Shown here one piece after another: positions 1-64,000 of a stretch of 64,000 nucleotides of DNA. Each line of letters begins with the position of its first letter. Position 1 is the first letter of the stretch. The stretch covers positions 4,695,070-4,759,069 of the forward strand of contig NZ_KV917368.1 in NCBI RefSeq assembly GCF_002019605.1, written 5' to 3'. The notes beneath the pieces are model-generated. The model did no database searches, had not been told where the DNA came from, and saw only the letters and a list, made by a program, of their open reading frames with translations. This stretch comes from Alkalihalobacterium alkalinitrilicum. Its GTDB lineage: Bacteria; Bacillota; Bacilli; Bacillales; Bacillaceae_F. The translations under genes were made by a program, and so were the position numbers.

Positions 1-542
1 GAATTAACGGATACGATCAAGAAACAATGCCTGTTAATAACACTCCGATTGGAGAAGGTTATAGTCGTACCAATGGTATCAACTTTGAACAAAGTGAAGT
101 GGCTGACGTGGTAAATAGTAAAGGGGTAACCCTTTACTTCCTTGCTCAAAATGGGGACAACACTTATTATGTACCTGTAACGAGACGAGTAAAAAATTCT
201 GATGATCTAATTCAAGAAGTCGTTAATCAGCTCCTCGCAGGGCCTTCTATCTACTCTAATTTACTAACGGATATTAGGAATGGAGCTGAGTTACTAGACA
301 GCCCTAGATATGAAAATGGAGTGGTAACCGTTAATTTTAATGAAGCCATTTTAAATCAAATGGAAAACACAGCTATTTCTGATGAGGTGTTAAACTTGCT
401 CGTATTATCTTTAACTGAACAGCCTGGTGTTGAAAAAGTAGCGATTGAAGTGAATGGAGAAGCGAAGGTCTTGAAAGCTTCAGGTGAGCCTTTGTCTGAG
501 CCAGTTGGACGACCAATCAATGTTAATACAGGAAAATTTTAA
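1..542 (+). CDS. gerM: Germination/sporulation lipoprotein GerM, C-terminal part (5' truncated by window edge)
   Basis: The reading frame is open from base 3 through the stop at 540-542 and has no start in the window, so only the last ~180 residues are present. The visible part reads as one GerMN domain (phrases LYFLAQNGDNTYYVPVTR and EVVNQLLAGP, then VTVNFNEAI and a closing VEKVAIEVNG segment). Family knowledge: GerM is a membrane-anchored spore protein with two GerMN domains, needed for normal sporulation and germination. The first domain and lipobox would lie upstream of the window. Its position directly before rph matches B. subtilis, which supports the identification. An intrinsic terminator follows at 600-622. 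Confidence 0.88.
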   Translation, partial: INGYDQETMPVNNTPIGEGYSRTNGINFEQSEVADVVNSKGVTLYFLAQNGDNTYYVPVTRRVKNSDDLIQEVVNQLLAGPSIYSNLLTDIRNGAELLDSPRYENGVVTVNFNEAILNQMENTAISDEVLNLLVLSLTEQPGVEKVAIEVNGEAKVLKASGEPLSEPVGRPINVNTGKF

Positions 543-599
543 AGACGAGCATATTAGATTAAAGGAAAATTTGCTATAATAACGAAGTAGTTTAAGAAG

Positions 600-622
600 G
601 GCAGCAACATTGCTGCCTTTTT
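600..622 (+). terminator. Intrinsic terminator after gerM
   Basis: GGCAGC / GCTGCC stem (600-605 with 612-617) around a short AACATT loop, followed by TTTTT at 618-622. It separates gerM from rph. Confidence 0.85.
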
Positions 623-709
623 ACGTGGACAGCGAATTTCACCTTATATTCGAATGAAAAAAGGTGGATACTACATAAGTAAGGCTTTTACAGGGAGGAA
701 TTTTATTAA

Positions 710-1486
710 ATGAGAATAGATAATAGAGAACAAGACCAATTACGAGAAGTAGAAATTATTAGAGATTACTTAATGCACCCAGAAGGATCTGTCCTTATTT
801 CTTTTGGGAATACGAAAGTGATATGTACTGCTTCAATCGAAGATAGAGTTCCGCCTTTTATGAGAAATCAAGGCAAAGGTTGGATTACCGCTGAATATTC
901 GATGTTACCAAGAGCAACCGAACAAAGAAATATTCGTGAATCGTCCAAAGGGAAAGTAAGTGGACGAACAATGGAAATACAACGCTTGATTGGAAGAGCA
1001 TTACGGACTGTCATTGATTTAGAAAAATTGGGTGAGAGAACCGTATGGATTGATTGTGATGTTATCCAAGCTGATGGTGGGACGCGAACAGCTGCGATTA
1101 CAGGAGCTTATGTTGCTATGGTGTTAGCATTACAAAAATATGTTGAGAAAAAGAAACTAATCGAATTGCCTGTTACCGATTTTTTAGCAGCTGTTTCTGT
1201 TGGTATTACCAACGAACAAGGTGAAATTTTAGACTTGTGTTATCGTGAAGACGCAAGTGCTGAAGTGGACATGAATGTTGTCATGACAGGTAAAGGAGAA
1301 TTTGTTGAACTTCAGGGAACTGGAGAAGAAGCGACGTTTTCACGTAAACAGTTAGATAAACTTTTATATTTGGCTGAACTAGGAATTGAAGATTTAATCG
1401 AAAAACAAAAAACAGCACTTGGTGAAAAGATATCAGAAGTGCTAACGAAAAAAATAGAAGGAACGCAAGGGGAAGCAACAGAATGA
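710..1486 (+). CDS. rph: Ribonuclease PH (258 aa)
   Basis: Phosphate-dependent 3'-5' exoribonuclease that trims the 3' ends of tRNA precursors. The protein starts [16 protein letters not shown] and contains the family stretches [32 protein letters not shown] and [19 protein letters not shown]. It covers the whole length of the family in one RNase PH domain. The ATG is preceded by GGGAGG at 692-697. The 3' end overlaps rdgB by 4 nt (ATGA), which implies translational coupling. The gerM-rph-rdgB-ysnB order is that of B. subtilis. Confidence 0.97.
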
Positions 1487-2064
1487 AAGAAATAATCGTA
1501 GCTACAAAAAATAAAGGGAAAGTGAAAGAGTTTGAAGCGATACTAGGGCAACTAGGCTATACAATCACTTCTCTTTTTGATTACCCAGACATACCAGACG
1601 TTGAGGAAACAGGTGAAACTTTTGTTGATAATGCGCTTTTAAAGGCAACTACAATCGCAAATCATTTGCAGAAGCCTGTAATTGCGGATGATTCAGGGCT
1701 TATTGTTGATGCTTTAGACGGGAGACCAGGAGTGTTCTCGGCTCGTTATGCTGGAGAAAGTAAAAATGATGCCGAAAATCTAATGAAAGTATTAACAGAA
1801 ATGGAAGGAATTCCTGAGAAAGAGAGAACGGCTCGCTTTCATTGTGCGATCGCCCTAGCATATCCAGATGGATATACAGAATGTTTTGAAGGAAGTTGTG
1901 AAGGGAAAATAACAAAAGAACCTGAAGGAGTAAATGGCTTCGGTTATGATCCGATTATGTACATAGAAGAGAAACAAAAAACGATGGCACAATTAACATC
2001 TGAAGAAAAAAATGAAATTAGCCATCGTGCAAAAGCTCTTCAACAATTAAAAGAGAGATGGTAA
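1483..2064 (+). CDS. rdgB: XTP/dITP diphosphatase, RdgB/HAM1 family (193 aa)
   Basis: House-cleaning pyrophosphatase that hydrolyses non-canonical purine NTPs (dITP, XTP) to monophosphates and so protects DNA and RNA. Diagnostic segments are the N-terminal [15 protein letters not shown] (substrate phosphate binding), the Mg-binding [24 protein letters not shown] region around residues 68-92, and the C-terminal [10 protein letters not shown] and SHRAKAL motifs. Full length for the family. It overlaps rph by 4 nt and is therefore co-transcribed. It corresponds to B. subtilis ysnA. Confidence 0.96.
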
Positions 2065-2111
2065 GACATCACATAACCAAAATGAAGTGGTAGTAAACGG
2101 GAGATGAGCAA

Positions 2112-2630
2112 ATGCCAAAAATTCTAATTATAAGTGATAGCCATGGTTGGAGAACCGAGCTATTGAATGTATTAGAACGCCATCGAAAAGAAGTTGATTA
2201 CATTGTTCATTGTGGAGACTCAGAATTAGAAATAGATGCAAAAGAGTTAAAAGGTGTAATAGTAGTAAGAGGAAATTGTGATTGGGGAAGTGAATTCCCT
2301 GAGGATGTAACATTAAATATATCAGAGCAAATGACGCTTTATGCCACTCATGGTCATCACTATAATGTAAAAATGACGTCTGTTCCATTAAGCTATCGCG
2401 CAGAAGAAGTCGGAGCACAAATCGTTTGTTTCGGTCATTCCCATATTGCAACCACTTTTATGGAAAATGGAGTAGTCTATATAAATCCAGGCAGTATTAG
2501 GCTGCCGCGAAACCGAAAAGAACAAACGTATTGTATGTGTACGATAGAAAATAATAACCAAGTTGACGTGACGTTTTATTCTATAGAAGGTAAAATCGTA
2601 GAAGATTTATCCCGCAACAACTGGCAGTAA
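2112..2630 (+). CDS. ysnB: YfcE/MJ0936-family metallophosphoesterase YsnB (172 aa)
   Basis: Small calcineurin-like phosphodiesterase. Metal-ligand motifs are visible in order: ISDSHG (residues ~7-12), HCGDSE (~35-40), GNCD (~55-58), THGH (~79-82) and GHSH (~110-113), so the active site looks complete. The physiological substrate is unknown for the family. A good Shine-Dalgarno (GGGAGATGAG) precedes the ATG. The last codons, encoding RNNWQ, and the TAA stop lie inside the repeat element that begins at 2611, so the C-terminal tail seems to be supplied by an insertion. Confidence 0.92.
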   Translation: MPKILIISDSHGWRTELLNVLERHRKEVDYIVHCGDSELEIDAKELKGVIVVRGNCDWGSEFPEDVTLNISEQMTLYATHGHHYNVKMTSVPLSYRAEEVGAQIVCFGHSHIATTFMENGVVYINPGSIRLPRNRKEQTYCMCTIENNNQVDVTFYSIEGKIVEDLSRNNWQ

Positions 2631-2791
2631 TACCCCCATTTCAAGACTTCGAGGAATCAAATAAGGATAAGTGGAGGATAAATCACTAGTAATTAGATAA
2701 ATGAACATAGAATGCGCCACGTCCTGTGGCCCTCAACTAACCATCAGTGGGGGAAGAGGAAACCCCCTAACTGATGGAAGTTTCACTTTAT
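2611..2791 (+). mobile_element. IS200/IS605-like transposase-less remnant, copy 1 (degenerate)
   Basis: About 180 bp shared with 58892-59103. It has a left imperfect hairpin (CCCCCATTT facing AAGTGGAGG, with a nested CTTCG segment), then a CCAC-GTCC-TGTGG hairpin, then a right-end hairpin (ATCAGT-GGGG facing CCCC-ACTGAT), ending at TTTCACTTTAT. TTTAT stands both immediately before the left end (2606-2610) and at the right end (2787-2791). There is no transposase. Compared with copy 2 it lacks ~28 bp between two TGTGG repeats, and the left hairpin has decayed. The layout suggests an IS605/TnpB-type element reduced to its ends (MITE/PATE-like). The family assignment is inference. Confidence 0.55.
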
Positions 2792-3052
2792 CGAATACTT
2801 ACGCGATAAAGAGTCGGCTTGTATGGAATACATATTGCATGTAGTTGACTTAAAAATGAAAATACACATTTTACTTATAATGATCCTAATAATATGGTAT
2901 ACTATATAAGTAAAGTCTTTAGTAGTAATTAAATTGAGTCAGCAACATTTAAAAAGTTTTAAGGAACTGTTGACTTTTGATCTGAAATATTATATATTAT
3001 TAATTGTCGTTACGAACATTGTTTCTAACGCAACACACAAAATCAATAACAT
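2792..3052. other. Intergenic leader of the tRNA cluster
   Basis: AT-rich, no coding potential. It holds the likely tRNA promoter at 2970-2998 and several AT-rich -10-like strings around 2876-2910 that lack a matching -35. Nothing else is recognised. Confidence 0.5.
2970..2998 (+). promoter_or_regulatory. Sigma-A-type promoter for the tRNA genes
   Basis: TTGACT (2970-2975), a 17-nt spacer, then TATATT (2993-2998), about 50 nt upstream of tRNA-Gly. Confidence 0.65.
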
Positions 3053-3126
3053 GCGGGTGTAGTTTAATGGTAAAACTCTAGCCTTCCAAGCTAATGTCGT
3101 GGGTTCGATTCCCATCACCCGCTCCA
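3053..3126 (+). tRNA. tRNA-Gly (anticodon TCC)
   Basis: Complete cloverleaf of 74 nt with encoded CCA. Acceptor GCGGGTG pairs with CACCCGC; D arm GTTT/AAAC; anticodon loop CTTCCAA; T arm with GGTTCGATTCC. The outermost anticodon-stem pair appears to be a C-A mismatch (CTAGC facing GCTAA), which is unusual but leaves four pairs. It sits 9 nt before the interrupted tRNA-Arg and shares its promoter. Confidence 0.95.
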
Positions 3127-3135
3127 AATTTATTT

Positions 3136-3575
3136 GTCCCAGTAGCTCAGCAGGATAGAGCAACGGCCTTCAAGAATAGGAGCCTCTGTAAGAAAAGAGA
3201 AACTTGCAGAGTGGACGACACTATATCGGTGAAGCCTTAACAGGTAATGCTGATGGTAATACCGAGGAAACTTACGATCTCCAAAGGAGTGGTTGGATTG
3301 AAACACCACACGAAGACTAAAGGAGATTTAGGTGTTTTAAAGGCTCAGCATAATTTCGAAAGATCTATTACACTGAGGGTAAAAACGCCAAAGAATAATC
3401 AAACAAAGTATATTCACAATGCTATTGATTATCGTGAGGTTCCGTAGAGACTACACGTGTCGCACCTGAAATGGTGAAGATATAGTCCAGACTACAAACA
3501 ACAATAGTTGGTGGCGAAAGCCATGGTGGTAAGCTAAGCCGTCGGTCGGGAGTTCGAATCTCTCCTGGGACGCCA
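3136..3575 (+). tRNA. tRNA-Arg interrupted by a group I intron (mature anticodon read as TCT)
   Basis: The 5' exon is 3136-3170 (acceptor GTCCCAG, D arm GCTC/GAGC, anticodon 5' strand ACGGC plus CTT). The 3' exon is 3534-3575 (CTAA-GCCGT, T arm GGGAG-TTCGAATC-TCTCC, acceptor CTGGGAC, G discriminator, CCA). Joined, they give a normal 77-nt tRNA with loop CT-TCT-AA. From memory, the tRNA of this body in B. subtilis has anticodon CCT; here position 34, the last base of the 5' exon, is T. Group I splicing needs a U there. The splice points are inferred from the requirement for a 7-nt loop and a terminal intron G. Confidence 0.85.
3171..3533 (+). other. Group I self-splicing intron in the tRNA-Arg anticodon loop
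   Basis: About 363 nt between the two tRNA halves. Core signals: the S element AAGATATAGTCC (3477-3488) pairs its TAGTC with GACTA of the R element (GAGACTACACG, about 3449-3459) to form P7. Between them is a P8-like hairpin (CACC-tgaaat-GGTG). P2 is a CTCTG...CAGAG hairpin near 3184-3211. A GGC-GAAA-GCC hairpin (about 3513-3522) fits P9. The intron ends with G (3533). There is no homing endonuclease; the open frame at 3247-3447 resembles no protein and lies in the peripheral stems. P1 is not fully canonical: GGCCT can pair with GGAGCC with a bulged A. Subclass not determined. Confidence 0.85.
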
Positions 3576-3590
3576 TTACATAATAATCAA

Positions 3591-3622
3591 GCACTCTTAT
3601 CTTTTGATAGGGGTGTTTTTTT
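3591..3622 (+). terminator. Intrinsic terminator of the tRNA cluster
   Basis: CACTCTTATC-tttt-GATAGGGGTG stem followed by seven Ts (3616-3622), directly after the tRNA-Arg CCA end. Confidence 0.9.
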
Positions 3623-3689
3623 ATGCCCAACGATAAAGTATTGCATAAATAGCAAAAACGGCGAACGGATCGTTCTCCTCCCTTTTTTA

Positions 3690-3835
3690 CTAACGCTAAG
3701 ATCTCAACTTCAAGGCATTGAGGAAAAAAGACGAAGTGGGAGACAAGGTTTGAGTTACAAACAAAAGAACACAGACTAAGGAAGCCTCGACCTGTGAGAT
3801 CCATATCGTGTGGAGCTCGCCTAACATTCAGTGGG
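3690..3835 (+). mobile_element. Highly degenerate third copy of the IS605-like remnant
   Basis: Shares with copy 2 (58892-59103), in the same order: an ACTTCAAG...GAGGAA...AAGTGGGAGA left hairpin (3698-3740), ACACAGACTAA (3771-3781), a CCATATCGTGTGG hairpin (3803-3815) and CAGTGGGG near 3832. The right end is not recognisable. No coding potential: the open frame on the - strand here is created by the reversed tRNA and repeat. Confidence 0.4.
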
Positions 3836-3879
3836 GATAAATAAAATCACACTTTGTAATGTAACTAGTCATAAACGTT

Positions 3880-3919
3880 AAAAGAGAGAGCGGCACCTAC
3901 CTTATCCGCTCTCTCTTTT
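3880..3919 (-). terminator. Strong bidirectional terminator hairpin
   Basis: AAAAGAGAGAGCGG (3880-3893) is perfectly complementary to CCGCTCTCTCTTTT (3906-3919), with a 12-nt loop. It lies just beyond the stop of the - strand gene ending at 3926. The A/T flanks allow it to act in both directions. Confidence 0.85.
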
Positions 3920-3925
3920 AAATAA

Positions 3926-4339
3926 TTAAGAAAGAAGTTGTTTATAGCTGTTTGCTTCTTGATGGATTTGAAGAACGACGTTTTTAACATTGTTATTTAG
4001 GTCTTCTTCGTTATAGTAGATAATAGTCCAACCTTCTTTTTTTAACGTTTTCTCAAATTTTTCATCCCTAGCTTGCTTTTCATCGATAATCGCAATTCGA
4101 AAAGGGATAAGTGCTAAGTTAATAACGAACCTTCCGCACTCTACATAAGGGGTTACATAATAATTCTGTGAAAAGAGTGCTTGATACAATTTTCGTTCAC
4201 AATCTTTTTTGCACTTATGTTCTTCTAAATTCACGGGTACGAGAAAAGGTGGTTTTTTTCTTCGAATGGAAAGTGTAGGTAAAGCAATTTTAGTAAATAA
4301 AATTTTGTAATTTTTCCATTTAATTTTTAACATATTCAT
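3926..4339 (-). CDS. Small nuclease-fold-like protein (DUF559/Vsr-like), probably inactive (137 aa)
   Basis: Not confidently recognised. The pattern CERKLYQALFSQNYYVTPYVECG..NLALIPFRIAIIDEKQ..DEKFEKTLKKEGWTIIYYNEEDL resembles the Vsr/DUF559 branch of PD-(D/E)XK nucleases: an N-terminal Glu helix, a strand that should carry the catalytic Asp, a strand with a KI/AII-type motif, then 'xxLkxxGWxiixyxxxdl'. Here the position expected to be Asp is Asn (VINLAL), so catalysis may be lost. The N-terminus (residues 1-35) is basic. Start codons GTG 4342, ATG 4339 and ATG 4333 are all possible and the ribosome site is weak. It stands alone between the tRNA region and the ilv operon, divergent from ilvE. 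Confidence 0.55.
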   Translation of the reverse strand: MNMLKIKWKNYKILFTKIALPTLSIRRKKPPFLVPVNLEEHKCKKDCERKLYQALFSQNYYVTPYVECGRFVINLALIPFRIAIIDEKQARDEKFEKTLKKEGWTIIYYNEEDLNNNVKNVVLQIHQEANSYKQLLS

Positions 4340-4509
4340 CACCGAACCTAGTTTTTACAATTCTTCTTCTAACTATTACAAAAGAAGTAAAATTCTTTCT
4401 AACTAGAGGTAAAAAATTTTAAAATAACATTTTCCTAATGTAGTAATGATGTAAGCGGATACAACAAAATTCACAAATCGAAATAGTCAAAAAATTTTAG
4501 AAAAAGTGG

Positions 4510-4538
4510 TTGACCAGCACCGATAATAAGCGTATTAT
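4510..4538 (+). promoter_or_regulatory. Sigma-A-type promoter of the ilv-leu operon
   Basis: TTGACC (4510-4515), 17 nt, TATTAT (4533-4538); an overlapping TATAAT starts at 4536. This is the only good promoter found ahead of ilvE-ilvD. Confidence 0.65.
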
Positions 4539-4669
4539 AATCCTCAAATACAAAATTGTTTGAAAAGAAAAATAACAAACAAAATGCATAGATAAAGATA
4601 ATCTTTTATAATTAATCACTTAATCATTGTAGAAAATGATATGTTTCTATCTATACGACAAGAATTCAA

Positions 4670-4684
4670 AATTTTCTAACAATT
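4670..4684 (+). promoter_or_regulatory. Candidate CodY-binding box
   Basis: AATTTTCTAACAATT differs at two of 15 positions from the CodY consensus AATTTTCWGAAAATT. It lies in the leader just upstream of the ilvE ribosome site. CodY represses ilv-leu genes in B. subtilis when branched-chain amino acids are abundant, so the placement fits. Confidence 0.5.
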
Positions 4685-4710
4685 GTTACGCAACAAGAGG
4701 AGTGTATCGT

Positions 4711-5616
4711 ATGAGTGAACAATGGATTTATTTAAATGGGGAATTTGTTGAAAAGCATAATGCGAAGGTTTCAGTATATGATCACGGCTTTTTATATGGT
4801 GATGGTGTATTCGAAGGAATTCGTGTTTATGACGGTAACATTTTTCAGTTAAAAGAACATTTAGAGCGACTCTATAATTCAGCAAAATCAATTCTGCTTA
4901 CTATTCCTCATTCATTAGAGGAGTTAACGCAGATTATTGTCGAAACGATAAAGATTAATGAACTACAAGACGCTTATATTCGCCTGGTTGTTTCAAGAGG
5001 AGTAGGTAACTTAGGATTAGATCCAGCATCATGTCCTACACCTAACGTAATTGTTATTGCAGAACAATTATCTATCTTTCCAAAAGAATTATACGATAAA
5101 GGGTTAGAGATTGTTACAGTAGCAACAAGACGAAATCGACCAGATGTTTTAAGTCCTAAAGTAAAATCACTTAATTATTTAAATAATATATTAGTAAAAA
5201 TAGAAGCATCATTAGCTGGAGTAAGTGAAGCATTGATGTTAAATAATGAAGGTTATGTAGCAGAAGGATCAGCAGACAACGTATTTATTGTTAAAGGAAA
5301 CAAAATTCTTACACCTCCAGGTTATATTGGAGCACTAGAAGGAATTACAAGAAATGCGATTATCGACATAGCTAAAGATCTTGGATATGAAGTCAAGGAA
5401 GAGCCATTTACCCGCCATGACGTCTATGTAGCTGATGAAGTATTTTTAACTGGTACAGCAGCAGAAGTCATTGCTGTTGTAAAAGTAGACGGTAGAGTCA
5501 TTGGTGATGGGAAACCAGGTAAAGAAACAAATAAATTACTTCAAGCGTTCCGTCAAAAAGTCGTTGAAGATGGCGAAAAAGTGTACTCAGCTAATACAGA
5601 AGTAGAAGTTAGCTAA
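4711..5616 (+). CDS. ilvE: Branched-chain amino-acid aminotransferase, class IV (301 aa)
   Basis: PLP enzyme catalysing the last step of Ile, Leu and Val synthesis and the first step of their breakdown. Fold-type IV signatures: YDHGFLYGDGVFEGIRVY near the N-terminus, the Schiff-base lysine region SPKVKSLNYLNNILVKIEA (Lys around residue 150), the cofactor-binding Glu in EALMLNNEGYVAEGSADNVFIVK, and the phosphate-binding TGTAAEVIAV near the C-terminus. ATG 4711 is chosen because AAGAGGAG precedes it. First gene of the operon; ilvD follows 49 nt downstream. Confidence 0.95.
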   Translation: MSEQWIYLNGEFVEKHNAKVSVYDHGFLYGDGVFEGIRVYDGNIFQLKEHLERLYNSAKSILLTIPHSLEELTQIIVETIKINELQDAYIRLVVSRGVGNLGLDPASCPTPNVIVIAEQLSIFPKELYDKGLEIVTVATRRNRPDVLSPKVKSLNYLNNILVKIEASLAGVSEALMLNNEGYVAEGSADNVFIVKGNKILTPPGYIGALEGITRNAIIDIAKDLGYEVKEEPFTRHDVYVADEVFLTGTAAEVIAVVKVDGRVIGDGKPGKETNKLLQAFRQKVVEDGEKVYSANTEVEVS

Positions 5617-5665
5617 AAAAACGTTCAAGTAGAAGATAAGACAAAAGATGTGGGAGAGAACAAAT

Positions 5666-7333
5666 ATGAGAAGTAATATGATTAAAAAAGGCATCGATCG
5701 TGCCCCACACCGAAGTTTACTAAGGGCTGCTGGGGTAAAAGAAGAGGATATGGACAAACCATTTATCGGTGTTTGTAATTCATACATCGATATCATTCCA
5801 GGGCACATGCATTTAAATAAGTTTGCCGAAGTTGCAAAGGAAGCAATCCGAGAAGCTGGAGGTATTCCGTTTGAATTTAACACAATTGGTGTGGATGACG
5901 GGATCGCAATGGGACATATCGGAATGCGTTATTCATTACCAAGTCGAGAAATTATTTGTGACGCAGCTGAAACAGTGATCAATGCGCACTGGTTTGATGG
6001 AGTATTTTACATCCCAAACTGTGACAAAATAACTCCAGGTATGCTTATGGCATCTGTTCGGACAAATGTTCCATCTGTCTTTGTATCAGGAGGACCGATG
6101 GAAGCAGGAAGAACGAAAGATGGAAAGAGTTTATCACTAGCATCTGTATTTGAAGGTGTCGGAGCATTTGCTTCTGGAAGTATGTCACGTGAGGAACTAT
6201 TAGAAATTGAACAATCAGCATGCCCGACATGTGGATCTTGTTCAGGGATGTTCACAGCTAACTCAATGAATACATTAATGGAAATGCTCGGTGTAGCCCT
6301 TCCAGGAAATGGAACACTTGTAGCAACTTCAGAAGGTAGACATCAATTAATAAAAGATGCAGCTAAACATTTAATGACGTTAATAGAAAAAGATATTCGT
6401 CCACGTGACATCATTACAAAAGAAGCAATTGACGATGCATTCGCATTAGATATGGCAATGGGTGGATCAACAAATACTGTTCTTCATACATTAGCGATTG
6501 CGAATGAAGCAGAAATTGATTATAACATTAGCGACATTAACAAAATTGCTGAACGTGTACCGTATTTAAGTAAAATTAGTCCAGCATCGGACTATTCAAT
6601 GGATGATGTTCATAAAGCGGGTGGTGTTAGTGCCATCATGAAAGAACTTTGTCAAATTGAAGGAGCGATCCATCCTGAACGTATTACGATTTCAGGTAAA
6701 ACAATTTGGGAAACTGTTAAAGATGCTGAAATCACGAATGATGAAGTTATTCGTAGAAAAGATAATCCTTATAGCTCAGTAGGTGGATTATCGGTGTTAT
6801 TCGGAAATTTAGCACCAGATGGTGGAGTTATAAAAGTTGGAGCTGTAGATGCATCCATCAAAGTATTTGAAGGTGATGCTATCGTCTATAACTCACAAGA
6901 AGAAGCACTAGAAGGAATTAACAACGGCGATGTAAGAGAAGGTCATGTTGTCGTCATTCGTTATGAAGGTCCAAAAGGTGGACCAGGAATGCCTGAAATG
7001 CTAGCACCGACTTCATCGATTGTTGGACGCGGCTTAGGAACAAAGGTTGCACTAATTACTGATGGACGTTTCTCGGGTGCCTCAAGAGGTATTTCAATTG
7101 GTCATATTAGCCCAGAAGCAGCTGAGGGTGGACCAATTGCCTTTGTTGAAAATGGAGACAAAATCACATTAGATTTAACCAACCGTACGATTACACTCAA
7201 TGTTGATGATGTTGAGCTGGCAAATAGAAAAGAAGGTTGGAAAGAGCCAGAACCGAAAGTGAAAAAAGGTTACTTAGCTCGCTATTCTAAACTAGTTACA
7301 TCAGCTAATACTGGTGGCGTCATGAAAATATAA
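5666..7333 (+). CDS. ilvD: Dihydroxy-acid dehydratase (555 aa)
   Basis: Iron-sulfur dehydratase converting dihydroxyisovalerate and dihydroxymethylvalerate to the 2-keto acids. Cluster cysteines are seen in [20 protein letters not shown] and [17 protein letters not shown]; other family stretches are GRFSGASRG and [17 protein letters not shown] 5666 (MRSNMIKKG) follows a GTGGGAG ribosome site, and the upstream ATG at 5648 overlaps that site. Full length for the family. It lies upstream of the leucine T-box, so it should escape that attenuation. Confidence 0.96.
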
Positions 7334-7384
7334 CAATAGATATAAATAACTATAAATATAAAACGTTGAAGAGGAAAAGTAGTT

Positions 7385-7661
7385 AGTAAGGAACAGCATC
7401 TACAGAGAGCCGCATGTGCTGAGAGGCGGCGATGCTCCTACTGATGAACTCACCTCTGAGTGCCAATTCGAACGTAAGCAAGTAGGGTTGGTCGGGTGTT
7501 CACTGCACTCGTTATTAAAACTGGATGTGGTTTAAAGCTACGTCTATAAGGTGACACTTGTAAAAGTGTCATAAAAAAGGGTGGTACCGTGGAAAGATAA
7601 CATCTTTTCGCCCCTTCTGCTAGAACCAATAGGTTCATTGATGGGGTGGAGAGGTGTTTTT
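7385..7661 (+). promoter_or_regulatory. Leucine T-box riboswitch upstream of ilvB
   Basis: Contains the T-box sequence AGGGTGGTACCGTGG (7578-7592), which pairs with the tRNA acceptor end. The stem I specifier region has CTC (Leu, 7449-7451) in the context GATGAACTCACC. Downstream is a GAACC/GGTTC hairpin within a CCCC...GGGG stem and a TTTTT run (7657-7661) as terminator. Uncharged tRNA-Leu should favour the antiterminator and allow ilvB-leuD transcription. No convincing promoter was found between ilvD and this leader, so it may act as an internal attenuator of the long operon. Confidence 0.92.
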
Positions 7662-7706
7662 ATTTATATTTAGTCAAAAATCAACTGGTAGTGAGGAGGA
7701 AGAAAA

Positions 7707-9431
7707 TTGAGTACCAAGTTGAAAAACAAAGATCTTTCAGTAGTAGAGGAGCAGCAACCATTATCAGGGTCTAGCATGTTAATTAGAGCACTTGCTAAAG
7801 AAGGTGTTGATGTTATCTTTGGCTATCCTGGTGGGGCAATTTTACCGACATATGATGAAATTTATAAGTCTGGCATTCGTCATATACTCGCTCGTCACGA
7901 GCAAGGAGCTATTCATGCGGCTGAAGGGTATGCAAGAGTCTCAGGTAAACCAGGGGTTTGTATAGTGACATCTGGTCCTGGAGCAACAAATGTTGTTACT
8001 GGTATTGCTGATGCAATGATTGACTCATTACCACTCGTTGTTATTACCGGCCAAGTGGCAACTTCAGTTATTGGTACAGATGCTTTCCAGGAAGCTGACA
8101 TGATTGGTATCACAATGCCAATTACAAAGCACAATTTTCAAGTAAGAAAGGTCGAGGAACTCCCACGCATTATGAAAGAAGCTTTTCATATTGCAACAAC
8201 GGGTAGACCCGGACCAGTACTTATCGATTTACCGAAAGATGTTTCAGTTGCTACAGGGTTGTTTAATTATGATAAAGAAGTGGATTTACCAGGTTATCAA
8301 CCGACTGTCATTCCCAATAAATTACAAATCAGAAAACTTGCCGAAGCAGTTGCTGAAGCAAAAAAGCCTTGTATTTTATCTGGGGCTGGTGTCCTTCACG
8401 CACATGCATACGACGAATTATTTGAATACGCTGAAAAAATGCGCATTCCAGTGGCAAGTACATTATTAGGTCTTGGAGCATTTCCAGGTGAAAATGAGTT
8501 GTTTTTGGGAATGGCTGGTATGCATGGGACATACGCTGCCAATATGGCTATTCACCAAAGTGACTTATTAATTAGTATCGGTGCCCGTTTTGATGATCGC
8601 CTAACTGGAGCCTTACAGCACTTTGCTCCAAATGCAAAGATCGCTCACATCGATATCGATCCAGCTGAAATAGGTAAGAACATAGAAACAGCTATTCCAG
8701 TTGTAGGTGATGCGAAAGCAGCATTAAAAATGCTTTTAGAAGAAAATGGTGCCGTAGGAGAAACTGGAGTTTGGTTAGCTGAGTTAACAAAGATGAAAGC
8801 AGAGTATCCACTTTGGTATAAAGAAGATGGAGAAACAATAAAACCACAAAAGCTAATGGAGTTAATATATGAAGTAACAAATGGTGAAGCTATTGTTACA
8901 ACAGACGTTGGGCAACATCAAATGTGGGCAGCACAATATTACAAGTTTAATAAGCCGAACCGTTGGGTTACATCAGGTGGTTTAGGAACGATGGGCTTTG
9001 GTTTTCCAGCAGCTATTGGAGCTCAATTCGCAGAGCCTGATACACCAGTCGTTTCTATCTTAGGTGATGCTGGGTTCCAAATGACAGCACAAGAGCTTTC
9101 TATCCTTCAAGATTTAAATTTACCAGTGAAAATTATTATCGTAAATAATTCTGCACTCGGTATGGTTCGTCAATGGCAACAGCTTTTCTATGAAGAACGC
9201 TACTCGAATTCAGTATTTAATACACAGCCGAACTTTGTAAAACTAGCGGAAGCTTATGATGTTAAGGGGATGCGAATTGATAAAGTCGAGGATGTAAAAG
9301 GCGCGTTAGAAGAGGCACTTGCTCACGATGGTCCAGTTTTAATGGACTTTAGAGTTACTCAAGTAGAAAACGTATATCCAATGATTGCTCCTGGTAAAGG
9401 ACAGCATGAAATGGAGGGAATTAAACCATGA
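7707..9431 (+). CDS. ilvB: Acetolactate synthase, large catalytic subunit (574 aa)
   Basis: ThDP-, FAD- and Mg-dependent enzyme condensing pyruvate with pyruvate or 2-ketobutyrate. The N-terminal ThDP domain has [12 protein letters not shown] and the catalytic Glu in [15 protein letters not shown]. The middle domain has GARFDDR. The C-terminal domain carries the GDAGFQMT...[12 protein letters not shown] ThDP-binding motif. The start is TTG at 7707, placed by AGGAGG at 7694-7699. It overlaps ilvH by 4 nt, as usual for the two subunits. Confidence 0.96.
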
Positions 9432-9946
9432 AACGAACAATAACTGCTCTAGTCAATAATACGTCAGGTGTACTTAATCGAATTACAGGGTTATTTGCCA
9501 GACGTAATTTCAATATTGAAAGTATCACTGTAGGAATAACTGAAAATCCTTCCATTTCGAGAATGACATTTGTAGTCGTTGTCGATACGATTGGGAATAT
9601 TGATCAAGTCATCAAACAACTAAACAAACAAGTGGACATTCTTAAAGTAAGGGATATTACTGATGAACAAACAGTGGCTAGAGAACTAGCGTTAATTAAA
9701 GTAGGTGTTACTCCACAACAGCGTGGTGAAATAGCAGCTCTTGTCAATCCATTTAGAGCAGCGATCATTGATGTAGCTCGTGAAAATATGACGATTGAAA
9801 TTACTGGAGATCATGAAAAAGTCGAGGCGTTATTAGACCTCCTTAGACCGTATGGCATTCAAGACTTAGCCCGTACAGGAATTACTGCACTTAAACGTGG
9901 AACAAAAAGATCTCTTGATACAAACCGAATTACACTAATTAATTAA
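9428..9946 (+). CDS. ilvH: Acetolactate synthase, small regulatory subunit (172 aa)
   Basis: Regulatory partner of IlvB that confers valine feedback inhibition. An N-terminal ACT domain is visible ([31 protein letters not shown], residues ~5-35), followed by the C-terminal ALS_ss_C domain (ELALIKVGV...FRAAIIDV...[20 protein letters not shown]). Length is usual for the family. It overlaps ilvB by 4 nt; ilvC follows after 51 nt. Confidence 0.96.
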
Positions 9947-12542
<2,596 letters not shown>

Positions 12543-12582
12543 AAGAAGTAGTAAATGGGTTAATAAGTGGGAGATGAGTGAT

Positions 12583-13671
12583 TTGAAAAAGAAGATTACA
12601 GTTTTACCTGGTGACGGAATTGGCCCTGAAGTGATCCAAGGGGCCCTTCAAGTATTAGATGCGATCGCAGAAAAATATAATCATGAATTTGAATATATTT
12701 ACGCTAAAATTGGTGGAGTGGCGATAGACGAATGTGATACACCACTTCCGCAAGAAACCATTGATGCATGTAAATCAAGTGACGGTGTTCTACTAGGCGC
12801 AGTTGGGGGACCAAAATGGGATACGTTACCAGGTCACATGAGGCCTGAAAAAGGGTTATTAGGTATTCGTAAAGCGTTAGATCTTTTTGCAAACCTTCGT
12901 CCTGTAACAGCACATGATAGTTTAGCGGACTCTTCAACATTGAAAAGAGAAGTCATTGACGGTGTTGATTTGATGATCGTTCGTGAATTAACGGGTGGTT
13001 TATACTTTGGTGAACCGCGTGAACGTCGTGAAGAGGGTGATGATCTTGTTGTCGTTGACACGCTAGCGTACAAACGAAGTGAGATCGAACGAATTATGAA
13101 GCAAGGATTTGAGTTAGCACGAGTACGTAATAAGAAATTAATGTCTGTCGATAAAGCCAATGTATTAGAATCAAGTCGCGTCTGGCGTGAAGTAGCTATT
13201 GAAGTAGGTAAAGATTATCCAGACGTTGAACTAGAACATATGCTTGTAGATAATGCTGCGATGCAATTAATTCGCAATCCAAAACAATTTGATGTCATCG
13301 TTACAGAAAACATGTTTGGAGATATTTTAAGTGATGAAGCATCGATGCTTACAGGTTCATTAGGTATGTTACCGTCTGCAAGTATCGGAAGTGGTGGACC
13401 AGGATTATACGAACCGATCCATGGATCAGCTCCTGACATTGCAGGTCAAAATAAAGCTAATCCACTGGCAACGATTGCATCGGTTGCAATGATGCTTAAG
13501 TATTCGTTCGGAATGATTGAGGAAGCGACTGCGATTGATCAAGCGATTAGCGAGGTACTTGAAGCTGGTTTCCGTACAGGAGATATTGCGAAGCCAGGCG
13601 AGGAAACTCTTTCTACAACAGAAATGACGGCAAAGGTCATTGAACTGATTAAAGGAGAAGTAGTCGTATAA
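12583..13671 (+). CDS. leuB: 3-Isopropylmalate dehydrogenase (362 aa)
   Basis: NAD-dependent oxidative decarboxylase of leucine synthesis. Opens [13 protein letters not shown] and carries the substrate loop LRPEKGLL-type region, the catalytic [14 protein letters not shown] with Tyr, the metal-binding [11 protein letters not shown] and [23 protein letters not shown], and the NAD-binding [14 protein letters not shown]. An ATG at 12574 lies on top of the GTGGGAGATGAG ribosome site, so TTG at 12583 is preferred; it gives the family-typical MKKKI start. Confidence 0.95.
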
Positions 13672-13719
13672 CGTTGAACAACCTCTTATAGGAAAATATG
13701 AAAGTGGAGGAAGAGTAGA

Positions 13720-15132
13720 ATGAAACCAAAAACAATTATTGAAAAGATTTGGGAAAACCATACAGTGCTTGATGAACCTGGTAAACCAAATCTACTATAT
13801 ATTGATTTGCACATGGTTCATGAAGTTACTTCACCGCAAGCATTTGAAGGGCTTAGAATTAACGATCGTAAAGTTCGCCGTCCGGATTTAACGTTTGCAA
13901 CTATGGACCACAATGTACCAACTGTCGATCGTTTAAACGTTACGGATCCAATTGCAAAAAAACAAATGGAGACATTAGAAAACAATTGTAACGAGTTTGG
14001 CATTACAATCGCTGGAATTGATAGCCCTGATAATGGAATCGTACATGTTATTGGACCAGAACTTGGCTTAACACAGCCAGGTAAAACCATTGTTTGTGGT
14101 GATAGTCACACGGCAACTCACGGCGCATTCGGAGCATTAGCGTTTGGAATTGGAACGAGTGAAGTTGAACATGTTTTAGCGACACAATCTTTGTGGCAAA
14201 GTAAACCAAAGACGATGGAAGTTCGAGTTAATGGCCGTTTGGCACAAGGCATTACAGCAAAAGATGTTATTTTAGCGATTATCGCTAAATTTGGTGTTGA
14301 TTTCGGAACAGGATATGTAATGGAATATACAGGTGAAGCTATCCATGGTATGACGATGGAAGAGCGAATGACGATCTGTAATATGTCCATTGAAGCTGGT
14401 GCGAAAGCAGGACTCATTAGCCCAGACCAAGTGACATATGACTACTTAAAAGGTCGTGTATATGTCCCACAAGGTGAAGAATTTGAAAAAGTCGTTGAAA
14501 AATGGAAAGCATTGGCTACTGACGAAGGTGCCGTTTATGACAAGTCTGTTGTCATTGAAGCAGATGAAATTCAGCCGATGGTCACATGGGGAACAAATCC
14601 ATCACAAGGTATTGGTATTGATCAACCAATTCCTAGTCCAGAAGATGTGACGACTACTTCAGAAAAGAAAGCCATTGAACAAGCGCTTGAGTACATGGGC
14701 TTAGAGCCAGGTACAAAAATGTCAGAAGTGGGTATTCAACACGTATTTATTGGATCATGTACAAATTCTCGAATGAGTGATCTTCGTGCAGCGGCTGCTG
14801 TTGCAAAAGGTAGAAAAGTAGCAGTAGGTGTACGTGCTATCGTCGTTCCAGGATCTCAAAAAATCAAACAACGTGCTGAAGAAGAAGGTTTAGACAAAAT
14901 TTTTGTTGAAGCTGGATTCGAATGGCGTGAGTCAGGATGTAGTATGTGTTTGAGTATGAACCCAGACTTTGTTCCTGAGGGAGAGCGTTGTGCGTCTACT
15001 TCAAACCGTAACTTCGAAGGTCGTCAAGGTAAAGGGGCAAGGACCCACCTTGTAAGTCCAGCTATGGCAGCGGCTGCGGCGATCAATGGAAAATTTGTAG
15101 ATGTACGTACATTAGATAAATCACCAGTTTAA
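13720..15132 (+). CDS. leuC: 3-Isopropylmalate dehydratase, large subunit (470 aa)
   Basis: Aconitase-superfamily [4Fe-4S] isomerase subunit converting 2- to 3-isopropylmalate together with LeuD. Cluster cysteines are in FIGSCTNSR (Cys ~349) and in [11 protein letters not shown] (two Cys around 409 and 412). Other motifs are [31 protein letters not shown] and [10 protein letters not shown]. Full length. AGGAAGAG precedes the ATG. leuD follows 79 nt downstream. Confidence 0.97.
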
Positions 15133-15211
15133 ATAAAACATTATTTACTTCAATCGTGTAGATTGAGCCTAGTACACAAATACTTATCTAAAGTAGAAGA
15201 AGGTGGAAAAT

Positions 15212-15796
15212 ATGGAACCAATCGTAGTTCATACTGGAAAAGCGGCTGGAATGAACCGAGTAAACGTTGATACTGATCAAATCATTCCGAAGCAGTTTTT
15301 AAAACGTATTGAGCGTACTGGATTTGGAAAATTTTTATTCTTTGACTGGCGTTATAATGCAGACGGAACAGATAATCCAAACTTTGAGTTAAACCAACCT
15401 CATAATCAAGGTTCAACAATCTTAGTTGCAGCTAATAATTTCGGCTGTGGTTCGTCTCGTGAACATGCTCCTTGGGCATTACAAGATTATGGCTTTAAAG
15501 TAGTTATCGCACCAAGTTTTGCTGATATTTTCTATAATAACTGTTTTAAAAATGGGATCCTTCCTATTCGTTTAGAAGAAGCTCAAGTGTATGAATTAAT
15601 TGAAAAAGCAGACAGAGACATTTATGAACTGACTGTAAACTTGAAAGAGCAAAAAGTTACAGACTCTAAAGGTTTTGAAGCTTCTTTTGAGATCGATCCT
15701 TATTGGAAAGAAATGCTTATTAACGGTTGGGATGAAATTGGATTAACGTTACGTTATGAAGATAAGATTTCGGAATATGAAAAAGCAAATGCTTAA
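15212..15796 (+). CDS. leuD: 3-Isopropylmalate dehydratase, small subunit (194 aa)
   Basis: Swivel-domain partner of LeuC. Signatures: [22 protein letters not shown] at the N-terminus and [16 protein letters not shown] near residue 70, which contact the substrate. ATG 15212 follows GAAGGTGG; the in-frame GTG at 15203 lies inside that site. Last gene of the operon; a strong terminator follows. Confidence 0.96.
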
Positions 15797-15807
15797 ATAA
15801 TCATAGG

Positions 15808-15836
15808 AGCTGAGGAAATTTTCCTCAGCTTTCTTA
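15808..15836 (+). terminator. Terminator of the ilv-leu operon
   Basis: AGCTGAGGAAA (15808-15818) pairs with TTTCCTCAGCT (15820-15830), followed by TTCTT. Confidence 0.85.
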
Positions 15837-15962
15837 TATAGTAGTTGTTGCAACAGAAAAAGTATTTTAAAATGGAATAAGTAGATCAATATAAATTAAG
15901 GGAAAATAGTTTTCTAACCTTGGATTTATCTAACTAGAACTGTTTTTACGGTTGTTTATTTT

Positions 15963-15976
15963 TGTAACCGCTTCCA
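15963..15976 (+). promoter_or_regulatory. Candidate CcpA catabolite-responsive element (cre)
   Basis: TGTAACCGCTTCCA matches the cre consensus TGWAANCGNTNWCA at all but one specified position. It lies ~110 nt upstream of the candidate promoter of the TPR gene and ~165 nt after leuD. Confidence 0.45.
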
Positions 15977-16058
15977 GTAAGAGTGGAGTAAAACTTAACT
16001 TCATTTCCAGGCCATAAACAGTTACATTGAAGCCTATGTTTTAGACGGATATCTCCTA

Positions 16059-16102
16059 TGCAAACGTTTGTATTTGACCCTATGAACTGTTAGACTTATT
16101 AG
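16059..16102 (+). promoter_or_regulatory. Candidate promoter with overlapping palindromic operator
   Basis: TTGACC (16074-16079), 17 nt, TATTAG (16097-16102). The perfect palindrome CAAACGTTTG (16061-16070), within a cre-like TGCAAACGTTTGTA, sits against the -35. Confidence 0.4.
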
Positions 16103-16136
16103 TAATTGATCAATTTTCCAAGAGTGGAGCGTTCAT

Positions 16137-17180
16137 ATGAATGATGAAACGAAAAGCAAAGAAAATGTAATTCCATTTCCTGGAGTTGTTGAAAAACTAG
16201 TGGAGAAAGGAATGGATGCATTAAAGGAAAAACGACTAAATGATGCATTAGAAGACTTCCAACAAGCATTAAAACATAATCAAAACCATCCTCAAGCTCG
16301 TTATGGAGTTGTTCTTACTTATATCGAATTAGGTCAATTAGATGATGCCGTTGCTGAGAGTAAGCGAATGTTACAAGAAGGAATTGGCGATTATTTTGAT
16401 GTATTGCAAGTTCATGTATCACTTCTAGTCCAACTTGCCTGCTATGAAGAGGTTGTTACAATGTTAGAAGCGGTTTTAGCAGAGGGGAAATTACCTTCTA
16501 CTCAAGCGGAAACTTTTTATCAGTTGTTACATTTTAGTCGCCAAATGAGTGAAGATGATCATCATATTGTAGATGATACGCTTATTAAAGTAAAAGAAGC
16601 TGAGGACGAGCCACCAATTGAGCTTATAAACCTTTTAGACGATCAAAATGTAAAGAAACAATGGGCAGCCATTCAAAAATTAAAAAAACATAATCATCCG
16701 CTTGTTTTTGAAAAATACATAGAGTTTCTAAAAGATGAAGAAAAAGATCTCATACTTAAAACACTCATTCTTCAAAATTTAAAAGACAAAAACATAGATG
16801 AACAAGTTGAAATAAGAAAATTAGGTCAAGTTGAATACATAAACCCGCAAGCTTTAACCGATTTATTTGAAAATCCGTTCGGTCAAAAAGTAGCAAACAG
16901 GATTACTTATCACTTAGAACAAGATAATCCGAGCTTGAAAGAGATGGTTTTACAGCTATGGTGGCAATATCTTTTTGCACTCGTTCCCTTTTCACCACAG
17001 CCTAAAGAAGAGAATGTTTGGGCAGGAGCTGTCCATTTAGTTGTGGTTGAAAGCTTAGGTGCAGAATTTGATGAAAAAGAAATTTCCGAACAGTATAATG
17101 TAAATGTAAATGAGTTGGTGAAGGCAGCTAATGAACTCGTGGCTGTTGAAGAGCAGGTATTTCAAGGGGTTGAGTTGTAA
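16137..17180 (+). CDS. ysoA: TPR-repeat protein, YsoA-like (347 aa)
   Basis: Tetratricopeptide repeats occupy the N-terminal ~150 residues (for example GMDALKEKRLNDALEDFQQALKHNQNHPQARYGVVLTYIELGQLDDAVAE in residues ~25-75). The rest is an acidic helical region with a DUF3196-like look. There is no signal peptide or membrane segment, so it should be cytoplasmic. Its position between leuD and tig matches B. subtilis ysoA, which is the main basis for the name. Function unknown. Its promoter region carries two cre-like boxes. Confidence 0.75.
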   Translation: MNDETKSKENVIPFPGVVEKLVEKGMDALKEKRLNDALEDFQQALKHNQNHPQARYGVVLTYIELGQLDDAVAESKRMLQEGIGDYFDVLQVHVSLLVQLACYEEVVTMLEAVLAEGKLPSTQAETFYQLLHFSRQMSEDDHHIVDDTLIKVKEAEDEPPIELINLLDDQNVKKQWAAIQKLKKHNHPLVFEKYIEFLKDEEKDLILKTLILQNLKDKNIDEQVEIRKLGQVEYINPQALTDLFENPFGQKVANRITYHLEQDNPSLKEMVLQLWWQYLFALVPFSPQPKEENVWAGAVHLVVVESLGAEFDEKEISEQYNVNVNELVKAANELVAVEEQVFQGVEL

Positions 17181-17291
17181 ACTGCATTGAACTTTTCTTG
17201 AAATGCGTCTCTAGTATGTTATAATAGAGTGGTTGTCAAGTATATATAATAGTCGGAATGAATGTTATTTGAAGTTGGAGGGAAATAATTA

Positions 17292-18587
17292 ATGACTGCT
17301 AAATGGGAAAAGTTAGAAGGAAACAACGGTGTCTTAACTATTGAAGTTGACGTTGAAAAAGTAGATGTAGCTTTAAATGAGGCATTTAAAAAAGTAAGTC
17401 AAAAAGTAAATGTACCTGGATTCCGTAAAGGGAAAATTCCTCGTTCATTATTCGAGCAACGTTTTGGTGTAGAGTCTTTATACCAAGATGCTCTTGATAT
17501 TTTATTACCAGAAGCTTATATGGGTGCAGTACAAGAAACAGGTATTGAGCCTGTAGATCGTCCTGACATTGATATCGAGCAAATGGAAAAAGGTTCAAAC
17601 TTAATTTTCACTGCTAAAGTAGTAGTTAAGCCAGAAGTACAACTTGGTGACTATAAAGGTTTAGAAGTAGAAGAAGTAGAAACATCAGTTACTGATGAAG
17701 ATGTAGAAGCGGAATTAAAGCAACTACAAGAACGTCAAGCTGAGCTTATCGTTGTTGAAGAGGGTACAATTGGTGAAGGCGATACAGCAGTAATGGATTT
17801 CGAAGGGTTCATTGATGGAGAAGCTTTTGAAGGTGGAAAAGGAGAAAACTATCCACTAGAAATCGGTTCTAACCAATTTATTCCAGGGTTTGAAGAGCAA
17901 TTAATCGGTCTTAAATCTGGAGAAGAAAAAGATGTTGAAGTCTCTTTCCCAGAAGAATACCATTCAGAAGATCTAGCTGGAAAAGCTGCAACTTTCAAAG
18001 TAACGGTTCATGAAATTAAGCGTAAGGAACTTCCAGAGCTTAATGATGAGTTTGCTAAAGATGTAGACGAAGAAGTGGAAACACTTGAAGAGTTAAAGAA
18101 AAACATTAGAGAAAAGTTAGAAAAAGATAAAGCACAACAAGCTGAAAATCAAAAACGTGACACTGTTGTTGAAAAAGCAGCAGAAAACGCAACGGTTGAT
18201 ATTCCAGCTGCAATGATTGAAACAGAAACAGATCGTATGCTTCAAGAATTTGGACAACGTCTCCAAATGCAAGGAATGAATCTTGAAATGTATGCTCAGT
18301 TCAGTGGTACAGATGAAGCTGGAATGCGTGAACAGTTCAAAGTTGATGCTGAGAAGCGTGTGAAAGTTAACTTAACATTAGAGGCGATTGCTCTTGCAGA
18401 AAACATCGAAGTAACAGATGCTGATGTGGATGCAGAGCTAGAGAAAATGGCTGAAATGTACAAGCGTTCTGTAGAAGAAATTAAAGGTCTTCTTGCAGCA
18501 CAAGGCGGTACAAATGCAATTAAAGAAGACTTAAAAGTACAAAAAGCTGTTGAATTACTTGTCGAAAACAGCAAAACAGTTGCATAA
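17292..18587 (+). CDS. tig: Trigger factor (431 aa)
   Basis: Ribosome-associated chaperone and peptidyl-prolyl isomerase. The N-terminal ribosome-binding domain has the [17 protein letters not shown] signature (residues ~44-60). The middle FKBP domain has [30 protein letters not shown]...[11 protein letters not shown] (~160-205). The C-terminal helical chaperone domain follows. Full length. A GGAGGG ribosome site precedes the ATG. It is monocistronic, with a terminator at 18598-18627. Confidence 0.97.
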
Positions 18588-18597
18588 TATTGTTAAG

Positions 18598-18627
18598 AAC
18601 AAGGCACGAATTTTCGTGCCTTGTTTT
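18598..18627 (+). terminator. Terminator after tig
   Basis: AACAAGGCACGAA pairs with TTCGTGCCTTGTT (18598-18610 with 18613-18625), then a short T run. Confidence 0.9.
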
Positions 18628-19303
18628 ACAAACCACTTAGATTGTAGTAGGGTGTTTCAATAAATACATACATAATGAATTGCATTTGGTAGGCTTTAGC
18701 CTTCATGATAAAAATAAATGCCCTCTACTACACCTTGTCTCGGTTATACAGCTCGCCAATAGGCGAGTTTTCTTTATACATCAGGAAGACTGTCTTTTCT
18801 AGAGGTTCATGTGAAAAGTAGGAAGTGACTATTCGCTATTTTTATTGAAAATCCATATTTTTCAAAAAAATCTAAAACATAATAAAATAGTTTGGAATAG
18901 GGAAAATGAAGTATGATTTTTGGTGTAGTTGAACAAGATGAATAGAAACGTCTCCAACATAAAATGAATAGCAATACATATTTTTTAACACGGTCATACT
19001 AAGAAAGAGGATTTTCCATCACTAATATTGAATGTACTATTAGCGTTAGAATTTTAGTCGACATCAATTTGTAAGGCAACTTCTTTACATTCACTACATA
19101 AGCTTTACTATTAACGCTTGCTTTGCATTTTGTGATACAATGCTATACATAATTGGGGTAAAAAGAGATCTTTTATAAATACTTCACTTTTTGATGACCT
19201 TTATAGATGGATACGATCTAATTCAACTATTGGCTTTGGGGTGTCGACGAGCCATTAACTGGATAGGGCATCTAAGTGGTACAATTCTGTAAGGGGTGAT
19301 ACG
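18628..19303. other. 676-bp non-coding gap between tig and clpX
   Basis: No open frame with coding character on either strand. An imperfect inverted repeat (GTAGTAGGG near 18644 facing CCCTCTACTAC near 18721) spans ~85 nt and encloses an AGGCTTTAGCCT hairpin. A small terminator-like hairpin CTCGCC-AATA-GGCGAG-TTTT follows at 18752-18771. A weak promoter-like pair TTTGCA...TATACA lies at 19122-19149, ~155 nt before clpX. The first part could be a small RNA gene or a decayed element; nothing is recognised. Confidence 0.4.
18752..18775 (+). terminator. Orphan terminator-like hairpin
   Basis: CTCGCC/GGCGAG stem with an AATA loop and TTTTCTTT. No gene precedes it except the structured stretch 18640-18735. 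Confidence 0.5.
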
Positions 19304-20569
19304 ATGTTTAAGTTTAATGACGAAAAGGGACAATTAAAGTGTTCTTTTTGTGGGAAAACACAAGATCAAGTTCGAAAACTAGTCGCAGGACCAGGCGTTT
19401 ATATATGTGATGAATGTATCGAGTTATGTACGGAGATTGTTGAAGAAGAGTTAGGGACGGAAGAAGAGGTTGAATTTCAAGAAGTTCCAAAGCCCCATGA
19501 AATTCGAGAAATTTTAGATGATTATGTTATCGGTCAAGACCATGCGAAAAAGTCTCTTTCGGTAGCTGTCTATAATCACTACAAGCGTATTAATTCATTA
19601 GGTAAATCAACAGAAGAAGTTGAACTGGCAAAAAGTAATATTGCTTTAATTGGACCAACAGGTAGTGGTAAAACGTTGCTAGCTCAAACGTTGGCAAGAA
19701 TTTTAAATGTACCATTTGCTATTGCAGATGCGACATCATTAACTGAGGCAGGTTATGTAGGGGAAGATGTAGAAAATATCCTCTTGAAATTAATTCAAGC
19801 AGCAGATTATGACGTTGAGAAAGCAGAAAAAGGAATTATTTATATTGATGAAATTGATAAAGTAGCACGTAAATCAGAAAATCCATCGATTACACGAGAT
19901 GTATCTGGTGAAGGTGTTCAGCAAGCACTTCTCAAAATTCTTGAAGGTACGACTGCGAGTGTACCTCCACAAGGTGGAAGAAAGCATCCACATCAAGAAT
20001 TTATTCAAATTGATACGACAAATATCCTATTTATTTGTGGTGGAGCGTTTGATGGAATTGAACAAATTATTAAGCGTCGCTTAGGTAAAAAAGTTATCGG
20101 ATTTGGTTCAGATACAAAACAAGAAGACTTAAAACCAGGTGAATATTTAACTAAAGTTCTTCCAGAAGATTTATTGCGATTTGGATTAATTCCTGAGTTT
20201 ATCGGTCGTCTTCCAGTCATCTCTAGCTTAGAGCCTTTAGATGAAGGAGCACTAATTGAAATTTTAACAAAGCCGAAAAACGCATTAGTGAAACAATATC
20301 AAAAATTATTGGAGATGGACGAAGTAGAGCTTGATTTTACAGAAGAAGCGCTAAGTGCCATTGCAAATAAGGCCATTGAAAGAAAAACAGGGGCTCGTGG
20401 TCTTCGTTCCATCATTGAAGGCATTATGCTAGATGTGATGTTCGACTTACCTTCACGTGAAGATATTGCCAAGTGTATAATCACGAAAGAATCAGTGGTT
20501 GATAATCAAATGCCTAAATTATTAACAAAAGATGGAGACGAAATAGAAGTACCAAAAGAAAGTGCATAA
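19304..20569 (+). CDS. clpX: ATP-dependent Clp protease ATP-binding subunit ClpX (421 aa)
   Basis: AAA+ unfoldase that feeds substrates to ClpP. The N-terminal zinc-binding domain has four Cys (CSFCGKTQ...ICDECIELC, residues ~10-40). Walker A is GPTGSGKT (~118-125), Walker B is IIYIDEIDK, the pore loop is [10 protein letters not shown], and sensor 2 is in [13 protein letters not shown]. Full length. An AAGGGGTGAT site precedes the ATG. In B. subtilis clpX also lies between tig and lonB. Confidence 0.97.
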
Positions 20570-20580
20570 TAAGTTGATTG

Positions 20581-20610
20581 AGAAGCTGACCAAGTCGTCA
20601 GCTTCTTTTT
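20581..20610 (+). terminator. Terminator after clpX
   Basis: AGAAGCTGAC (20581-20590) pairs with GTCAGCTTCT (20597-20606), followed by TTTT. Confidence 0.88.
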
Positions 20611-20666
20611 AAGTTGGAGAAATGTTTTTTTACTACATTCTAGGTCTTGTACCCAAAATTTTCTGT

Positions 20667-20695
20667 GTTTACCTGTACATTCAACAGGCATACTA
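20667..20695 (+). promoter_or_regulatory. Candidate forespore (sigma-G/F-type) promoter of lonB
   Basis: GTTTA (20667-20671), 17 nt, CATACTA (20689-20695). The -10 fits the sigma-G pattern CATNHTA exactly and the -35 fits GHATR at four of five positions. B. subtilis lonB is forespore-expressed, which agrees. Confidence 0.45.
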
Positions 20696-20732
20696 AAAGA
20701 AAATGGCATACATACAACAAGGGGGTACTTAT

Positions 20733-22406
20733 ATGAATTGGACAGGAATTGCGTTGCTTATACAATTAGTTTTCGGAACTATTATCGGGCTTTATTTTTG
20801 GAATTTATTAAAAAGCCAGCGAAACCAAAAGTCATCAGTGGATCGAGAATCACGTAAAGAAATGGAGCATTTGAGAAAACTAAAATCGATTACGTTAAGT
20901 GAACCGTTGTCAGAACGTGTTCGTCCAGGTAACTTTGATGAAATTGTAGGGCAAAAAGAAGGGATTAGGGCATTGCGTGCTGCCCTTTGTGGTCCCAATC
21001 CACAACATGTAATTGTATATGGACCTCCAGGTGTAGGTAAAACGGCTGCTGCCAGGCTTGTGTTAGAAGAAGCTAAGAAAAATGGGAAGACGCCATTTAA
21101 ACAAGATGCTGTGTTTGTAGAATTAGATGGAACAACTGCGCGCTTTGATGAACGTGGAATTGCTGACCCTCTCATCGGCTCGGTACATGATCCTATATAT
21201 CAAGGGGCAGGAGCTATGGGACAAGCAGGTATTCCGCAACCGAAACAAGGGGCAGTTACAAAAGCTCACGGTGGTGTTTTATTTATTGACGAGATTGGAG
21301 AATTACACCCAATCCAATTAAACAAATTACTAAAAGTACTTGAAGACCGAAAAGTATTTTTAGAAAGTGCTTATTATAATGAAGATAATCAAAACATTCC
21401 AAGACATATTCATGAAATTTTCCAAAAAGGACTTCCAGCAGATTTTCGCTTAATCGGTGCAACTACGCGAAATCCGCAAGAATTGCCACCAGCATTAAGA
21501 TCTCGTTGTTTAGAAGTATATTTTAGGGCATTAACTCAAGAAGAAATTGTTAAGATTGCACGAAAAGCTGTTGATAAAATTGGGTTTGAAGTCGAGGAAG
21601 GTGTATTAGAAAAAATCGGTGGATATGCTACAAATGGACGTGAAGCTGTCAATGTTATTCAAATAGCAGCAGGAATTGCTACAGGAGAAGATCGGAAACA
21701 AGTCACTCTTGCAGATGTTGAATGGGTTATTCAATCAAGTCAATTGTCTCCTCGACCAGAACGAAAGATTTATCCAGATCCGCGAGTTGGTGTTGTTAAT
21801 GGCTTAGCTGTATTTGGTCCGAATTTAGGAGCCCTAATGGAAATTGAGGTCAATGTTATTACAGTATCAAAAGGAAAAGGAACGATTAATGTTACAGGGA
21901 TTGTGGAAGAAGAAAGTACAGGGAGTCAAGCGAGGTCGGTTCGTAGAAAAAGTATGGCCAAAGGCTCTGTTGAAAATGTGGTTACTGTATTACGAAAAAT
22001 GGGTATACCTACTAATGATTATGATATTCATGTCAACTTTCCTGGAGGGACCCCAGTGGATGGACCTTCAGCGGGGATAGCGATTGCTACAGGTATTATT
22101 TCAGCAATTAAAGATGTAAAAATTAGTAATAAAGTTGCTTTAACGGGTGAACTTGGCATTCATGGAACGGTAAAACCGATTGGTGGAGTGGTGGCAAAAG
22201 TAGAAGCAGCAATCCAAGCTGGTGCAGAAACCGTGATTATCCCAAAAGAAAATGAACAAGCGATTTTAAAAGAACTAGGAGAAGTTAATATTATTCCAGT
22301 TTCTTCAATTGAAGAGGTCTTTGATATTGCGCTAATTCAAGACAAAACAGAAGAAGAAGTCATTCCAGCTAATAGCGCAGTCACCTCCCCAGCTGCATCA
22401 GTATAA
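20733..22406 (+). CDS. lonB: Membrane-anchored ATP-dependent protease LonB (557 aa)
   Basis: Lon-family protease of the forespore. One N-terminal membrane segment (GIALLIQLVFGTIIGLYFW, residues ~4-22). AAA+ module with Walker [14 protein letters not shown] (~96) and Walker B GGVLFIDEIGEL. C-terminal Lon peptidase domain with the catalytic Ser in GTPVDGPSAGIAIATG (~445) and the Lys in the PIGGVVAKVEAA segment. The large N-terminal domain of LonA is absent, as expected for LonB. ATG 20733 follows AAGGGGGT; the upstream in-frame ATG at 20703 has no ribosome site. Confidence 0.95.
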   Translation: MNWTGIALLIQLVFGTIIGLYFWNLLKSQRNQKSSVDRESRKEMEHLRKLKSITLSEPLSERVRPGNFDEIVGQKEGIRALRAALCGPNPQHVIVYGPPGVGKTAAARLVLEEAKKNGKTPFKQDAVFVELDGTTARFDERGIADPLIGSVHDPIYQGAGAMGQAGIPQPKQGAVTKAHGGVLFIDEIGELHPIQLNKLLKVLEDRKVFLESAYYNEDNQNIPRHIHEIFQKGLPADFRLIGATTRNPQELPPALRSRCLEVYFRALTQEEIVKIARKAVDKIGFEVEEGVLEKIGGYATNGREAVNVIQIAAGIATGEDRKQVTLADVEWVIQSSQLSPRPERKIYPDPRVGVVNGLAVFGPNLGALMEIEVNVITVSKGKGTINVTGIVEEESTGSQARSVRRKSMAKGSVENVVTVLRKMGIPTNDYDIHVNFPGGTPVDGPSAGIAIATGIISAIKDVKISNKVALTGELGIHGTVKPIGGVVAKVEAAIQAGAETVIIPKENEQAILKELGEVNIIPVSSIEEVFDIALIQDKTEEEVIPANSAVTSPAASV

Positions 22407-22411
22407 CGTAG

Positions 22412-22455
22412 TAAGGTAGTTGATCCCTATACTACATGAAAGGTTTCACCTACCT
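22412..22455 (+). terminator. Terminator after lonB
   Basis: AAGGTAG near 22413 pairs with CTACCTT near 22449, with an inner GAAAGG/CTTTC-like stem, followed by TTGTTTT. Confidence 0.65.
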
Positions 22456-22703
22456 TTTGTTTTAAAAAGATTTTATAAAGAGAGGTTGCAGACAAGAGTA
22501 GTCATCAGCCTCTCCTCCATTTGTATAGGTTAGTCATGAACTCAAATTAGACAAAGATTGGGCAATAGGATAGAATTGTATAAAGAAATCTTGGTAAACA
22601 TTTCTACATATTATCATAGTAGTTAAGAACTAATCCTATCGTTCATTGTGAACATCTCCATAGTATGGTTAGACTAACTATGGTGGTCGGAGGTGCTGTT
22701 AAA
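22456..22703. other. lonA upstream region
   Basis: No gene. A weak sigma-A-like pair TTAGAC...TAGAAT (22547-22576) is the best promoter candidate. No CtsR operator repeat was found. Confidence 0.35.
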
Positions 22704-25031
22704 ATGGTTGATAAAAATAAAAGAGTAATTCCACTTCTACCTTTGCGAGGACTGCTAGTATTTCCAACGATGGTCCTTCACTTAGACGTTGGCCGTGAAA
22801 AATCAGTCAATGCATTAGAAAAGGTAATGTTAGAAGATCATGAAATATTACTCGCAACACAAAAAGAAATATCTATAGATGAACCAAGTGTGGATGAAAT
22901 TTATCCAATTGGGACATTAGCAAAAGTAAAGCAGATGTTAAAGCTGCCTAACGGAACAATTCGTGTCCTCGTTGAAGGGCTCAATCGTGCAAAAATTGTA
23001 AACTTCAGGGATAACGATGAAATGTTTGAAGTGGAAATCACGGTTCTTGAAGAGGAACACATGGAAAATCCTCTCGAAGAAAAAGCAATAATGCGAAACG
23101 TACTCGATCAATTTGAACAATATATAAAGCTTTCAAAGAAAATTTCAAATGAAACCTTAGCTTCAGTTGCTGATATTACCGAAGCCGAAAGACTTGCAGA
23201 TGTAATTTCCTCACATTTGCCTTTGAAAATTGCTGAAAAACAAGAACTGCTTGAGATGACTTCCGTTAAAGGTCGTCTAACGAAAATCATTGAAATTTTA
23301 AACAATGAAAAAGAAGTATTAGGTCTTGAGAAAAAGATCGGGCAACGTGTAAAAAAATCAATGGAAAAAACCCAAAAAGAATACTATCTTCGTGAACAAA
23401 TGAAAGCCATTCAAAAAGAATTAGGCGACAAAGAAGGCCGTTCAGGAGAAGTGTCTTCGTTACGAGAAAAAATTCTTGAAGCGGAAATGCCAGAAAACAT
23501 TGAAGCAAAAGCACTTAAGGAATTAGAACGTTATGAAAAAATGCCAGCTTCTTCAGCTGAAAGCTCAGTAATTCGCAATTATATTGATTGGCTCTTAAAC
23601 CTTCCGTGGACAAGAGAAACAGAAGATTTATTAGACATTAAGCACGCAGAAGCAATATTAAACGAAGATCATTATGGACTTGAAAAGGTAAAAGAGCGTG
23701 TCCTAGAGTATTTAGCAGTACAACAATTAACAAAAACGTTAAAGGGCCCGATCCTTTGTTTAGCAGGACCCCCAGGGGTCGGTAAAACGTCATTAGCGAG
23801 ATCGATCGCCCGTTCTCTTAATCGTGAATTCGTTCGCATATCTTTAGGGGGCGTTCGTGATGAAGCCGAAATCCGTGGTCATCGCCGAACGTACGTCGGA
23901 GCGATGCCTGGCCGGGTCATCCAAGGAATGAAAAAAGCAGGTTCCATTAACCCTGTATTCCTATTAGATGAAATTGACAAAATGGCATCAGACTTCCGTG
24001 GCGATCCTTCGGCTGCTTTACTTGAAGTATTAGATCCTGAACAAAACAATTCGTTTAGTGATCATTTTATTGAAGAACCATATAATCTTTCGAAAGTAAT
24101 GTTTGTGACGACAGCAAACAATATTGGAACGATCCCAGGACCACTACTCGATCGAATGGAGATCATTTCAATTCCTGGTTATACCGAATTAGAAAAACAA
24201 CATATTGCAAAAGAATATTTGTTACCAAAACAAATGAAAGAACATGGTATGACCAAAGGAAAACTTCAAGTAAAGGACGAAGCCATTTTAAAAGTAATTC
24301 GTTACTATACTAGAGAAGCGGGTGTTCGTAATCTTGAACGGCAAATGGCGACATTATGTCGGAAAGCCGCAAAAGTATTAGTTTCTGGAGAAAAGAAACG
24401 AGTCGTTGTAACAGATAAGACGGTTGAAGAGATGCTCGGAAAACCGAGGTTTAGATATGGAATGGCAGAGGAAGAAGATCAAGTTGGTGCTGCTACAGGT
24501 CTTGCTTATACAACCGTTGGTGGAGACACGTTATCAATAGAAGTTTCGGTTGTACAAGGGAAAGGTAAGTTAATTTTAACGGGTAAGCTTGGTGACGTCA
24601 TGAAAGAATCTGCACAAGCGGCGTTTAGCTATATTCGTTCACGTTCAAAAGAACTTGAAGTAGACCCAAGCTTTCATGAGAAAAATGACATTCATATTCA
24701 CGTACCAGAAGGAGCGACTCCAAAAGATGGACCATCGGCAGGGATTACGATGGCGACGGCTCTCGTTTCAGCACTTACAGGGCGACCAGTGAAGAAAGAA
24801 GTCGGAATGACAGGAGAAATAACTTTACGTGGACGTGTACTACCGATTGGTGGATTAAAAGAAAAGTCGATGAGTGCACACCGAGCGGGGTTAAAAACAA
24901 TCATCATTCCGAAAGATAATGAAAAAGATTTAGAGGACATTCCAGAAAGTGTACGGAAAGAGCTCACTTTTATAGCGGTGTCACATTTGGATGAAGTCCT
25001 CAAAGTTGCGTTGGGAGAGAAAAAACAATAA
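22704..25031 (+). CDS. lonA: ATP-dependent protease LonA (775 aa)
   Basis: Cytosolic quality-control protease. The N-terminal substrate-binding LON domain starts [25 protein letters not shown] coiled-coil linker follows ([18 protein letters not shown]). The AAA+ domain has Walker [14 protein letters not shown] (~354) and Walker [12 protein letters not shown]. The protease domain has the catalytic Ser in [14 protein letters not shown] (~678) and Lys in [19 protein letters not shown] 22704 follows GGAGGTG by 8 nt; an upstream in-frame ATG at 22665 has no such site. The stop overlaps the ysxC start by one base. Confidence 0.96.
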
Positions 25032-25618
25032 TGAAAGTAACAAAAGCAGAATTAGGAACGGTAGCCGTAAAGCCTGAGCAATATCCTACAACGGGTTTAC
25101 CAGAGTTTGGACTCGCAGGTCGATCGAATGTCGGGAAGTCATCGTTTATTAATAAAATGTTAAACCGTAAAAAGCTGGCCAGAACGTCACAACGTCCAGG
25201 AAAAACACAAACGTTAAACTTTTACTTAATTAATGAACTATTGTACTTTGTCGATGTACCAGGGTATGGTTTCGCTAAAGTTTCAAAAACCGAACGTGAA
25301 ACTTGGGGTAAAATGATTGAAACGTATATTCAAAGTCGCGACCAGCTAAAAGCGGTAATTCAAATCGTTGATATTCGTCACGAGCCTTCGAAAGACGACC
25401 GTGCGATGTACGATTGGTTGAAACACTTTGAAATTCCAGTGATCCTGATCGCAACAAAAGCTGATAAAATCCCTAAAGGTAAGTGGGATAAACACTGTAA
25501 AATCATCCGCGAAGTATTAAATAAAGACAAAGACGATCCTTTAATTGTCTTTTCTTCAGAAACCGCCCAAGGAAAAGAAGAAGCGTGGAATACGATTTTG
25601 GCTTATATGAAAAAATAA
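25031..25618 (+). CDS. ysxC: Ribosome-assembly GTPase YsxC/EngB (195 aa)
   Basis: Essential TRAFAC-class GTPase for late 50S subunit assembly. G1 is [10 protein letters not shown] (residues ~31-40), G2 lies around TQTLNFY, G3 is DVPGYG (~76-81), G4 is TKAD and G5 is FSSETAQG. Full length. TAATG overlap with lonA implies translational coupling, as in B. subtilis. Confidence 0.96.
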
Positions 25619-25632
25619 CACGATAAAAAAAG

Positions 25633-25668
25633 AAACACTAGGATTTCATAAAAATCCTAGTGTTTTCT
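25633..25668 (+). terminator. Terminator after ysxC
   Basis: AAACACTAGGATTT pairs with AAATCCTAGTGTTT, followed by TCT. Confidence 0.85.
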
Positions 25669-25846
25669 GTATTTTGAGCCATTTTCGTTTTACAACGTTA
25701 ACTGATAGGGCTAAATTAGAAAATATGATCCGAATTCAAGAGTAATGTAATCCTCCCTCAGAAAATACGATTCGAACTTAAGAAATATGCTCTTACTATA
25801 GAGAGGTCAAGCGAGTCTCGCAAGCTTCCAACAAAATCAATCACGC

Positions 25847-26323
25847 TTACTTTCGGCGAAAAATAAGAAACAACCCAAGAACAATTAATAGAAGTGGCCA
25901 AAATCCTTCAAATAAATCAAAGAAGGATACGAACCAATGCATAAGGTCGGTTGAAAAGAAACCGAAGCCTGAAATGACAAGCAAAATAATAGCAGGAATG
26001 AGACCGTCTCGGTTCGTTCTGAAGTATAAAAGTAGAAAAGAAATGCCGACAATTAGCGTAAACATTGCCCAATGGTTCGGCCAAAATGAAAACATTACGA
26101 TTGCATGAAAGTGGATCCCTAACCCAACTAGAAGAACACCAGGGAAAATCGTTCCTGAGTCATGACCTAAATACGATTGACAAAGGAAAGCAATTCCAAT
26201 AACTAGCAAAATGGAAGGCCAGGTTAAAAGCTGGTTGGCGAATGGAAGGTCAAATTGTTGAAGAAGGAAGTACAGCCCAACTCCGATAAATAGTATGCCA
26301 GGAAAAATTCCTTGTTTTTTCAT
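25847..26323 (-). CDS. ysxD: YsxD-like polytopic membrane protein (158 aa)
   Basis: Five or six hydrophobic segments, beginning GIFPGILFIGVGLYFLL, and repeated 'IGIAFL', 'LLVGLGI' and 'LLLIVLGLFLIF' patterns of the LiaI/LiaF-type (DUF5668) membrane repeat. It ends with a basic FRRK tail. The internal ATG (26323) is preferred because AAAGGAG lies 9 nt upstream; the longer frame starting at 26344 places that site inside the gene. B. subtilis has ysxD between ysxC and hemA, though its similarity cannot be checked here. Function unknown. It converges with ysxC and diverges from hemA. Confidence 0.7.
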   Translation of the reverse strand: MKKQGIFPGILFIGVGLYFLLQQFDLPFANQLLTWPSILLVIGIAFLCQSYLGHDSGTIFPGVLLVGLGIHFHAIVMFSFWPNHWAMFTLIVGISFLLLYFRTNRDGLIPAIILLVISGFGFFSTDLMHWFVSFFDLFEGFWPLLLIVLGLFLIFRRK

Positions 26324-26476
26324 GAAATTCCAGTCTCCTTTCATATATTAACTCGTGTTTGGATAAGCTATAAATATATATTTACAAGTTTTTACTACAA
26401 TCATAAACATCTTCCAGCAATTAAGGCAGTACCAACATAATATCATAGGCTTTCATCATCTGTTCACAATTTTTTT

Positions 26477-26504
26477 TTGTGTTCAAAAAAAAGCATGTTA
26501 TAAT
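26477..26504 (+). promoter_or_regulatory. Promoter of the hem operon
   Basis: TATAAT at 26499-26504 with a weak -35 (TTGTGT, 26477-26482, spacer 16). It lies 78 nt upstream of hemA. No PerR or Fur box was found. Confidence 0.5.
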
Positions 26505-26581
26505 GGGGACAGAGTATGTCGGAAAAGAGAGAGAATTCCCGATAATATATAGAATGGACGTAGTGGGGGTGAAGTGTTACC

Positions 26582-27973
26582 ATGCATATTTTAGTTGTCG
26601 GATTAAATTATAAATCAGCACCTGTAGAAATCCGTGAACGCTTTGCGTTTCAAGAAGGAGAACTTCCACAGGCGCTTCATCAATTACGTAATATGAAAAG
26701 CATTTTAGAATGTACGATTGTGTCAACCTGTAACCGCACAGAAATTTATGTTGTCTCGGACCAATTGCATACAGGGCGTCACTTTACGAAAGTCTTTTTA
26801 TCTGAATGGTTTAATCTAGCTCGTGAAGAATTCACTAGCTATTTAGATATACGCGAAGATGAGCATGCCATAGAACATCTTTTACGAGTAACCTGTGGGT
26901 TAGACTCTATGGTCTTAGGGGAAACACAAATTCTTGGGCAAATTAAAGATAGCTTCTTACTAGCTCAAGAAAATGGAGCAACAGGAACAATTTTTAATCA
27001 CCTGTTTAAACAAGCTGTTACACTTGCAAAACGTGCGCACTCAGAGACTGAGATTGGTAACAATGCAGTGTCTGTTAGTTATGCTGCCGTTGAGTTAGGA
27101 AAGAACATCTTTGGTGATTTTAAAGACAAGCACGTGTTAATTCTTGGTGCAGGAAAAATGAGTGAGCTTACAGCTAAGCATTTACATGCAAACGGCGCGA
27201 GTCAAATTACGGTTATTAACCGTACAGAAGCAAAAGCGGCAGAACTTGCAGAACGTTTCTTAGGAACGTCTCGTCCGATGACGCAATTGACTGAGGCGCT
27301 TATTGATGCTGATATTTTAATTAGTTCTACAGGAGCTAGAGATTATGTCATCACACCAAGTGTTGCGAAACATGCTATGAAAAAACGCAAAGGTCGTCCA
27401 CTCTTTATGGTTGATATTGCGGTTCCGCGTGATTTAGACCCAGCACTTGCTGATTTTGATGATATTTATTTATATGATATCGACGATCTCGAAGGGATTG
27501 TGCAGGCTAATTTAGCCGAGCGTAAGAAAGAAGCAGAAAAGATAGAACTTATGATTGAAGAAGAAATTGTAGAGTTCAATAGATGGTTAAACACATTAGG
27601 GGTTGTGCCACTTATTTCTGCTTTGCGTACAAAAGCGTTAGCGATCCAAGCAGATACAATGGATAGTCTCGTTCGCAAACTTCCAGATTTAACAGAGCGC
27701 GATAAAAAAGTATTAAGTAAACATACGAAAAGTATCGTCAATCAGTTACTAAAAGAACCGATTACGAGAGTAAAAGAACTAGCAGCCGAAGAGGATGCAA
27801 CACGTTCACTTGAATTATTTACGAAGATTTTTGCTCTAGAAGAAGAGTTAGCGGAGCAAAAAATAAAAGAGCAAGAAAAGCTACGTATTGAAATGGCTGA
27901 ACTTCAGTGGGATAAGAAAAAAGCTGAAAATGTTCATTATACAAATGTAAAAGGTGTTGCTGTACGCTCCTAA
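26582..27973 (+). CDS. hemA: Glutamyl-tRNA reductase (463 aa)
   Basis: NADPH-dependent reduction of Glu-tRNA to glutamate semialdehyde, the first step of haem synthesis. The catalytic domain has the nucleophilic Cys in [11 protein letters not shown] (~residue 50) and the [22 protein letters not shown] signature (~97-118). The NADPH-binding domain has [16 protein letters not shown] (~185). The C-terminal dimerisation helix is long and charged. Full length. hemX follows after 14 nt. Confidence 0.97.
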
Positions 27974-27987
27974 GGAGGAGTCTTCGT

Positions 27988-28809
27988 TTGATCATAAATT
28001 GGGTGTATCTTTTAACGGTTATTTTATATAGTTTAAGTGTCTTAGGATACTTTATTGATTTCATACAAAACAACCGGAAGGTCAACCAAATGTCCTTCTG
28101 GTTGCTTTCTATTGTCTGGGTTTTACAAACCTCATTTTTTATTACTCGGATGCTAGAAGTCAATCGTTTGCCAGTTCTTACAACATTTGAAGGGCTATTT
28201 TTTTATGCATGGCTACTTGTTACATTTTCACTTATTATTAACTTACGCTTTCGCGGAGATTTCCTAGTCCTTTTTACAAATGTTGTTGGCTTTATTTTAA
28301 TGTCTGTCAGTGTGTTTACACCAACTGGAGATGTTCCAGAAGAACTTTCACAATTACTGATCTCGGAACTTCTCATTATTCACGTTACACTTATTTTGCT
28401 ATCTTATGCCGCTTTTACCTTATCATTTGTTTTTGCCTTTATGTATACGATTCAACATCAAATGTTAAAGCGGAAATTATGGGGAAAACGTCTCATTCGG
28501 TTTGGGAATTTAGCAAAACTCGATAAGCTTTCTTATATGAGTGCATTATTTGCCTTCCCTTTACTATTACTTGGTATCATCCTAGGATTTATATGGGCGT
28601 CTATTCAGCTAGGAGAATTACCATTTTTAGATGCAAAAGTGATTAGTTCCCTTATAGTTCTTGCGATGTATGGCTATTACTTATATCAACGTACTGTAAA
28701 AAATGCAAAAGGGTATTTGATGGCTTTAACGAATATCGCAACCTTCTTGCTTGTATTAATAAATTATTTTTTATCCAGTAGTTTTTCAAACTTTCATCTA
28801 TGGTATTAA
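27988..28809 (+). CDS. hemX: HemX, membrane protein of the hem operon (273 aa)
   Basis: Eight predicted hydrophobic segments from residue ~2 to 270, including VTLILLSYAAFTLSFVFAFMY, which resembles CcsA/CcmC-type cytochrome c assembly proteins. In B. subtilis HemX lowers the level of HemA. The start is TTG at 27988, fixed by AAGGAGGAG at 27972-27980. Gene order hemA-hemX-hemC is conserved. Confidence 0.93.
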   Translation: MIINWVYLLTVILYSLSVLGYFIDFIQNNRKVNQMSFWLLSIVWVLQTSFFITRMLEVNRLPVLTTFEGLFFYAWLLVTFSLIINLRFRGDFLVLFTNVVGFILMSVSVFTPTGDVPEELSQLLISELLIIHVTLILLSYAAFTLSFVFAFMYTIQHQMLKRKLWGKRLIRFGNLAKLDKLSYMSALFAFPLLLLGIILGFIWASIQLGELPFLDAKVISSLIVLAMYGYYLYQRTVKNAKGYLMALTNIATFLLVLINYFLSSSFSNFHLWY

Positions 28810-28863
28810 ATTCAGTATAATATGTGTAGGAAAATGAACACAATTGCACAATTGGAGGAAACA

Positions 28864-29796
28864 ATGAGAAAAATAGTGATCGGATCTAGAAAAAGTCAGC
28901 TTGCTTTAACACAAACAAATTGGGTGATCGAGCAATTAAAGAAGGCAGGACTTCCTTATGAATTTGACGTGAAAAAAATCGTCACAAAAGGGGACCAAAT
29001 TTTAGATGTTACTCTTTCAAAAGTGGGCGGAAAAGGCTTATTTGTTAAAGAGATTGAACAAGCGATGAGCGATAAAGAAATTGATATTGCCGTTCATAGT
29101 ATGAAGGATGTTCCGTCAGAGTTGCCTGAAGGGTTTACGTTAGCAGCTGTGACAAAGCGTGTAGACCCACGTGATGCCTTTATTTCAAATGATCATGTTA
29201 AATTAGCGGATCTTCCTGCTGGTTCGATTGTTGGAACGAGTAGCTTACGTCGTTCTGCCCAAATTTTAGCGCATCGACCTGACTTAGAAATTCAATGGAT
29301 CCGTGGAAATATTGATACGAGACTTCGTAAGTTAAAAGAAGAAAACTTTGATGCGATCATTTTAGCGGCTGCAGGATTACAACGTATGGGTTGGTCCGAA
29401 GATGTCGTAACCGAATATTTAGAGCCTGAAGTTTGTATTCCAGCTGTTGGTCAAGGCGCTCTTGGAATTGAATGTCGTTCTGATGATCAAGAAGTCATCG
29501 ACTTACTGCAACATTTAAATGATGCCGCAACAGCGCGTACGGTAGCAGCAGAGCGTGCTTTCCTCCACAAAATTGAAGGCGGATGCCAAGTTCCGATTGC
29601 GGCATATGCAACACTTGAAGAGAATAATGATGTGAAGATTACCGCTTTAGTCGGATCACCTGATGGAAAAACAATTCTTCATGAAACATTAACAGGAAGT
29701 AACCCTCATGATCTTGGAGAACTTGCAGCACAAAAGTTACTCGATAAGGGAGCAAAGGAAATTTTAATTCAAGTGAAGAAAGACCTTGATCAGTAA
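28864..29796 (+). CDS. hemC: Porphobilinogen deaminase / hydroxymethylbilane synthase (310 aa)
   Basis: Polymerises four porphobilinogens on a dipyrromethane cofactor. Motifs: [16 protein letters not shown] at the N-terminus, [22 protein letters not shown] with the catalytic Asp, [10 protein letters not shown], and the cofactor-binding Cys in [12 protein letters not shown] (~residue 242). ATG 28864 has TTGGAGGAA just upstream; the upstream in-frame ATG at 28822 does not. Overlaps hemD by one base. Confidence 0.96.
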
Positions 29797-30584
29797 TGAA
29801 GCTTGATCCTCTTTCTGGTGTTACGATCGGTGTAACGAGAGCTAAGGAGCAGTCTCGTTCTTTTATAAAAAAAATAGAGGCGTTAGGAGGGACGGCTATA
29901 CCTGTCCCACTCCTCGCGTTTCAACCACCAAAAGACAAGCATAAAATCATAACGGCCTTGTCTGAACTACATACATATGATTGGCTTATCTTAACAAGTG
30001 CAAATGGGGTACACTTTTTTTTGAATGACGTCCAAGAACAGGATAAGTTTTCAATATTAAACGAAATGAATATTGCTGTGGTTGGAACGAAGACAGGAGA
30101 AGTTTTACAATCGTATGGGTTACAGCCTTCACTTCTTCCTGAAAAATTCGTGGCGGAAAGCCTGCTTGAAGAGTTACGAGTTAAATTACCAACAGACAGC
30201 CGAGTACTTGTCGTTAAAGGAAATTTATCACGAGATATTATTTATGAAGGCTTGAAGAACGACGGTTTTGCTGTTGAGGAAGTTGTCGTCTATGAAACGG
30301 TGGAAAATGACGGTGTAGATGAAGATATCATGCAAGTTCTAACTCAACAAACATTAGACTATCTCACTTTTACAAGCCCATCTACTGTTAACCATTTTGT
30401 TAATATTATGAATAAATATGCTCTATCTATAAGTTCAGACCTCATGTTTGTTTGTATTGGTCCTATTACAGCTCAAGCTGCACAGCATGCCAAATTGCAT
30501 CCCCTGCTTGTCGCAGAGGAATATACAACTGAAGGAATGATCGAAGAAATAGTACAACATATAAGGAGGCAAAAAGATGTCTGA
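29796..30584 (+). CDS. hemD: Uroporphyrinogen-III synthase (262 aa)
   Basis: Closes and rearranges hydroxymethylbilane to uroporphyrinogen III. The family is poorly conserved; visible signatures are [13 protein letters not shown] at the N-terminus, [11 protein letters not shown] (~65-75), [18 protein letters not shown] and [12 protein letters not shown] (~188-200). It has no clear ribosome site of its own and probably depends on TAATG coupling to hemC. It overlaps hemB by 8 nt. Confidence 0.93.
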
Positions 30585-31557
30585 TTTATTTTTTCGTCGT
30601 CATCGCAGATTAAGAGGATCTGCTTCAATTCGATCTATGGTCCGTGAAACTCAATTACATAAAGAAGATTTGATTTACCCGATTTTTGTAGTGGAAGGTG
30701 AACATATTCAAAATGAAATTCCATCGATGCCAGGAGTGTTTCAACTTTCACTTGACCTTTTAAATGAAGAAGTTAATGAAGTCGTTGATTTAGGTATTCC
30801 TGCGATTATTGTATTCGGTGTACCAAACGATAAGGATGATGTTGGTTCATCTGCTTACCACGATCATGGTATTGTTCAAAAAGCAATTAGACAAATTAAA
30901 GAAGTGCACCCAGAGTTAACAGTCATAGCAGATACTTGTTTATGTCAATTTACCGATCATGGTCATTGCGGTGTTATTGAAGATGGTAAAGTATTAAATG
31001 ACCCAACGCTTGATTTACTTGCAAAAACGGCCATTTCTCAAGCTGAAGCAGGTGCGGATATTATTGCACCATCGAATATGATGGACGGATTTGTCGCAGC
31101 GATCCGTCACGGGTTAGATGAAGCTGGATATCACGATGTGCCGATTATGTCCTATGCAGTAAAATATGCATCTAGCTATTACGGACCATTCCGTGATGCA
31201 GCACATTCATCACCGAAATTTGGTGATCGAAAAACGTACCAAATGGATCCTGCGAATCGTCTAGAAGCACTTCGGGAAGCGGAGTCCGATATGAATGAAG
31301 GAGCCGATTTCCTCATTGTTAAACCAGCATTATCTTACTTAGATATTATTCGTGAAGTGAAAGAATTCTCGGGTTACCCAATCGTGGCTTACAATGTGAG
31401 CGGTGAATATTCAATGATTAAAGCAGCGGCTCAAAACGGTTGGATCGATGAGAAAAGTGTAGTTCTTGAAACGTTAACGAGTATGAAACGTGCAGGAGCA
31501 GATGTGATATTAACATATTTTGCAAAAGATGTTGTCCGTTGGTTAAACGAAAAATAA
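30577..31557 (+). CDS. hemB: Delta-aminolevulinic acid dehydratase (326 aa)
   Basis: Condenses two aminolevulinates to porphobilinogen. Opens [19 protein letters not shown]. The metal-site segment [14 protein letters not shown] (~residues 116-129) has three Cys, typical of the zinc-dependent class. The Schiff-base lysines are in SYAVKYAS (~195) and [12 protein letters not shown] (~248). A strong AAGGAGG site precedes the ATG. Confidence 0.97.
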
Positions 31558-31576
31558 AACGATAGAGGTGAAGTAG

Positions 31577-32863
31577 TTGAAAACCTATGAAAAGTCACAA
31601 GCGGCGTTTTCAGAAGCAAAACCATTAATGCCAGGTGGAGTGAATAGTCCTGTCCGTGCTTTTAAATCGGTTAAAATGGACCCAGTATTTATGGAGCGAG
31701 GCGAAGGAGCACGTATTTATGATATCGATGGCAATGAATTTATCGATTACGTTTTATCGTGGGGACCGCTTATTTTAGGACATGCCGATGACCAAGTCGT
31801 TGAAGCACTAAAGAAGTCGGTTGAAAAAGGGACAAGTTTTGGGGCACCAAGTGAGTTAGAAACGCAACTAGCCAAACTCGTTATTGAACGCGTTCCATCC
31901 ATTGAAGTCGTTCGCATGGTTAACTCTGGAACTGAAGCAACGATGAGTGCGTTACGTCTTGCCCGTGGATATACAGGAAGAAATAAAATTGTAAAGTTTG
32001 AAGGCTGCTATCATGGCCATGGCGATTCTTTATTAATTAAAGCTGGTTCAGGTGTAGCAACACTTGGGTTACCTGATAGCCCTGGCGTTCCTGAATCAAT
32101 AGCGCAAAATACGTTAACGGTTCCTTACAATGACCTTGAAAGTTTACAATTAGCGTTTGATAAATTTGGTGATGACATCGCGGGTGTCATATTAGAACCT
32201 GTTGCTGGAAATATGGGCGTTGTACGTCCTGAACCAGGGTTTTTAGAGGCGGTTCGCGAAATGACTCACGCTCACGGTAGCTTGCTTATTTTTGATGAAG
32301 TAATGACAGGTTTCCGCGTCGGATATCACTGTGCCCAAGGCGAGTTTGGTATTACGCCAGACTTAACATGTCTAGGAAAAGTCATCGGTGGTGGCTTACC
32401 AGTTGGTGCTTATGGTGGTCGTCGCGAGATTATGGAACAAATTGCTCCAGCAGGCCCGATCTATCAAGCAGGTACATTATCAGGTAATCCCCTCGCAATG
32501 ACAGCTGGTTATGAAACACTATCGCAACTGAAGCCAGAGCATTATGAGGAGTTTAACCGACTCGGAAAACGTTTAGCAGATGGACTTTCTGCAGCAGCTA
32601 CTAAACATGGAATTCCTCACACAACGAGTCAGGCAGGCTCGATGGTTGGATTCTTCTTTACAGATCAACCTGTGAAGAACTTTGCGACTGCATCCACATC
32701 GAACTTAGACTTCTTTGCTGCTTATTTTAAAGAAATGCTTAACCAAGGAATATCTTTGCCACCATCTCAGTTTGAAGGGATGTTCTTATCAACGAAACAT
32801 ACGGAAAAAGACATTGATGCTACAATTGCAGCAGCAGACATTGCTTTTTCGAAGTTAAAATAA
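31577..32863 (+). CDS. hemL: Glutamate-1-semialdehyde 2,1-aminomutase (428 aa)
   Basis: PLP enzyme making 5-aminolevulinate. Motifs: [14 protein letters not shown] at the N-terminus, [39 protein letters not shown], and the PLP lysine in [16 protein letters not shown] (~residue 265). The start is TTG at 31577 behind GAGGTGAAG. Last gene of the hem operon, followed by a terminator. Confidence 0.96.
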
Positions 32864-32867
32864 TTAG

Positions 32868-32914
32868 AAGAGGTTGTTTTAAAGGGAGATATCCTTTAAA
32901 ACAACCTCTTTTTT
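32868..32914 (+). terminator. Terminator of the hem operon
   Basis: Long perfect stem: AAGAGGTTGTTTTAAAGG pairs with CCTTTAAAACAACCTCTT, followed by TTTT. Confidence 0.92.
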
Positions 32915-32934
32915 CGCTTTTTTATAAATTTTTT

Positions 32935-32963
32935 TCATAACCGACAAGGTCTTGTCATACAGT
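32935..32963 (+). promoter_or_regulatory. Candidate sigma-E promoter of spoVID
   Basis: TCATAACC (32935-32942), 13 nt, CATACAGT (32956-32963). The -10 fits CATACANT exactly and the -35 resembles gTCATATT. spoVID is a sigma-E mother-cell gene in B. subtilis. Confidence 0.65.
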
Positions 32964-33024
32964 TTAATGTACAGAGCATGAACGTAACTGGGGGTAAACT
33001 TTTTGAAACAAGGAGGAACGTCAA

Positions 33025-34311
33025 TTGACACAAGATCATCCATCTAAACTGTCATTTTCCATTGAGGAATCGGTGTGGTTAAATAAAGGGCAAGAAGTTG
33101 CAGAGATTCTCTCGATGTCATTAGATCCCGAAATCCACATTGAAGAAAAAAATGATCACGTAGTAATTAAAGGCGGTCTCCGTTTATATGGAGAATATCG
33201 TCCTGTTCAAAATGAAACTGAAAGCGCACGAGAGGAAGAAGTTGTTTTTCGATCTTTTGAAGAAGTAACGATAAATAATCAAGACATCGGTGAAATTAAA
33301 CACTTCTTTCCAATCGATGTTACGATTCCTCTCAGTCGGATTCAAAACATTGATGATGTGTATGTGCAAGTAGAGTCTTTTGATTATGATCTACCAGAAA
33401 AAAGTTGTCTGCAACTCACAGCCGATGTAGCAATCAGTGGAATGAGTACGCAACAACAAGAAGTAAAGCAGCCTTATGCAGCACCCGAGCGACGCATTCC
33501 AGCGGCTAGACCACCAATTCCTAATTCTGTACCAGAATTTGAGCAACCACCGTCACTGCAACCACTGCCGTCATTTTCATTTGAAGCTAGGAAACAGGCA
33601 ATGGCAAATCCTCAGGAAGAGGCGCAAACTCCTGAAGTGGAAGCAAAAGAACTCTTACCAACTGTTTCAGCTGAAGATAATAGTGATTTAGCATCGAGCT
33701 CTGACGCTCCAAAGTATGAAGTGGAAAATGAAGAACCAATTCCTAACCAAGATCCAGTCATACCAAAACAGGCACAAGAACCGAACATTGAAGTTCGCCC
33801 AGAAGTGGGTGAACCAGTAGAAAGTAGTCCGATCGCTAATCTTGTACCGAACAACCAACGTTCATCGGATCAAGTATCAGCGAATATTGAAGTTGAAGCA
33901 AATGAAGAGATAGAACAAGTAGAACCAATAGAAGCTACCCAAGAAGAAGATGGCCGTGAAGAGGAGACGAAAATTAATTTTACTCCATTGAAAAAATTAT
34001 CAGAACGTCCTCCTGCAGCGGTAGAAGTAGAAGAAAACAGTGAAAATCAAGAAGAGCCAGCCGATGAAGCAGTAAAAGCAACTAAATCAAGGCAAGATGA
34101 AAATGCACTATATTTAACAAAAATGCTCGCGGATGGTGAGGAACAATTTTCTAAATTAAAAATGTGCATCATCCAAGAAAATGAATCATTAGATACGATT
34201 GCTGAACGCTATGAGTTATCAACTAGTCAAATTGTTCGTGTAAATCGCTTAAATGAAGAGCAAGTAGAGGAAGGGCAAATCTTATATATTCCAGTAGGAT
34301 CAAAGCGTTAA
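33025..34311 (+). CDS. spoVID: Spore coat assembly protein SpoVID (428 aa)
   Basis: Morphogenetic protein that drives coat encasement of the forespore. The N-terminal domain (LSFSIEESVWLNKGQEVAEILSMSLDPEIHIEE onward, residues ~8-140) is the conserved SpoVID/SafA-interacting fold. A long acidic, Pro/Glu-rich, low-complexity middle (~150-370) follows. The C-terminus is a LysM motif (CIIQENESLDTIAERYELSTSQIVRVNRL...GQILYIPV, ~380-425). TTG start at 33025 behind AAGGAGGA. Preceded by a sigma-E-like promoter. Confidence 0.93.
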   Translation: MTQDHPSKLSFSIEESVWLNKGQEVAEILSMSLDPEIHIEEKNDHVVIKGGLRLYGEYRPVQNETESAREEEVVFRSFEEVTINNQDIGEIKHFFPIDVTIPLSRIQNIDDVYVQVESFDYDLPEKSCLQLTADVAISGMSTQQQEVKQPYAAPERRIPAARPPIPNSVPEFEQPPSLQPLPSFSFEARKQAMANPQEEAQTPEVEAKELLPTVSAEDNSDLASSSDAPKYEVENEEPIPNQDPVIPKQAQEPNIEVRPEVGEPVESSPIANLVPNNQRSSDQVSANIEVEANEEIEQVEPIEATQEEDGREEETKINFTPLKKLSERPPAAVEVEENSENQEEPADEAVKATKSRQDENALYLTKMLADGEEQFSKLKMCIIQENESLDTIAERYELSTSQIVRVNRLNEEQVEEGQILYIPVGSKR

Positions 34312-34328
34312 TATAAACAATTGATGAG

Positions 34329-34439
34329 GAGGGTGACTCATAATATTAGTGCCAGACACCTCACGACGAAAAGGTGAAACGTATTAAATCCACCTTGAAC
34401 GGCCTTGTGAGGAATTTGGAACTTTCATGAGTGACCCTC
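34329..34439. repeat. 111-bp nested palindromic element between spoVID and the next gene
   Basis: Outer arms GAGGGTGACTCAT (34329-34341) and ATGAGTGACCCTC (34427-34439) pair with one mismatch. Nested CCTCAC/GTGAGG (34359-34364, 34407-34412) and AAGGTG/CACCTT (34371-34376, 34391-34396) continue the fold. No open frame. It resembles a small intergenic palindromic element or a structured RNA; no relative was found elsewhere in the window. Confidence 0.55.
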
Positions 34440-34466
34440 TATCTTTAAAAAAAGGAGAAAAAAAGT

Positions 34467-35390
34467 ATGGACATTCTCCCGTTAATTAAAGAGAACTATC
34501 CGTTTGAGGTTATAGCTGAACAAGCTGATGGAATTATTGATACAACACAAGGTAGAAAAAAATACCGACTTTGGCAAGATGAGAAGTTATTAAACTGGCA
34601 TCAAGAATGGCGGGATAAATGTAGCGACATTCCATACCAATTAACCGACCGGATGATTCAAACAAAAGATGAAAAAAAAGCAGTACAGATCGAAACTGGT
34701 TGGTTGACTGTACATGATGAATTGGTTGAATCGTTTCCTACGAAAAATTATGAACATAAGTGGGCAAACTTCATTGCTCGAATGATTGAATTTGGTGACA
34801 CAAAGAAAGGCGATCTTTCAACAGTGATCAAACGCGAATTTCCATCCACTTCAGAATGGAAAGTGTGGATATCCGAAACGGCACTTCTTAATGATAAAAA
34901 GCGAAATATTTTACAGTCGTGTATTCAGGAAGCGATGCGAAGAAAACATAAAGCGCTCGAATTAACGAAAGAAAGTAAAAATAAAAGACTTCCTATAATG
35001 GACAAGGTCTCGTCTCTCAACCAAGCTAAAAAAGTTTTCGAGTTGTTTGTATGGCAAGGTACATCTGAAGCTCCTGAAAGTGGGTTTATAAGTTTAACTC
35101 ATTTTTTACAACAGTGGGTTGGGCAAAATGGGGAGGAGTCTCTAGTAAAACTATTAGATTGTATCGACGATCAAATTGAATTCCGAAAAAAATTTGGAAA
35201 TGATTTACTTGCAGAGGCGTGGCTACCGTGGGAGCTCGTCGATGCGATGGATCAATTCCAGCAATGTGAAAGAACAGAAGAAGTAGAAATTCATTTTTCA
35301 ACGTTTCAAAAGGAATGGAATGAACGCCGTCAACTTGTTCTTACTTTAATCCAATGGTTAAAAGAAGATAGAAAGAAGGTGGCAACATGA
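34467..35390 (+). CDS. Uncharacterised protein of the spore coat gene cluster (307 aa)
   Basis: Not recognised. It begins MDILPLIKENYPFEVIAEQADGII, has no signal peptide or membrane segment, is highly charged, and is rich in Trp (for example WHQEWRDKC, WKVWISETAL, WLPWELVDAM). Cytoplasmic (mother-cell) localisation is therefore likely if expressed in sporulation. A ribosome site AAAGGAGAAAAAAAG precedes the ATG. It lies between spoVID and ysxE and overlaps ysxE by 4 nt, so the two are probably co-translated, which suggests a coat-related role. That role is inference from context only. Confidence 0.7.
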   Translation: MDILPLIKENYPFEVIAEQADGIIDTTQGRKKYRLWQDEKLLNWHQEWRDKCSDIPYQLTDRMIQTKDEKKAVQIETGWLTVHDELVESFPTKNYEHKWANFIARMIEFGDTKKGDLSTVIKREFPSTSEWKVWISETALLNDKKRNILQSCIQEAMRRKHKALELTKESKNKRLPIMDKVSSLNQAKKVFELFVWQGTSEAPESGFISLTHFLQQWVGQNGEESLVKLLDCIDDQIEFRKKFGNDLLAEAWLPWELVDAMDQFQQCERTEEVEIHFSTFQKEWNERRQLVLTLIQWLKEDRKKVAT

Positions 35391-36421
35391 CCGATCGATC
35401 TCTCATAGATCGTTATGCTCCCATTCTGTTTCACTATGATTTGTATCTCGAGCACATAGAGCATTGGGGAAAAGTAAAACAAATCCAAACGAGCCGTGGC
35501 ATGTTCGCTTTGAAAGAAGCTCATATGAACCGCCAGCAAGGAGAAATGTTTGTCCAAGTGATGCGAAAATTAGATCGGCTTGGTTACCATCAATTAATCC
35601 CAATCATTCCAACGAAATATGGGGAATACACTCTGTCAACCGATGATCGTTCCTATTATTTAATGCCCTGGATCGACGATGCCCCTTATCAAGCACGAAT
35701 TTCAAGAGAAGAGAAAATTGTCGAACAGCTAGGGGTCATTCACCGTTTAACGGCGAAAACGGATGAATATCCAAAGGAAACGATCGAAGAAGCTTATCAA
35801 GCGTTATTACAACGATGGGAAATGCGGAGGTTAGAGTTAGAACGATTTGCTGATGAAGCAGAAGGAAGGACGTATATCTCACCGTTTCAACTAACCTATT
35901 TAACTCATGTTCATCAAATGCTCTTAATGGTCGAAGATGCAAAAAGGCATTTAAAAAACTGGTATGATATTTGTCTCGAAAAAGGAAAGTATAGAACCGT
36001 CCTTTGTCATGGAAAAGCATCGAGAAAACATACGATCTTTAACCAAAATGGCGATCCTATATTATTTAATTTTGAACGGGCGTCGATGGATACTCCTGCA
36101 CGCGACTTGGCTTTATTTTGTCGCCAATCTTTTGCTTATAATCTGTGGGATGAAGAAGAAATGCTGCGCTGGTTTGGGACGTATGACCGAAACATATCGC
36201 TATTAGACGAAGAAAAAGAATTACTGTTTGGCTATTTGTGTTTTCCTGAACCCGTGTTGTTTTCGTTACAACTGTATTTGCAACAAAAACAAGAGAAGCC
36301 AGAACTTTATCATGTCCAACGTTTAGAAAAACGTTTTCATATGATGAGAAAGGTACACCGGTTGAAAGGCTATTTAATTAAAAAGGAAGAACAAACCGCA
36401 CAATTTGAGCAACAACAATAA
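35387..36421 (+). CDS. ysxE: CotS/YsxE-family spore coat kinase-like protein (344 aa)
   Basis: Aminoglycoside-phosphotransferase-like fold. N-lobe: GKVKQIQTSRGMFALKEA, with the Lys of the ATP site. Hinge: YYLMPWIDDAPY. C-lobe: LCHGKASRKHTIF in place of the usual HGDLHxxN loop, and PILFNFERASMDTPARDLALFCR in place of the DxD-type metal loop. The catalytic Asp of the first motif is replaced (HGKAS), so it may be a pseudokinase. CotS-family proteins are coat components. Position after spoVID agrees with B. subtilis ysxE. Confidence 0.88.
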   Translation: MTDRSLIDRYAPILFHYDLYLEHIEHWGKVKQIQTSRGMFALKEAHMNRQQGEMFVQVMRKLDRLGYHQLIPIIPTKYGEYTLSTDDRSYYLMPWIDDAPYQARISREEKIVEQLGVIHRLTAKTDEYPKETIEEAYQALLQRWEMRRLELERFADEAEGRTYISPFQLTYLTHVHQMLLMVEDAKRHLKNWYDICLEKGKYRTVLCHGKASRKHTIFNQNGDPILFNFERASMDTPARDLALFCRQSFAYNLWDEEEMLRWFGTYDRNISLLDEEKELLFGYLCFPEPVLFSLQLYLQQKQEKPELYHVQRLEKRFHMMRKVHRLKGYLIKKEEQTAQFEQQQ

Positions 36422-36526
36422 GAGGCTGTCCCATAAGTGTCTACGCTCCTCGCCTGTAGGATATAAAGAAAATCTCTTTATACCGTTGGCTGAGGTGCTT
36501 GGTGCTTGTTGGGGACAGTCCCTTTT
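36422..36526 (+). terminator. Terminator-like repeat, copy 1 (after ysxE)
   Basis: GGCTGTCCC (36424-36432) pairs with GGGGACAGTCC (36511-36522), followed by TTTT; an inner ATAAAGA/TCTTTAT hairpin is present. The segment AAGTGTCTACGCTCCTCGCC is shared, with two differences, with the element after valS. Confidence 0.65.
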
Positions 36527-36544
36527 CGTTTGGAGTGATCCATT

Positions 36545-36736
36545 TTAAATAACATTGAAAAGGAACAAGAAATATAATATCGCAAAAGATGCTAATAAAA
36601 TAACATCAAATGTCGTCGGTAACAGAAGTGTTCGGATAAATTGAAAACATAATAATGGAAGTAGTACTTGTATCAAAATTAACCGAAGTCGCAATAACCA
36701 AAAAGGGGGACGAAAACGCTTATATCGCTTACCCAT
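36545..36736 (-). CDS. Small two-segment membrane protein (63 aa)
   Basis: Begins MGKRYKRFRPPFWLLRLRL (basic N-terminus), followed by two hydrophobic stretches (about residues 14-33 and 40-62) and no C-terminal tail. ATG 36736 is chosen because AGGAAGGAG lies ~9 nt upstream; the longer frame to 36814 would put that site inside the gene. Not recognised. A sigma-K-like promoter upstream suggests late mother-cell expression. It is antisense to the gap between ysxE and the valS leader. Confidence 0.6.
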   Translation of the reverse strand: MGKRYKRFRPPFWLLRLRLILIQVLLPLLCFQFIRTLLLPTTFDVILLASFAILYFLFLFNVI

Positions 36737-36769
36737 AGCGAAGCTCCTTCCTAGAAACAGTCTATATAC

Positions 36770-36796
36770 TACAATATGCATAGGCGAGGTTGATGT
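36770..36796 (-). promoter_or_regulatory. Candidate sigma-K promoter of the 63-aa membrane gene
   Basis: Read on the - strand: AC (36796-36795), 16 nt, CATATTGTA (36778-36770), which fits the sigma-K pattern AC-16/17-CATANNNTA. Confidence 0.35.
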
Positions 36797-36847
36797 GAAA
36801 TGCAAAATGGTCATGCATAAAAAAAGAAAAAAATGGCGAAGCTTTTA

Positions 36848-36877
36848 TTGACGAAAAACCTTGAAAAAAGGTAGAAT
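36848..36877 (+). promoter_or_regulatory. Promoter of valS
   Basis: TTGACG (36848-36853), 18 nt, TAGAAT (36872-36877), upstream of the T-box leader. Confidence 0.65.
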
Positions 36878-36884
36878 AATATGC

Positions 36885-37208
36885 AGACTACTATACGTAT
36901 ATGACAACCTCTATACATAAATGCATGGACAGGGAAGAGTAAATTCAAAACCCTTCAGAGAGAAAAATCAATAGCTGAAAGATTTTTCAGGATGTATGAA
37001 TTGAACGTCACCCTCGAGCAACTCAATTGAACGAGACTGAATTTGAAAGCAATGACTTCGACACAAGTGGATTACTTCAATTCAGCGCCAAGTAGATAGA
37101 GTCGGCAGCTGCCGTTATCTGAATGAAGTGTGTAAGCTTTTTTTGCTTGCAAACAAAGGTGGTACCGCGAATACAACTCTCTTCGTCCTTTGGGTGGAGG
37201 GGGTTTTT
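36885..37208 (+). promoter_or_regulatory. Valine T-box riboswitch of valS
   Basis: T-box sequence AAAGGTGGTACCGCG at 37155-37169. The specifier context GAATTGAACGTCACCC contains GTC (Val, 37007-37009). Terminator: a GTCCTTTGG...GGAGGGGG region with TTTTT at 37203-37207. Uncharged tRNA-Val should allow read-through into valS. Confidence 0.92.
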
Positions 37209-37327
37209 GATGTTTTTACGACGTCACTATCGAACGCTAATTCTAGTTATCGATAGATCAATATTATGGTCGTTTGGACTTAGCGATAAGCCGAGTCTTT
37301 TAATACATAAGGGAGGTCAAGGAACCT

Positions 37328-39970
37328 ATGGAAAATCAAGACTTAACAATGCCAACAAAGTATAGCCCACAAGATACCGAAGCAAAATGGTACCCATTTT
37401 GGGTTAATGGGAAGTTTTTTGAAGCAACAGGTGATGAAAAGAAGAAGCCATATACGATAGTTATTCCGCCACCAAATGTTACAGGGAAACTACATTTAGG
37501 ACATGCCTGGGATACAACATTACAAGATATTTTAATACGAACGAAACGAATGCAAGGTTATGATGCATTATGGTTACCTGGGATGGATCACGCTGGGATT
37601 GCGACTCAAGCTAAAGTAGAAGGAAAACTTCGCGAAGAAGGACTTAGCCGATATGATCTTGGTCGTGAAAAATTCTTAGAAAAATCGTGGGAATGGAAAG
37701 AAGAGTACGCTTCACACATTCGTCAGCAATGGTCGAAACTAGGACTAGCATTAGATTATTCACGTGAAAGATTTACGTTAGATGAAGGCTTGTCCAAAGC
37801 CGTTCGTGAAGTGTTTGTTCGTCTTTATGAAAAAGGCTTAATTTACCGCGGCGAATATATCATTAACTGGGACCCACAAACGAAAACAGCCTTATCCGAC
37901 ATCGAGGTTATTTATAAAGATGTTCAAGGTGCGTTTTACCATATGAAATATCCACTTGTCGATGGCAGTGGCTATATTGAAGTAGCGACAACTCGTCCTG
38001 AAACGATGTTAGGAGATACAGCGGTTGCGGTTCATCCTGAAGATGATCGGTACAAGCATTTAATTGGTAAAAAAGTGAAACTACCAATCGTCGGCCGTGA
38101 AATTGAAATTGTCGGTGATGATTATGTTGATATGGAGTTTGGTTCAGGTGCGGTAAAAATTACTCCTGCTCACGATCCGAATGACTTTGAAATTGGAAAT
38201 CGCCATAACTTAGAACGCGTACTCGTAATGAGCGAAGATGGAAAAATGAATGAAAATGCTGACAAATATCAAGGGCTAGATCGATTTGAATGTCGTAAGC
38301 AGATCGTGAAAGACTTACAAGACATGGGAGTTCTCTTTAAAATAGAAGAACATACGCATTCTGTCGGTCATTCTGAGCGTAGTGGCGCTGTTGTTGAACC
38401 GTATCTATCAACGCAATGGTTTGTGAAAATGGAGCCATTAGCAGAAGCGGCGATTGAATTACAAAAGTCAGAAGGAAAAGTAAATTTTGTTCCTGACCGT
38501 TTTGAAAAAACATATCTTCATTGGATCGAAAACATTCGTGATTGGTGTATTTCTCGTCAATTGTGGTGGGGACATCGTATTCCAGCCTGGTACCACAAAC
38601 AAACAGGGGAAATCTATGTTGGTCATGAAGCACCAGCAGATATCGAAAACTGGGAGCAAGACCAAGACGTATTAGATACGTGGTTCTCATCAGCTTTATG
38701 GCCATTTTCAACTATGGGCTGGCCTGACAAAGAAAGTGCCGACTTTAAACGTTACTATTCAACCGATGTGCTTGTAACGGGCTATGACATCATTTATTTC
38801 TGGGTTGCACGAATGATTTTCCAAGGGCTAGAATTTACTGATGAGCGTCCGTTTAAAGATGTCCTCATTCACGGTTTAGTCCGTGATTCACAAGGACGTA
38901 AAATGAGTAAATCACTCGGTAACGGTGTTGATCCAATGGACGTTATCGACAAATACGGTGCAGATGCGCTTCGTTTCTTCTTAGCGACAGGAAGTTCACC
39001 AGGAAATGATTTACGCTTCTATTGGGAAAAAGTAGAATCAACATGGAACTTTGCGAATAAAATTTGGAACGCTTCACGTTTCGCCTTAATGAATATGAAC
39101 GGAATGAAGTATGAAGAAATCGATTTAACAGGTGAAAAATCAATCGCGGATCAATGGATCTTAACACGTCTTCAAGAAACGATTGAGTCCGTTACTCGAT
39201 TAACCGAAGCGTACGAATTCGGCGAAGTGGGCCGTGTGCTTTATAACTTCATTTGGGATGATTTCTGTGACTGGTATATTGAAATGGCGAAGCTACCGCT
39301 TTATGGTGATAATGAAGAAGCCAAGAAAACAACACGTTCTGTTCTGGCGTACGTTTTAGATCAAACGCTTCGTTTATTACACCCGTTAATGCCGTTTATT
39401 ACCGAGGAAATATGGCAACATTTGCCGCATGATGGCGAATCAATTACGGTTGCGGCTTGGCCTGAAAAACAACAAGACTTCATGTTTTCCAATGCTGTTG
39501 CGGACTTCAACTTATTGAAAGACATCATTCGTTCTGTACGTAATACGCGTTCTGAGTTGAATGTACCAATGAGTAAGCAAATCGAACTTCACATTAAAGC
39601 GAAAGATGAGCAAGTACTTGATCAATTAAACCGTGGACTTCTGTATATTGAAAAGTTCTGTAACCCAAGTGAACTAAAAATCGGAACGGATATACCGACA
39701 CCTGAAAAATCGATGTCTAACGTCTTAACAGGGGTAGAGTTATACTTGCCACTAGCTGGATTACTAGACCTTGATGCGGAAATTGCTCGTCTCCAAAAAG
39801 AACTCGAAAAGTTTGATAAAGAAGTTGACCGTGTGCAGAAAAAGTTAAATAACCAAGGCTTTATCGCTAAAGCACCTGAAAAAGTCATCGAAGAAGAAAA
39901 AGCGAAAGAAAAAGATTATATCGAAAAACGTGAAACAGTGAAAGCGCGTATTGCGGAGTTAAGAGGATAA
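37328..39970 (+). CDS. valS: Valyl-tRNA synthetase (880 aa)
   Basis: Class Ia synthetase. HIGH motif: [15 protein letters not shown] (residues ~47-61). Editing domain: [22 protein letters not shown] motif: [17 protein letters not shown] (~525). Anticodon-binding domain: [14 protein letters not shown]-terminal coiled coil: [33 protein letters not shown] (~815-850). Full length. AGGGAGGT precedes the ATG. Controlled by the upstream T-box. Confidence 0.97.
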
Positions 39971-39983
39971 TCGAAAAAGAAAA

Positions 39984-40056
39984 GACTGCCCCAGAAAAGT
40001 GTCTACACTCCTCGTCCTTGTGACGAGGGGCTAGCGCATAGGGTCAGTCCTTTTTT
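39984..40056. terminator. Terminator-like repeat, copy 2 (after valS, shared with the convergent operon)
   Basis: GACTGCCCC (39984-39992) faces GGGTCAGTCC (40041-40050), followed by TTTTTT; an inner CTCGTC/GACGAG hairpin is present. AAGTGTCTACACTCCTCG matches the copy after ysxE. The stop codon of the - strand ATP-grasp gene (40044-40046) lies inside it. Confidence 0.65.
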
Positions 40057-40916
40057 AATTTACGAATAATATGGTGTAAATACAGTTCAACAATATTAAT
40101 GTCAGACGTTGCACTTAACGTTCGGCTTCCGACAACATCTTCAATCTCATTAAATAATAGATTACCTTCTTCATCGAATAAAAAGTCAATGCCGACAAAA
40201 TCAAACTCAAACTCATCAATAATCGTATAGATGATCTGTTTTTCAGAATCAGATAATGTGTACAGGTGAGCAGAACCACCGAGTGTAAAATTAGCTTTGA
40301 AATCAGTTTCTGAACTTCGCAGCACCGCGGCAATAATTTCATCACCAATGACAAACACACGTAAATCTTTCCCGGTCGTACCTGCTGGTCGTTGGACAAC
40401 GACGTCACGTCCAACAAAAGCATCCACATTTTGTATGAAATCATTTTCATCAGAAATAAGGACCACTTGCTTACCACCACGACCTTCGGCTTCTTTTAAG
40501 ATCACAGGAAAAGGAAATGGAATGGAAGAACGTTCACCAGAAAAGCGCTGTAAAAAGATCGTATCAACAGTCGGAACAGATAATTGGGCAATAATTTGAT
40601 GGGTTTTTGCTTTATGGTTACAAACCTCAGAAACGAAAGAAGAATTAAATACTGGGATGTCTAACAACTCTAGTTGTTTACTAAAAAAAGGATCCATGAC
40701 ACGAACAATAGCAAAATTAGGTAGATCGATTTTTTTTCCCTTATAAGTTATCGTTAAGTTTGAATCAATAATGCCTAGCTGAAAGTTTTCCCGTAAAAAT
40801 AACTGGATGGATAGATTTAGTTTTTCTCCTTCTTCAATCACCCAATTAATAAAGGCTTCGTTTCTAATCGCTTCTGCTTCTGGATAAATGAGCCAGCCGT
40901 TCATATTAGGACGCAC
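40044..40916 (-). CDS. RimK-type ATP-grasp ligase, second copy (290 aa)
   Basis: ATP-grasp fold: FPVILKEAEGRGGKQVVLI (ATP-binding Lys, ~residue 145), VVVQRPAGTTGKDLRVFVIGDEIIAAVLR (R-loop), and GIDFLFDEEGNLLFNEIEDVVGSR (Mg-binding; reads E-I-E-D where most relatives have E-x-N). Such enzymes join a carboxylate to an amine through an acyl phosphate. The N-terminus GWLIYPEAEAIRNEAFINWV parallels the upstream paralogue. Last gene of the operon; overlaps the preceding gene by 11 nt. Substrate unknown. Confidence 0.85.
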   Translation of the reverse strand: MRPNMNGWLIYPEAEAIRNEAFINWVIEEGEKLNLSIQLFLRENFQLGIIDSNLTITYKGKKIDLPNFAIVRVMDPFFSKQLELLDIPVFNSSFVSEVCNHKAKTHQIIAQLSVPTVDTIFLQRFSGERSSIPFPFPVILKEAEGRGGKQVVLISDENDFIQNVDAFVGRDVVVQRPAGTTGKDLRVFVIGDEIIAAVLRSSETDFKANFTLGGSAHLYTLSDSEKQIIYTIIDEFEFDFVGIDFLFDEEGNLLFNEIEDVVGSRTLSATSDINIVELYLHHIIRKLKKD

Positions 40917-41811
40917 CTTTTAGCTTTCCAAGGATATATTCGATCATCCAATCCGCCACATTAATTCCAGTACAGTCATAAATATTGCGAATATGTGCAT
41001 TAGAATTCACTTCGCATACGTAGCGTTCACCATCTTCACCGAATAATAAATCAACACCCGCAAAATCGGTTCCCATAACTTTTGAACATCTTACCGCCAG
41101 TTCCACTTCTTCAGCAGTCGGTTGATAAGGTTCCATTGTTGCACCTGCACTCACATTCGCACGGAAATCGGTGGTGGATTGTCTGAGCATCGACGCAACG
41201 ACTTGATTACCGACAACGTTCAAGCGAATATCTTTTCCATAACTCGCTTCAATTAATTGTTGAATAACAAAGGGGGTCGTACCTAATTGCTTCACTTTGG
41301 TGAAAAAAGTTTCGAAGGTATCAATAAGATATACTTGTTGACCGAACGATCCAAAGGCTTCCTTCATAACAAATGGATACCCAAGTTCATTCGCGATCTC
41401 ACGATAGTAAGAAGCATCGGCATCTTCAACAGGAAAAAAGCGCATCGGTGAAAGAATTGTTTTCGGGATCGGTAATTGATGGTCTGCTAATACTTGATAC
41501 ATTAGGGTTTTATCATCACAGTTTTCGATCGACTGTGCAGAGTTGAACAAAGGAATTCCAAGTGTTTCGAGCTGCTTTGCGAGGCGAATATCTTTATCTG
41601 CAAACACGACAAAGTCAGGGTGTTCGCCTTCATAAGGCCCTTTAATGGAAGAGTTGCCGTCTTCAATCGTAATGACGAGTTCATCGTTTTTGATAAGCGT
41701 TGTCTGGATTTGATGACGACTGGCTGCTTCTTGAACCCACTTGGCAAAATCTAAAAATTTGTTTTCCTTTAAGCTTCCGTTATAAATGATCCAACCTTTA
41801 TATTGACTCAT
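40906..41811 (-). CDS. RimK-type ATP-grasp ligase, first copy (301 aa)
   Basis: Same architecture as its downstream neighbour: N-terminal GWIIYNGSLKENKFLDFAKWV pre-ATP-grasp region, YPFVMKEAFGSFGQQVYLI (ATP Lys ~157), KDIRLNVVGNQVVASMLRQ, and FAGVDLLFGEDGERYVCEVNSNAH (Mg-binding Asp, Glu and Asn, complete). It resembles alpha-L-glutamate ligases of the RimK/LysX group. It overlaps the amidohydrolase gene upstream by 4 nt and the second ligase by 11 nt, so the operon is tightly coupled. The two ligases probably add residues in sequence or to related substrates (inference). Confidence 0.87.
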   Translation of the reverse strand: MSQYKGWIIYNGSLKENKFLDFAKWVQEAASRHQIQTTLIKNDELVITIEDGNSSIKGPYEGEHPDFVVFADKDIRLAKQLETLGIPLFNSAQSIENCDDKTLMYQVLADHQLPIPKTILSPMRFFPVEDADASYYREIANELGYPFVMKEAFGSFGQQVYLIDTFETFFTKVKQLGTTPFVIQQLIEASYGKDIRLNVVGNQVVASMLRQSTTDFRANVSAGATMEPYQPTAEEVELAVRCSKVMGTDFAGVDLLFGEDGERYVCEVNSNAHIRNIYDCTGINVADWMIEYILGKLKGAS

Positions 41812-42470
41812 AGTTTTCCTCTTTCATTTAAAAAGTAAATAATTTCTGTAAGACAATCAAGAATACGATAAAAGTCTGTCGCATTTCTTTCTAATTTTAA
41901 AAAGCGCCAATTGATTTCGATTTGTATTGCTGCGATCCCACATGTTCTTGCGATCGTAGAAGATACGGTATGAGCAAAACCTGCCGTAAAAATATGATCA
42001 ATCTTTACATTCTCAAATTGATGCTTTAAAAAAAACGCTTGAATCGTTTCACCTAGTTCGATCTGATGTTGAATATTACGCCCTCTCCCTGTTCCAATAT
42101 CGAATGAGTGGGGGCGTTGGTCTGACATAATATGTAAGTCTAACACATAGCGAATCTCGTGATGCTCTACTTTTTCACGGAGCATGTCTTTATAAGGATT
42201 CGTTTTATCGTAATTCGCATCATCTTGATTGTTTTTCGTTTTATAAGCCGCGTGACAGCCTGTCCGCTCGTGAAGAAAGTGAGTGAGAACACCAGTCAAA
42301 TACTCGGCCCTCTTTTCCAATCCTTCACGTATTTGTGGAACACTATGTGGAGCCGACACAAGTGTAGCGCCTGTTCCTTCTAAAAATATAAAATGATTAT
42401 CTATACATAAATCTTCATTGATGAACCGTTGCAAAAGTGCATGAATATCTTCTATTGTAGGTAGTTGCAT
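41808..42470 (-). CDS. N-formylglutamate amidohydrolase-like enzyme (220 aa)
   Basis: Family signs: TLVSAPHSVPQIREG (metal-ligand His ~42), YVLDLHIMSDQRPHSFDIGTG (His ~113) and AIQIEINWRF (Glu ~185, Asn ~187), which match the PH(A/S)...DLH...Q(I/V)EIN pattern of the zinc-dependent FGase/HutG family. Members cleave N-acyl-glutamate or related amide bonds. No histidine-utilisation genes are nearby; the partners are ATP-grasp ligases, so it may trim or recycle the ligation product (inference). Overlaps the next gene by 4 nt. Confidence 0.8.
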   Translation of the reverse strand: MQLPTIEDIHALLQRFINEDLCIDNHFIFLEGTGATLVSAPHSVPQIREGLEKRAEYLTGVLTHFLHERTGCHAAYKTKNNQDDANYDKTNPYKDMLREKVEHHEIRYVLDLHIMSDQRPHSFDIGTGRGRNIQHQIELGETIQAFFLKHQFENVKIDHIFTAGFAHTVSSTIARTCGIAAIQIEINWRFLKLERNATDFYRILDCLTEIIYFLNERGKL

Positions 42471-42486
42471 TGATCATTCCCCATTA

Positions 42487-44421
42487 TCAATCATTTGAAA
42501 TACTTTCTCTCACTTTTGAAAACGATATGTAAACAGAAATCGGTATTAAGATACATAGTATCATTATCATATAGTCTAGGGAAAGACCCGTAGACATCGT
42601 AGCTAATACAGCGGCAATAATTGAGAAGAATTGTAAGTTTAAGTTTTTGCGAAATAAATATGGCAAACAACGTTGGACTTCAATAATTTTACCGACATTT
42701 TTTAAGCCTAACTCATTGCGGATCGGTGCAGGGATTCCGATTGACACATTCATCGAACTTTCAGACGGAATAATACTCGTTTCTCGTACGAGATCAACTG
42801 AATCCATCGCGAGTACGCGAACTTTTACTTCTGTTGCACGATTTTTTAAAATAATCGTATCAGTTTCTTCAAGTCCTAATAGTTTTAATGAATGGGGCGA
42901 CACCCTCACAATATTACTAGCTTCATCTGTCGAATATGGACGGATTACTTTAAGTTGTAATGTTGCTTGTCGGATCATTTTCTCGGCGATCTCGTTGTTT
43001 ATTCTTTTAAATATGGAGCGGTTCTCTGTTTTCTTTGAATAATCATGCAAAGGATACAACTTAGCATCCACGTAGCCGACTTTTTGTAAAGATGCTTTAA
43101 AAACTTGCCGTTCAATATACGGAAAAAAAGGCACCGCTTCGCCATTTTCGTAATACTTAAGAACTTCATGAACTTGTTCGTCCGCTTTCGGGTGGGTATA
43201 GAATTTTTGATAATAATAATCGGACAAAATATCAGGTGGCAGTTCATAGTCAATAAACTGTCTCTGAAGGAAATTTAATTTTACGGTTTCATCATCGAGA
43301 GTAGCATTATATGTAATGTTCGAGCGATGAATATCAAAAGAAGCCCCTGTGACTGTGTTCACCATCTCAAACATCGTACACTGTTGGTCGAGAGCGTCAT
43401 AGATGTTTTTCGATACAATAATGTTTCCATCTTTAATTGCATTAACATTCATGACCCCTATTTTATTGAAAGAAGCGCACGGATATTTCTGAATTAAGAG
43501 TTTTGCAACGTTGTTAGCAGTGACTTCTAGCTTGTTTTTTGTCGATAATCCAATTTGGATATCATCTTCGAGGGTGAACTGATCATTCGCTTGCACGACA
43601 CAACGTCTACACTTCCCGTTAAGAGGGTTCCAAACCGTGACATAATCATTTTCTGCTAATCCGAGTTTCTGCATTTGCTTCGGATGAAGGTCTACTCGAT
43701 GATGAGGGAAAATGCCTTTCAAGCGAGTGTCGGTTGAAACATTCACTTTTGTCATTGGTCCATTCATAAACACATTACTTTGCTGACTAACTAATGTCAA
43801 CGCGATGAAAGCTTTTAGTAAGTTATAAAATGATTTCTCTTCGTAATGAGTGTTATGAAAATTTTCTGGAATATGCACCTTGATTGTGACGACGTTGTTT
43901 TCACGAGGTTGATCAAGAGATTGAATGTTTACGATAGGGTTTAAGCCGTTTTGTATCCAAATAGCTTCTATTAACTGTTGAAAGGGAACCAGTTTACTAG
44001 AATTATGACCTTCTATTGAAATTACTATACGATGTGACTGTTGTTCAGTAGGGTTGCCAATTTGAATGATCGTATGAGGGTGATCTGAGTCTTTCATTTG
44101 GTTTATTAATGTAGACAACGAGTTTTCCGAATGTGTCCGTTTCTTTCGGACTCGATAATAAAAAGGACAGCTGGCGAGCTCTTGTATGACACTTCCGATT
44201 ATATAACTGTTAGGAACGACCTCACTAATCTCATGACCGACTGTAAAGGGTGCATAGAGCATAGCATTACCAATCCCTTTTTTATATTTAAATGATGAAA
44301 GTGCAAAGCGTGAGCCACGATAACTAGATTTTAATAACTGCATCTCATGGGTTGAATGGCTCGTAAGCACATTCATAATAGCTTCATCGTTGATCGTTGG
44401 CTCAGTACGTTTTACTAACAT
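42487..44421 (-). CDS. Large membrane-anchored protein with amidohydrolase-like pseudo-domain and double-psi-barrel-like segments (644 aa)
   Basis: Not a recognised family. Residues ~30-215 look like a diverged copy of the neighbouring amidohydrolase: GNAMLYAPFTVGHEISE stands where the enzyme has TLVSAPHSVPQIRE, and VVTIKVHIPENF...SFYNLLKAFIAL where it has AAIQIEINWRF...DFYRILDCLTEI. The metal-ligand His and Glu are missing. Residues ~240-300 (VDLHPKQMQKLGLAENDYVTVWNP) and ~505-585 (VSPHSLKLLGLEETDTIILKN...VSIGIPAPIRNELGL) read as double-psi beta-barrel domains. Two membrane segments lie at ~598-635. First gene of the operon; GGGAGATAGG precedes the ATG. Confidence 0.7.
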   Translation of the reverse strand: MLVKRTEPTINDEAIMNVLTSHSTHEMQLLKSSYRGSRFALSSFKYKKGIGNAMLYAPFTVGHEISEVVPNSYIIGSVIQELASCPFYYRVRKKRTHSENSLSTLINQMKDSDHPHTIIQIGNPTEQQSHRIVISIEGHNSSKLVPFQQLIEAIWIQNGLNPIVNIQSLDQPRENNVVTIKVHIPENFHNTHYEEKSFYNLLKAFIALTLVSQQSNVFMNGPMTKVNVSTDTRLKGIFPHHRVDLHPKQMQKLGLAENDYVTVWNPLNGKCRRCVVQANDQFTLEDDIQIGLSTKNKLEVTANNVAKLLIQKYPCASFNKIGVMNVNAIKDGNIIVSKNIYDALDQQCTMFEMVNTVTGASFDIHRSNITYNATLDDETVKLNFLQRQFIDYELPPDILSDYYYQKFYTHPKADEQVHEVLKYYENGEAVPFFPYIERQVFKASLQKVGYVDAKLYPLHDYSKKTENRSIFKRINNEIAEKMIRQATLQLKVIRPYSTDEASNIVRVSPHSLKLLGLEETDTIILKNRATEVKVRVLAMDSVDLVRETSIIPSESSMNVSIGIPAPIRNELGLKNVGKIIEVQRCLPYLFRKNLNLQFFSIIAAVLATMSTGLSLDYMIMILCILIPISVYISFSKVRESISND

Positions 44422-44469
44422 AACCTATCTCCCTTTGTAGTTGTTCGGAAATTCTATTTTCGTTATAGT

Positions 44470-44487
44470 TACAATATCATTATTGTA
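44470..44487. promoter_or_regulatory. Perfect palindrome in the divergent promoter region
   Basis: TACAATA-TCAT-TATTGTA. Each arm contains a TACAAT -10-like hexamer, one per strand. It may therefore be two facing -10 elements or an operator controlling the ligase operon and folC. No good -35 was found for either direction. Confidence 0.45.
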
Positions 44488-44527
44488 CCAAACAATGGAC
44501 AATCGAAAAATAGGAGAGAAACTCATA

Positions 44528-45835
44528 ATGAAACCATCATTTGAAGAAATCATCACATTGATTCAAAACCGAAACATTATTCAACTCGGCTTAGAAAATA
44601 TGACAGGGTTTTTAGAGGAAATTGGAAATCCTCATCGAAAACTTAAAGTTATCCATATTGCGGGAACGAACGGTAAAGGCTCTACACTCAATTTTATAAG
44701 AGAAATGTTGCTAGAAGCTGGTTATCAAGTGGGAACTTTTACAACGCCAGCCGTCTTCAGCTATGAAGAGCAAATTTCCATCAATAAAGATCCGATAAGT
44801 AAAGAGAATTTTGTTGAGGTGTTTCAACATTTAACTCCTCCTCGCGAAACATTTGAACAGCGTGAACAAGTTGTGCTGACAGAATTTGAATGTTTAACCG
44901 CGATGATGTTTTACTTTTTTGCAGAAGTTCGGCCTGTTGATTTTGTACTCGTCGAAACAGGAGTAGGAGGAAGACTAGATGCAACGAACGTTACGATGCC
45001 TTTATTGACCGTCATTACGAATATTGGGAGGGACCATATGCAGTTGCTCGGTGAATCGAAAGAAGATATTGCTAATGAAAAAGCAGGGATCATCAAACGA
45101 GGTGTCCCACTGATTACCGCAGAAGAAGACGAGGCGATATTGGCGAATTTTAAACAACATACCGCCGATAAAAAGGCAAAGCTATATGCATTACATCATG
45201 ACTTTGCCATTAGTGATCGTGAAGTAGGCAAGGCTAACCAATCGTTTTCGTTTGTATCCCCATTTCGAAAAGTAGATAGCCTCCAACTTTCCATGCTCGG
45301 CGAACATCAAGCGAAAAACGCTGCTCTAGCTTTAATGACCGTAGATTACTTAAAAACGTATCAAGCCCTCATGATCAAGGAAGATGATATTCGAAAGGCC
45401 TTGAAGAATGCAACTTGGAAGGGACGTTTTGAAAAAGTAAGCGAGCGTCCTCTCATTTATGTAGACGGTGCTCATAATCGTGAAGGAGTAGCTGCATTAG
45501 CGAGTATGTTACAGGACCACTTTCAAGAAAAAAACATTAACGTATTGTTTGCGGCGACAAAGGAAAAAGAAATTGAAGCGATGCTCAGTCCTTTATATGA
45601 AATCGTTAATGAAATTAGCTTTACTAGTTTTGAATTTCCACGAGCCGCATTAGCAACCGATTTATTTCAACAATCTAGTTTTACAAATAAACGGTTAGTC
45701 GAAGATTGGCAGGATGAGATCGAACACCAACTCTCTACGTTAAAAGAGGGTGACTTATTCCTTATAACAGGTTCTTTATATTTTATCGGACAAGTTAAAA
45801 CGTTTATTATCGAACACCAAAGAGATCATAAATAG
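44528..45835 (+). CDS. folC: Folylpolyglutamate synthase / dihydrofolate synthase (435 aa)
   Basis: Mur-ligase-family enzyme adding glutamate to folates. P-loop: HIAGTNGKGSTLNFIREML (~residue 46); then LVETGVGGRLDATNV, TNIGRDHMQLLG, the carbamylated-Lys region GEHQAKNAALAL, and VDGAHNREGVAALASML. ATG 44528 follows TAGGAGAG by ~10 nt; the longer frame from 44441 has no ribosome site and crosses the palindrome. Position after valS agrees with B. subtilis. Confidence 0.95.
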   Translation: MKPSFEEIITLIQNRNIIQLGLENMTGFLEEIGNPHRKLKVIHIAGTNGKGSTLNFIREMLLEAGYQVGTFTTPAVFSYEEQISINKDPISKENFVEVFQHLTPPRETFEQREQVVLTEFECLTAMMFYFFAEVRPVDFVLVETGVGGRLDATNVTMPLLTVITNIGRDHMQLLGESKEDIANEKAGIIKRGVPLITAEEDEAILANFKQHTADKKAKLYALHHDFAISDREVGKANQSFSFVSPFRKVDSLQLSMLGEHQAKNAALALMTVDYLKTYQALMIKEDDIRKALKNATWKGRFEKVSERPLIYVDGAHNREGVAALASMLQDHFQEKNINVLFAATKEKEIEAMLSPLYEIVNEISFTSFEFPRAALATDLFQQSSFTNKRLVEDWQDEIEHQLSTLKEGDLFLITGSLYFIGQVKTFIIEHQRDHK

Positions 45836-45962
45836 TAAAAAAATACTATTGAACAGATTAACACTATACTTATAGCAGGAATTTATACACTGATGTAGTA
45901 ATATAATATAGATAAAATGAACTTTTTAGAAAACATCGTAGTAGACAAGGGCGGGTGATATA

Positions 45963-47699
45963 GTGACAAAGAAAGTAAAAAAATCTTTATGGATTATTTG
46001 GTTAGTAATGACGGTCATCTTTATTACAGCGTTTGAACAATATGCTCTCTCTTTGCTTGTTGAAAATAAAATGGAGCTTCTATCTTTATTTATTTTAGCA
46101 GGTATTACCGCCCTATTCCCAATCCAATACAAAGGATATTCCTTCGTTCTATTCCAATGGGTATCTCTCGCAAGTTTTCTACTGTATGGTCTTTTTATTG
46201 AAATAATTGTCACGCAATTCGCACTAGTTATTTCATTGATTGTTATGAAGATTAATCGAGAAAACTTGTACCGAATTCCTCTAAACTCAATCATGTTTTA
46301 TATAACGTCACTTTCGTCAGCGGGAATTTATTATTTGATGGTTGGACTTTCACTACCAAGCGCTTTAGAAGTAATCGTACCATTAGCCGCGTATGTCGGC
46401 ACATTTTTATTTGTAAACCATGTGTTAATTTATTCAATTCGCAATTATTTAGTTAAAGTCAAAACGAAGTTTATTGATAAAGGAACCGTTTGGGAACTCT
46501 CAACAGCTGCCCTCGTTTTGCCCATGAGTATCATTTTGGTCATGCTTTACCAAGAAATTGGTTATACAGCATCTGGAATGGTTGCCGTAGCTTTTATCGG
46601 CATATCGATTATGTTGAAAGTGTACCGAAGAAGTGAACGAATGAATGAACGACTAAAAAAAGTAAATGAGCTCGGCATTGAGTTAAGTAGTACGTGGGAA
46701 GTACAAGAAACCGCTCACTTATTTGTGAAAAAAATGAAAGAGTTATTCAAAAACAACTATATTTATATATATACGGTTGAAGACAGAATGTTAAAGTTGT
46801 TAGCTTCATATCAAGAACAACCGAGTGAAATTTTATCAATCGAAAAAACAGTTGATTCGATCACAGAGAAAGCCTACCGAAAGAAAAAAGGAGTTGTCTA
46901 CCAAAAGCGCAGTCAATGGCCAGGACCGGAGCGACTTCTGTTAAAAGGAGCGCATTCTGTTATGATTGTCCCGATTATTCAACATAGTGAAATAAAAGGA
47001 GTTATCACAATTGCTGTCAGTGAAAAAAATGCATATAAAAAACAAGATGTCACGTTAGTTGAGATTCTCGCCAATTTTCTCGGTGTTGCTATGGATAACG
47101 CCCGCCATTACGAACAGACGATAAAAGAAAGTGAGCGTTGTTCACTAACCGACCTCTACAACTATCGATCATTTGAACGAACATTAATTGAAGAATATGA
47201 ACGAAGCATCATTCAGAATGAAAAACTAGCTGTTATTTTATTAGACCTCGATCACTTTAAATCGGTCAATGATACGTATGGTCACCAAGCAGGAAATGAA
47301 GTACTCTGTCAATTGGCAAAATTAATGGAGAACATCATAGGTGATGATGGCTCTGTAGCCCGTTACGGTGGCGAAGAGTTTGTGATCATGTTAACCAATA
47401 CAAATCTAACGAATGCACATAAGATAGCCGAACAATTGCGAAGTCAAATTGCCAATAACAGTTTCAATATTCATAATGATCTTAATCATGGTGAGAAAAA
47501 GATCATTCACGTTACAGCGAGTATCGGTTTCGCCATAAGTGACAAAGAAGAAACCAATCCCGTTTCACTCGTCCGTCAAGCCGACCGCGCCATGTATACG
47601 GGTGCTAAACAAAAAGGAAGAAATCGTGTAGCGCTGTATAGGGATGATTGTGAAGTCGTAAAAAATGTAGATTTTTTAGCGGATACTTTAACGAGATAA
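45963..47699 (+). CDS. Membrane diguanylate cyclase with GAF and GGDEF domains (578 aa)
   Basis: Makes cyclic di-GMP from GTP. Residues ~1-220 are about seven hydrophobic segments (a membrane sensor unit); ~235-385 fit a GAF domain (ELFKNNYIYIYTVED...SVMIVPIIQHSEIKGVITIAV...FLGVAMDNA). The GGDEF domain begins CSLTDLYNYRSFE. The signature is intact as RYGGEEF (~468), with metal Asp in ILLDLDHFKSVNDTYGHQAGNEVL and the C-terminal ADRAMYTGAKQKGRNRV. GTG start. It stands directly upstream of the c-di-GMP-riboswitch-controlled pilus operon. Confidence 0.92.
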   Translation: MTKKVKKSLWIIWLVMTVIFITAFEQYALSLLVENKMELLSLFILAGITALFPIQYKGYSFVLFQWVSLASFLLYGLFIEIIVTQFALVISLIVMKINRENLYRIPLNSIMFYITSLSSAGIYYLMVGLSLPSALEVIVPLAAYVGTFLFVNHVLIYSIRNYLVKVKTKFIDKGTVWELSTAALVLPMSIILVMLYQEIGYTASGMVAVAFIGISIMLKVYRRSERMNERLKKVNELGIELSSTWEVQETAHLFVKKMKELFKNNYIYIYTVEDRMLKLLASYQEQPSEILSIEKTVDSITEKAYRKKKGVVYQKRSQWPGPERLLLKGAHSVMIVPIIQHSEIKGVITIAVSEKNAYKKQDVTLVEILANFLGVAMDNARHYEQTIKESERCSLTDLYNYRSFERTLIEEYERSIIQNEKLAVILLDLDHFKSVNDTYGHQAGNEVLCQLAKLMENIIGDDGSVARYGGEEFVIMLTNTNLTNAHKIAEQLRSQIANNSFNIHNDLNHGEKKIIHVTASIGFAISDKEETNPVSLVRQADRAMYTGAKQKGRNRVALYRDDCEVVKNVDFLADTLTR

Positions 47700-47889
47700 A
47701 GACTAGAAAGTAGAGGAGATAGAGACAAAGTACGTGAAATGATTTCTACTTTTTGCTAATTATAAAACTCACATTTAAAACTAATGTATCTTTTGTGACT
47801 TTAGTCTTAAGATGTTTTAAAAACGCTCATAATTTTTTTTGAAAAACTCTTTAATTTTAAAGATTTCTTGTTATAATCAAAAATATAAG

Positions 47890-47941
47890 GGTAAGACATT
47901 CAGACTAGTGAATAACTGGAAATTCACTAGTTAGTATTACC
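47890..47941. repeat. 52-bp imperfect palindrome upstream of the pilus promoter
   Basis: ACTAGTGAAT (47904-47913) and ATTCACTAGT (47922-47931) pair perfectly around an 8-nt loop, extended by GGTAA (47890-47894) with TTACC (47937-47941). There is no T run on the + strand, so a terminator is unlikely in that direction. It ends 15 nt before the extended -10 (47956) and overlaps the expected -35, so it may be an operator. Confidence 0.5.
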
Positions 47942-47955
47942 TGAATTTAATAATT

Positions 47956-47964
47956 TGCTATAAT
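47956..47964 (+). promoter_or_regulatory. Extended -10 promoter of the type IV pilus operon
   Basis: TG-C-TATAAT (TATAAT at 47959-47964) with no clear -35. Transcription would start near 47971, ~40 nt before the riboswitch aptamer. Confidence 0.6.
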
Positions 47965-48010
47965 AGGTTTGGAGCTACTGTAATTAGGGTAATAACTCTT
48001 AGAGGTAGTT

Positions 48011-48130
48011 TGAAAAGGAGCGATGAGTTACGACTTGTAAGTGGGCGCCTAAGTCGTAAGGAGCTAGTGGTGCAACCGACTTTTACATATGACATCTGCG
48101 GAGGTGGTCAAAGGTAAAAGTTATTTTTTT
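48011..48130 (+). promoter_or_regulatory. Cyclic di-GMP-II riboswitch with overlapping terminator
   Basis: The aptamer carries the type II hallmarks recalled from the Clostridium acetobutylicum structure: GATGA...TTGTAAGTGGGCGCC, then AGGAGCTAGTGGTGCAACCGAC, with the strong TTACGACTT/AAGTCGTAA stem (48028-48057). P1 can form between AAAAG (48013-48017) and CTTTT (48080-48084). The same CTTTT belongs to the terminator stem ACTTTTAC (48079-48086) / GTAAAAGT (48114-48121), followed by a T-rich tract (48122-48130). P1 and terminator exclude each other, so c-di-GMP binding should prevent termination: a predicted ON switch for the pilus genes. Confidence 0.85.
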
Positions 48131-48285
48131 GCTTTAAATTTGTCGCATTTTGACAGATTAAGGTAAAAAAGTTAGCGAAACAAGGGGAATCACGCACAAG
48201 GACAAGCCAATCTATTAACGATTTTGAGAGCCAAGAACAGCTCTGAAAATAAATTGAAACTATGAGGAAAAAGGGAGAGATAAGA

Positions 48286-48621
48286 ATGAGAGCACTTATT
48301 CAAAAACGTCTTAAAAACCAACGCGGTTTAACACTAATCGAGTTACTAGTAGTAATTGTTATTTTGGGGATTATTGCAGCGATAGCGGTACCAGCACTAA
48401 TGGGGCAACGTGAATCTGCGGCAGAAAATACAAATGCGCAAACTTTAAAAATAGCAGAAGATGCTTTTCAAAGGTATTCTGTGGTAAATGGAGAAGAACC
48501 AACATTAAAGTCTCAACTTGTTGGTGATTACTTAGAAAGTTGGCCAAAGTGTGCTGATGGAACTGATCTTCCTGCTGCAGAAGTAGCAGACACTCCTTTA
48601 GCGATTACTGAATGTCAATAG
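48286..48621 (+). CDS. pilA: Major type IV pilin, PilA-like prepilin (111 aa)
   Basis: Short basic leader (MRALIQKRLKNQRG), then the type III signal cleaved after Gly: G-LTLIELLVVIVILGIIAAIAVPALMG, with Glu at +5. The hydrophobic helix would form the pilus core. The small C-terminal domain (~75 residues) ends with two Cys (WPKCADG and ITECQ) spaced like the pilin disulfide loop. ATG 48286 follows AGGGAGAG. Followed by a strong attenuator, so the pilin should be made in excess of the downstream products. Confidence 0.92.
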   Translation: MRALIQKRLKNQRGLTLIELLVVIVILGIIAAIAVPALMGQRESAAENTNAQTLKIAEDAFQRYSVVNGEEPTLKSQLVGDYLESWPKCADGTDLPAAEVADTPLAITECQ

Positions 48622-48633
48622 ACTGTTATTATA

Positions 48634-48663
48634 AAAGCTGCCGTAAAAATGCGGCAGCTTTTT
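48634..48663 (+). terminator. Attenuator/terminator after the major pilin gene
   Basis: AAAGCTGCCG (48634-48643) pairs with CGGCAGCTTT (48652-48661), followed by TT. It lies between pilA and the prepilin peptidase gene. Confidence 0.85.
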
Positions 48664-48771
48664 AACCAGAATTGATAAAAATGCGTAAACTTTAAATCAA
48701 AAGGTAATGAATGTAGTTATTTATTAACTGGGTCCTTTTAGACATAATATATTTTAGGAGGAGAGTTAATT

Positions 48772-49524
48772 GTGATTTTCATAGATATATATGTCATTCT
48801 AATAGGATTATTACTCGGCTCCTTCTTCAACGTTGTAGCCATCCGTCTATTAAATAAAAAATCAATCGCCTTCCCTCCTTCTCATTGTCCACATTGCAAA
48901 CACAAATTATCGGTATTAGATTTAGTTCCTGTCTTCAGTTATGTATTTCTAAAAGGCAAATGTCGTTATTGTCAAACAAAAATATCACCTTTATACCCAT
49001 TCGGTGAACTTTTAACAGCTACATCGATTTTTATCGTGTATAAATTTGTCGGTCTACAACTAGAGCTAATTCCAGCACTTCTCCTAACTGTTTTACTTGT
49101 CATTTCTGTATTAACTGACATTCGTAAACAACTTATTCTAGATGTAGTAACGTTACCAATGCTTGGTGTACTTATCATTTCTCACCTATTTATAGGTACA
49201 GAACCATTTTGGTACTATTTACTTGGTGGGGTTGTTGGTTTTGCATTGTTACTACTCATTGCCATCGTTAGTCGAGGTGGAATGGGTGGTGGTGATGTAA
49301 AGCTGTATGCGGCGATTGGTGTCGCGTTAGGACCATGGATGACGGTGATGAGTCTCGTTTTAGCATCATTTGTCGGTACGGTCATTGGTGTACTACTATT
49401 GGCACTTGGCATCGTGAAGCGTAAACAACCGATTGCGTTTGGGCCGTTTATCTTTATTGGAACGCTTTTAGCTTATTTATTTGGACAGGATATTTGGAAT
49501 TGGTATATTAACTTCTTATGGTAA
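48772..49524 (+). CDS. pilD: Prepilin peptidase, PilD/ComC family (250 aa)
   Basis: Membrane aspartic protease that cleaves and N-methylates prepilins. N-terminal GLLLGSFFNVVAIRL, a cytoplasmic zinc loop with four Cys (CPHCKHKLS...CRYCQTKISP, residues ~38-70), and the two catalytic Asp in LTDIRKQLILD (~115) and GGMGGGDVKLYAAIG (~177). About seven membrane segments. GTG start behind AGGAGGAGAG. B. subtilis has its prepilin peptidase gene comC at the same chromosomal place, between folC and spoIIB. Confidence 0.95.
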   Translation: MIFIDIYVILIGLLLGSFFNVVAIRLLNKKSIAFPPSHCPHCKHKLSVLDLVPVFSYVFLKGKCRYCQTKISPLYPFGELLTATSIFIVYKFVGLQLELIPALLLTVLLVISVLTDIRKQLILDVVTLPMLGVLIISHLFIGTEPFWYYLLGGVVGFALLLLIAIVSRGGMGGGDVKLYAAIGVALGPWMTVMSLVLASFVGTVIGVLLLALGIVKRKQPIAFGPFIFIGTLLAYLFGQDIWNWYINFLW

Positions 49525-49536
49525 GGGTGTGAGAAT

Positions 49537-49995
49537 ATGAATAATCAAAAAGGAATTACATTAATTGAGTTACTCGTAACGATTGTTATATTGGGGATTA
49601 TTGTAATTCCTATTCTCACGTTAATGACCAATGCCTTTACGAACACGGTTTCTCAAGGAAGAGAAACGCAAACTCTTTATTTTGCTCAGCAAGTGATCGA
49701 AGAAGTGAGAGTCAATTCGTACCCAAGTGCTTTAAAGGATGAAATAATTTACGGCACTTGTTCCCCTAATAGTGGCTGTACGGAAATTAACATAGCTCAA
49801 CTTGAACCGCCTTTGTTAGGAGATACAGAAGTACTTTATGAAATCTCATTTAGTGAGTTATCTGACGTAACTGATGATGAGGAAAGAAATCAGATATTAG
49901 CAGCTAGCTTTTTTGAAGTAGAAGTAACCGTAAAATCAAACGCACCAAACAGTCAAGATGTTTCTTTAGTTACGGTGGTGAAAAAGCAACCATGA
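49537..49995 (+). CDS. Minor pilin, PilV-like (152 aa)
   Basis: Prepilin signal QKG-ITLIELLVTIVILGIIVIPILTL at the extreme N-terminus, with a five-residue leader (MNNQKG) and Glu +5. The globular part has one Cys pair (GTCSPNSGC). Minor pilins prime pilus assembly and tune adhesion. It overlaps the next gene by 4 nt. The PilV label rests on order and on the FAQQVIEEVR segment after the helix, which is common in PilV proteins. Confidence 0.82.
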   Translation: MNNQKGITLIELLVTIVILGIIVIPILTLMTNAFTNTVSQGRETQTLYFAQQVIEEVRVNSYPSALKDEIIYGTCSPNSGCTEINIAQLEPPLLGDTEVLYEISFSELSDVTDDEERNQILAASFFEVEVTVKSNAPNSQDVSLVTVVKKQP

Positions 49996-50447
49996 GAAAT
50001 CAACGAGGTATTACTTTAGTCGAGTTACTTTTGACGATTACCATTATGTCAATGATTTCTATTCCTGTTTATATGTTAGTAAATAGTACATTGAAAGTCC
50101 ATCAACAAACGAGTATTGATAATCAACTGCAACATGAAGCGCGGTTTATCTCGCAATATATGAGTGAAAAAATTCGCGATGGAGCACAAATTTATAATAC
50201 TCCTGGAAAATGGGAGTTAAGAAAAGATGGAGAGGTATTTATCCGCTATGATGAGGTTACAAAAGAAGTTTTTCTTAAAGATAGTGGCCATCTATTATCG
50301 AATCAAGTAGAAAGTTTTGATGTAACACCTGAGCCAGCCGAAGACCCTGTCAAATACAATATATCCTTATCGTTACAAAATCGAGACCAGTCATATCGAT
50401 TGCAGTTAACCGTTTATAATAATGCGTACTCACGTTATAAAAAATGA
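49992..50447 (+). CDS. Minor pilin, PilW-like (151 aa)
   Basis: Prepilin signal QRG-ITLVELLLTITIMSMISIPVYMLV with a five-residue leader. The ectodomain includes EARFISQYMSEKIRDGAQIY, the 'Rx-ISxYMxxxIRxA' feature of PilW/ComGF-type pilins. No cysteines. Overlaps the previous gene by 4 nt; 16 nt to the next. Confidence 0.82.
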   Translation: MRNQRGITLVELLLTITIMSMISIPVYMLVNSTLKVHQQTSIDNQLQHEARFISQYMSEKIRDGAQIYNTPGKWELRKDGEVFIRYDEVTKEVFLKDSGHLLSNQVESFDVTPEPAEDPVKYNISLSLQNRDQSYRLQLTVYNNAYSRYKK

Positions 50448-50463
50448 GGGATGGTGAGTCATT

Positions 50464-51597
50464 ATGAATACCTGCTTAAGAAATGAAAAGGGAGCGGCTC
50501 TACTTTTAACATTATTTATTATTGTATTTGTTGGAATTGTAGGAGCTAGTTTAATAAATACAACTTTGTACGGTCAAAAAAATACAGTAACTTCTGTTGC
50601 AGAACAAGATGAGTTTTATAAACTTGAAACGGGTTTAGATTTTATGTTGCATGAAATGGCAACATTTTCGATTGAAGACGGGATCCTAATGTATGATGAT
50701 GGGGTTAATGCACCGTATCCAGTTGAAGACGAAAACGGTAACCCACAAAAAATCGTTAAGCGTGGACCGTACTATTATATAGAAACAGGCCAACCATTGA
50801 ATGTTACATATGAAATTGATAATCAGGAGGTAGAAGTATCAGTTTCATATGAGCATGAAGTGATAGGAGAAGAGACGGAGTATACTTATAAAGTCATAGC
50901 TCAATTCCCAAATAGTAAGTTTGAGAGATCACTAGATATGATTGTGAGAGTTCCTGTTAAAAGTGAGTTGATCGAGATCCCTCCCCCACCTCCTGGGCAT
51001 GTGGGACCCCAAAAACCTCCAAAATTTCCTGGAAATAATGGAGATTTAATAATTTATACAGATAAACATAATATACACAGAGATGATTGGAAAAGTATCT
51101 CGGTAAAAAGAAACTCAACGTTTCAAAGCTTTATTGATTATTATGAGTTAGATACTTCAAAAGCAACAACAGTTTGGAATGGTGTTCCTAAACCAAGTAA
51201 TAATAGTGTTAGATATTATAGTTTAATAAAAGCTAGTGGGAATGAAGTTGGGATAGCAATCCAACCTGGGCATTTAACCTATGCAAAAAACGTAGAAATT
51301 AGTGGATGTGGAAGTTCAGGAAGTGTCACAATTCATGGTGTACTAATAGCAGAAAATATCGATATAGGTGGTAATTGTAAATATATCTTATCTGGTGGGA
51401 TTATCGCAAAAGATTTTACGCAAAGATCAAATGCAACTACATTAGAAGTTGATCCTAATGGAGGTTTTGATGAAGATGGTGGTGCTGACGGTTATGAACC
51501 TCCTCCAAGAGAAATCCCGACCATTAAAGATTCGGACTACAACTGGGGGCTCAACACGCATTTTGAAATTACGAACATGGAAACGAACAGAAAGTAA
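50464..51597 (+). CDS. PilX-like pilin with C-terminal beta-solenoid-like domain (377 aa)
   Basis: PilX-type start: NEKGAALLLTLFIIVFVGIVGASLINTT, with Gly at the cleavage point but Ala-Ala-Leu and no Glu +5, as in PilX/GspK-like tip subunits. Residues ~35-165 form an ectodomain. A proline linker (IEIPPPPPGHVGPQKPP, ~172-188) leads to a region of short repeating strands (VEISGCGSSGSVTIHGVLIAENIDIGG...ILSGGIIAKDF, ~278-325) that looks like a bactofilin-type beta-solenoid. The size and Pro-linker suggest a tip adhesin. Confidence 0.78.
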   Translation: MNTCLRNEKGAALLLTLFIIVFVGIVGASLINTTLYGQKNTVTSVAEQDEFYKLETGLDFMLHEMATFSIEDGILMYDDGVNAPYPVEDENGNPQKIVKRGPYYYIETGQPLNVTYEIDNQEVEVSVSYEHEVIGEETEYTYKVIAQFPNSKFERSLDMIVRVPVKSELIEIPPPPPGHVGPQKPPKFPGNNGDLIIYTDKHNIHRDDWKSISVKRNSTFQSFIDYYELDTSKATTVWNGVPKPSNNSVRYYSLIKASGNEVGIAIQPGHLTYAKNVEISGCGSSGSVTIHGVLIAENIDIGGNCKYILSGGIIAKDFTQRSNATTLEVDPNGGFDEDGGADGYEPPPREIPTIKDSDYNWGLNTHFEITNMETNRK

Positions 51598-51628
51598 CAT
51601 AAGATAATTTGAACTTCGAGGTGACTTC

Positions 51629-52771
51629 ATGTTATTCAACAACAAATACTCAGGCATTGATTTTCGCGAAAAACGAGTGACGTTTGCGACGGTGAGAATG
51701 GACAAGCAGCTTCCTGTACTTCAGGAAGTGTATGAAACGGAATTAACGGACTCCATCGTTGTAGCTGGGAAAGTTCAAGAAAAGGGCTTGCTTGCGACGT
51801 CACTTCGTAGTTATTTACAACAAAATAAAAACGTATCAAAGCATGCTCATTTAGCGATACCGACGCAGCATTCGTTAATTCGCAAAATCAACTCCTTACC
51901 TGATGTAGGAGAGCCTGAGCTTGCGAAGTTGCTTCACTTTCAAATTGGGGAATCGATTCATCTTCCGTTTGAAGAGCCACTTTATGATTTTGTAAAAATT
52001 GGATCGATTTTACCTGAAACAAAACAGGAGACAAGTAACGACTCAGGAGAAGAGGATGAATTCACGTTAGAAGAATTAACTAAAAGCGTTGAAAAGGAAC
52101 TGCAAGGTCCGCGAAGTGAAATTTTATTTTTTGCGACCTCTCGTCAGTTATCAGAAGGTTTGCTTGAAGTTTGTGAGGATGCAGGATATAAACCGTTAAC
52201 GGCGGAATTACGAGCTTTAGCGTTACAACGGTTGTTGATGTATACACATCCGAATTGGTTAAAAGGAACTGAGATGATCTTGGATGTTTCTAATGATTCA
52301 GTTGATATTCACATATTTAAAGAAGAGCTGATCGTCTTTTCTCGTACGATGGAAATGAATCGCAATGACTATTTTAATAGTTTAAATTCAGCTTCTGAAG
52401 ACGTCCTATCCTTTAATTCGGATACGTTTACCGTTCATGAGGAAATTGCCGCTACGACTGAAAGACCCAAGAACTTCCAAGAGGATGCCTATCTTGATGA
52501 TTTACTCAATGAAATTCAAAAGGCGCAAAACTTTTATCGATATTCGTTAGGAGAACGAGATAGTGAATTTGATCGTATCATCGTGACGGGTGAAAATACT
52601 AAACTCATTTTTTCTCGTTTAGTTGAGCGGCTCCCGAATGAAGTTGTTCAAATAGATTACAGCTCGATAGTTGATTTTGGATTTATGCAACATGATTTAC
52701 TTGATAGTTGCAGTGTTGCGATTGGTCTTGCCATGCGTGGGAATGAAAAAGGAGAAAAGAAAAAGAAGTAG
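51629..52771 (+). CDS. pilM: Type IV pilus inner-membrane accessory protein PilM (380 aa)
   Basis: Actin-like cytoplasmic ATPase-fold protein. N-terminal SGIDFREKRVTFATV (phosphate-1-like loop), AIPTQHSLIRKINSLP, ELAKLLHFQIGESIHLPFEEPLYDF, then ILDVSNDSVDIHIFKEELIVFSR (phosphate-2-like). Binds the N-terminus of PilN and couples it to the motor. GAGGTGAC precedes the ATG. Followed by pilN and pilO in the canonical order. Confidence 0.88.
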   Translation: MLFNNKYSGIDFREKRVTFATVRMDKQLPVLQEVYETELTDSIVVAGKVQEKGLLATSLRSYLQQNKNVSKHAHLAIPTQHSLIRKINSLPDVGEPELAKLLHFQIGESIHLPFEEPLYDFVKIGSILPETKQETSNDSGEEDEFTLEELTKSVEKELQGPRSEILFFATSRQLSEGLLEVCEDAGYKPLTAELRALALQRLLMYTHPNWLKGTEMILDVSNDSVDIHIFKEELIVFSRTMEMNRNDYFNSLNSASEDVLSFNSDTFTVHEEIAATTERPKNFQEDAYLDDLLNEIQKAQNFYRYSLGERDSEFDRIIVTGENTKLIFSRLVERLPNEVVQIDYSSIVDFGFMQHDLLDSCSVAIGLAMRGNEKGEKKKK

Positions 52772-52810
52772 CAACGAATTTTAACGTTTCATAAGATTGG
52801 AGCGATAACA

Positions 52811-53368
52811 GTGAATATTAACATAGATTTATTACCACAACGAGTCAAGACAAAAGAAGGGGGATTCCCCGTCATTCCTGTAGCTGGTGTTTTAACGGTT
52901 GTCGCCACCGCCAGCCTTCTTACGTACACGTATTTTGATACGAAAAGCTCGGTGCAATCGTTAGAAGAACAAATACTCGCACAAACGGAAGTTCAAAACA
53001 CGTTACAACAAGATTTTCTAACGAAAACGACGGGTCTAACAGAATATAACTATGTTGAGCAGTATACCCATATGAACAGGTTATTAGGAAGTATTTATAA
53101 AGATACGATCGATACGAAAGAACGTGTGTATATGCTGTTACCTGAAAAAGCTGAAGTCAATAATTATTCTTTCGTCAATAGTGGTGAACTTTCGATGCAA
53201 ATCACGTTTCAGTCAAAAGGCGATGCTGCAATTTATTTAAATCGATTATTAAATGCTGATCTTGTGTCAAGTGCGGAAGTACAAACGATTTCAACAAATG
53301 ATCAAGATTTGGTGTATCAATCTCAATTTACTTTAATGCTTCATACGTTAGTAGGTGAAGAGTCATGA
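52811..53368 (+). CDS. pilN: Type IV pilus assembly protein PilN (185 aa)
   Basis: Begins with the PilM-binding motif INIDLLPQRVKTKE, a near-perfect version of the family's 'xNLLPxR' signature. One membrane segment (~21-41), a coiled-coil stretch, and a small ferredoxin-like periplasm-side domain. GTG start behind TTGGAGCG. Overlaps pilO by 4 nt. Confidence 0.88.
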   Translation: MNINIDLLPQRVKTKEGGFPVIPVAGVLTVVATASLLTYTYFDTKSSVQSLEEQILAQTEVQNTLQQDFLTKTTGLTEYNYVEQYTHMNRLLGSIYKDTIDTKERVYMLLPEKAEVNNYSFVNSGELSMQITFQSKGDAAIYLNRLLNADLVSSAEVQTISTNDQDLVYQSQFTLMLHTLVGEES

Positions 53369-54828
53369 GTGAATGGGTGAATGAAAATAAAAAACAAATT
53401 TTATATAGTGTTCTTATTTTCTTTTTAGCATTAGCAGCATTTTATTTATACTTTGTTCGACCATTACAAGCTGAGGAAATTAGCCAAGAAGAAGAGTTAC
53501 AGCGAATTCAAACAGACATCACTTATTATGAAACACAAATAAATAAGTTATCACCGCAAACATTAACTCGATTGGAGATAAAGAACTTACTCGATCGTGT
53601 TCCGATGCGGCCGAATGTAGAGCAAGTCATCGCAGATTTAGAACGAACCGAGCTTGAAACGGGTGTTGTCATTAATAACGTTTCGTTCAGTATTTACCCA
53701 AACGAAAGCCAAGAACAAACATGGAAACATATATTATCAGATGATTTATATACTTTACTCGAAACTCAAGTCGCTGATGTTGACGCTCTTTTCGTGTCTT
53801 ATATAGAAATGAACGTAAATATAAATGGCGAAGAAGAAGATGTGCACACCTTTATAGAAGAAATTGAAAAACTCAAACGTATTATGCATGTCAAAAGTTA
53901 TAATTATTCGATTGATAATGAGAATGATCGACTACAAGGATTGGTAACGCTACGCGCGTTTTATAGTGAGAACTTTGCTGAGTTTATTGAAGTTGTTGAA
54001 GATTTCAAGCTTGATTATGATTTTGACCCGAGCAAGCTCAATCGATATATTGAGGTAGCTTCGGAAATTGGTGACAGAACAGAAACGAGTAGTGATCAAC
54101 CTACTGACCCTACTTCATCAACAGGTAACGGCCAAACATCGACTTCTGCAGAGCTAAAACCTATTAATCAGTCTCAAAGGTATATTCAACCGCATCCTAC
54201 AGATGTGAATTCGGATGCTCAGGCGTTCTATGTCGTCCAAACCGGTGGTTATAATACGGAAACGTCATTATATGAACAAATTACGAAGCTAAGAAATGCG
54301 GGGATTTACCCAAGAGAAATTGAACGAGATAAAAATCAAACCGAATCTAGTGAAACAAAATTTGTGATTTATACTGGAATATCACATGATCGAGCTTCTG
54401 CTGAACGATTAGCGAGTTATGTTTCATCCTTAAATCCAGATTTTACTTCGTGGATCGATCAAATTTCTTATCAAAACCAGGGGTTGTCTTCTTTAGGACA
54501 AGCTGCCCATGATGTTGTAGTAGAAGCGACAGATGTGGTGACGAAAGGCATGGCGCAAGAAAATTACCAATTGTCATCCGAACAACTCGAACTTCTTTCG
54601 GCAAAAATTCGTGTCTATGAATTAAAAGCCAAAGAGGAAATTAATAAAAGTTCCGATACTACATCAAAATATCAACTAGAAGATACATTGGTGCAAATAA
54701 AACAAGTAGAAAATACGTTAAAGCAATATCAAAGTCAAAACCAACGTTCATTGCTATTGCAATCACAAGGAGCGTTGCTTGACTTTATGCTAACGTTGAA
54801 TGGATATGTAAGTCTTACAGAAAAGTAA
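53365..54828 (+). CDS. pilO: PilO fused to a C-terminal SPOR-like module (487 aa)
   Basis: Residues 1-~215: one membrane segment (QILYSVLIFFLALAAFYLYF, ~12-31), coiled coil and a PilO-type domain (LLDRVPMRPNVEQVIADLERTELETGVVINNVSFS). A Ser/Thr-rich linker (~232-262) leads to QAFYVVQTGGYNTETSLYEQITKLRNAG...VIYTGISHDRASAERLASYVSS (~285-365), which reads as a SPOR peptidoglycan-binding domain. A ~110-residue helical tail follows. Normal PilO proteins are ~200 residues, so this is a fusion. The SPOR-plus-helical-tail layout resembles SpoIIB encoded 5 kb downstream. Confidence 0.8.
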   Translation: MSEWVNENKKQILYSVLIFFLALAAFYLYFVRPLQAEEISQEEELQRIQTDITYYETQINKLSPQTLTRLEIKNLLDRVPMRPNVEQVIADLERTELETGVVINNVSFSIYPNESQEQTWKHILSDDLYTLLETQVADVDALFVSYIEMNVNINGEEEDVHTFIEEIEKLKRIMHVKSYNYSIDNENDRLQGLVTLRAFYSENFAEFIEVVEDFKLDYDFDPSKLNRYIEVASEIGDRTETSSDQPTDPTSSTGNGQTSTSAELKPINQSQRYIQPHPTDVNSDAQAFYVVQTGGYNTETSLYEQITKLRNAGIYPREIERDKNQTESSETKFVIYTGISHDRASAERLASYVSSLNPDFTSWIDQISYQNQGLSSLGQAAHDVVVEATDVVTKGMAQENYQLSSEQLELLSAKIRVYELKAKEEINKSSDTTSKYQLEDTLVQIKQVENTLKQYQSQNQRSLLLQSQGALLDFMLTLNGYVSLTEK

Positions 54829-54871
54829 CATTAGCCTTAATAGCTAGTTTGATAGAAAAGGAGCTATGGAT

Positions 54872-56545
54872 ATGGCCATACAAAAACGTAGACGGTTAGG
54901 CGATTTGCTCGTTGAAGCAGGTGTTATTACAGAAGACCAATTGATGGAAGCTCTTCATGAACAAAAGGCGACGAAAAATCGTTTAGGTGACCAGCTCGTT
55001 CAAATGAATTTCGTCGATGAACAGCAAATTATTGAGGTTCTCGAGTTTCAACTTGGTATTCCTCATATTAATTTATATAAACAAAAAATCGATCCCAAAA
55101 TCATTGGAATTATTAATGAAGAATTAGCACGTCGCTACCAACTGCTTCCTGTAAAACGAACAGGAGACCGTCTTATGATTGCGATGGCAGATCCACTCGA
55201 TTATTTTGCAATTGATGACATTCGCTTAAGTACAGGATTTGAAATTGAGCCAGCGATTGCAAAAAAAGATGAGCTTCGGTTAGCAATCAATCGTTATTAC
55301 GGCATGCAAAAGTCAATTGATCAAATGTTAAAAGATATTAATTCAAATGATGATGAAGAGCTTTTACTTGAAGTTCAACAGTCGGACGATTCTCCTGTTG
55401 CGAAAATGATTAATCAGCTCATTAGTCAAGCGGTTCAAGTCGGTGCGAGTGACATTCACTTTGATCCATTAGAAACAGATACAGTCATTCGGTTTCGTGT
55501 AGACGGTGTGCTTCGTCCTGAACGTACGCTCCCGAAAAATATGCACAATGTTCTTGTTTCAAGGGTGAAAATTTTATCGGATTTAAATATCGCCGAAAAA
55601 CGACTGCCTCAAGATGGACGTTTTAAGATGGATATTGACCTTCGTAAAATAGACCTGCGTGTTTCTTGTTTACCAACTATTTTTGGCGAAAAAATCGTTA
55701 TGCGACTTTTAGATACAGGAAATGTTTTATTAGGAATTGATCGTTTAGGTTTCTCTGAAGTAAATCAAACCAATTTCAAAAAAATGTTAAAGCAAGCATA
55801 CGGAATTCTTTTAGTTACGGGACCTACAGGAAGCGGAAAATCAACTACGTTGTATTCAGCTTTATCTAATATCAATTCAGAAGATGTGAATATCATTACT
55901 GTTGAAGATCCTGTTGAGTATCAGTTAAGAGGAATTAACCAAGTTCAAGTAAATTCAAGTATTGGCATGACGTTTGCTGCAGGTCTGCGTTCGATTTTAC
56001 GACAAGATCCAGATATTATCATGGTCGGGGAAGTCCGTGACTCAGAAACCGCTGAAATTGCATTGCGATCGGCGATGACAGGACATTTAGTCTTAACGAC
56101 TCTTCATACGAATGATGCGGTAAGTGCTATTAGCCGTTTGATTGATATGGGAGTTGAACCATTTCTTGTTTCTTCAGCATTGACGGGTGTTGTTGCACAA
56201 CGGCTTGTTCGGCGTGTTTGTCCTTCGTGTGCAGCGTCTTATGAATTAACGGACAAAGAGCGACAATTGTTTGCTTCAAGAGGGATAGAAACAACGAAAA
56301 TTGTAAAAGGGCAAGGCTGTGCAACATGTAATAGTACGGGATATAAAGGTCGAATGGCGATTCACGAAACGGTACTAATTGATGATTTTTTACGTGAAAT
56401 GATTACGAAAAAAGCATCGGATTCAGAGTATCGTCACTACGTCGAGCAAAAGGGCTTTGTCGCTATGTTTGAAGATGGATTAATGAAAGTAGCTAAAGGT
56501 TATACGACGTTAGATGAAGTCTTTAGAGTAACTGTTGGAGAGTAG
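54872..56545 (+). CDS. pilB: Type IV pilus extension ATPase PilB with MshEN domain (557 aa)
   Basis: GspE/PilB-family hexameric ATPase. The N-terminal MshEN region has two tandem 24-residue repeats (RLGDLLVEAGVITEDQLMEALHEQ-type at ~8-31, then RLGDQLVQMNFVDEQQIIEVLEFQ-type at ~38-61), the c-di-GMP-binding motif of MshE. Motor: Walker A GPTGSGKSTT (~315), Asp box ITVEDPVEYQ, Walker B QDPDIIMVGEVRD, His box TGHLVLTTLHTND, and the zinc four-Cys CPSCAAS...GCATC (~450-485). ATG 54872 is preferred: AAAGGAG ends 8 nt upstream; ATG 54866 is too close. Confidence 0.94.
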   Translation: MAIQKRRRLGDLLVEAGVITEDQLMEALHEQKATKNRLGDQLVQMNFVDEQQIIEVLEFQLGIPHINLYKQKIDPKIIGIINEELARRYQLLPVKRTGDRLMIAMADPLDYFAIDDIRLSTGFEIEPAIAKKDELRLAINRYYGMQKSIDQMLKDINSNDDEELLLEVQQSDDSPVAKMINQLISQAVQVGASDIHFDPLETDTVIRFRVDGVLRPERTLPKNMHNVLVSRVKILSDLNIAEKRLPQDGRFKMDIDLRKIDLRVSCLPTIFGEKIVMRLLDTGNVLLGIDRLGFSEVNQTNFKKMLKQAYGILLVTGPTGSGKSTTLYSALSNINSEDVNIITVEDPVEYQLRGINQVQVNSSIGMTFAAGLRSILRQDPDIIMVGEVRDSETAEIALRSAMTGHLVLTTLHTNDAVSAISRLIDMGVEPFLVSSALTGVVAQRLVRRVCPSCAASYELTDKERQLFASRGIETTKIVKGQGCATCNSTGYKGRMAIHETVLIDDFLREMITKKASDSEYRHYVEQKGFVAMFEDGLMKVAKGYTTLDEVFRVTVGE

Positions 56546-56554
56546 GTGATGTAA

Positions 56555-57595
56555 ATGGATATGAATAAACTTTTATATTTTGCTTTTCAGAACGGAGCTT
56601 CCGATTTACACATCACAGTTGATACGACACCGATCGTTCGAATAAACGGTAAGTTGAAAAAAGTTGGCTCACAGATATTAACACAAGAAATAACTCTCAG
56701 TTTAGCGAAGCAAATTACGACGGAAAGCCAATTTGAAAAGTTTCAACAAACGAGCGAATTCGATTTTTCTTATACGCTTGAAGATGCATGTCGTTTTCGT
56801 GTGAATTTATTTAAACAAATGGGAGCAATCGGTATTGTTTGTCGTGTCATTAATAGTAAAGTACCGACGCTTGAAGATTTAAAACTACCAGACATCGTTA
56901 AATATTTTGCAAGACAAACCCAAGGACTCCTACTTGTTACAGGTCCTACTGGAAGTGGTAAGTCAACAACACTGGCGGCGATCATTAATTATATTAATGA
57001 TAATATGAGTAAACATATTTTAACATTAGAAGATCCAATTGAGTATTTACATCATCATAAAAAAAGTATTATTAACCAGCGTGAAATTGGACAAGATAGT
57101 CAATCGTTTTCCATCGGTTTACGTGCTGCTCTTCGTCAAGACCCAGACGTTATTCTAGTCGGTGAGATGCGTGATTTAGACACGATTCATACGGCAATCA
57201 CGGCAGCGGAGACAGGTCATTTAGTACTCGGTACGCTTCATACGACAACGGCGTCTCAAACCGTTCATCGGATTATTGACGTATTTCCTGGAGAACAGCA
57301 CCAACAAATTCGGATGCAATTAGCGAGTACGTTATCAGGCGTGATTTCTCAACGACTTATGCCGACAGCTGATGAAAGAGGACGTACAGCGGCATTAGAA
57401 ATTTTAGTGAGTAATCCTGCGGTCGCTAACTTAATTCGTTCAGATAAGATCCATCAAATCTTAACAATCTTAGAAACGAGTCGAAGTAGTGGCATGCAAA
57501 CGATCAACATGGCGGTGTTAGATCTCGTCAATAAAGGTATTGTTACGCGGGCAGTTGCTGATGAATTTGTACCAGGCTGGGATAAACACGAGTAA
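56555..57595 (+). CDS. pilT: Type IV pilus retraction ATPase PilT (346 aa)
   Basis: Starts with the family's GASDLHITVDTTPIVRINGKL. Walker A GPTGSGKSTT (~130), Asp box LEDPIEYLHHH, Walker B QDPDVILVGEMRD, His box TGHLVLGTLHTTTA. The C-terminal ANLIRSDKIHQI corresponds to the AIRNLIRE motif required for retraction. No zinc motif, as expected for PilT. Its presence means the pili are probably retractile (twitching or DNA uptake). Confidence 0.94.
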   Translation: MDMNKLLYFAFQNGASDLHITVDTTPIVRINGKLKKVGSQILTQEITLSLAKQITTESQFEKFQQTSEFDFSYTLEDACRFRVNLFKQMGAIGIVCRVINSKVPTLEDLKLPDIVKYFARQTQGLLLVTGPTGSGKSTTLAAIINYINDNMSKHILTLEDPIEYLHHHKKSIINQREIGQDSQSFSIGLRAALRQDPDVILVGEMRDLDTIHTAITAAETGHLVLGTLHTTTASQTVHRIIDVFPGEQHQQIRMQLASTLSGVISQRLMPTADERGRTAALEILVSNPAVANLIRSDKIHQILTILETSRSSGMQTINMAVLDLVNKGIVTRAVADEFVPGWDKHE

Positions 57596-57621
57596 AAATT
57601 TGGTATGAAAGGGAGAACAAG

Positions 57622-58848
57622 ATGCTCTATCTCTATAAAGCAATCGACTCCAAAACGGGAAAAGAAGTCAAAGGAAAACTATATGCCGCTAGCCAAGATG
57701 CCGCCGTGAAAGAATTAAAAGGCCAAGGTCTTTACATTGCGGAATTGTCGAAGCGGAAAGATACTATTTGGAATAAAGACTTAAAAGATTTAAACATCGT
57801 GATTGGAAAGCCAGTTAAAAATCGTGATTTCGTTGTGTTTTGTCGCCAGTTAGCAACATTACTCAAAGCAGGAACACCGATTACAGAAGCGATCCGCATT
57901 TTATCTGAGCAAGTTTCTTCGAAAATTTTCCAAAAAGCACTTGATGACGTTTATAACGATATTCGTTCAGGAACTGCGTTTTCTGATGCCTGTTCTGATT
58001 TTCCTAAAATCTTTGATAAAGTGTTCGTCAATATGGTACGAGCAGGTGAAACAAGTGGAGACCTAGAAAACGTTATGGACCGTTTAGCAACGTTCTATGA
58101 AAAAGAACATCGGGTAAAAGAAAAAGTGAAATCAGCAATGATGTATCCGATTGCCGTTTCTATTATAGCGGTCGTAGTTGTCATCATTTTATTAACGAAC
58201 GTATTACCGAGTCTATTAAATAACTTGACGAGTATGGGTGGAGAAATTCCTGTGCCAACGTTAATCGTCATGGGTATTTCTGATTTTCTCATTCACAGAT
58301 GGTATTTAGCTTTAATGTTTGTCACTTTGTTCATTGTTGTATTTATAGCGATCTATCGAAATCCTAAAGGCCATTTTATGCTAGACTATGTGAAATTACG
58401 AATTCCTGTCTTTGGAGTACTTATGCAAAAAACGATCATTGCTCGCGTCACACGAACGATGGCTTCCCTTTTTGCCAGCTCTGTTCCCGTATTACAAACG
58501 TTAACGATGAGCTCTGAAATTGCCAATAATGATGTTGTTGCTAAAGTACTAGAGGAGTCAAAAGAATCTTTACGAGCAGGGGAAAGTCTATCAGAACCTT
58601 TAGCGAAAAGTTGGGTGTTCCCCAAAATCGTCAGTCATATGATTAAAGTCGGGGAAGAAACAGGTCAATTAGATACGATGCTAGAAAAAGTTGCAGATTT
58701 TTACGAGGAGGACGTTGAACAAATGGCTTCGCGAATGAGTGCGATCATCGAGCCATTAATGATCGTTATTCTCGGGGTTGTCGTTGGAACGATCGTTCTT
58801 GCAGCGATGTTACCGATGTTCTCAATTTATAATAATTTTAGTGGCTAA
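57622..58848 (+). CDS. pilC: Type IV pilus platform protein PilC/GspF (408 aa)
   Basis: Two repeated GspF cytoplasmic domains (FVVFCRQLATLLKAGTPITEAIRILSEQ around 72-100, and IARVTRTMASLFASSVPVLQTLTMSSE around 272-300) separated by membrane segments; the last lies at ~375-400 (MIVILGVVVGTIVLAAMLPMF). Inner-membrane platform rotated by PilB/PilT. GGGAGAAC precedes the ATG. Last gene of the pilus operon; terminator immediately after. Confidence 0.94.
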   Translation: MLYLYKAIDSKTGKEVKGKLYAASQDAAVKELKGQGLYIAELSKRKDTIWNKDLKDLNIVIGKPVKNRDFVVFCRQLATLLKAGTPITEAIRILSEQVSSKIFQKALDDVYNDIRSGTAFSDACSDFPKIFDKVFVNMVRAGETSGDLENVMDRLATFYEKEHRVKEKVKSAMMYPIAVSIIAVVVVIILLTNVLPSLLNNLTSMGGEIPVPTLIVMGISDFLIHRWYLALMFVTLFIVVFIAIYRNPKGHFMLDYVKLRIPVFGVLMQKTIIARVTRTMASLFASSVPVLQTLTMSSEIANNDVVAKVLEESKESLRAGESLSEPLAKSWVFPKIVSHMIKVGEETGQLDTMLEKVADFYEEDVEQMASRMSAIIEPLMIVILGVVVGTIVLAAMLPMFSIYNNFSG

Positions 58849-58852
58849 CGAT

Positions 58853-58888
58853 AAGAACAAGACATACTTCTACGTCTTGTTCTTTTTA
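58853..58888 (+). terminator. Terminator of the pilus operon, T tract abutted by the repeat element
   Basis: AAGAACAAGAC (58853-58863) pairs with GTCTTGTTCTT (58874-58884), then TTT. The IS605-like remnant starts ~4 nt after the T run. Confidence 0.9.
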
Positions 58889-58891
58889 TAT

Positions 58892-59103
58892 CCCGCAACA
58901 ACTGGCAATAATACCCCCACTTCAAGACTTCTAGGAATCAAAGAAGGATAAGTGGGGGATAAACTGCCAGTAAAAGCTTAATGAACACAGACTAAAGGCG
59001 CCACGTCCTGTGGCAACGTCTGTGTGACCCACATCGTGTGGGCCTCAACTAACCGTCAGTGGGGGAAGAGGAAAACCCCTCACTGATGGAAGTTTCACTT
59101 TAT
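58892..59103 (+). mobile_element. IS200/IS605-like transposase-less element, copy 2 (best preserved)
   Basis: About 212 bp. Left hairpin: ACCCCCACTT facing AAGTGGGGGAT, flanked by ACTGGCA/TGCCAGT, with an inner CTTCT/AGAAG. Middle: ACACAGAC (58985-58992) facing GTCTGTGT, enclosing CCAC-GTCC-TGTGG, then CCCACA-TCG-TGTGGG. Right: TCAGTGGGG facing CCCC-CACTGA, ending TTTCACTTTAT. Shares its whole length with copy 1. The multi-hairpin right half looks like the RNA scaffold of TnpB-type elements (omega RNA); that link is inference. No transposase. Confidence 0.6.
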
Positions 59104-59483
59104 CTTTAACAATAAGTTTGAGGCGATACCATTGAAACTTAAATAAACATTTTACCAGTAATTAGGTATAATAATAAGTAAATGAGATTTAAGTTCATAT
59201 TCTTCTTATAAATGGATATGATCGTAACTAACCGAACGTTTAATGAAAAATAATTTCAATAACTAAAAGAGTTCTTCCCCCAATCTCTCCCTGTCGATCA
59301 TCACAAAAACATTTTCAATAAAATTGTCCTAGATCATAAGAAAACTAGCTATTTTATGTGGCTAAGCAGGAACTCTGCTGCTTACCCTTTTTCTCTATTA
59401 AATTTTTACTTTTAGTTCTATCTACTAATTCAAATTAATAGAATAGGAATAAGAAAATAAGAAGTAGGAGAGGAGCGAGTGAT
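59104..59483. other. Non-coding region upstream of spoIIB, possible small RNA
   Basis: A TATAAT hexamer near 59168 and a terminator-like AAGCAG/CTGCTT hairpin followed by CCCTTTTT (about 59369-59395) bracket ~210 nt without coding potential. No sigma-H promoter consensus was found for spoIIB. Confidence 0.35.
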
Positions 59484-60686
59484 GTGGAGCAAGGTAAGCA
59501 ACGAATTTCGGTAAAGTTGAACGGTAAAGAACATTCGTTTCATGAGATAGAGAAATCAAATGAACCTAAGGTACTTAAAGAACTTAGCGAAAGTGAATTC
59601 AGACAACCTCTAGATTTTAGCGAGGTGTCTCAACCTATACAACCGACTCCATGGAAATTCCCTAGTGAGCGAGAAATAGTGGAACCGCCAAATCTAGAGG
59701 AAATTCGCGAGAGTGATGAAGAAGAACCACGTATTAACGATAGCTCTAAAGGTTGGTTTAGCAATAACATTATCGACTTTAACAAGTTAAAAGAAGCGAA
59801 AGAAGAGAGAAGCCAACCCTTCTGGGATGATGGTAATAGAGGTTGGAGTCCTAAACTCCCCCCTGTAAACCGAAAGAAAAAAGGAACAAATCGTTTCAAA
59901 AGTACATTGGCGCAATTACCCATTTCACTCATTGTGGCTGGATTATCCGCCATTATCGTTGGGGTAGGATTTGGATTTATGGTGTTGACCGCCTTTACTG
60001 GGGAAGCTGACGGGAATACGGCCTCACTTACGCCAGCGAATGAAGTCGTTGAGACAATAGCGACTGGACAGGCTGTTCAAGCTGCGACTCTCCCAGATTT
60101 GTCGGTCGAAATTGTTCAAGGCGGAGCTTTTTCAACATCAGAAAAAGGAAATGAAATTGTCTCAGCGATTAAAGCAAGAGGACAAGCCGCGGTCTTAAAA
60201 ACAGGCAGTGACCCGATGTATATGTTCATTGGACTCGGACTTCAAAAAGAAGAAGCAGGCCGGTTAAGTCAACTGTATCAAGCGCAAGGGCAAGATACGT
60301 ATGTGAAACCTTTTGCAGTAAACGGTTCTATTGCTTCGGTTGATAGTGAAGCGGGAAAACAGTTTTTCACACAAGCGGGTAACATGTTTAATGAACTCGT
60401 GCGTTTTTCGGTGGCAGGCCTTGCAGGACAAAGTGTAGAGATTGGAAATATAGAAACGTTTCTAAATCAATTTCAAGAGTGGAACAATAATGGAGCCACT
60501 GTTCTGTCGGCACTACCAGAAGAAGTTAGAGGACAGGCTCAACAATTCATCACGAGTATGTCAGGAGCTGCCGCCGAATTAGAAGGATATAAAGGGGAAC
60601 AACAAGAAATCAAGCTGTGGGGTATCCAACAACATTTGTTAGAAGCGCTATTATCATATGAAGCGTTGATACACGTATTAAAATAA
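59484..60686 (+). CDS. spoIIB: SpoIIB-like SPOR-domain membrane protein (400 aa)
   Basis: In B. subtilis SpoIIB localises to the sporulation septum and aids engulfment. Residues 1-~140 are a charged, Pro-rich cytoplasmic tail; a membrane segment lies at ~145-170 (LPISLIVAGLSAIIVGVGFGFMVLTAF); then LSVEIVQGGAFSTSEKGNEIVSAIKARG...FIGLGLQKEEAGRLSQLYQAQG (~205-275), a SPOR domain, and a helical tail to the end. GTG start at 59484 behind TAGGAGAGGAGCG. Position before maf matches B. subtilis. Confidence 0.85.
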   Translation: MEQGKQRISVKLNGKEHSFHEIEKSNEPKVLKELSESEFRQPLDFSEVSQPIQPTPWKFPSEREIVEPPNLEEIRESDEEEPRINDSSKGWFSNNIIDFNKLKEAKEERSQPFWDDGNRGWSPKLPPVNRKKKGTNRFKSTLAQLPISLIVAGLSAIIVGVGFGFMVLTAFTGEADGNTASLTPANEVVETIATGQAVQAATLPDLSVEIVQGGAFSTSEKGNEIVSAIKARGQAAVLKTGSDPMYMFIGLGLQKEEAGRLSQLYQAQGQDTYVKPFAVNGSIASVDSEAGKQFFTQAGNMFNELVRFSVAGLAGQSVEIGNIETFLNQFQEWNNNGATVLSALPEEVRGQAQQFITSMSGAAAELEGYKGEQQEIKLWGIQQHLLEALLSYEALIHVLK

Positions 60687-60701
60687 TAAATTAGAATTAG
60701 T

Positions 60702-60731
60702 TAAGACTCATCTTCGTAAGGTGAGTTTTTT
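60702..60731 (+). terminator. Terminator after spoIIB
   Basis: ACTCATC facing GGTGAGT, followed by seven Ts. Confidence 0.8.
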
Positions 60732-61014
60732 TGTTCTGAGGTAAGTCCGAATTTCTTTATAGGGTTAATTATTATAGAAGACAATAAATTCACGAATATT
60801 TATGAGCACTTGCATTAATATATTGGAAAGCTGTTGGGCATCACAAATCAGAGAAATTATTAAGTTAATGTAAAGATTTACTCTGCTATCTTTCATTTAA
60901 TAAGTATCATTTGTTATCATTTAACTAATCCTTGTACAATAAACATATGAATTGTAAGTTCAGAAAGGTCTTTTTTGAGCTTAATCATAGATTATTGTAA
61001 AGGATGTGCCCTTC
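60732..61014. other. Intergenic region upstream of maf, with promoter
   Basis: TTGTTA (60911-60916), 18 nt, TACAAT (60935-60940) is a likely sigma-A promoter ~75 nt before maf. Nothing else recognised. Confidence 0.5.
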
Positions 61015-61587
61015 ATGAAACCATTCGTATTAGCCTCAGGTTCACCTCGCAGAAAAGAGTTACTAGAACAAGCGCAAATTTCATTTACCGTACAAACCAG
61101 TGATGTTGATGAAACGATCAATTCCAATTTATCTTCAAAAGAATTAGTTCAGTCGTTAGCTTATCAAAAGGCAGAAGCTGTTTTTGCTATGAACCAAAAT
61201 GCAGTCGTATTAGGCGCAGATACGATCGTCGTATTAGATGGTCAAGTGCTCGGGAAGCCCAATGACCGTAACCATGCAAGAGAGATGCTTTTGAGTTTGT
61301 CTGGAAAGAAGCATTCTGTTCTTACTGGAGTATCGATTTTAAGTCAGGAACAACAACGTACTTTTTTTGTTGAAACTTACGTGCAATTTTGGGAATTGTC
61401 GAATAAGGAGATTGAACGTTACCTTGATACAAATGAACCTTTTGATAAGGCTGGAGCTTATGGAATTCAAGGCTTTGGTGCAACGTTAGTCAAAGAAATC
61501 TCAGGTGACTATTTTTCCGTTGTTGGTTTACCACTGGCTTTGACTGTACGAGAGTTGATCCACTTTGGAATCACCCCCAATTTTTAG
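61015..61587 (+). CDS. maf: Maf-family nucleotide pyrophosphatase (190 aa)
   Basis: Hydrolyses dTTP/UTP and modified pyrimidine triphosphates; linked to septum formation in Bacillus. Signatures: LASGSPRRKELLEQ at the N-terminus, VLGADTIVVLDGQVLGKP (~65-82, catalytic Asp), and DKAGAYGIQGFGATLVKEISGDYFSVVGLPL. ATG 61015 follows AAAGGATG; an in-frame GTG at 61006 lies in that site. Followed by radC. Confidence 0.95.
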   Translation: MKPFVLASGSPRRKELLEQAQISFTVQTSDVDETINSNLSSKELVQSLAYQKAEAVFAMNQNAVVLGADTIVVLDGQVLGKPNDRNHAREMLLSLSGKKHSVLTGVSILSQEQQRTFFVETYVQFWELSNKEIERYLDTNEPFDKAGAYGIQGFGATLVKEISGDYFSVVGLPLALTVRELIHFGITPNF

Positions 61588-61657
61588 TATAAAAATCCCT
61601 TTTCGATAGGATGAAATGAAGAATATTGGCAAACGCTAGGAAAGTGAGGATATTACT

Positions 61658-62350
61658 TTGACCAAGCAGTCCTTATTGATTCGTGATGTACCGTTTCATG
61701 AGCGCCCTCGCGAAAGACTTCTCGCAGAAGGGGCCAAGTTTTTATCGAACCAAGAACTGCTTGCGATTATTTTACGAACAGGTTCAAAAGAAGAATCGGT
61801 ATTACAATTAGCTCAGCGAGTGTTACAAAAGTTTGATGGGTTAATGTTGTTAAAAGATGCGACTGTCGAAGAACTACAAGAAATCAAAGGGATCGGTGAA
61901 GCAAAAGCAGTAGAAGTTTGTGCAGTACTTGAGTTGGGTAGGAGAATTAGTAGCTTAAAATTTGATGAACGATACGTCATACGATCACCTGAAGATGTGT
62001 CTCGATACGTAATGGAAGACATGCGGTCTCTAACGCAAGAGCATTTCGTATGTCTTTATTTAAATACGAAAAATCACGTCCTTCATCGTGAAACGATTTT
62101 TATCGGCAGCTTAAACGCTTCGATTGTTCATCCACGTGAGGTTTTCAAGGAAGCGTTGCGGCGCTCCGCAGCTTCATTCATTTGTCTGCATAATCATCCT
62201 TCTGGAGACCCAACTCCGAGTAGGGAAGATATAGAAGTGACGAAACGGTTAACGGAATGCGGAAGAATTCTTGGAATTGAGCTGTTGGACCATGTCATCA
62301 TTGGTGATCGAACGTATATCAGTTTAAAGGAGAAAGGATATTTGACATGA
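61658..62350 (+). CDS. radC: RadC/JAMM-domain protein (230 aa)
   Basis: UPF0758 family. An N-terminal helix-hairpin-helix-like region (ATVEELQEIKGIGEAKAVEV, ~70-90) is followed by a JAMM/MPN metalloprotease-like domain with an intact zinc signature HNHPSGDPTPSREDIEVTKRL (~178-198). The biochemical role is unsettled; in B. subtilis (ysxA) no strong repair defect is known. The start is TTG at 61658 with AAGTGAGGA upstream. Confidence 0.94.
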   Translation: MTKQSLLIRDVPFHERPRERLLAEGAKFLSNQELLAIILRTGSKEESVLQLAQRVLQKFDGLMLLKDATVEELQEIKGIGEAKAVEVCAVLELGRRISSLKFDERYVIRSPEDVSRYVMEDMRSLTQEHFVCLYLNTKNHVLHRETIFIGSLNASIVHPREVFKEALRRSAASFICLHNHPSGDPTPSREDIEVTKRLTECGRILGIELLDHVIIGDRTYISLKEKGYLT

Positions 62351-62442
62351 AATTTTAAGAAATCCACAACATCATAAGAAAAATAAACGTGTAAAATTAT
62401 CGTATAGGTACTTTGAGACTATTCTTTTGCCTTGATATTCAG

Positions 62443-62448
62443 TATAAT
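62443..62448 (+). promoter_or_regulatory. -10 element upstream of mreB
   Basis: TATAAT at 62443-62448 without a clear -35, ~42 nt before mreB. Confidence 0.35.
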
Positions 62449-62489
62449 ATACTTTATGAGTTTTGGGTTTCATGAAGGGAGATACATAG

Positions 62490-63530
62490 ATGTTTGGTGG
62501 CTTTTCAAAAGATTTAGGGATTGATTTAGGTACTGCCAATACTCTTGTATATGTGAAGGGTAAGGGCGTTATTGTTCGTGAACCATCAGTAGTTGCCTTG
62601 CGAACAGATACAGGATCGATAGAAGCGGTCGGGAACGATGCAAAAAATATGATCGGACGTACTCCAGGGAATATCGTTGCCATTCGTCCAATGAAGGACG
62701 GCGTTATTGCTGATTTCGACACAACTGCAACAATGTTAAAACATTTCATACGACAAGCGCTTCGACAACGTTCAATTTTCACAAGAAAACCGAATGTAAT
62801 GGTTTGTGTGCCTTCTGGTATTACGGCTGTCGAAAAAAGAGCTGTCGAAGATGCGACAAAACAAGCAGGCGCTCGCGAAGCGTATACGATTGAAGAGCCT
62901 TTTGCTGCAGCGATCGGTGCAGATTTACCTGTCTGGGAGCCAACGGGAAGTATGGTTGTCGATATCGGTGGCGGTACGACTGAAGTGGCGATCATTTCAC
63001 TAGGTGGGATCGTTACAAGTCAGTCGATCCGTGTCGCTGGGGATGAAATGGATGATTCCATTATTCAATACATTAAAAAGACATATAATTTGATGATCGG
63101 TGAACGCACAGCTGAGGCTCTTAAGTTAGAAATCGGTTCGGCAGGTTCTCCAGAAGGCGTTGAAGATATGGACATTCGTGGACGTGATCTTGTGACAGGT
63201 TTACCGAAGACGGTAACAGTCACTGGTGCAGAGATTTCTGATGCCTTAAAAGATACGGTTGATTCGATTGTCGATGCAGTGAAAAACACATTAGAAAAAT
63301 CACCACCTGAATTAGCAGCTGACATTATGGATCGAGGAATTGTGTTAACTGGTGGAGGCGCGTTGCTTCGTAATTTAGATCGTGTCCTTAGTGATGAAAC
63401 AAATATGCCAGTTATTGTTGCTGAAGATCCGCTCGATTGTGTGGCACTCGGTACGGGTCGTGCATTAGAAAATCTTCATTTATTCCGCTCGAGGGCAGGT
63501 ATCACAGTTCGTTCGGGTCGCAAATCGTAA
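62490..63530 (+). CDS. mreB: Rod shape-determining actin homologue MreB (346 aa)
   Basis: Cytoskeletal ATPase guiding lateral wall synthesis. Phosphate-1 [18 protein letters not shown] (~8-25), phosphate-2 [19 protein letters not shown] (~155-173), adenosine motif [15 protein letters not shown] (~283-297). Also [10 protein letters not shown] and [12 protein letters not shown]. Full length. AGGGAGAT precedes the ATG. mreC follows 19 nt downstream. Confidence 0.97.
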
Positions 63531-63549
63531 TTGTAAGTAGGTGTAGACA

Positions 63550-64000
63550 ATGACATTTTTTTCAAATAAACGGCTCATTGTCTTAATGGTGAGCATTATT
63601 ATACTTGTTGCGTTAATTGGATATTCCATGAGTGACCGTGACCGACTAACTTGGCCAGAGCAATTTATGAAGGACACTGTTGGATGGGTTCAAACCCTCG
63701 TTTCCAAACCCGCTCATTTTGCAGCGGGTTTCTTTGAGAATCTGAGTGAACTACAAGGAATCTATGCAGAAAATCAAGTATTAAAAGCAAGATTAGAAGA
63801 ATATGCTCAAGTTTCTGTTGAGCGAAATATGTTGAAAGTAGAAAATGATACGTTAAAAGCAACCCTTGAAATTGAAGAAACACTAAGTGATTACCAAATG
63901 CGTACAGCAACTGTCATTCATCGTAATCCTGATCGCTGGAGTGAGTATATTGGAATTAATCGTGGCTCAGAACACGGGATCGAGCGAAATATGGCAGTTA
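63550..64000 (+). CDS. mreC: Rod shape-determining protein MreC, N-terminal part (3' truncated by window edge)
   Basis: 150 residues are visible and the frame is open to the window end. MTFFSNKRLIVLMVSIIILVALIGYSM gives a short cytoplasmic tail and one membrane segment. A coiled coil follows (LSELQGIYAENQVLKARLEEYAQ...LKVENDTLKATLEIEE, ~75-120), then the start of the extracellular beta domain (TATVIHRNPDRWSEYIGINRGSEHGI). ATG 63550 lies 19 nt after mreB, in the conserved mreBC order. Confidence 0.95.
   Translation, partial: MTFFSNKRLIVLMVSIIILVALIGYSMSDRDRLTWPEQFMKDTVGWVQTLVSKPAHFAAGFFENLSELQGIYAENQVLKARLEEYAQVSVERNMLKVENDTLKATLEIEETLSDYQMRTATVIHRNPDRWSEYIGINRGSEHGIERNMAV

Follow-up and report, generated by a model that had tools for sequence, protein, structure and literature searches.

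Characterized N-formylglutamate amidohydrolases (FGases) and poly-gamma-glutamate hydrolases cleave glutamyl amide bonds. On the ligase side, MyfA and MyfB, two ATP-grasp enzymes of Methylorubrum, assemble the polyglutamate chain of a cofactor, methylofuran (PMC8141765), and in Pseudomonas RimK, a ligase, is paired with a protease, RimB, which strips the added glutamates (PMC11957791). The locus described here combines two RimK-type ligases with an FGase-fold protein and a large, putatively membrane-anchored partner. No published description of this gene set was found in the literature, and an earlier mention in the amidoligase survey of Iyer et al. 2009 is possible.

Gene content and domain anatomy of the operon

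The operon occupies positions 40044-44421 of the window, a 64,000-nucleotide stretch of the Alkalihalobacterium alkalinitrilicum genome, and is flanked by valS (37328-39970, plus strand, convergent) and folC (44441-45835, plus strand, divergent). The open reading frames confirmed the original prediction of four overlapping or closely spaced genes, all on the minus strand: a 644-residue protein (memb644, 42487-44421) is followed, after a gap of 16 bases, by a 220-residue protein (FG, 41808-42470) and then, with overlaps of 4 and 11 bases, by the two ligases, here called RimA (301 residues, 40906-41811) and RimB (290 residues, 40044-40916). The RimB reading frame starts with GTG, and an ATG lies a few codons further in. 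Promoter and terminator scans returned no more sites than shuffled sequence.

The ligases proved to be paralogous members of the RimK type, as had been proposed, scoring 128.4 bits (RimA) and 93.9 bits (RimB) against PF08443 RimK (gathering score 21). RimA also passes the model for RimK-family alpha-L-glutamate ligases (TIGR00768; 195.9 bits, cut-off 143.4), which RimB does not reach (122.2 bits), and the solved structures closest to RimA are annotated as glutamate ligases or as lysine-biosynthesis (LysX) enzymes. The metal motif of RimA is the canonical E-x-N (CEVNSNAH); in RimB and most of its orthologues E-x-E (NEIEDVVG) takes its place and the usual asparagine metal ligand is absent, and judged by this substitution RimB may be inactive.

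For FG the relationship emerged by fold alone, phmmer having found no relative in the PDB. Its only Pfam match is PF05013 FGase, at 22.6 bits (E = 1.3e-4) and thus below the gathering score of 28.9. Because the structure model, with a pLDDT of 95.6, sits nearest to solved FGases, the FGase assignment is secured: FG aligns with FGase 2q7s at Z 17.0 (rmsd 3.2, 185 residues), with FGase 2odf at Z 16.2, with the poly-gamma-glutamate hydrolases 3a9l and 5onj at Z 15.8 and 15.5, and with 21dc at Z 15.8, its identity to the aligned structures being 14-18%. The motifs SAPHSV, D-x-N, D-L-H and Q-x-E-x-N are conserved, and operonic FGs retain the active-site motifs. The hydrolase of glutamyl-amide type that had been anticipated is thus upheld at the level of fold, and we regard FG as a putative FGase-fold zinc amidohydrolase of predicted activity. 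A search for viral relatives of FG found none.

The fourth protein, memb644, had been described as a membrane partner of no known family. The first half of this description stands, in that residues 590-639 (42505-42654, minus strand) form a C-terminal hydrophobic helical hairpin, a putative membrane anchor on the evidence of hydropathy (peak of 2.17 at residue 617) and of the structure model (helices 586-610 and 615-639). The second half does not, since the remainder contains recognizable domains. Approximately residues 40-217 (43771-44304, minus strand), delimited by hhalign and secondary structure, match the FG family with an hhalign probability of 97.6 (E = 3.9e-12). Other residues stand where the active-site His, Asp-x-His and Glu would align, and this FGase domain is apparently degenerate and catalytically dead. 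Beyond it, memb644 carries at least two CDC48-N-type double-psi beta-barrels. The first, p97/CDC48-N-like (residues 221-315; 43477-43761, minus strand), was recognized by VIA-align (Z about 13, 85 residues) and passes PF01568 Molydop_binding (32.6 bits, cut-off 26.8); the C-terminal barrel (residues 486-587; 42661-42966, minus strand) aligns at Z 14.5 and rmsd 1.7-1.8 over 86-88 residues, matches 7dvc (E = 2e-5) and 7dg9 (E = 4e-5) by hmmsearch, and scores 29.4 bits against CDC48_N (PF02359), short of the gathering score of 35.1.

An FGase and pseudo-FGase pair together with double-psi beta-barrels is an unusual domain architecture. FG is fused to the barrel-membrane part in loci L061-L063, L066 and L071, and in Clostridia and Peptoniphilus the FGase domain fused to the memb644-like part keeps its motifs; these fusions support a working link between FG and the membrane protein.

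Conservation and modularity of the gene set

Of the 397 genomes sampled from the order, 10 have the complete four-gene block, and homologous blocks in other families of the order show protein identities of 27-79%. Relative to the nearest relative, dN/dS is about 0.08-0.16; the block is conserved under purifying selection and is not a chance arrangement. The gene set is conserved but modular. RimB occurs in 84 of the 397 genomes, with RimA almost always adjoining and with FG and the membrane protein usually absent, and the hydrolase is therefore dispensable for the function of RimA and RimB. FG and the membrane protein are also found without the ligase pair, in some genomes alongside a FolC-related Mur ligase. 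The notion of the four genes as a fixed unit does not survive these counts.

Among the relatives, loci L040-L044, L066, L069 and L071 have both ATP-grasp and Mur ligases together with FG. The additional Mur ligase, with 260.6 bits against a cut-off of 162.65, is a paralogue of FolC that lacks the DGAHN motif, a loss that suggests a substrate other than FolC's; in the window genome FolC is present and Mur ligases of this clade are absent. A genome-wide scan found nothing with the 644-residue protein as query, and succeeded with the FG alignment. Fifteen weak matches to memb644 in other genomes, at 28-32% identity, were dropped as chance; the two weak matches inspected (L048 and L049) fell at the C-terminal end of a 629-residue protein, which is MnmG-like in L048.

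A proposed ligation/hydrolysis cycle and its possible acceptors

Our best explanation, to which we would give an even chance, is that the operon encodes a cycle, on the cytoplasmic side of the membrane, in which amide bonds of the glutamate type are formed and hydrolyzed. Addition and removal at the membrane, as originally predicted, agree with the anatomy, and the FGase-membrane-protein fusions of distant relatives link the two parts. RimA would use ATP to activate an acceptor carboxylate and then join to it an amino acid, most likely glutamate, while RimB, its conserved companion, in which the metal site is changed, might add a different residue or form a different linkage, or might regulate RimA. 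As a putative zinc amidohydrolase, FG would remove residues or trim the chain. In memb644 we would see a scaffold, its tail hairpin lying in the membrane and its beta-barrels holding substrate or partners; its dead FGase domain would be what is left of an active hydrolase once fused to it, and might form a pair with FG. This chemistry and the scaffold role are what we infer. ATP-grasp and FGase-fold proteins handle many amides, and the choice of glutamate follows from the families involved. In support, the further ligase, where present, is FolC-related. If the proposed cycle is right, a membrane-tethered ligase/hydrolase pair for glutamate-type bonds would be added to the Bacillota, and families present in about one-fifth of the sampled genomes (counted by RimB), and currently placed by superfamily only, would gain a function.

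The same parts might instead serve an oligomer or polymer of amino acids, poly-glutamate-like or cyanophycin-like, that ATP-grasp and Mur ligases would build and FG would degrade. Cyanophycin and poly-gamma-glutamate systems share just this logic of ATP-grasp ligase, Mur ligase and hydrolase, FG resembles poly-gamma-glutamate hydrolases, and the eight loci listed above combine both ligase types with FG. However, the window genome has FolC but no Mur ligase of the relevant clade, the match to cyanophycin synthetase (TIGR02068) is partial and at 33.6 bits far under the cut-off of 850, and no export or capsule genes adjoin the operon, and we consider a polymer improbable.

A specific form of the ligation/hydrolysis cycle takes folate or a related pterin as the acceptor, and its starting point is the neighboring folC, with respect to which the earlier statement that no known pathway is nearby was inexact. 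Not only is the operon divergent from folC, but of the 71 RimB loci surveyed 53 have folC nearby, in most cases divergent and across gaps of about 0-130 bases; 13 of the 71 (families f13 and f25) keep folC without valS, and none keeps valS without folC. The gene for the FG-membrane fusion of Peptoniphilus shares its strand with folC, and the two overlap. RimA and RimB would then add alpha-linked or other glutamates to a tail started by FolC, FG would trim it, and the barrel-membrane protein would dock the enzymes. Consistent with this, the Mur ligase found in addition in the relatives is paralogous to FolC, and MptN, a pterin alpha-glutamate ligase (NF040720), is among the better equivalog matches of RimA (115.7 bits; RimB 67.0 bits). 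Yet these scores are far under the MptN cut-off of 350, and MptN ranks below LysX; 18 of the 71 RimB loci are not near folC, and its adjacency elsewhere may be inherited synteny; the missing DGAHN motif suggests a different substrate for the Mur paralogue; and a search around the operon of the window and around 18 related loci gave no folate riboswitch, T-boxes making up most of the matches. On balance we hold folate or a pterin to be an unlikely acceptor. Alpha-linked folate polyglutamates were reportedly observed in E. coli decades ago, and no enzyme is known to have been assigned to them. There is a small chance that RimA and RimB, with the Mur paralogue in some genomes, extend the glutamate tails of folate or pterin cofactors in Bacillales, FG and the barrel-membrane protein acting as a membrane-held tail hydrolase, in a hitherto unrecognized layer of cofactor-tail editing beside folC. 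The conserved folC-adjacent position makes such a role directly testable.

Glutamylation of ribosomal protein S6 or of another protein is quite unlikely and disfavored. It would accord with the RimK homology of the ligases and with a ligase/hydrolase pairing that resembles RimABK (PMC11957791), but against the S6 ligase RimK (NF007764) RimA and RimB score 81.0 and 59.5 bits where the cut-off is 331, and the fold of FG is that of an FGase and not of a retropepsin; a Pfam scan of the four operon proteins found no retropepsin-like RimB protease. The C-termini of S6 (KDEQ in the window genome; DEE, EEE or EQE in three relatives) do not discriminate. Very improbable is carrier-protein amino-acid biosynthesis of the LysW/ArgW type: LysX is the top equivalog-level match of both ligases (RimA 134.2, RimB 78.9 bits), but far under its cut-off of 275.6, the operon has no kinase, reductase or aminotransferase, and the reading is largely refuted by the absent carrier, the genome having no LysW by a search that recovers LysW in known LysW genomes. 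Anti-phage defense is unsupported: at E 0.01, PADLOC models matched none of the four proteins, nor the one Mur ligase and the one fusion protein that were scanned with them. A GGDEF gene after folC, together with the known link between RimK and c-di-GMP, had prompted the idea of a c-di-GMP connection; the GGDEF gene is present in 214 of 381 genomes, a good many of which lack RimB, so that no specific association is seen.

Comparison with known systems

The proposed cycle resembles the MyfA/MyfB pathway in its two ATP-grasp ligases, one of them RimK/MptN-like, which would act sequentially on one acceptor; it differs in that the acceptor is established there, and in that the available portion of that account mentions neither a dedicated hydrolase nor a membrane scaffold (PMC8141765). 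MptN and CofF, the alpha-glutamate ligases of tetrahydromethanopterin and F420, are likewise of the RimK family, and MptN gives RimA the score reported above; however, these are enzymes of other organisms, and the operon ligases score far under the equivalog cut-offs of 350 and 300. With RimABK the operon has in common a RimK-type ligase co-encoded with a hydrolase that removes, or in the operon would remove, the added glutamates (PMC11957791, PMC4741518), but RimABK has S6 as its target and a retropepsin-like protease as its hydrolase, whereas here an FGase fold, two ligases and a membrane protein are found. Relatives of the operon combine ATP-grasp and Mur ligases with a hydrolase in the manner of the cyanophycin and poly-gamma-glutamate systems, although the ligases are small and separate, in place of a single CphA, and the window operon itself has no Mur ligase. 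Finally, FG shares fold and motifs with the FGases of PF05013 and comes close to the phage/YndL poly-gamma-glutamate hydrolases; it differs from them in its low identity and sub-threshold Pfam score, and in being fused, in some relatives, to double-psi beta-barrels.

The ligases, the hydrolase and the membrane protein

The original prediction of four minus-strand genes was confirmed, the set being bounded by valS (37328-39970) and folC (44441-45835), both on the plus strand. The genes encode a 644-aa membrane protein (42487-44421); FG, a 220-aa putative amidohydrolase of the N-formylglutamate amidohydrolase (FGase) fold (41808-42470); and two ATP-grasp ligases, RimA (301 aa, 40906-41811) and RimB (290 aa, 40044-40916). 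RimA scored above the cut-off of the RimK-family alpha-L-glutamate ligase model, and RimB, a diverged paralogue with ~29% identity to RimA, scored under it. The aminoacyl-tRNA synthetase gene valS is preceded, as would be expected, by a T-box leader (36917-37193, plus strand; 134.9 bits). Where the RimB and valS genes meet end to end (39980-40050), inspection by eye showed nested inverted repeats (CCTCGTC...GACGAGG) and then a T-rich stretch, perhaps a terminator common to both genes; a pattern scan returned no entry for these repeats.

The Pfam match of FG to FGase was weak. A structure model built with an alignment of 20 relatives (mean pLDDT 95.6) had as its closest solved structures the N-formylglutamate amidohydrolases 2q7s (Z 17.0) and 2odf (Z 16.2), and lay near the poly-gamma-glutamate hydrolases 3a9l and 21dc (Z 15.8 each) and 5onj (Z 15.5), with aminopeptidases and carboxypeptidases ranking lower (Z ~13). 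H42, D84, N86, D111, H113 and E185 do not vary among the FG proteins of the operons and hardly vary in the wider set; they likely form the active site, with putative roles in zinc binding and catalysis. Of 398 genomes sampled across the phylum, 15 (L110, L112-L125) have FG-family genes with varying neighbours and no RimA-RimB, Mur ligase or membrane protein nearby. FG-like genes of uncultured Bacilli (L068, L070, L072, L073) mostly adjoin genes for aspartyl-tRNA synthetase and a ThiF-like protein; in L070 and L073 the final motif is without its conserved Glu, and these two may therefore be inactive.

The 644-aa protein matched two double-psi beta-barrel families in Pfam, Molydop_binding and CDC48_N. 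In its model (pLDDT 76) barrels at residues 221-315 and 486-587 both match CDC48/p97 N-domain barrels (Z 13-14.5), the second being backed by profile search too, and a hydropathy maximum with two predicted helices indicates a C-terminal membrane hairpin. Profile comparison aligned the N-terminal 180 residues with the FG family (probability 97.6, E 3.9e-12); because other residues hold the positions of H42, D111/H113 and E185, we read this region as a probable dead FGase domain.

Conservation and modularity of the operon

Ten of the 397 genomes sampled from the order, the window genome among them, encode the full-length membrane protein; in every one it adjoins FG, RimA and RimB, with gene order differing once (L045). 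Against the nearest relative the four genes gave dN of 0.14-0.23 and dS of 1.3-1.7. RimB orthologues (E <= 1e-42) occur in 84 of the 397 genomes. Near 71 further RimB loci we counted RimA at 66, folC at 53, valS at 40, a Mur ligase at 7 and FG at one, and the membrane protein at none; folC stood without valS at 13, valS without folC at none, and neither was present at 18. Within the window's genus, the valS-folC slot of one genome holds RimA-RimB alone and that of another RimB and a second FolC-like gene; in one genome of the family the interval is empty. Taken over the order, these genome and locus counts mark RimA-RimB as the old core and FG with the membrane protein as an accessory module, elsewhere travelling with other ligases.

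The second FolC-like gene (L138, 9716-10984, in G146; 422 aa, 40% identical to folC) immediately precedes folC, in the place RimA occupies in other genomes. Beyond folC in the window come, in this order, the gene of a membrane GAF-GGDEF protein (45963-47699), a c-di-GMP-II riboswitch (48007-48090, plus strand; 73 bits against a gathering score of 53.5) and genes at 48262-56545 that read as a cluster for type IV pili, with a pilin-like protein, a prepilin peptidase and a pilus ATPase. Across the order, 214 of 381 genomes conserve the N-terminal part of the GGDEF protein.

A FolC-related Mur ligase lies within the block of several relatives. It scores above the cut-off of the FolC subfamily model, groups apart from those genomes' own FolC in a separate clade (support 100/100), and carries DG[SA]IN or DACIN for the FolC motif DGAHN; the window genome has FolC only and no member of this clade. 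At L135 (5522-7653), L136 (5397-7591), L111 (3722-5863) and L046 (8516-10687), an operon-clade Mur ligase gene and a gene for a diverged RimK-like ATP-grasp protein point towards each other, and two genomes with this pair lack FG and the membrane protein; the pair is possibly a separate two-gene core.

In Peptoniphilus, Gracilibacteraceae and Clostridia relatives a single protein of ~670-685 aa joins an FG domain, motifs included, to the barrel and membrane part, and Pseudalkalibacillus, Sporosarcina and G418 (another family of the class) have separate adjacent genes for FG and a short membrane protein. A plausible history is that fusion came first, after which another FG copy appeared and the fused one decayed.

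Proposed mechanism and acceptor

Characterised members of the RimK/MptN/CofF, FolC, FGase and poly-gamma-glutamate hydrolase families make or cut glutamyl amide bonds. Because the families of the three enzyme types handle such bonds, and FG-membrane fusions exist, the data support a model in which glutamyl-type amide bonds would be ligated and hydrolysed in a cycle held at the membrane. The folC neighbourhood mildly favours folate as acceptor; inherited synteny can account for much of this link, since the 13 loci with folC but no valS come from two families.

The four-gene set is real, conserved and modular, and belongs with ligase/hydrolase systems. Precedents are MyfA/MyfB, the ligases of the methylofuran polyglutamate chain (PMC8141765), and the RimK ligase of Pseudomonas with its RimB protease (PMC11957791).
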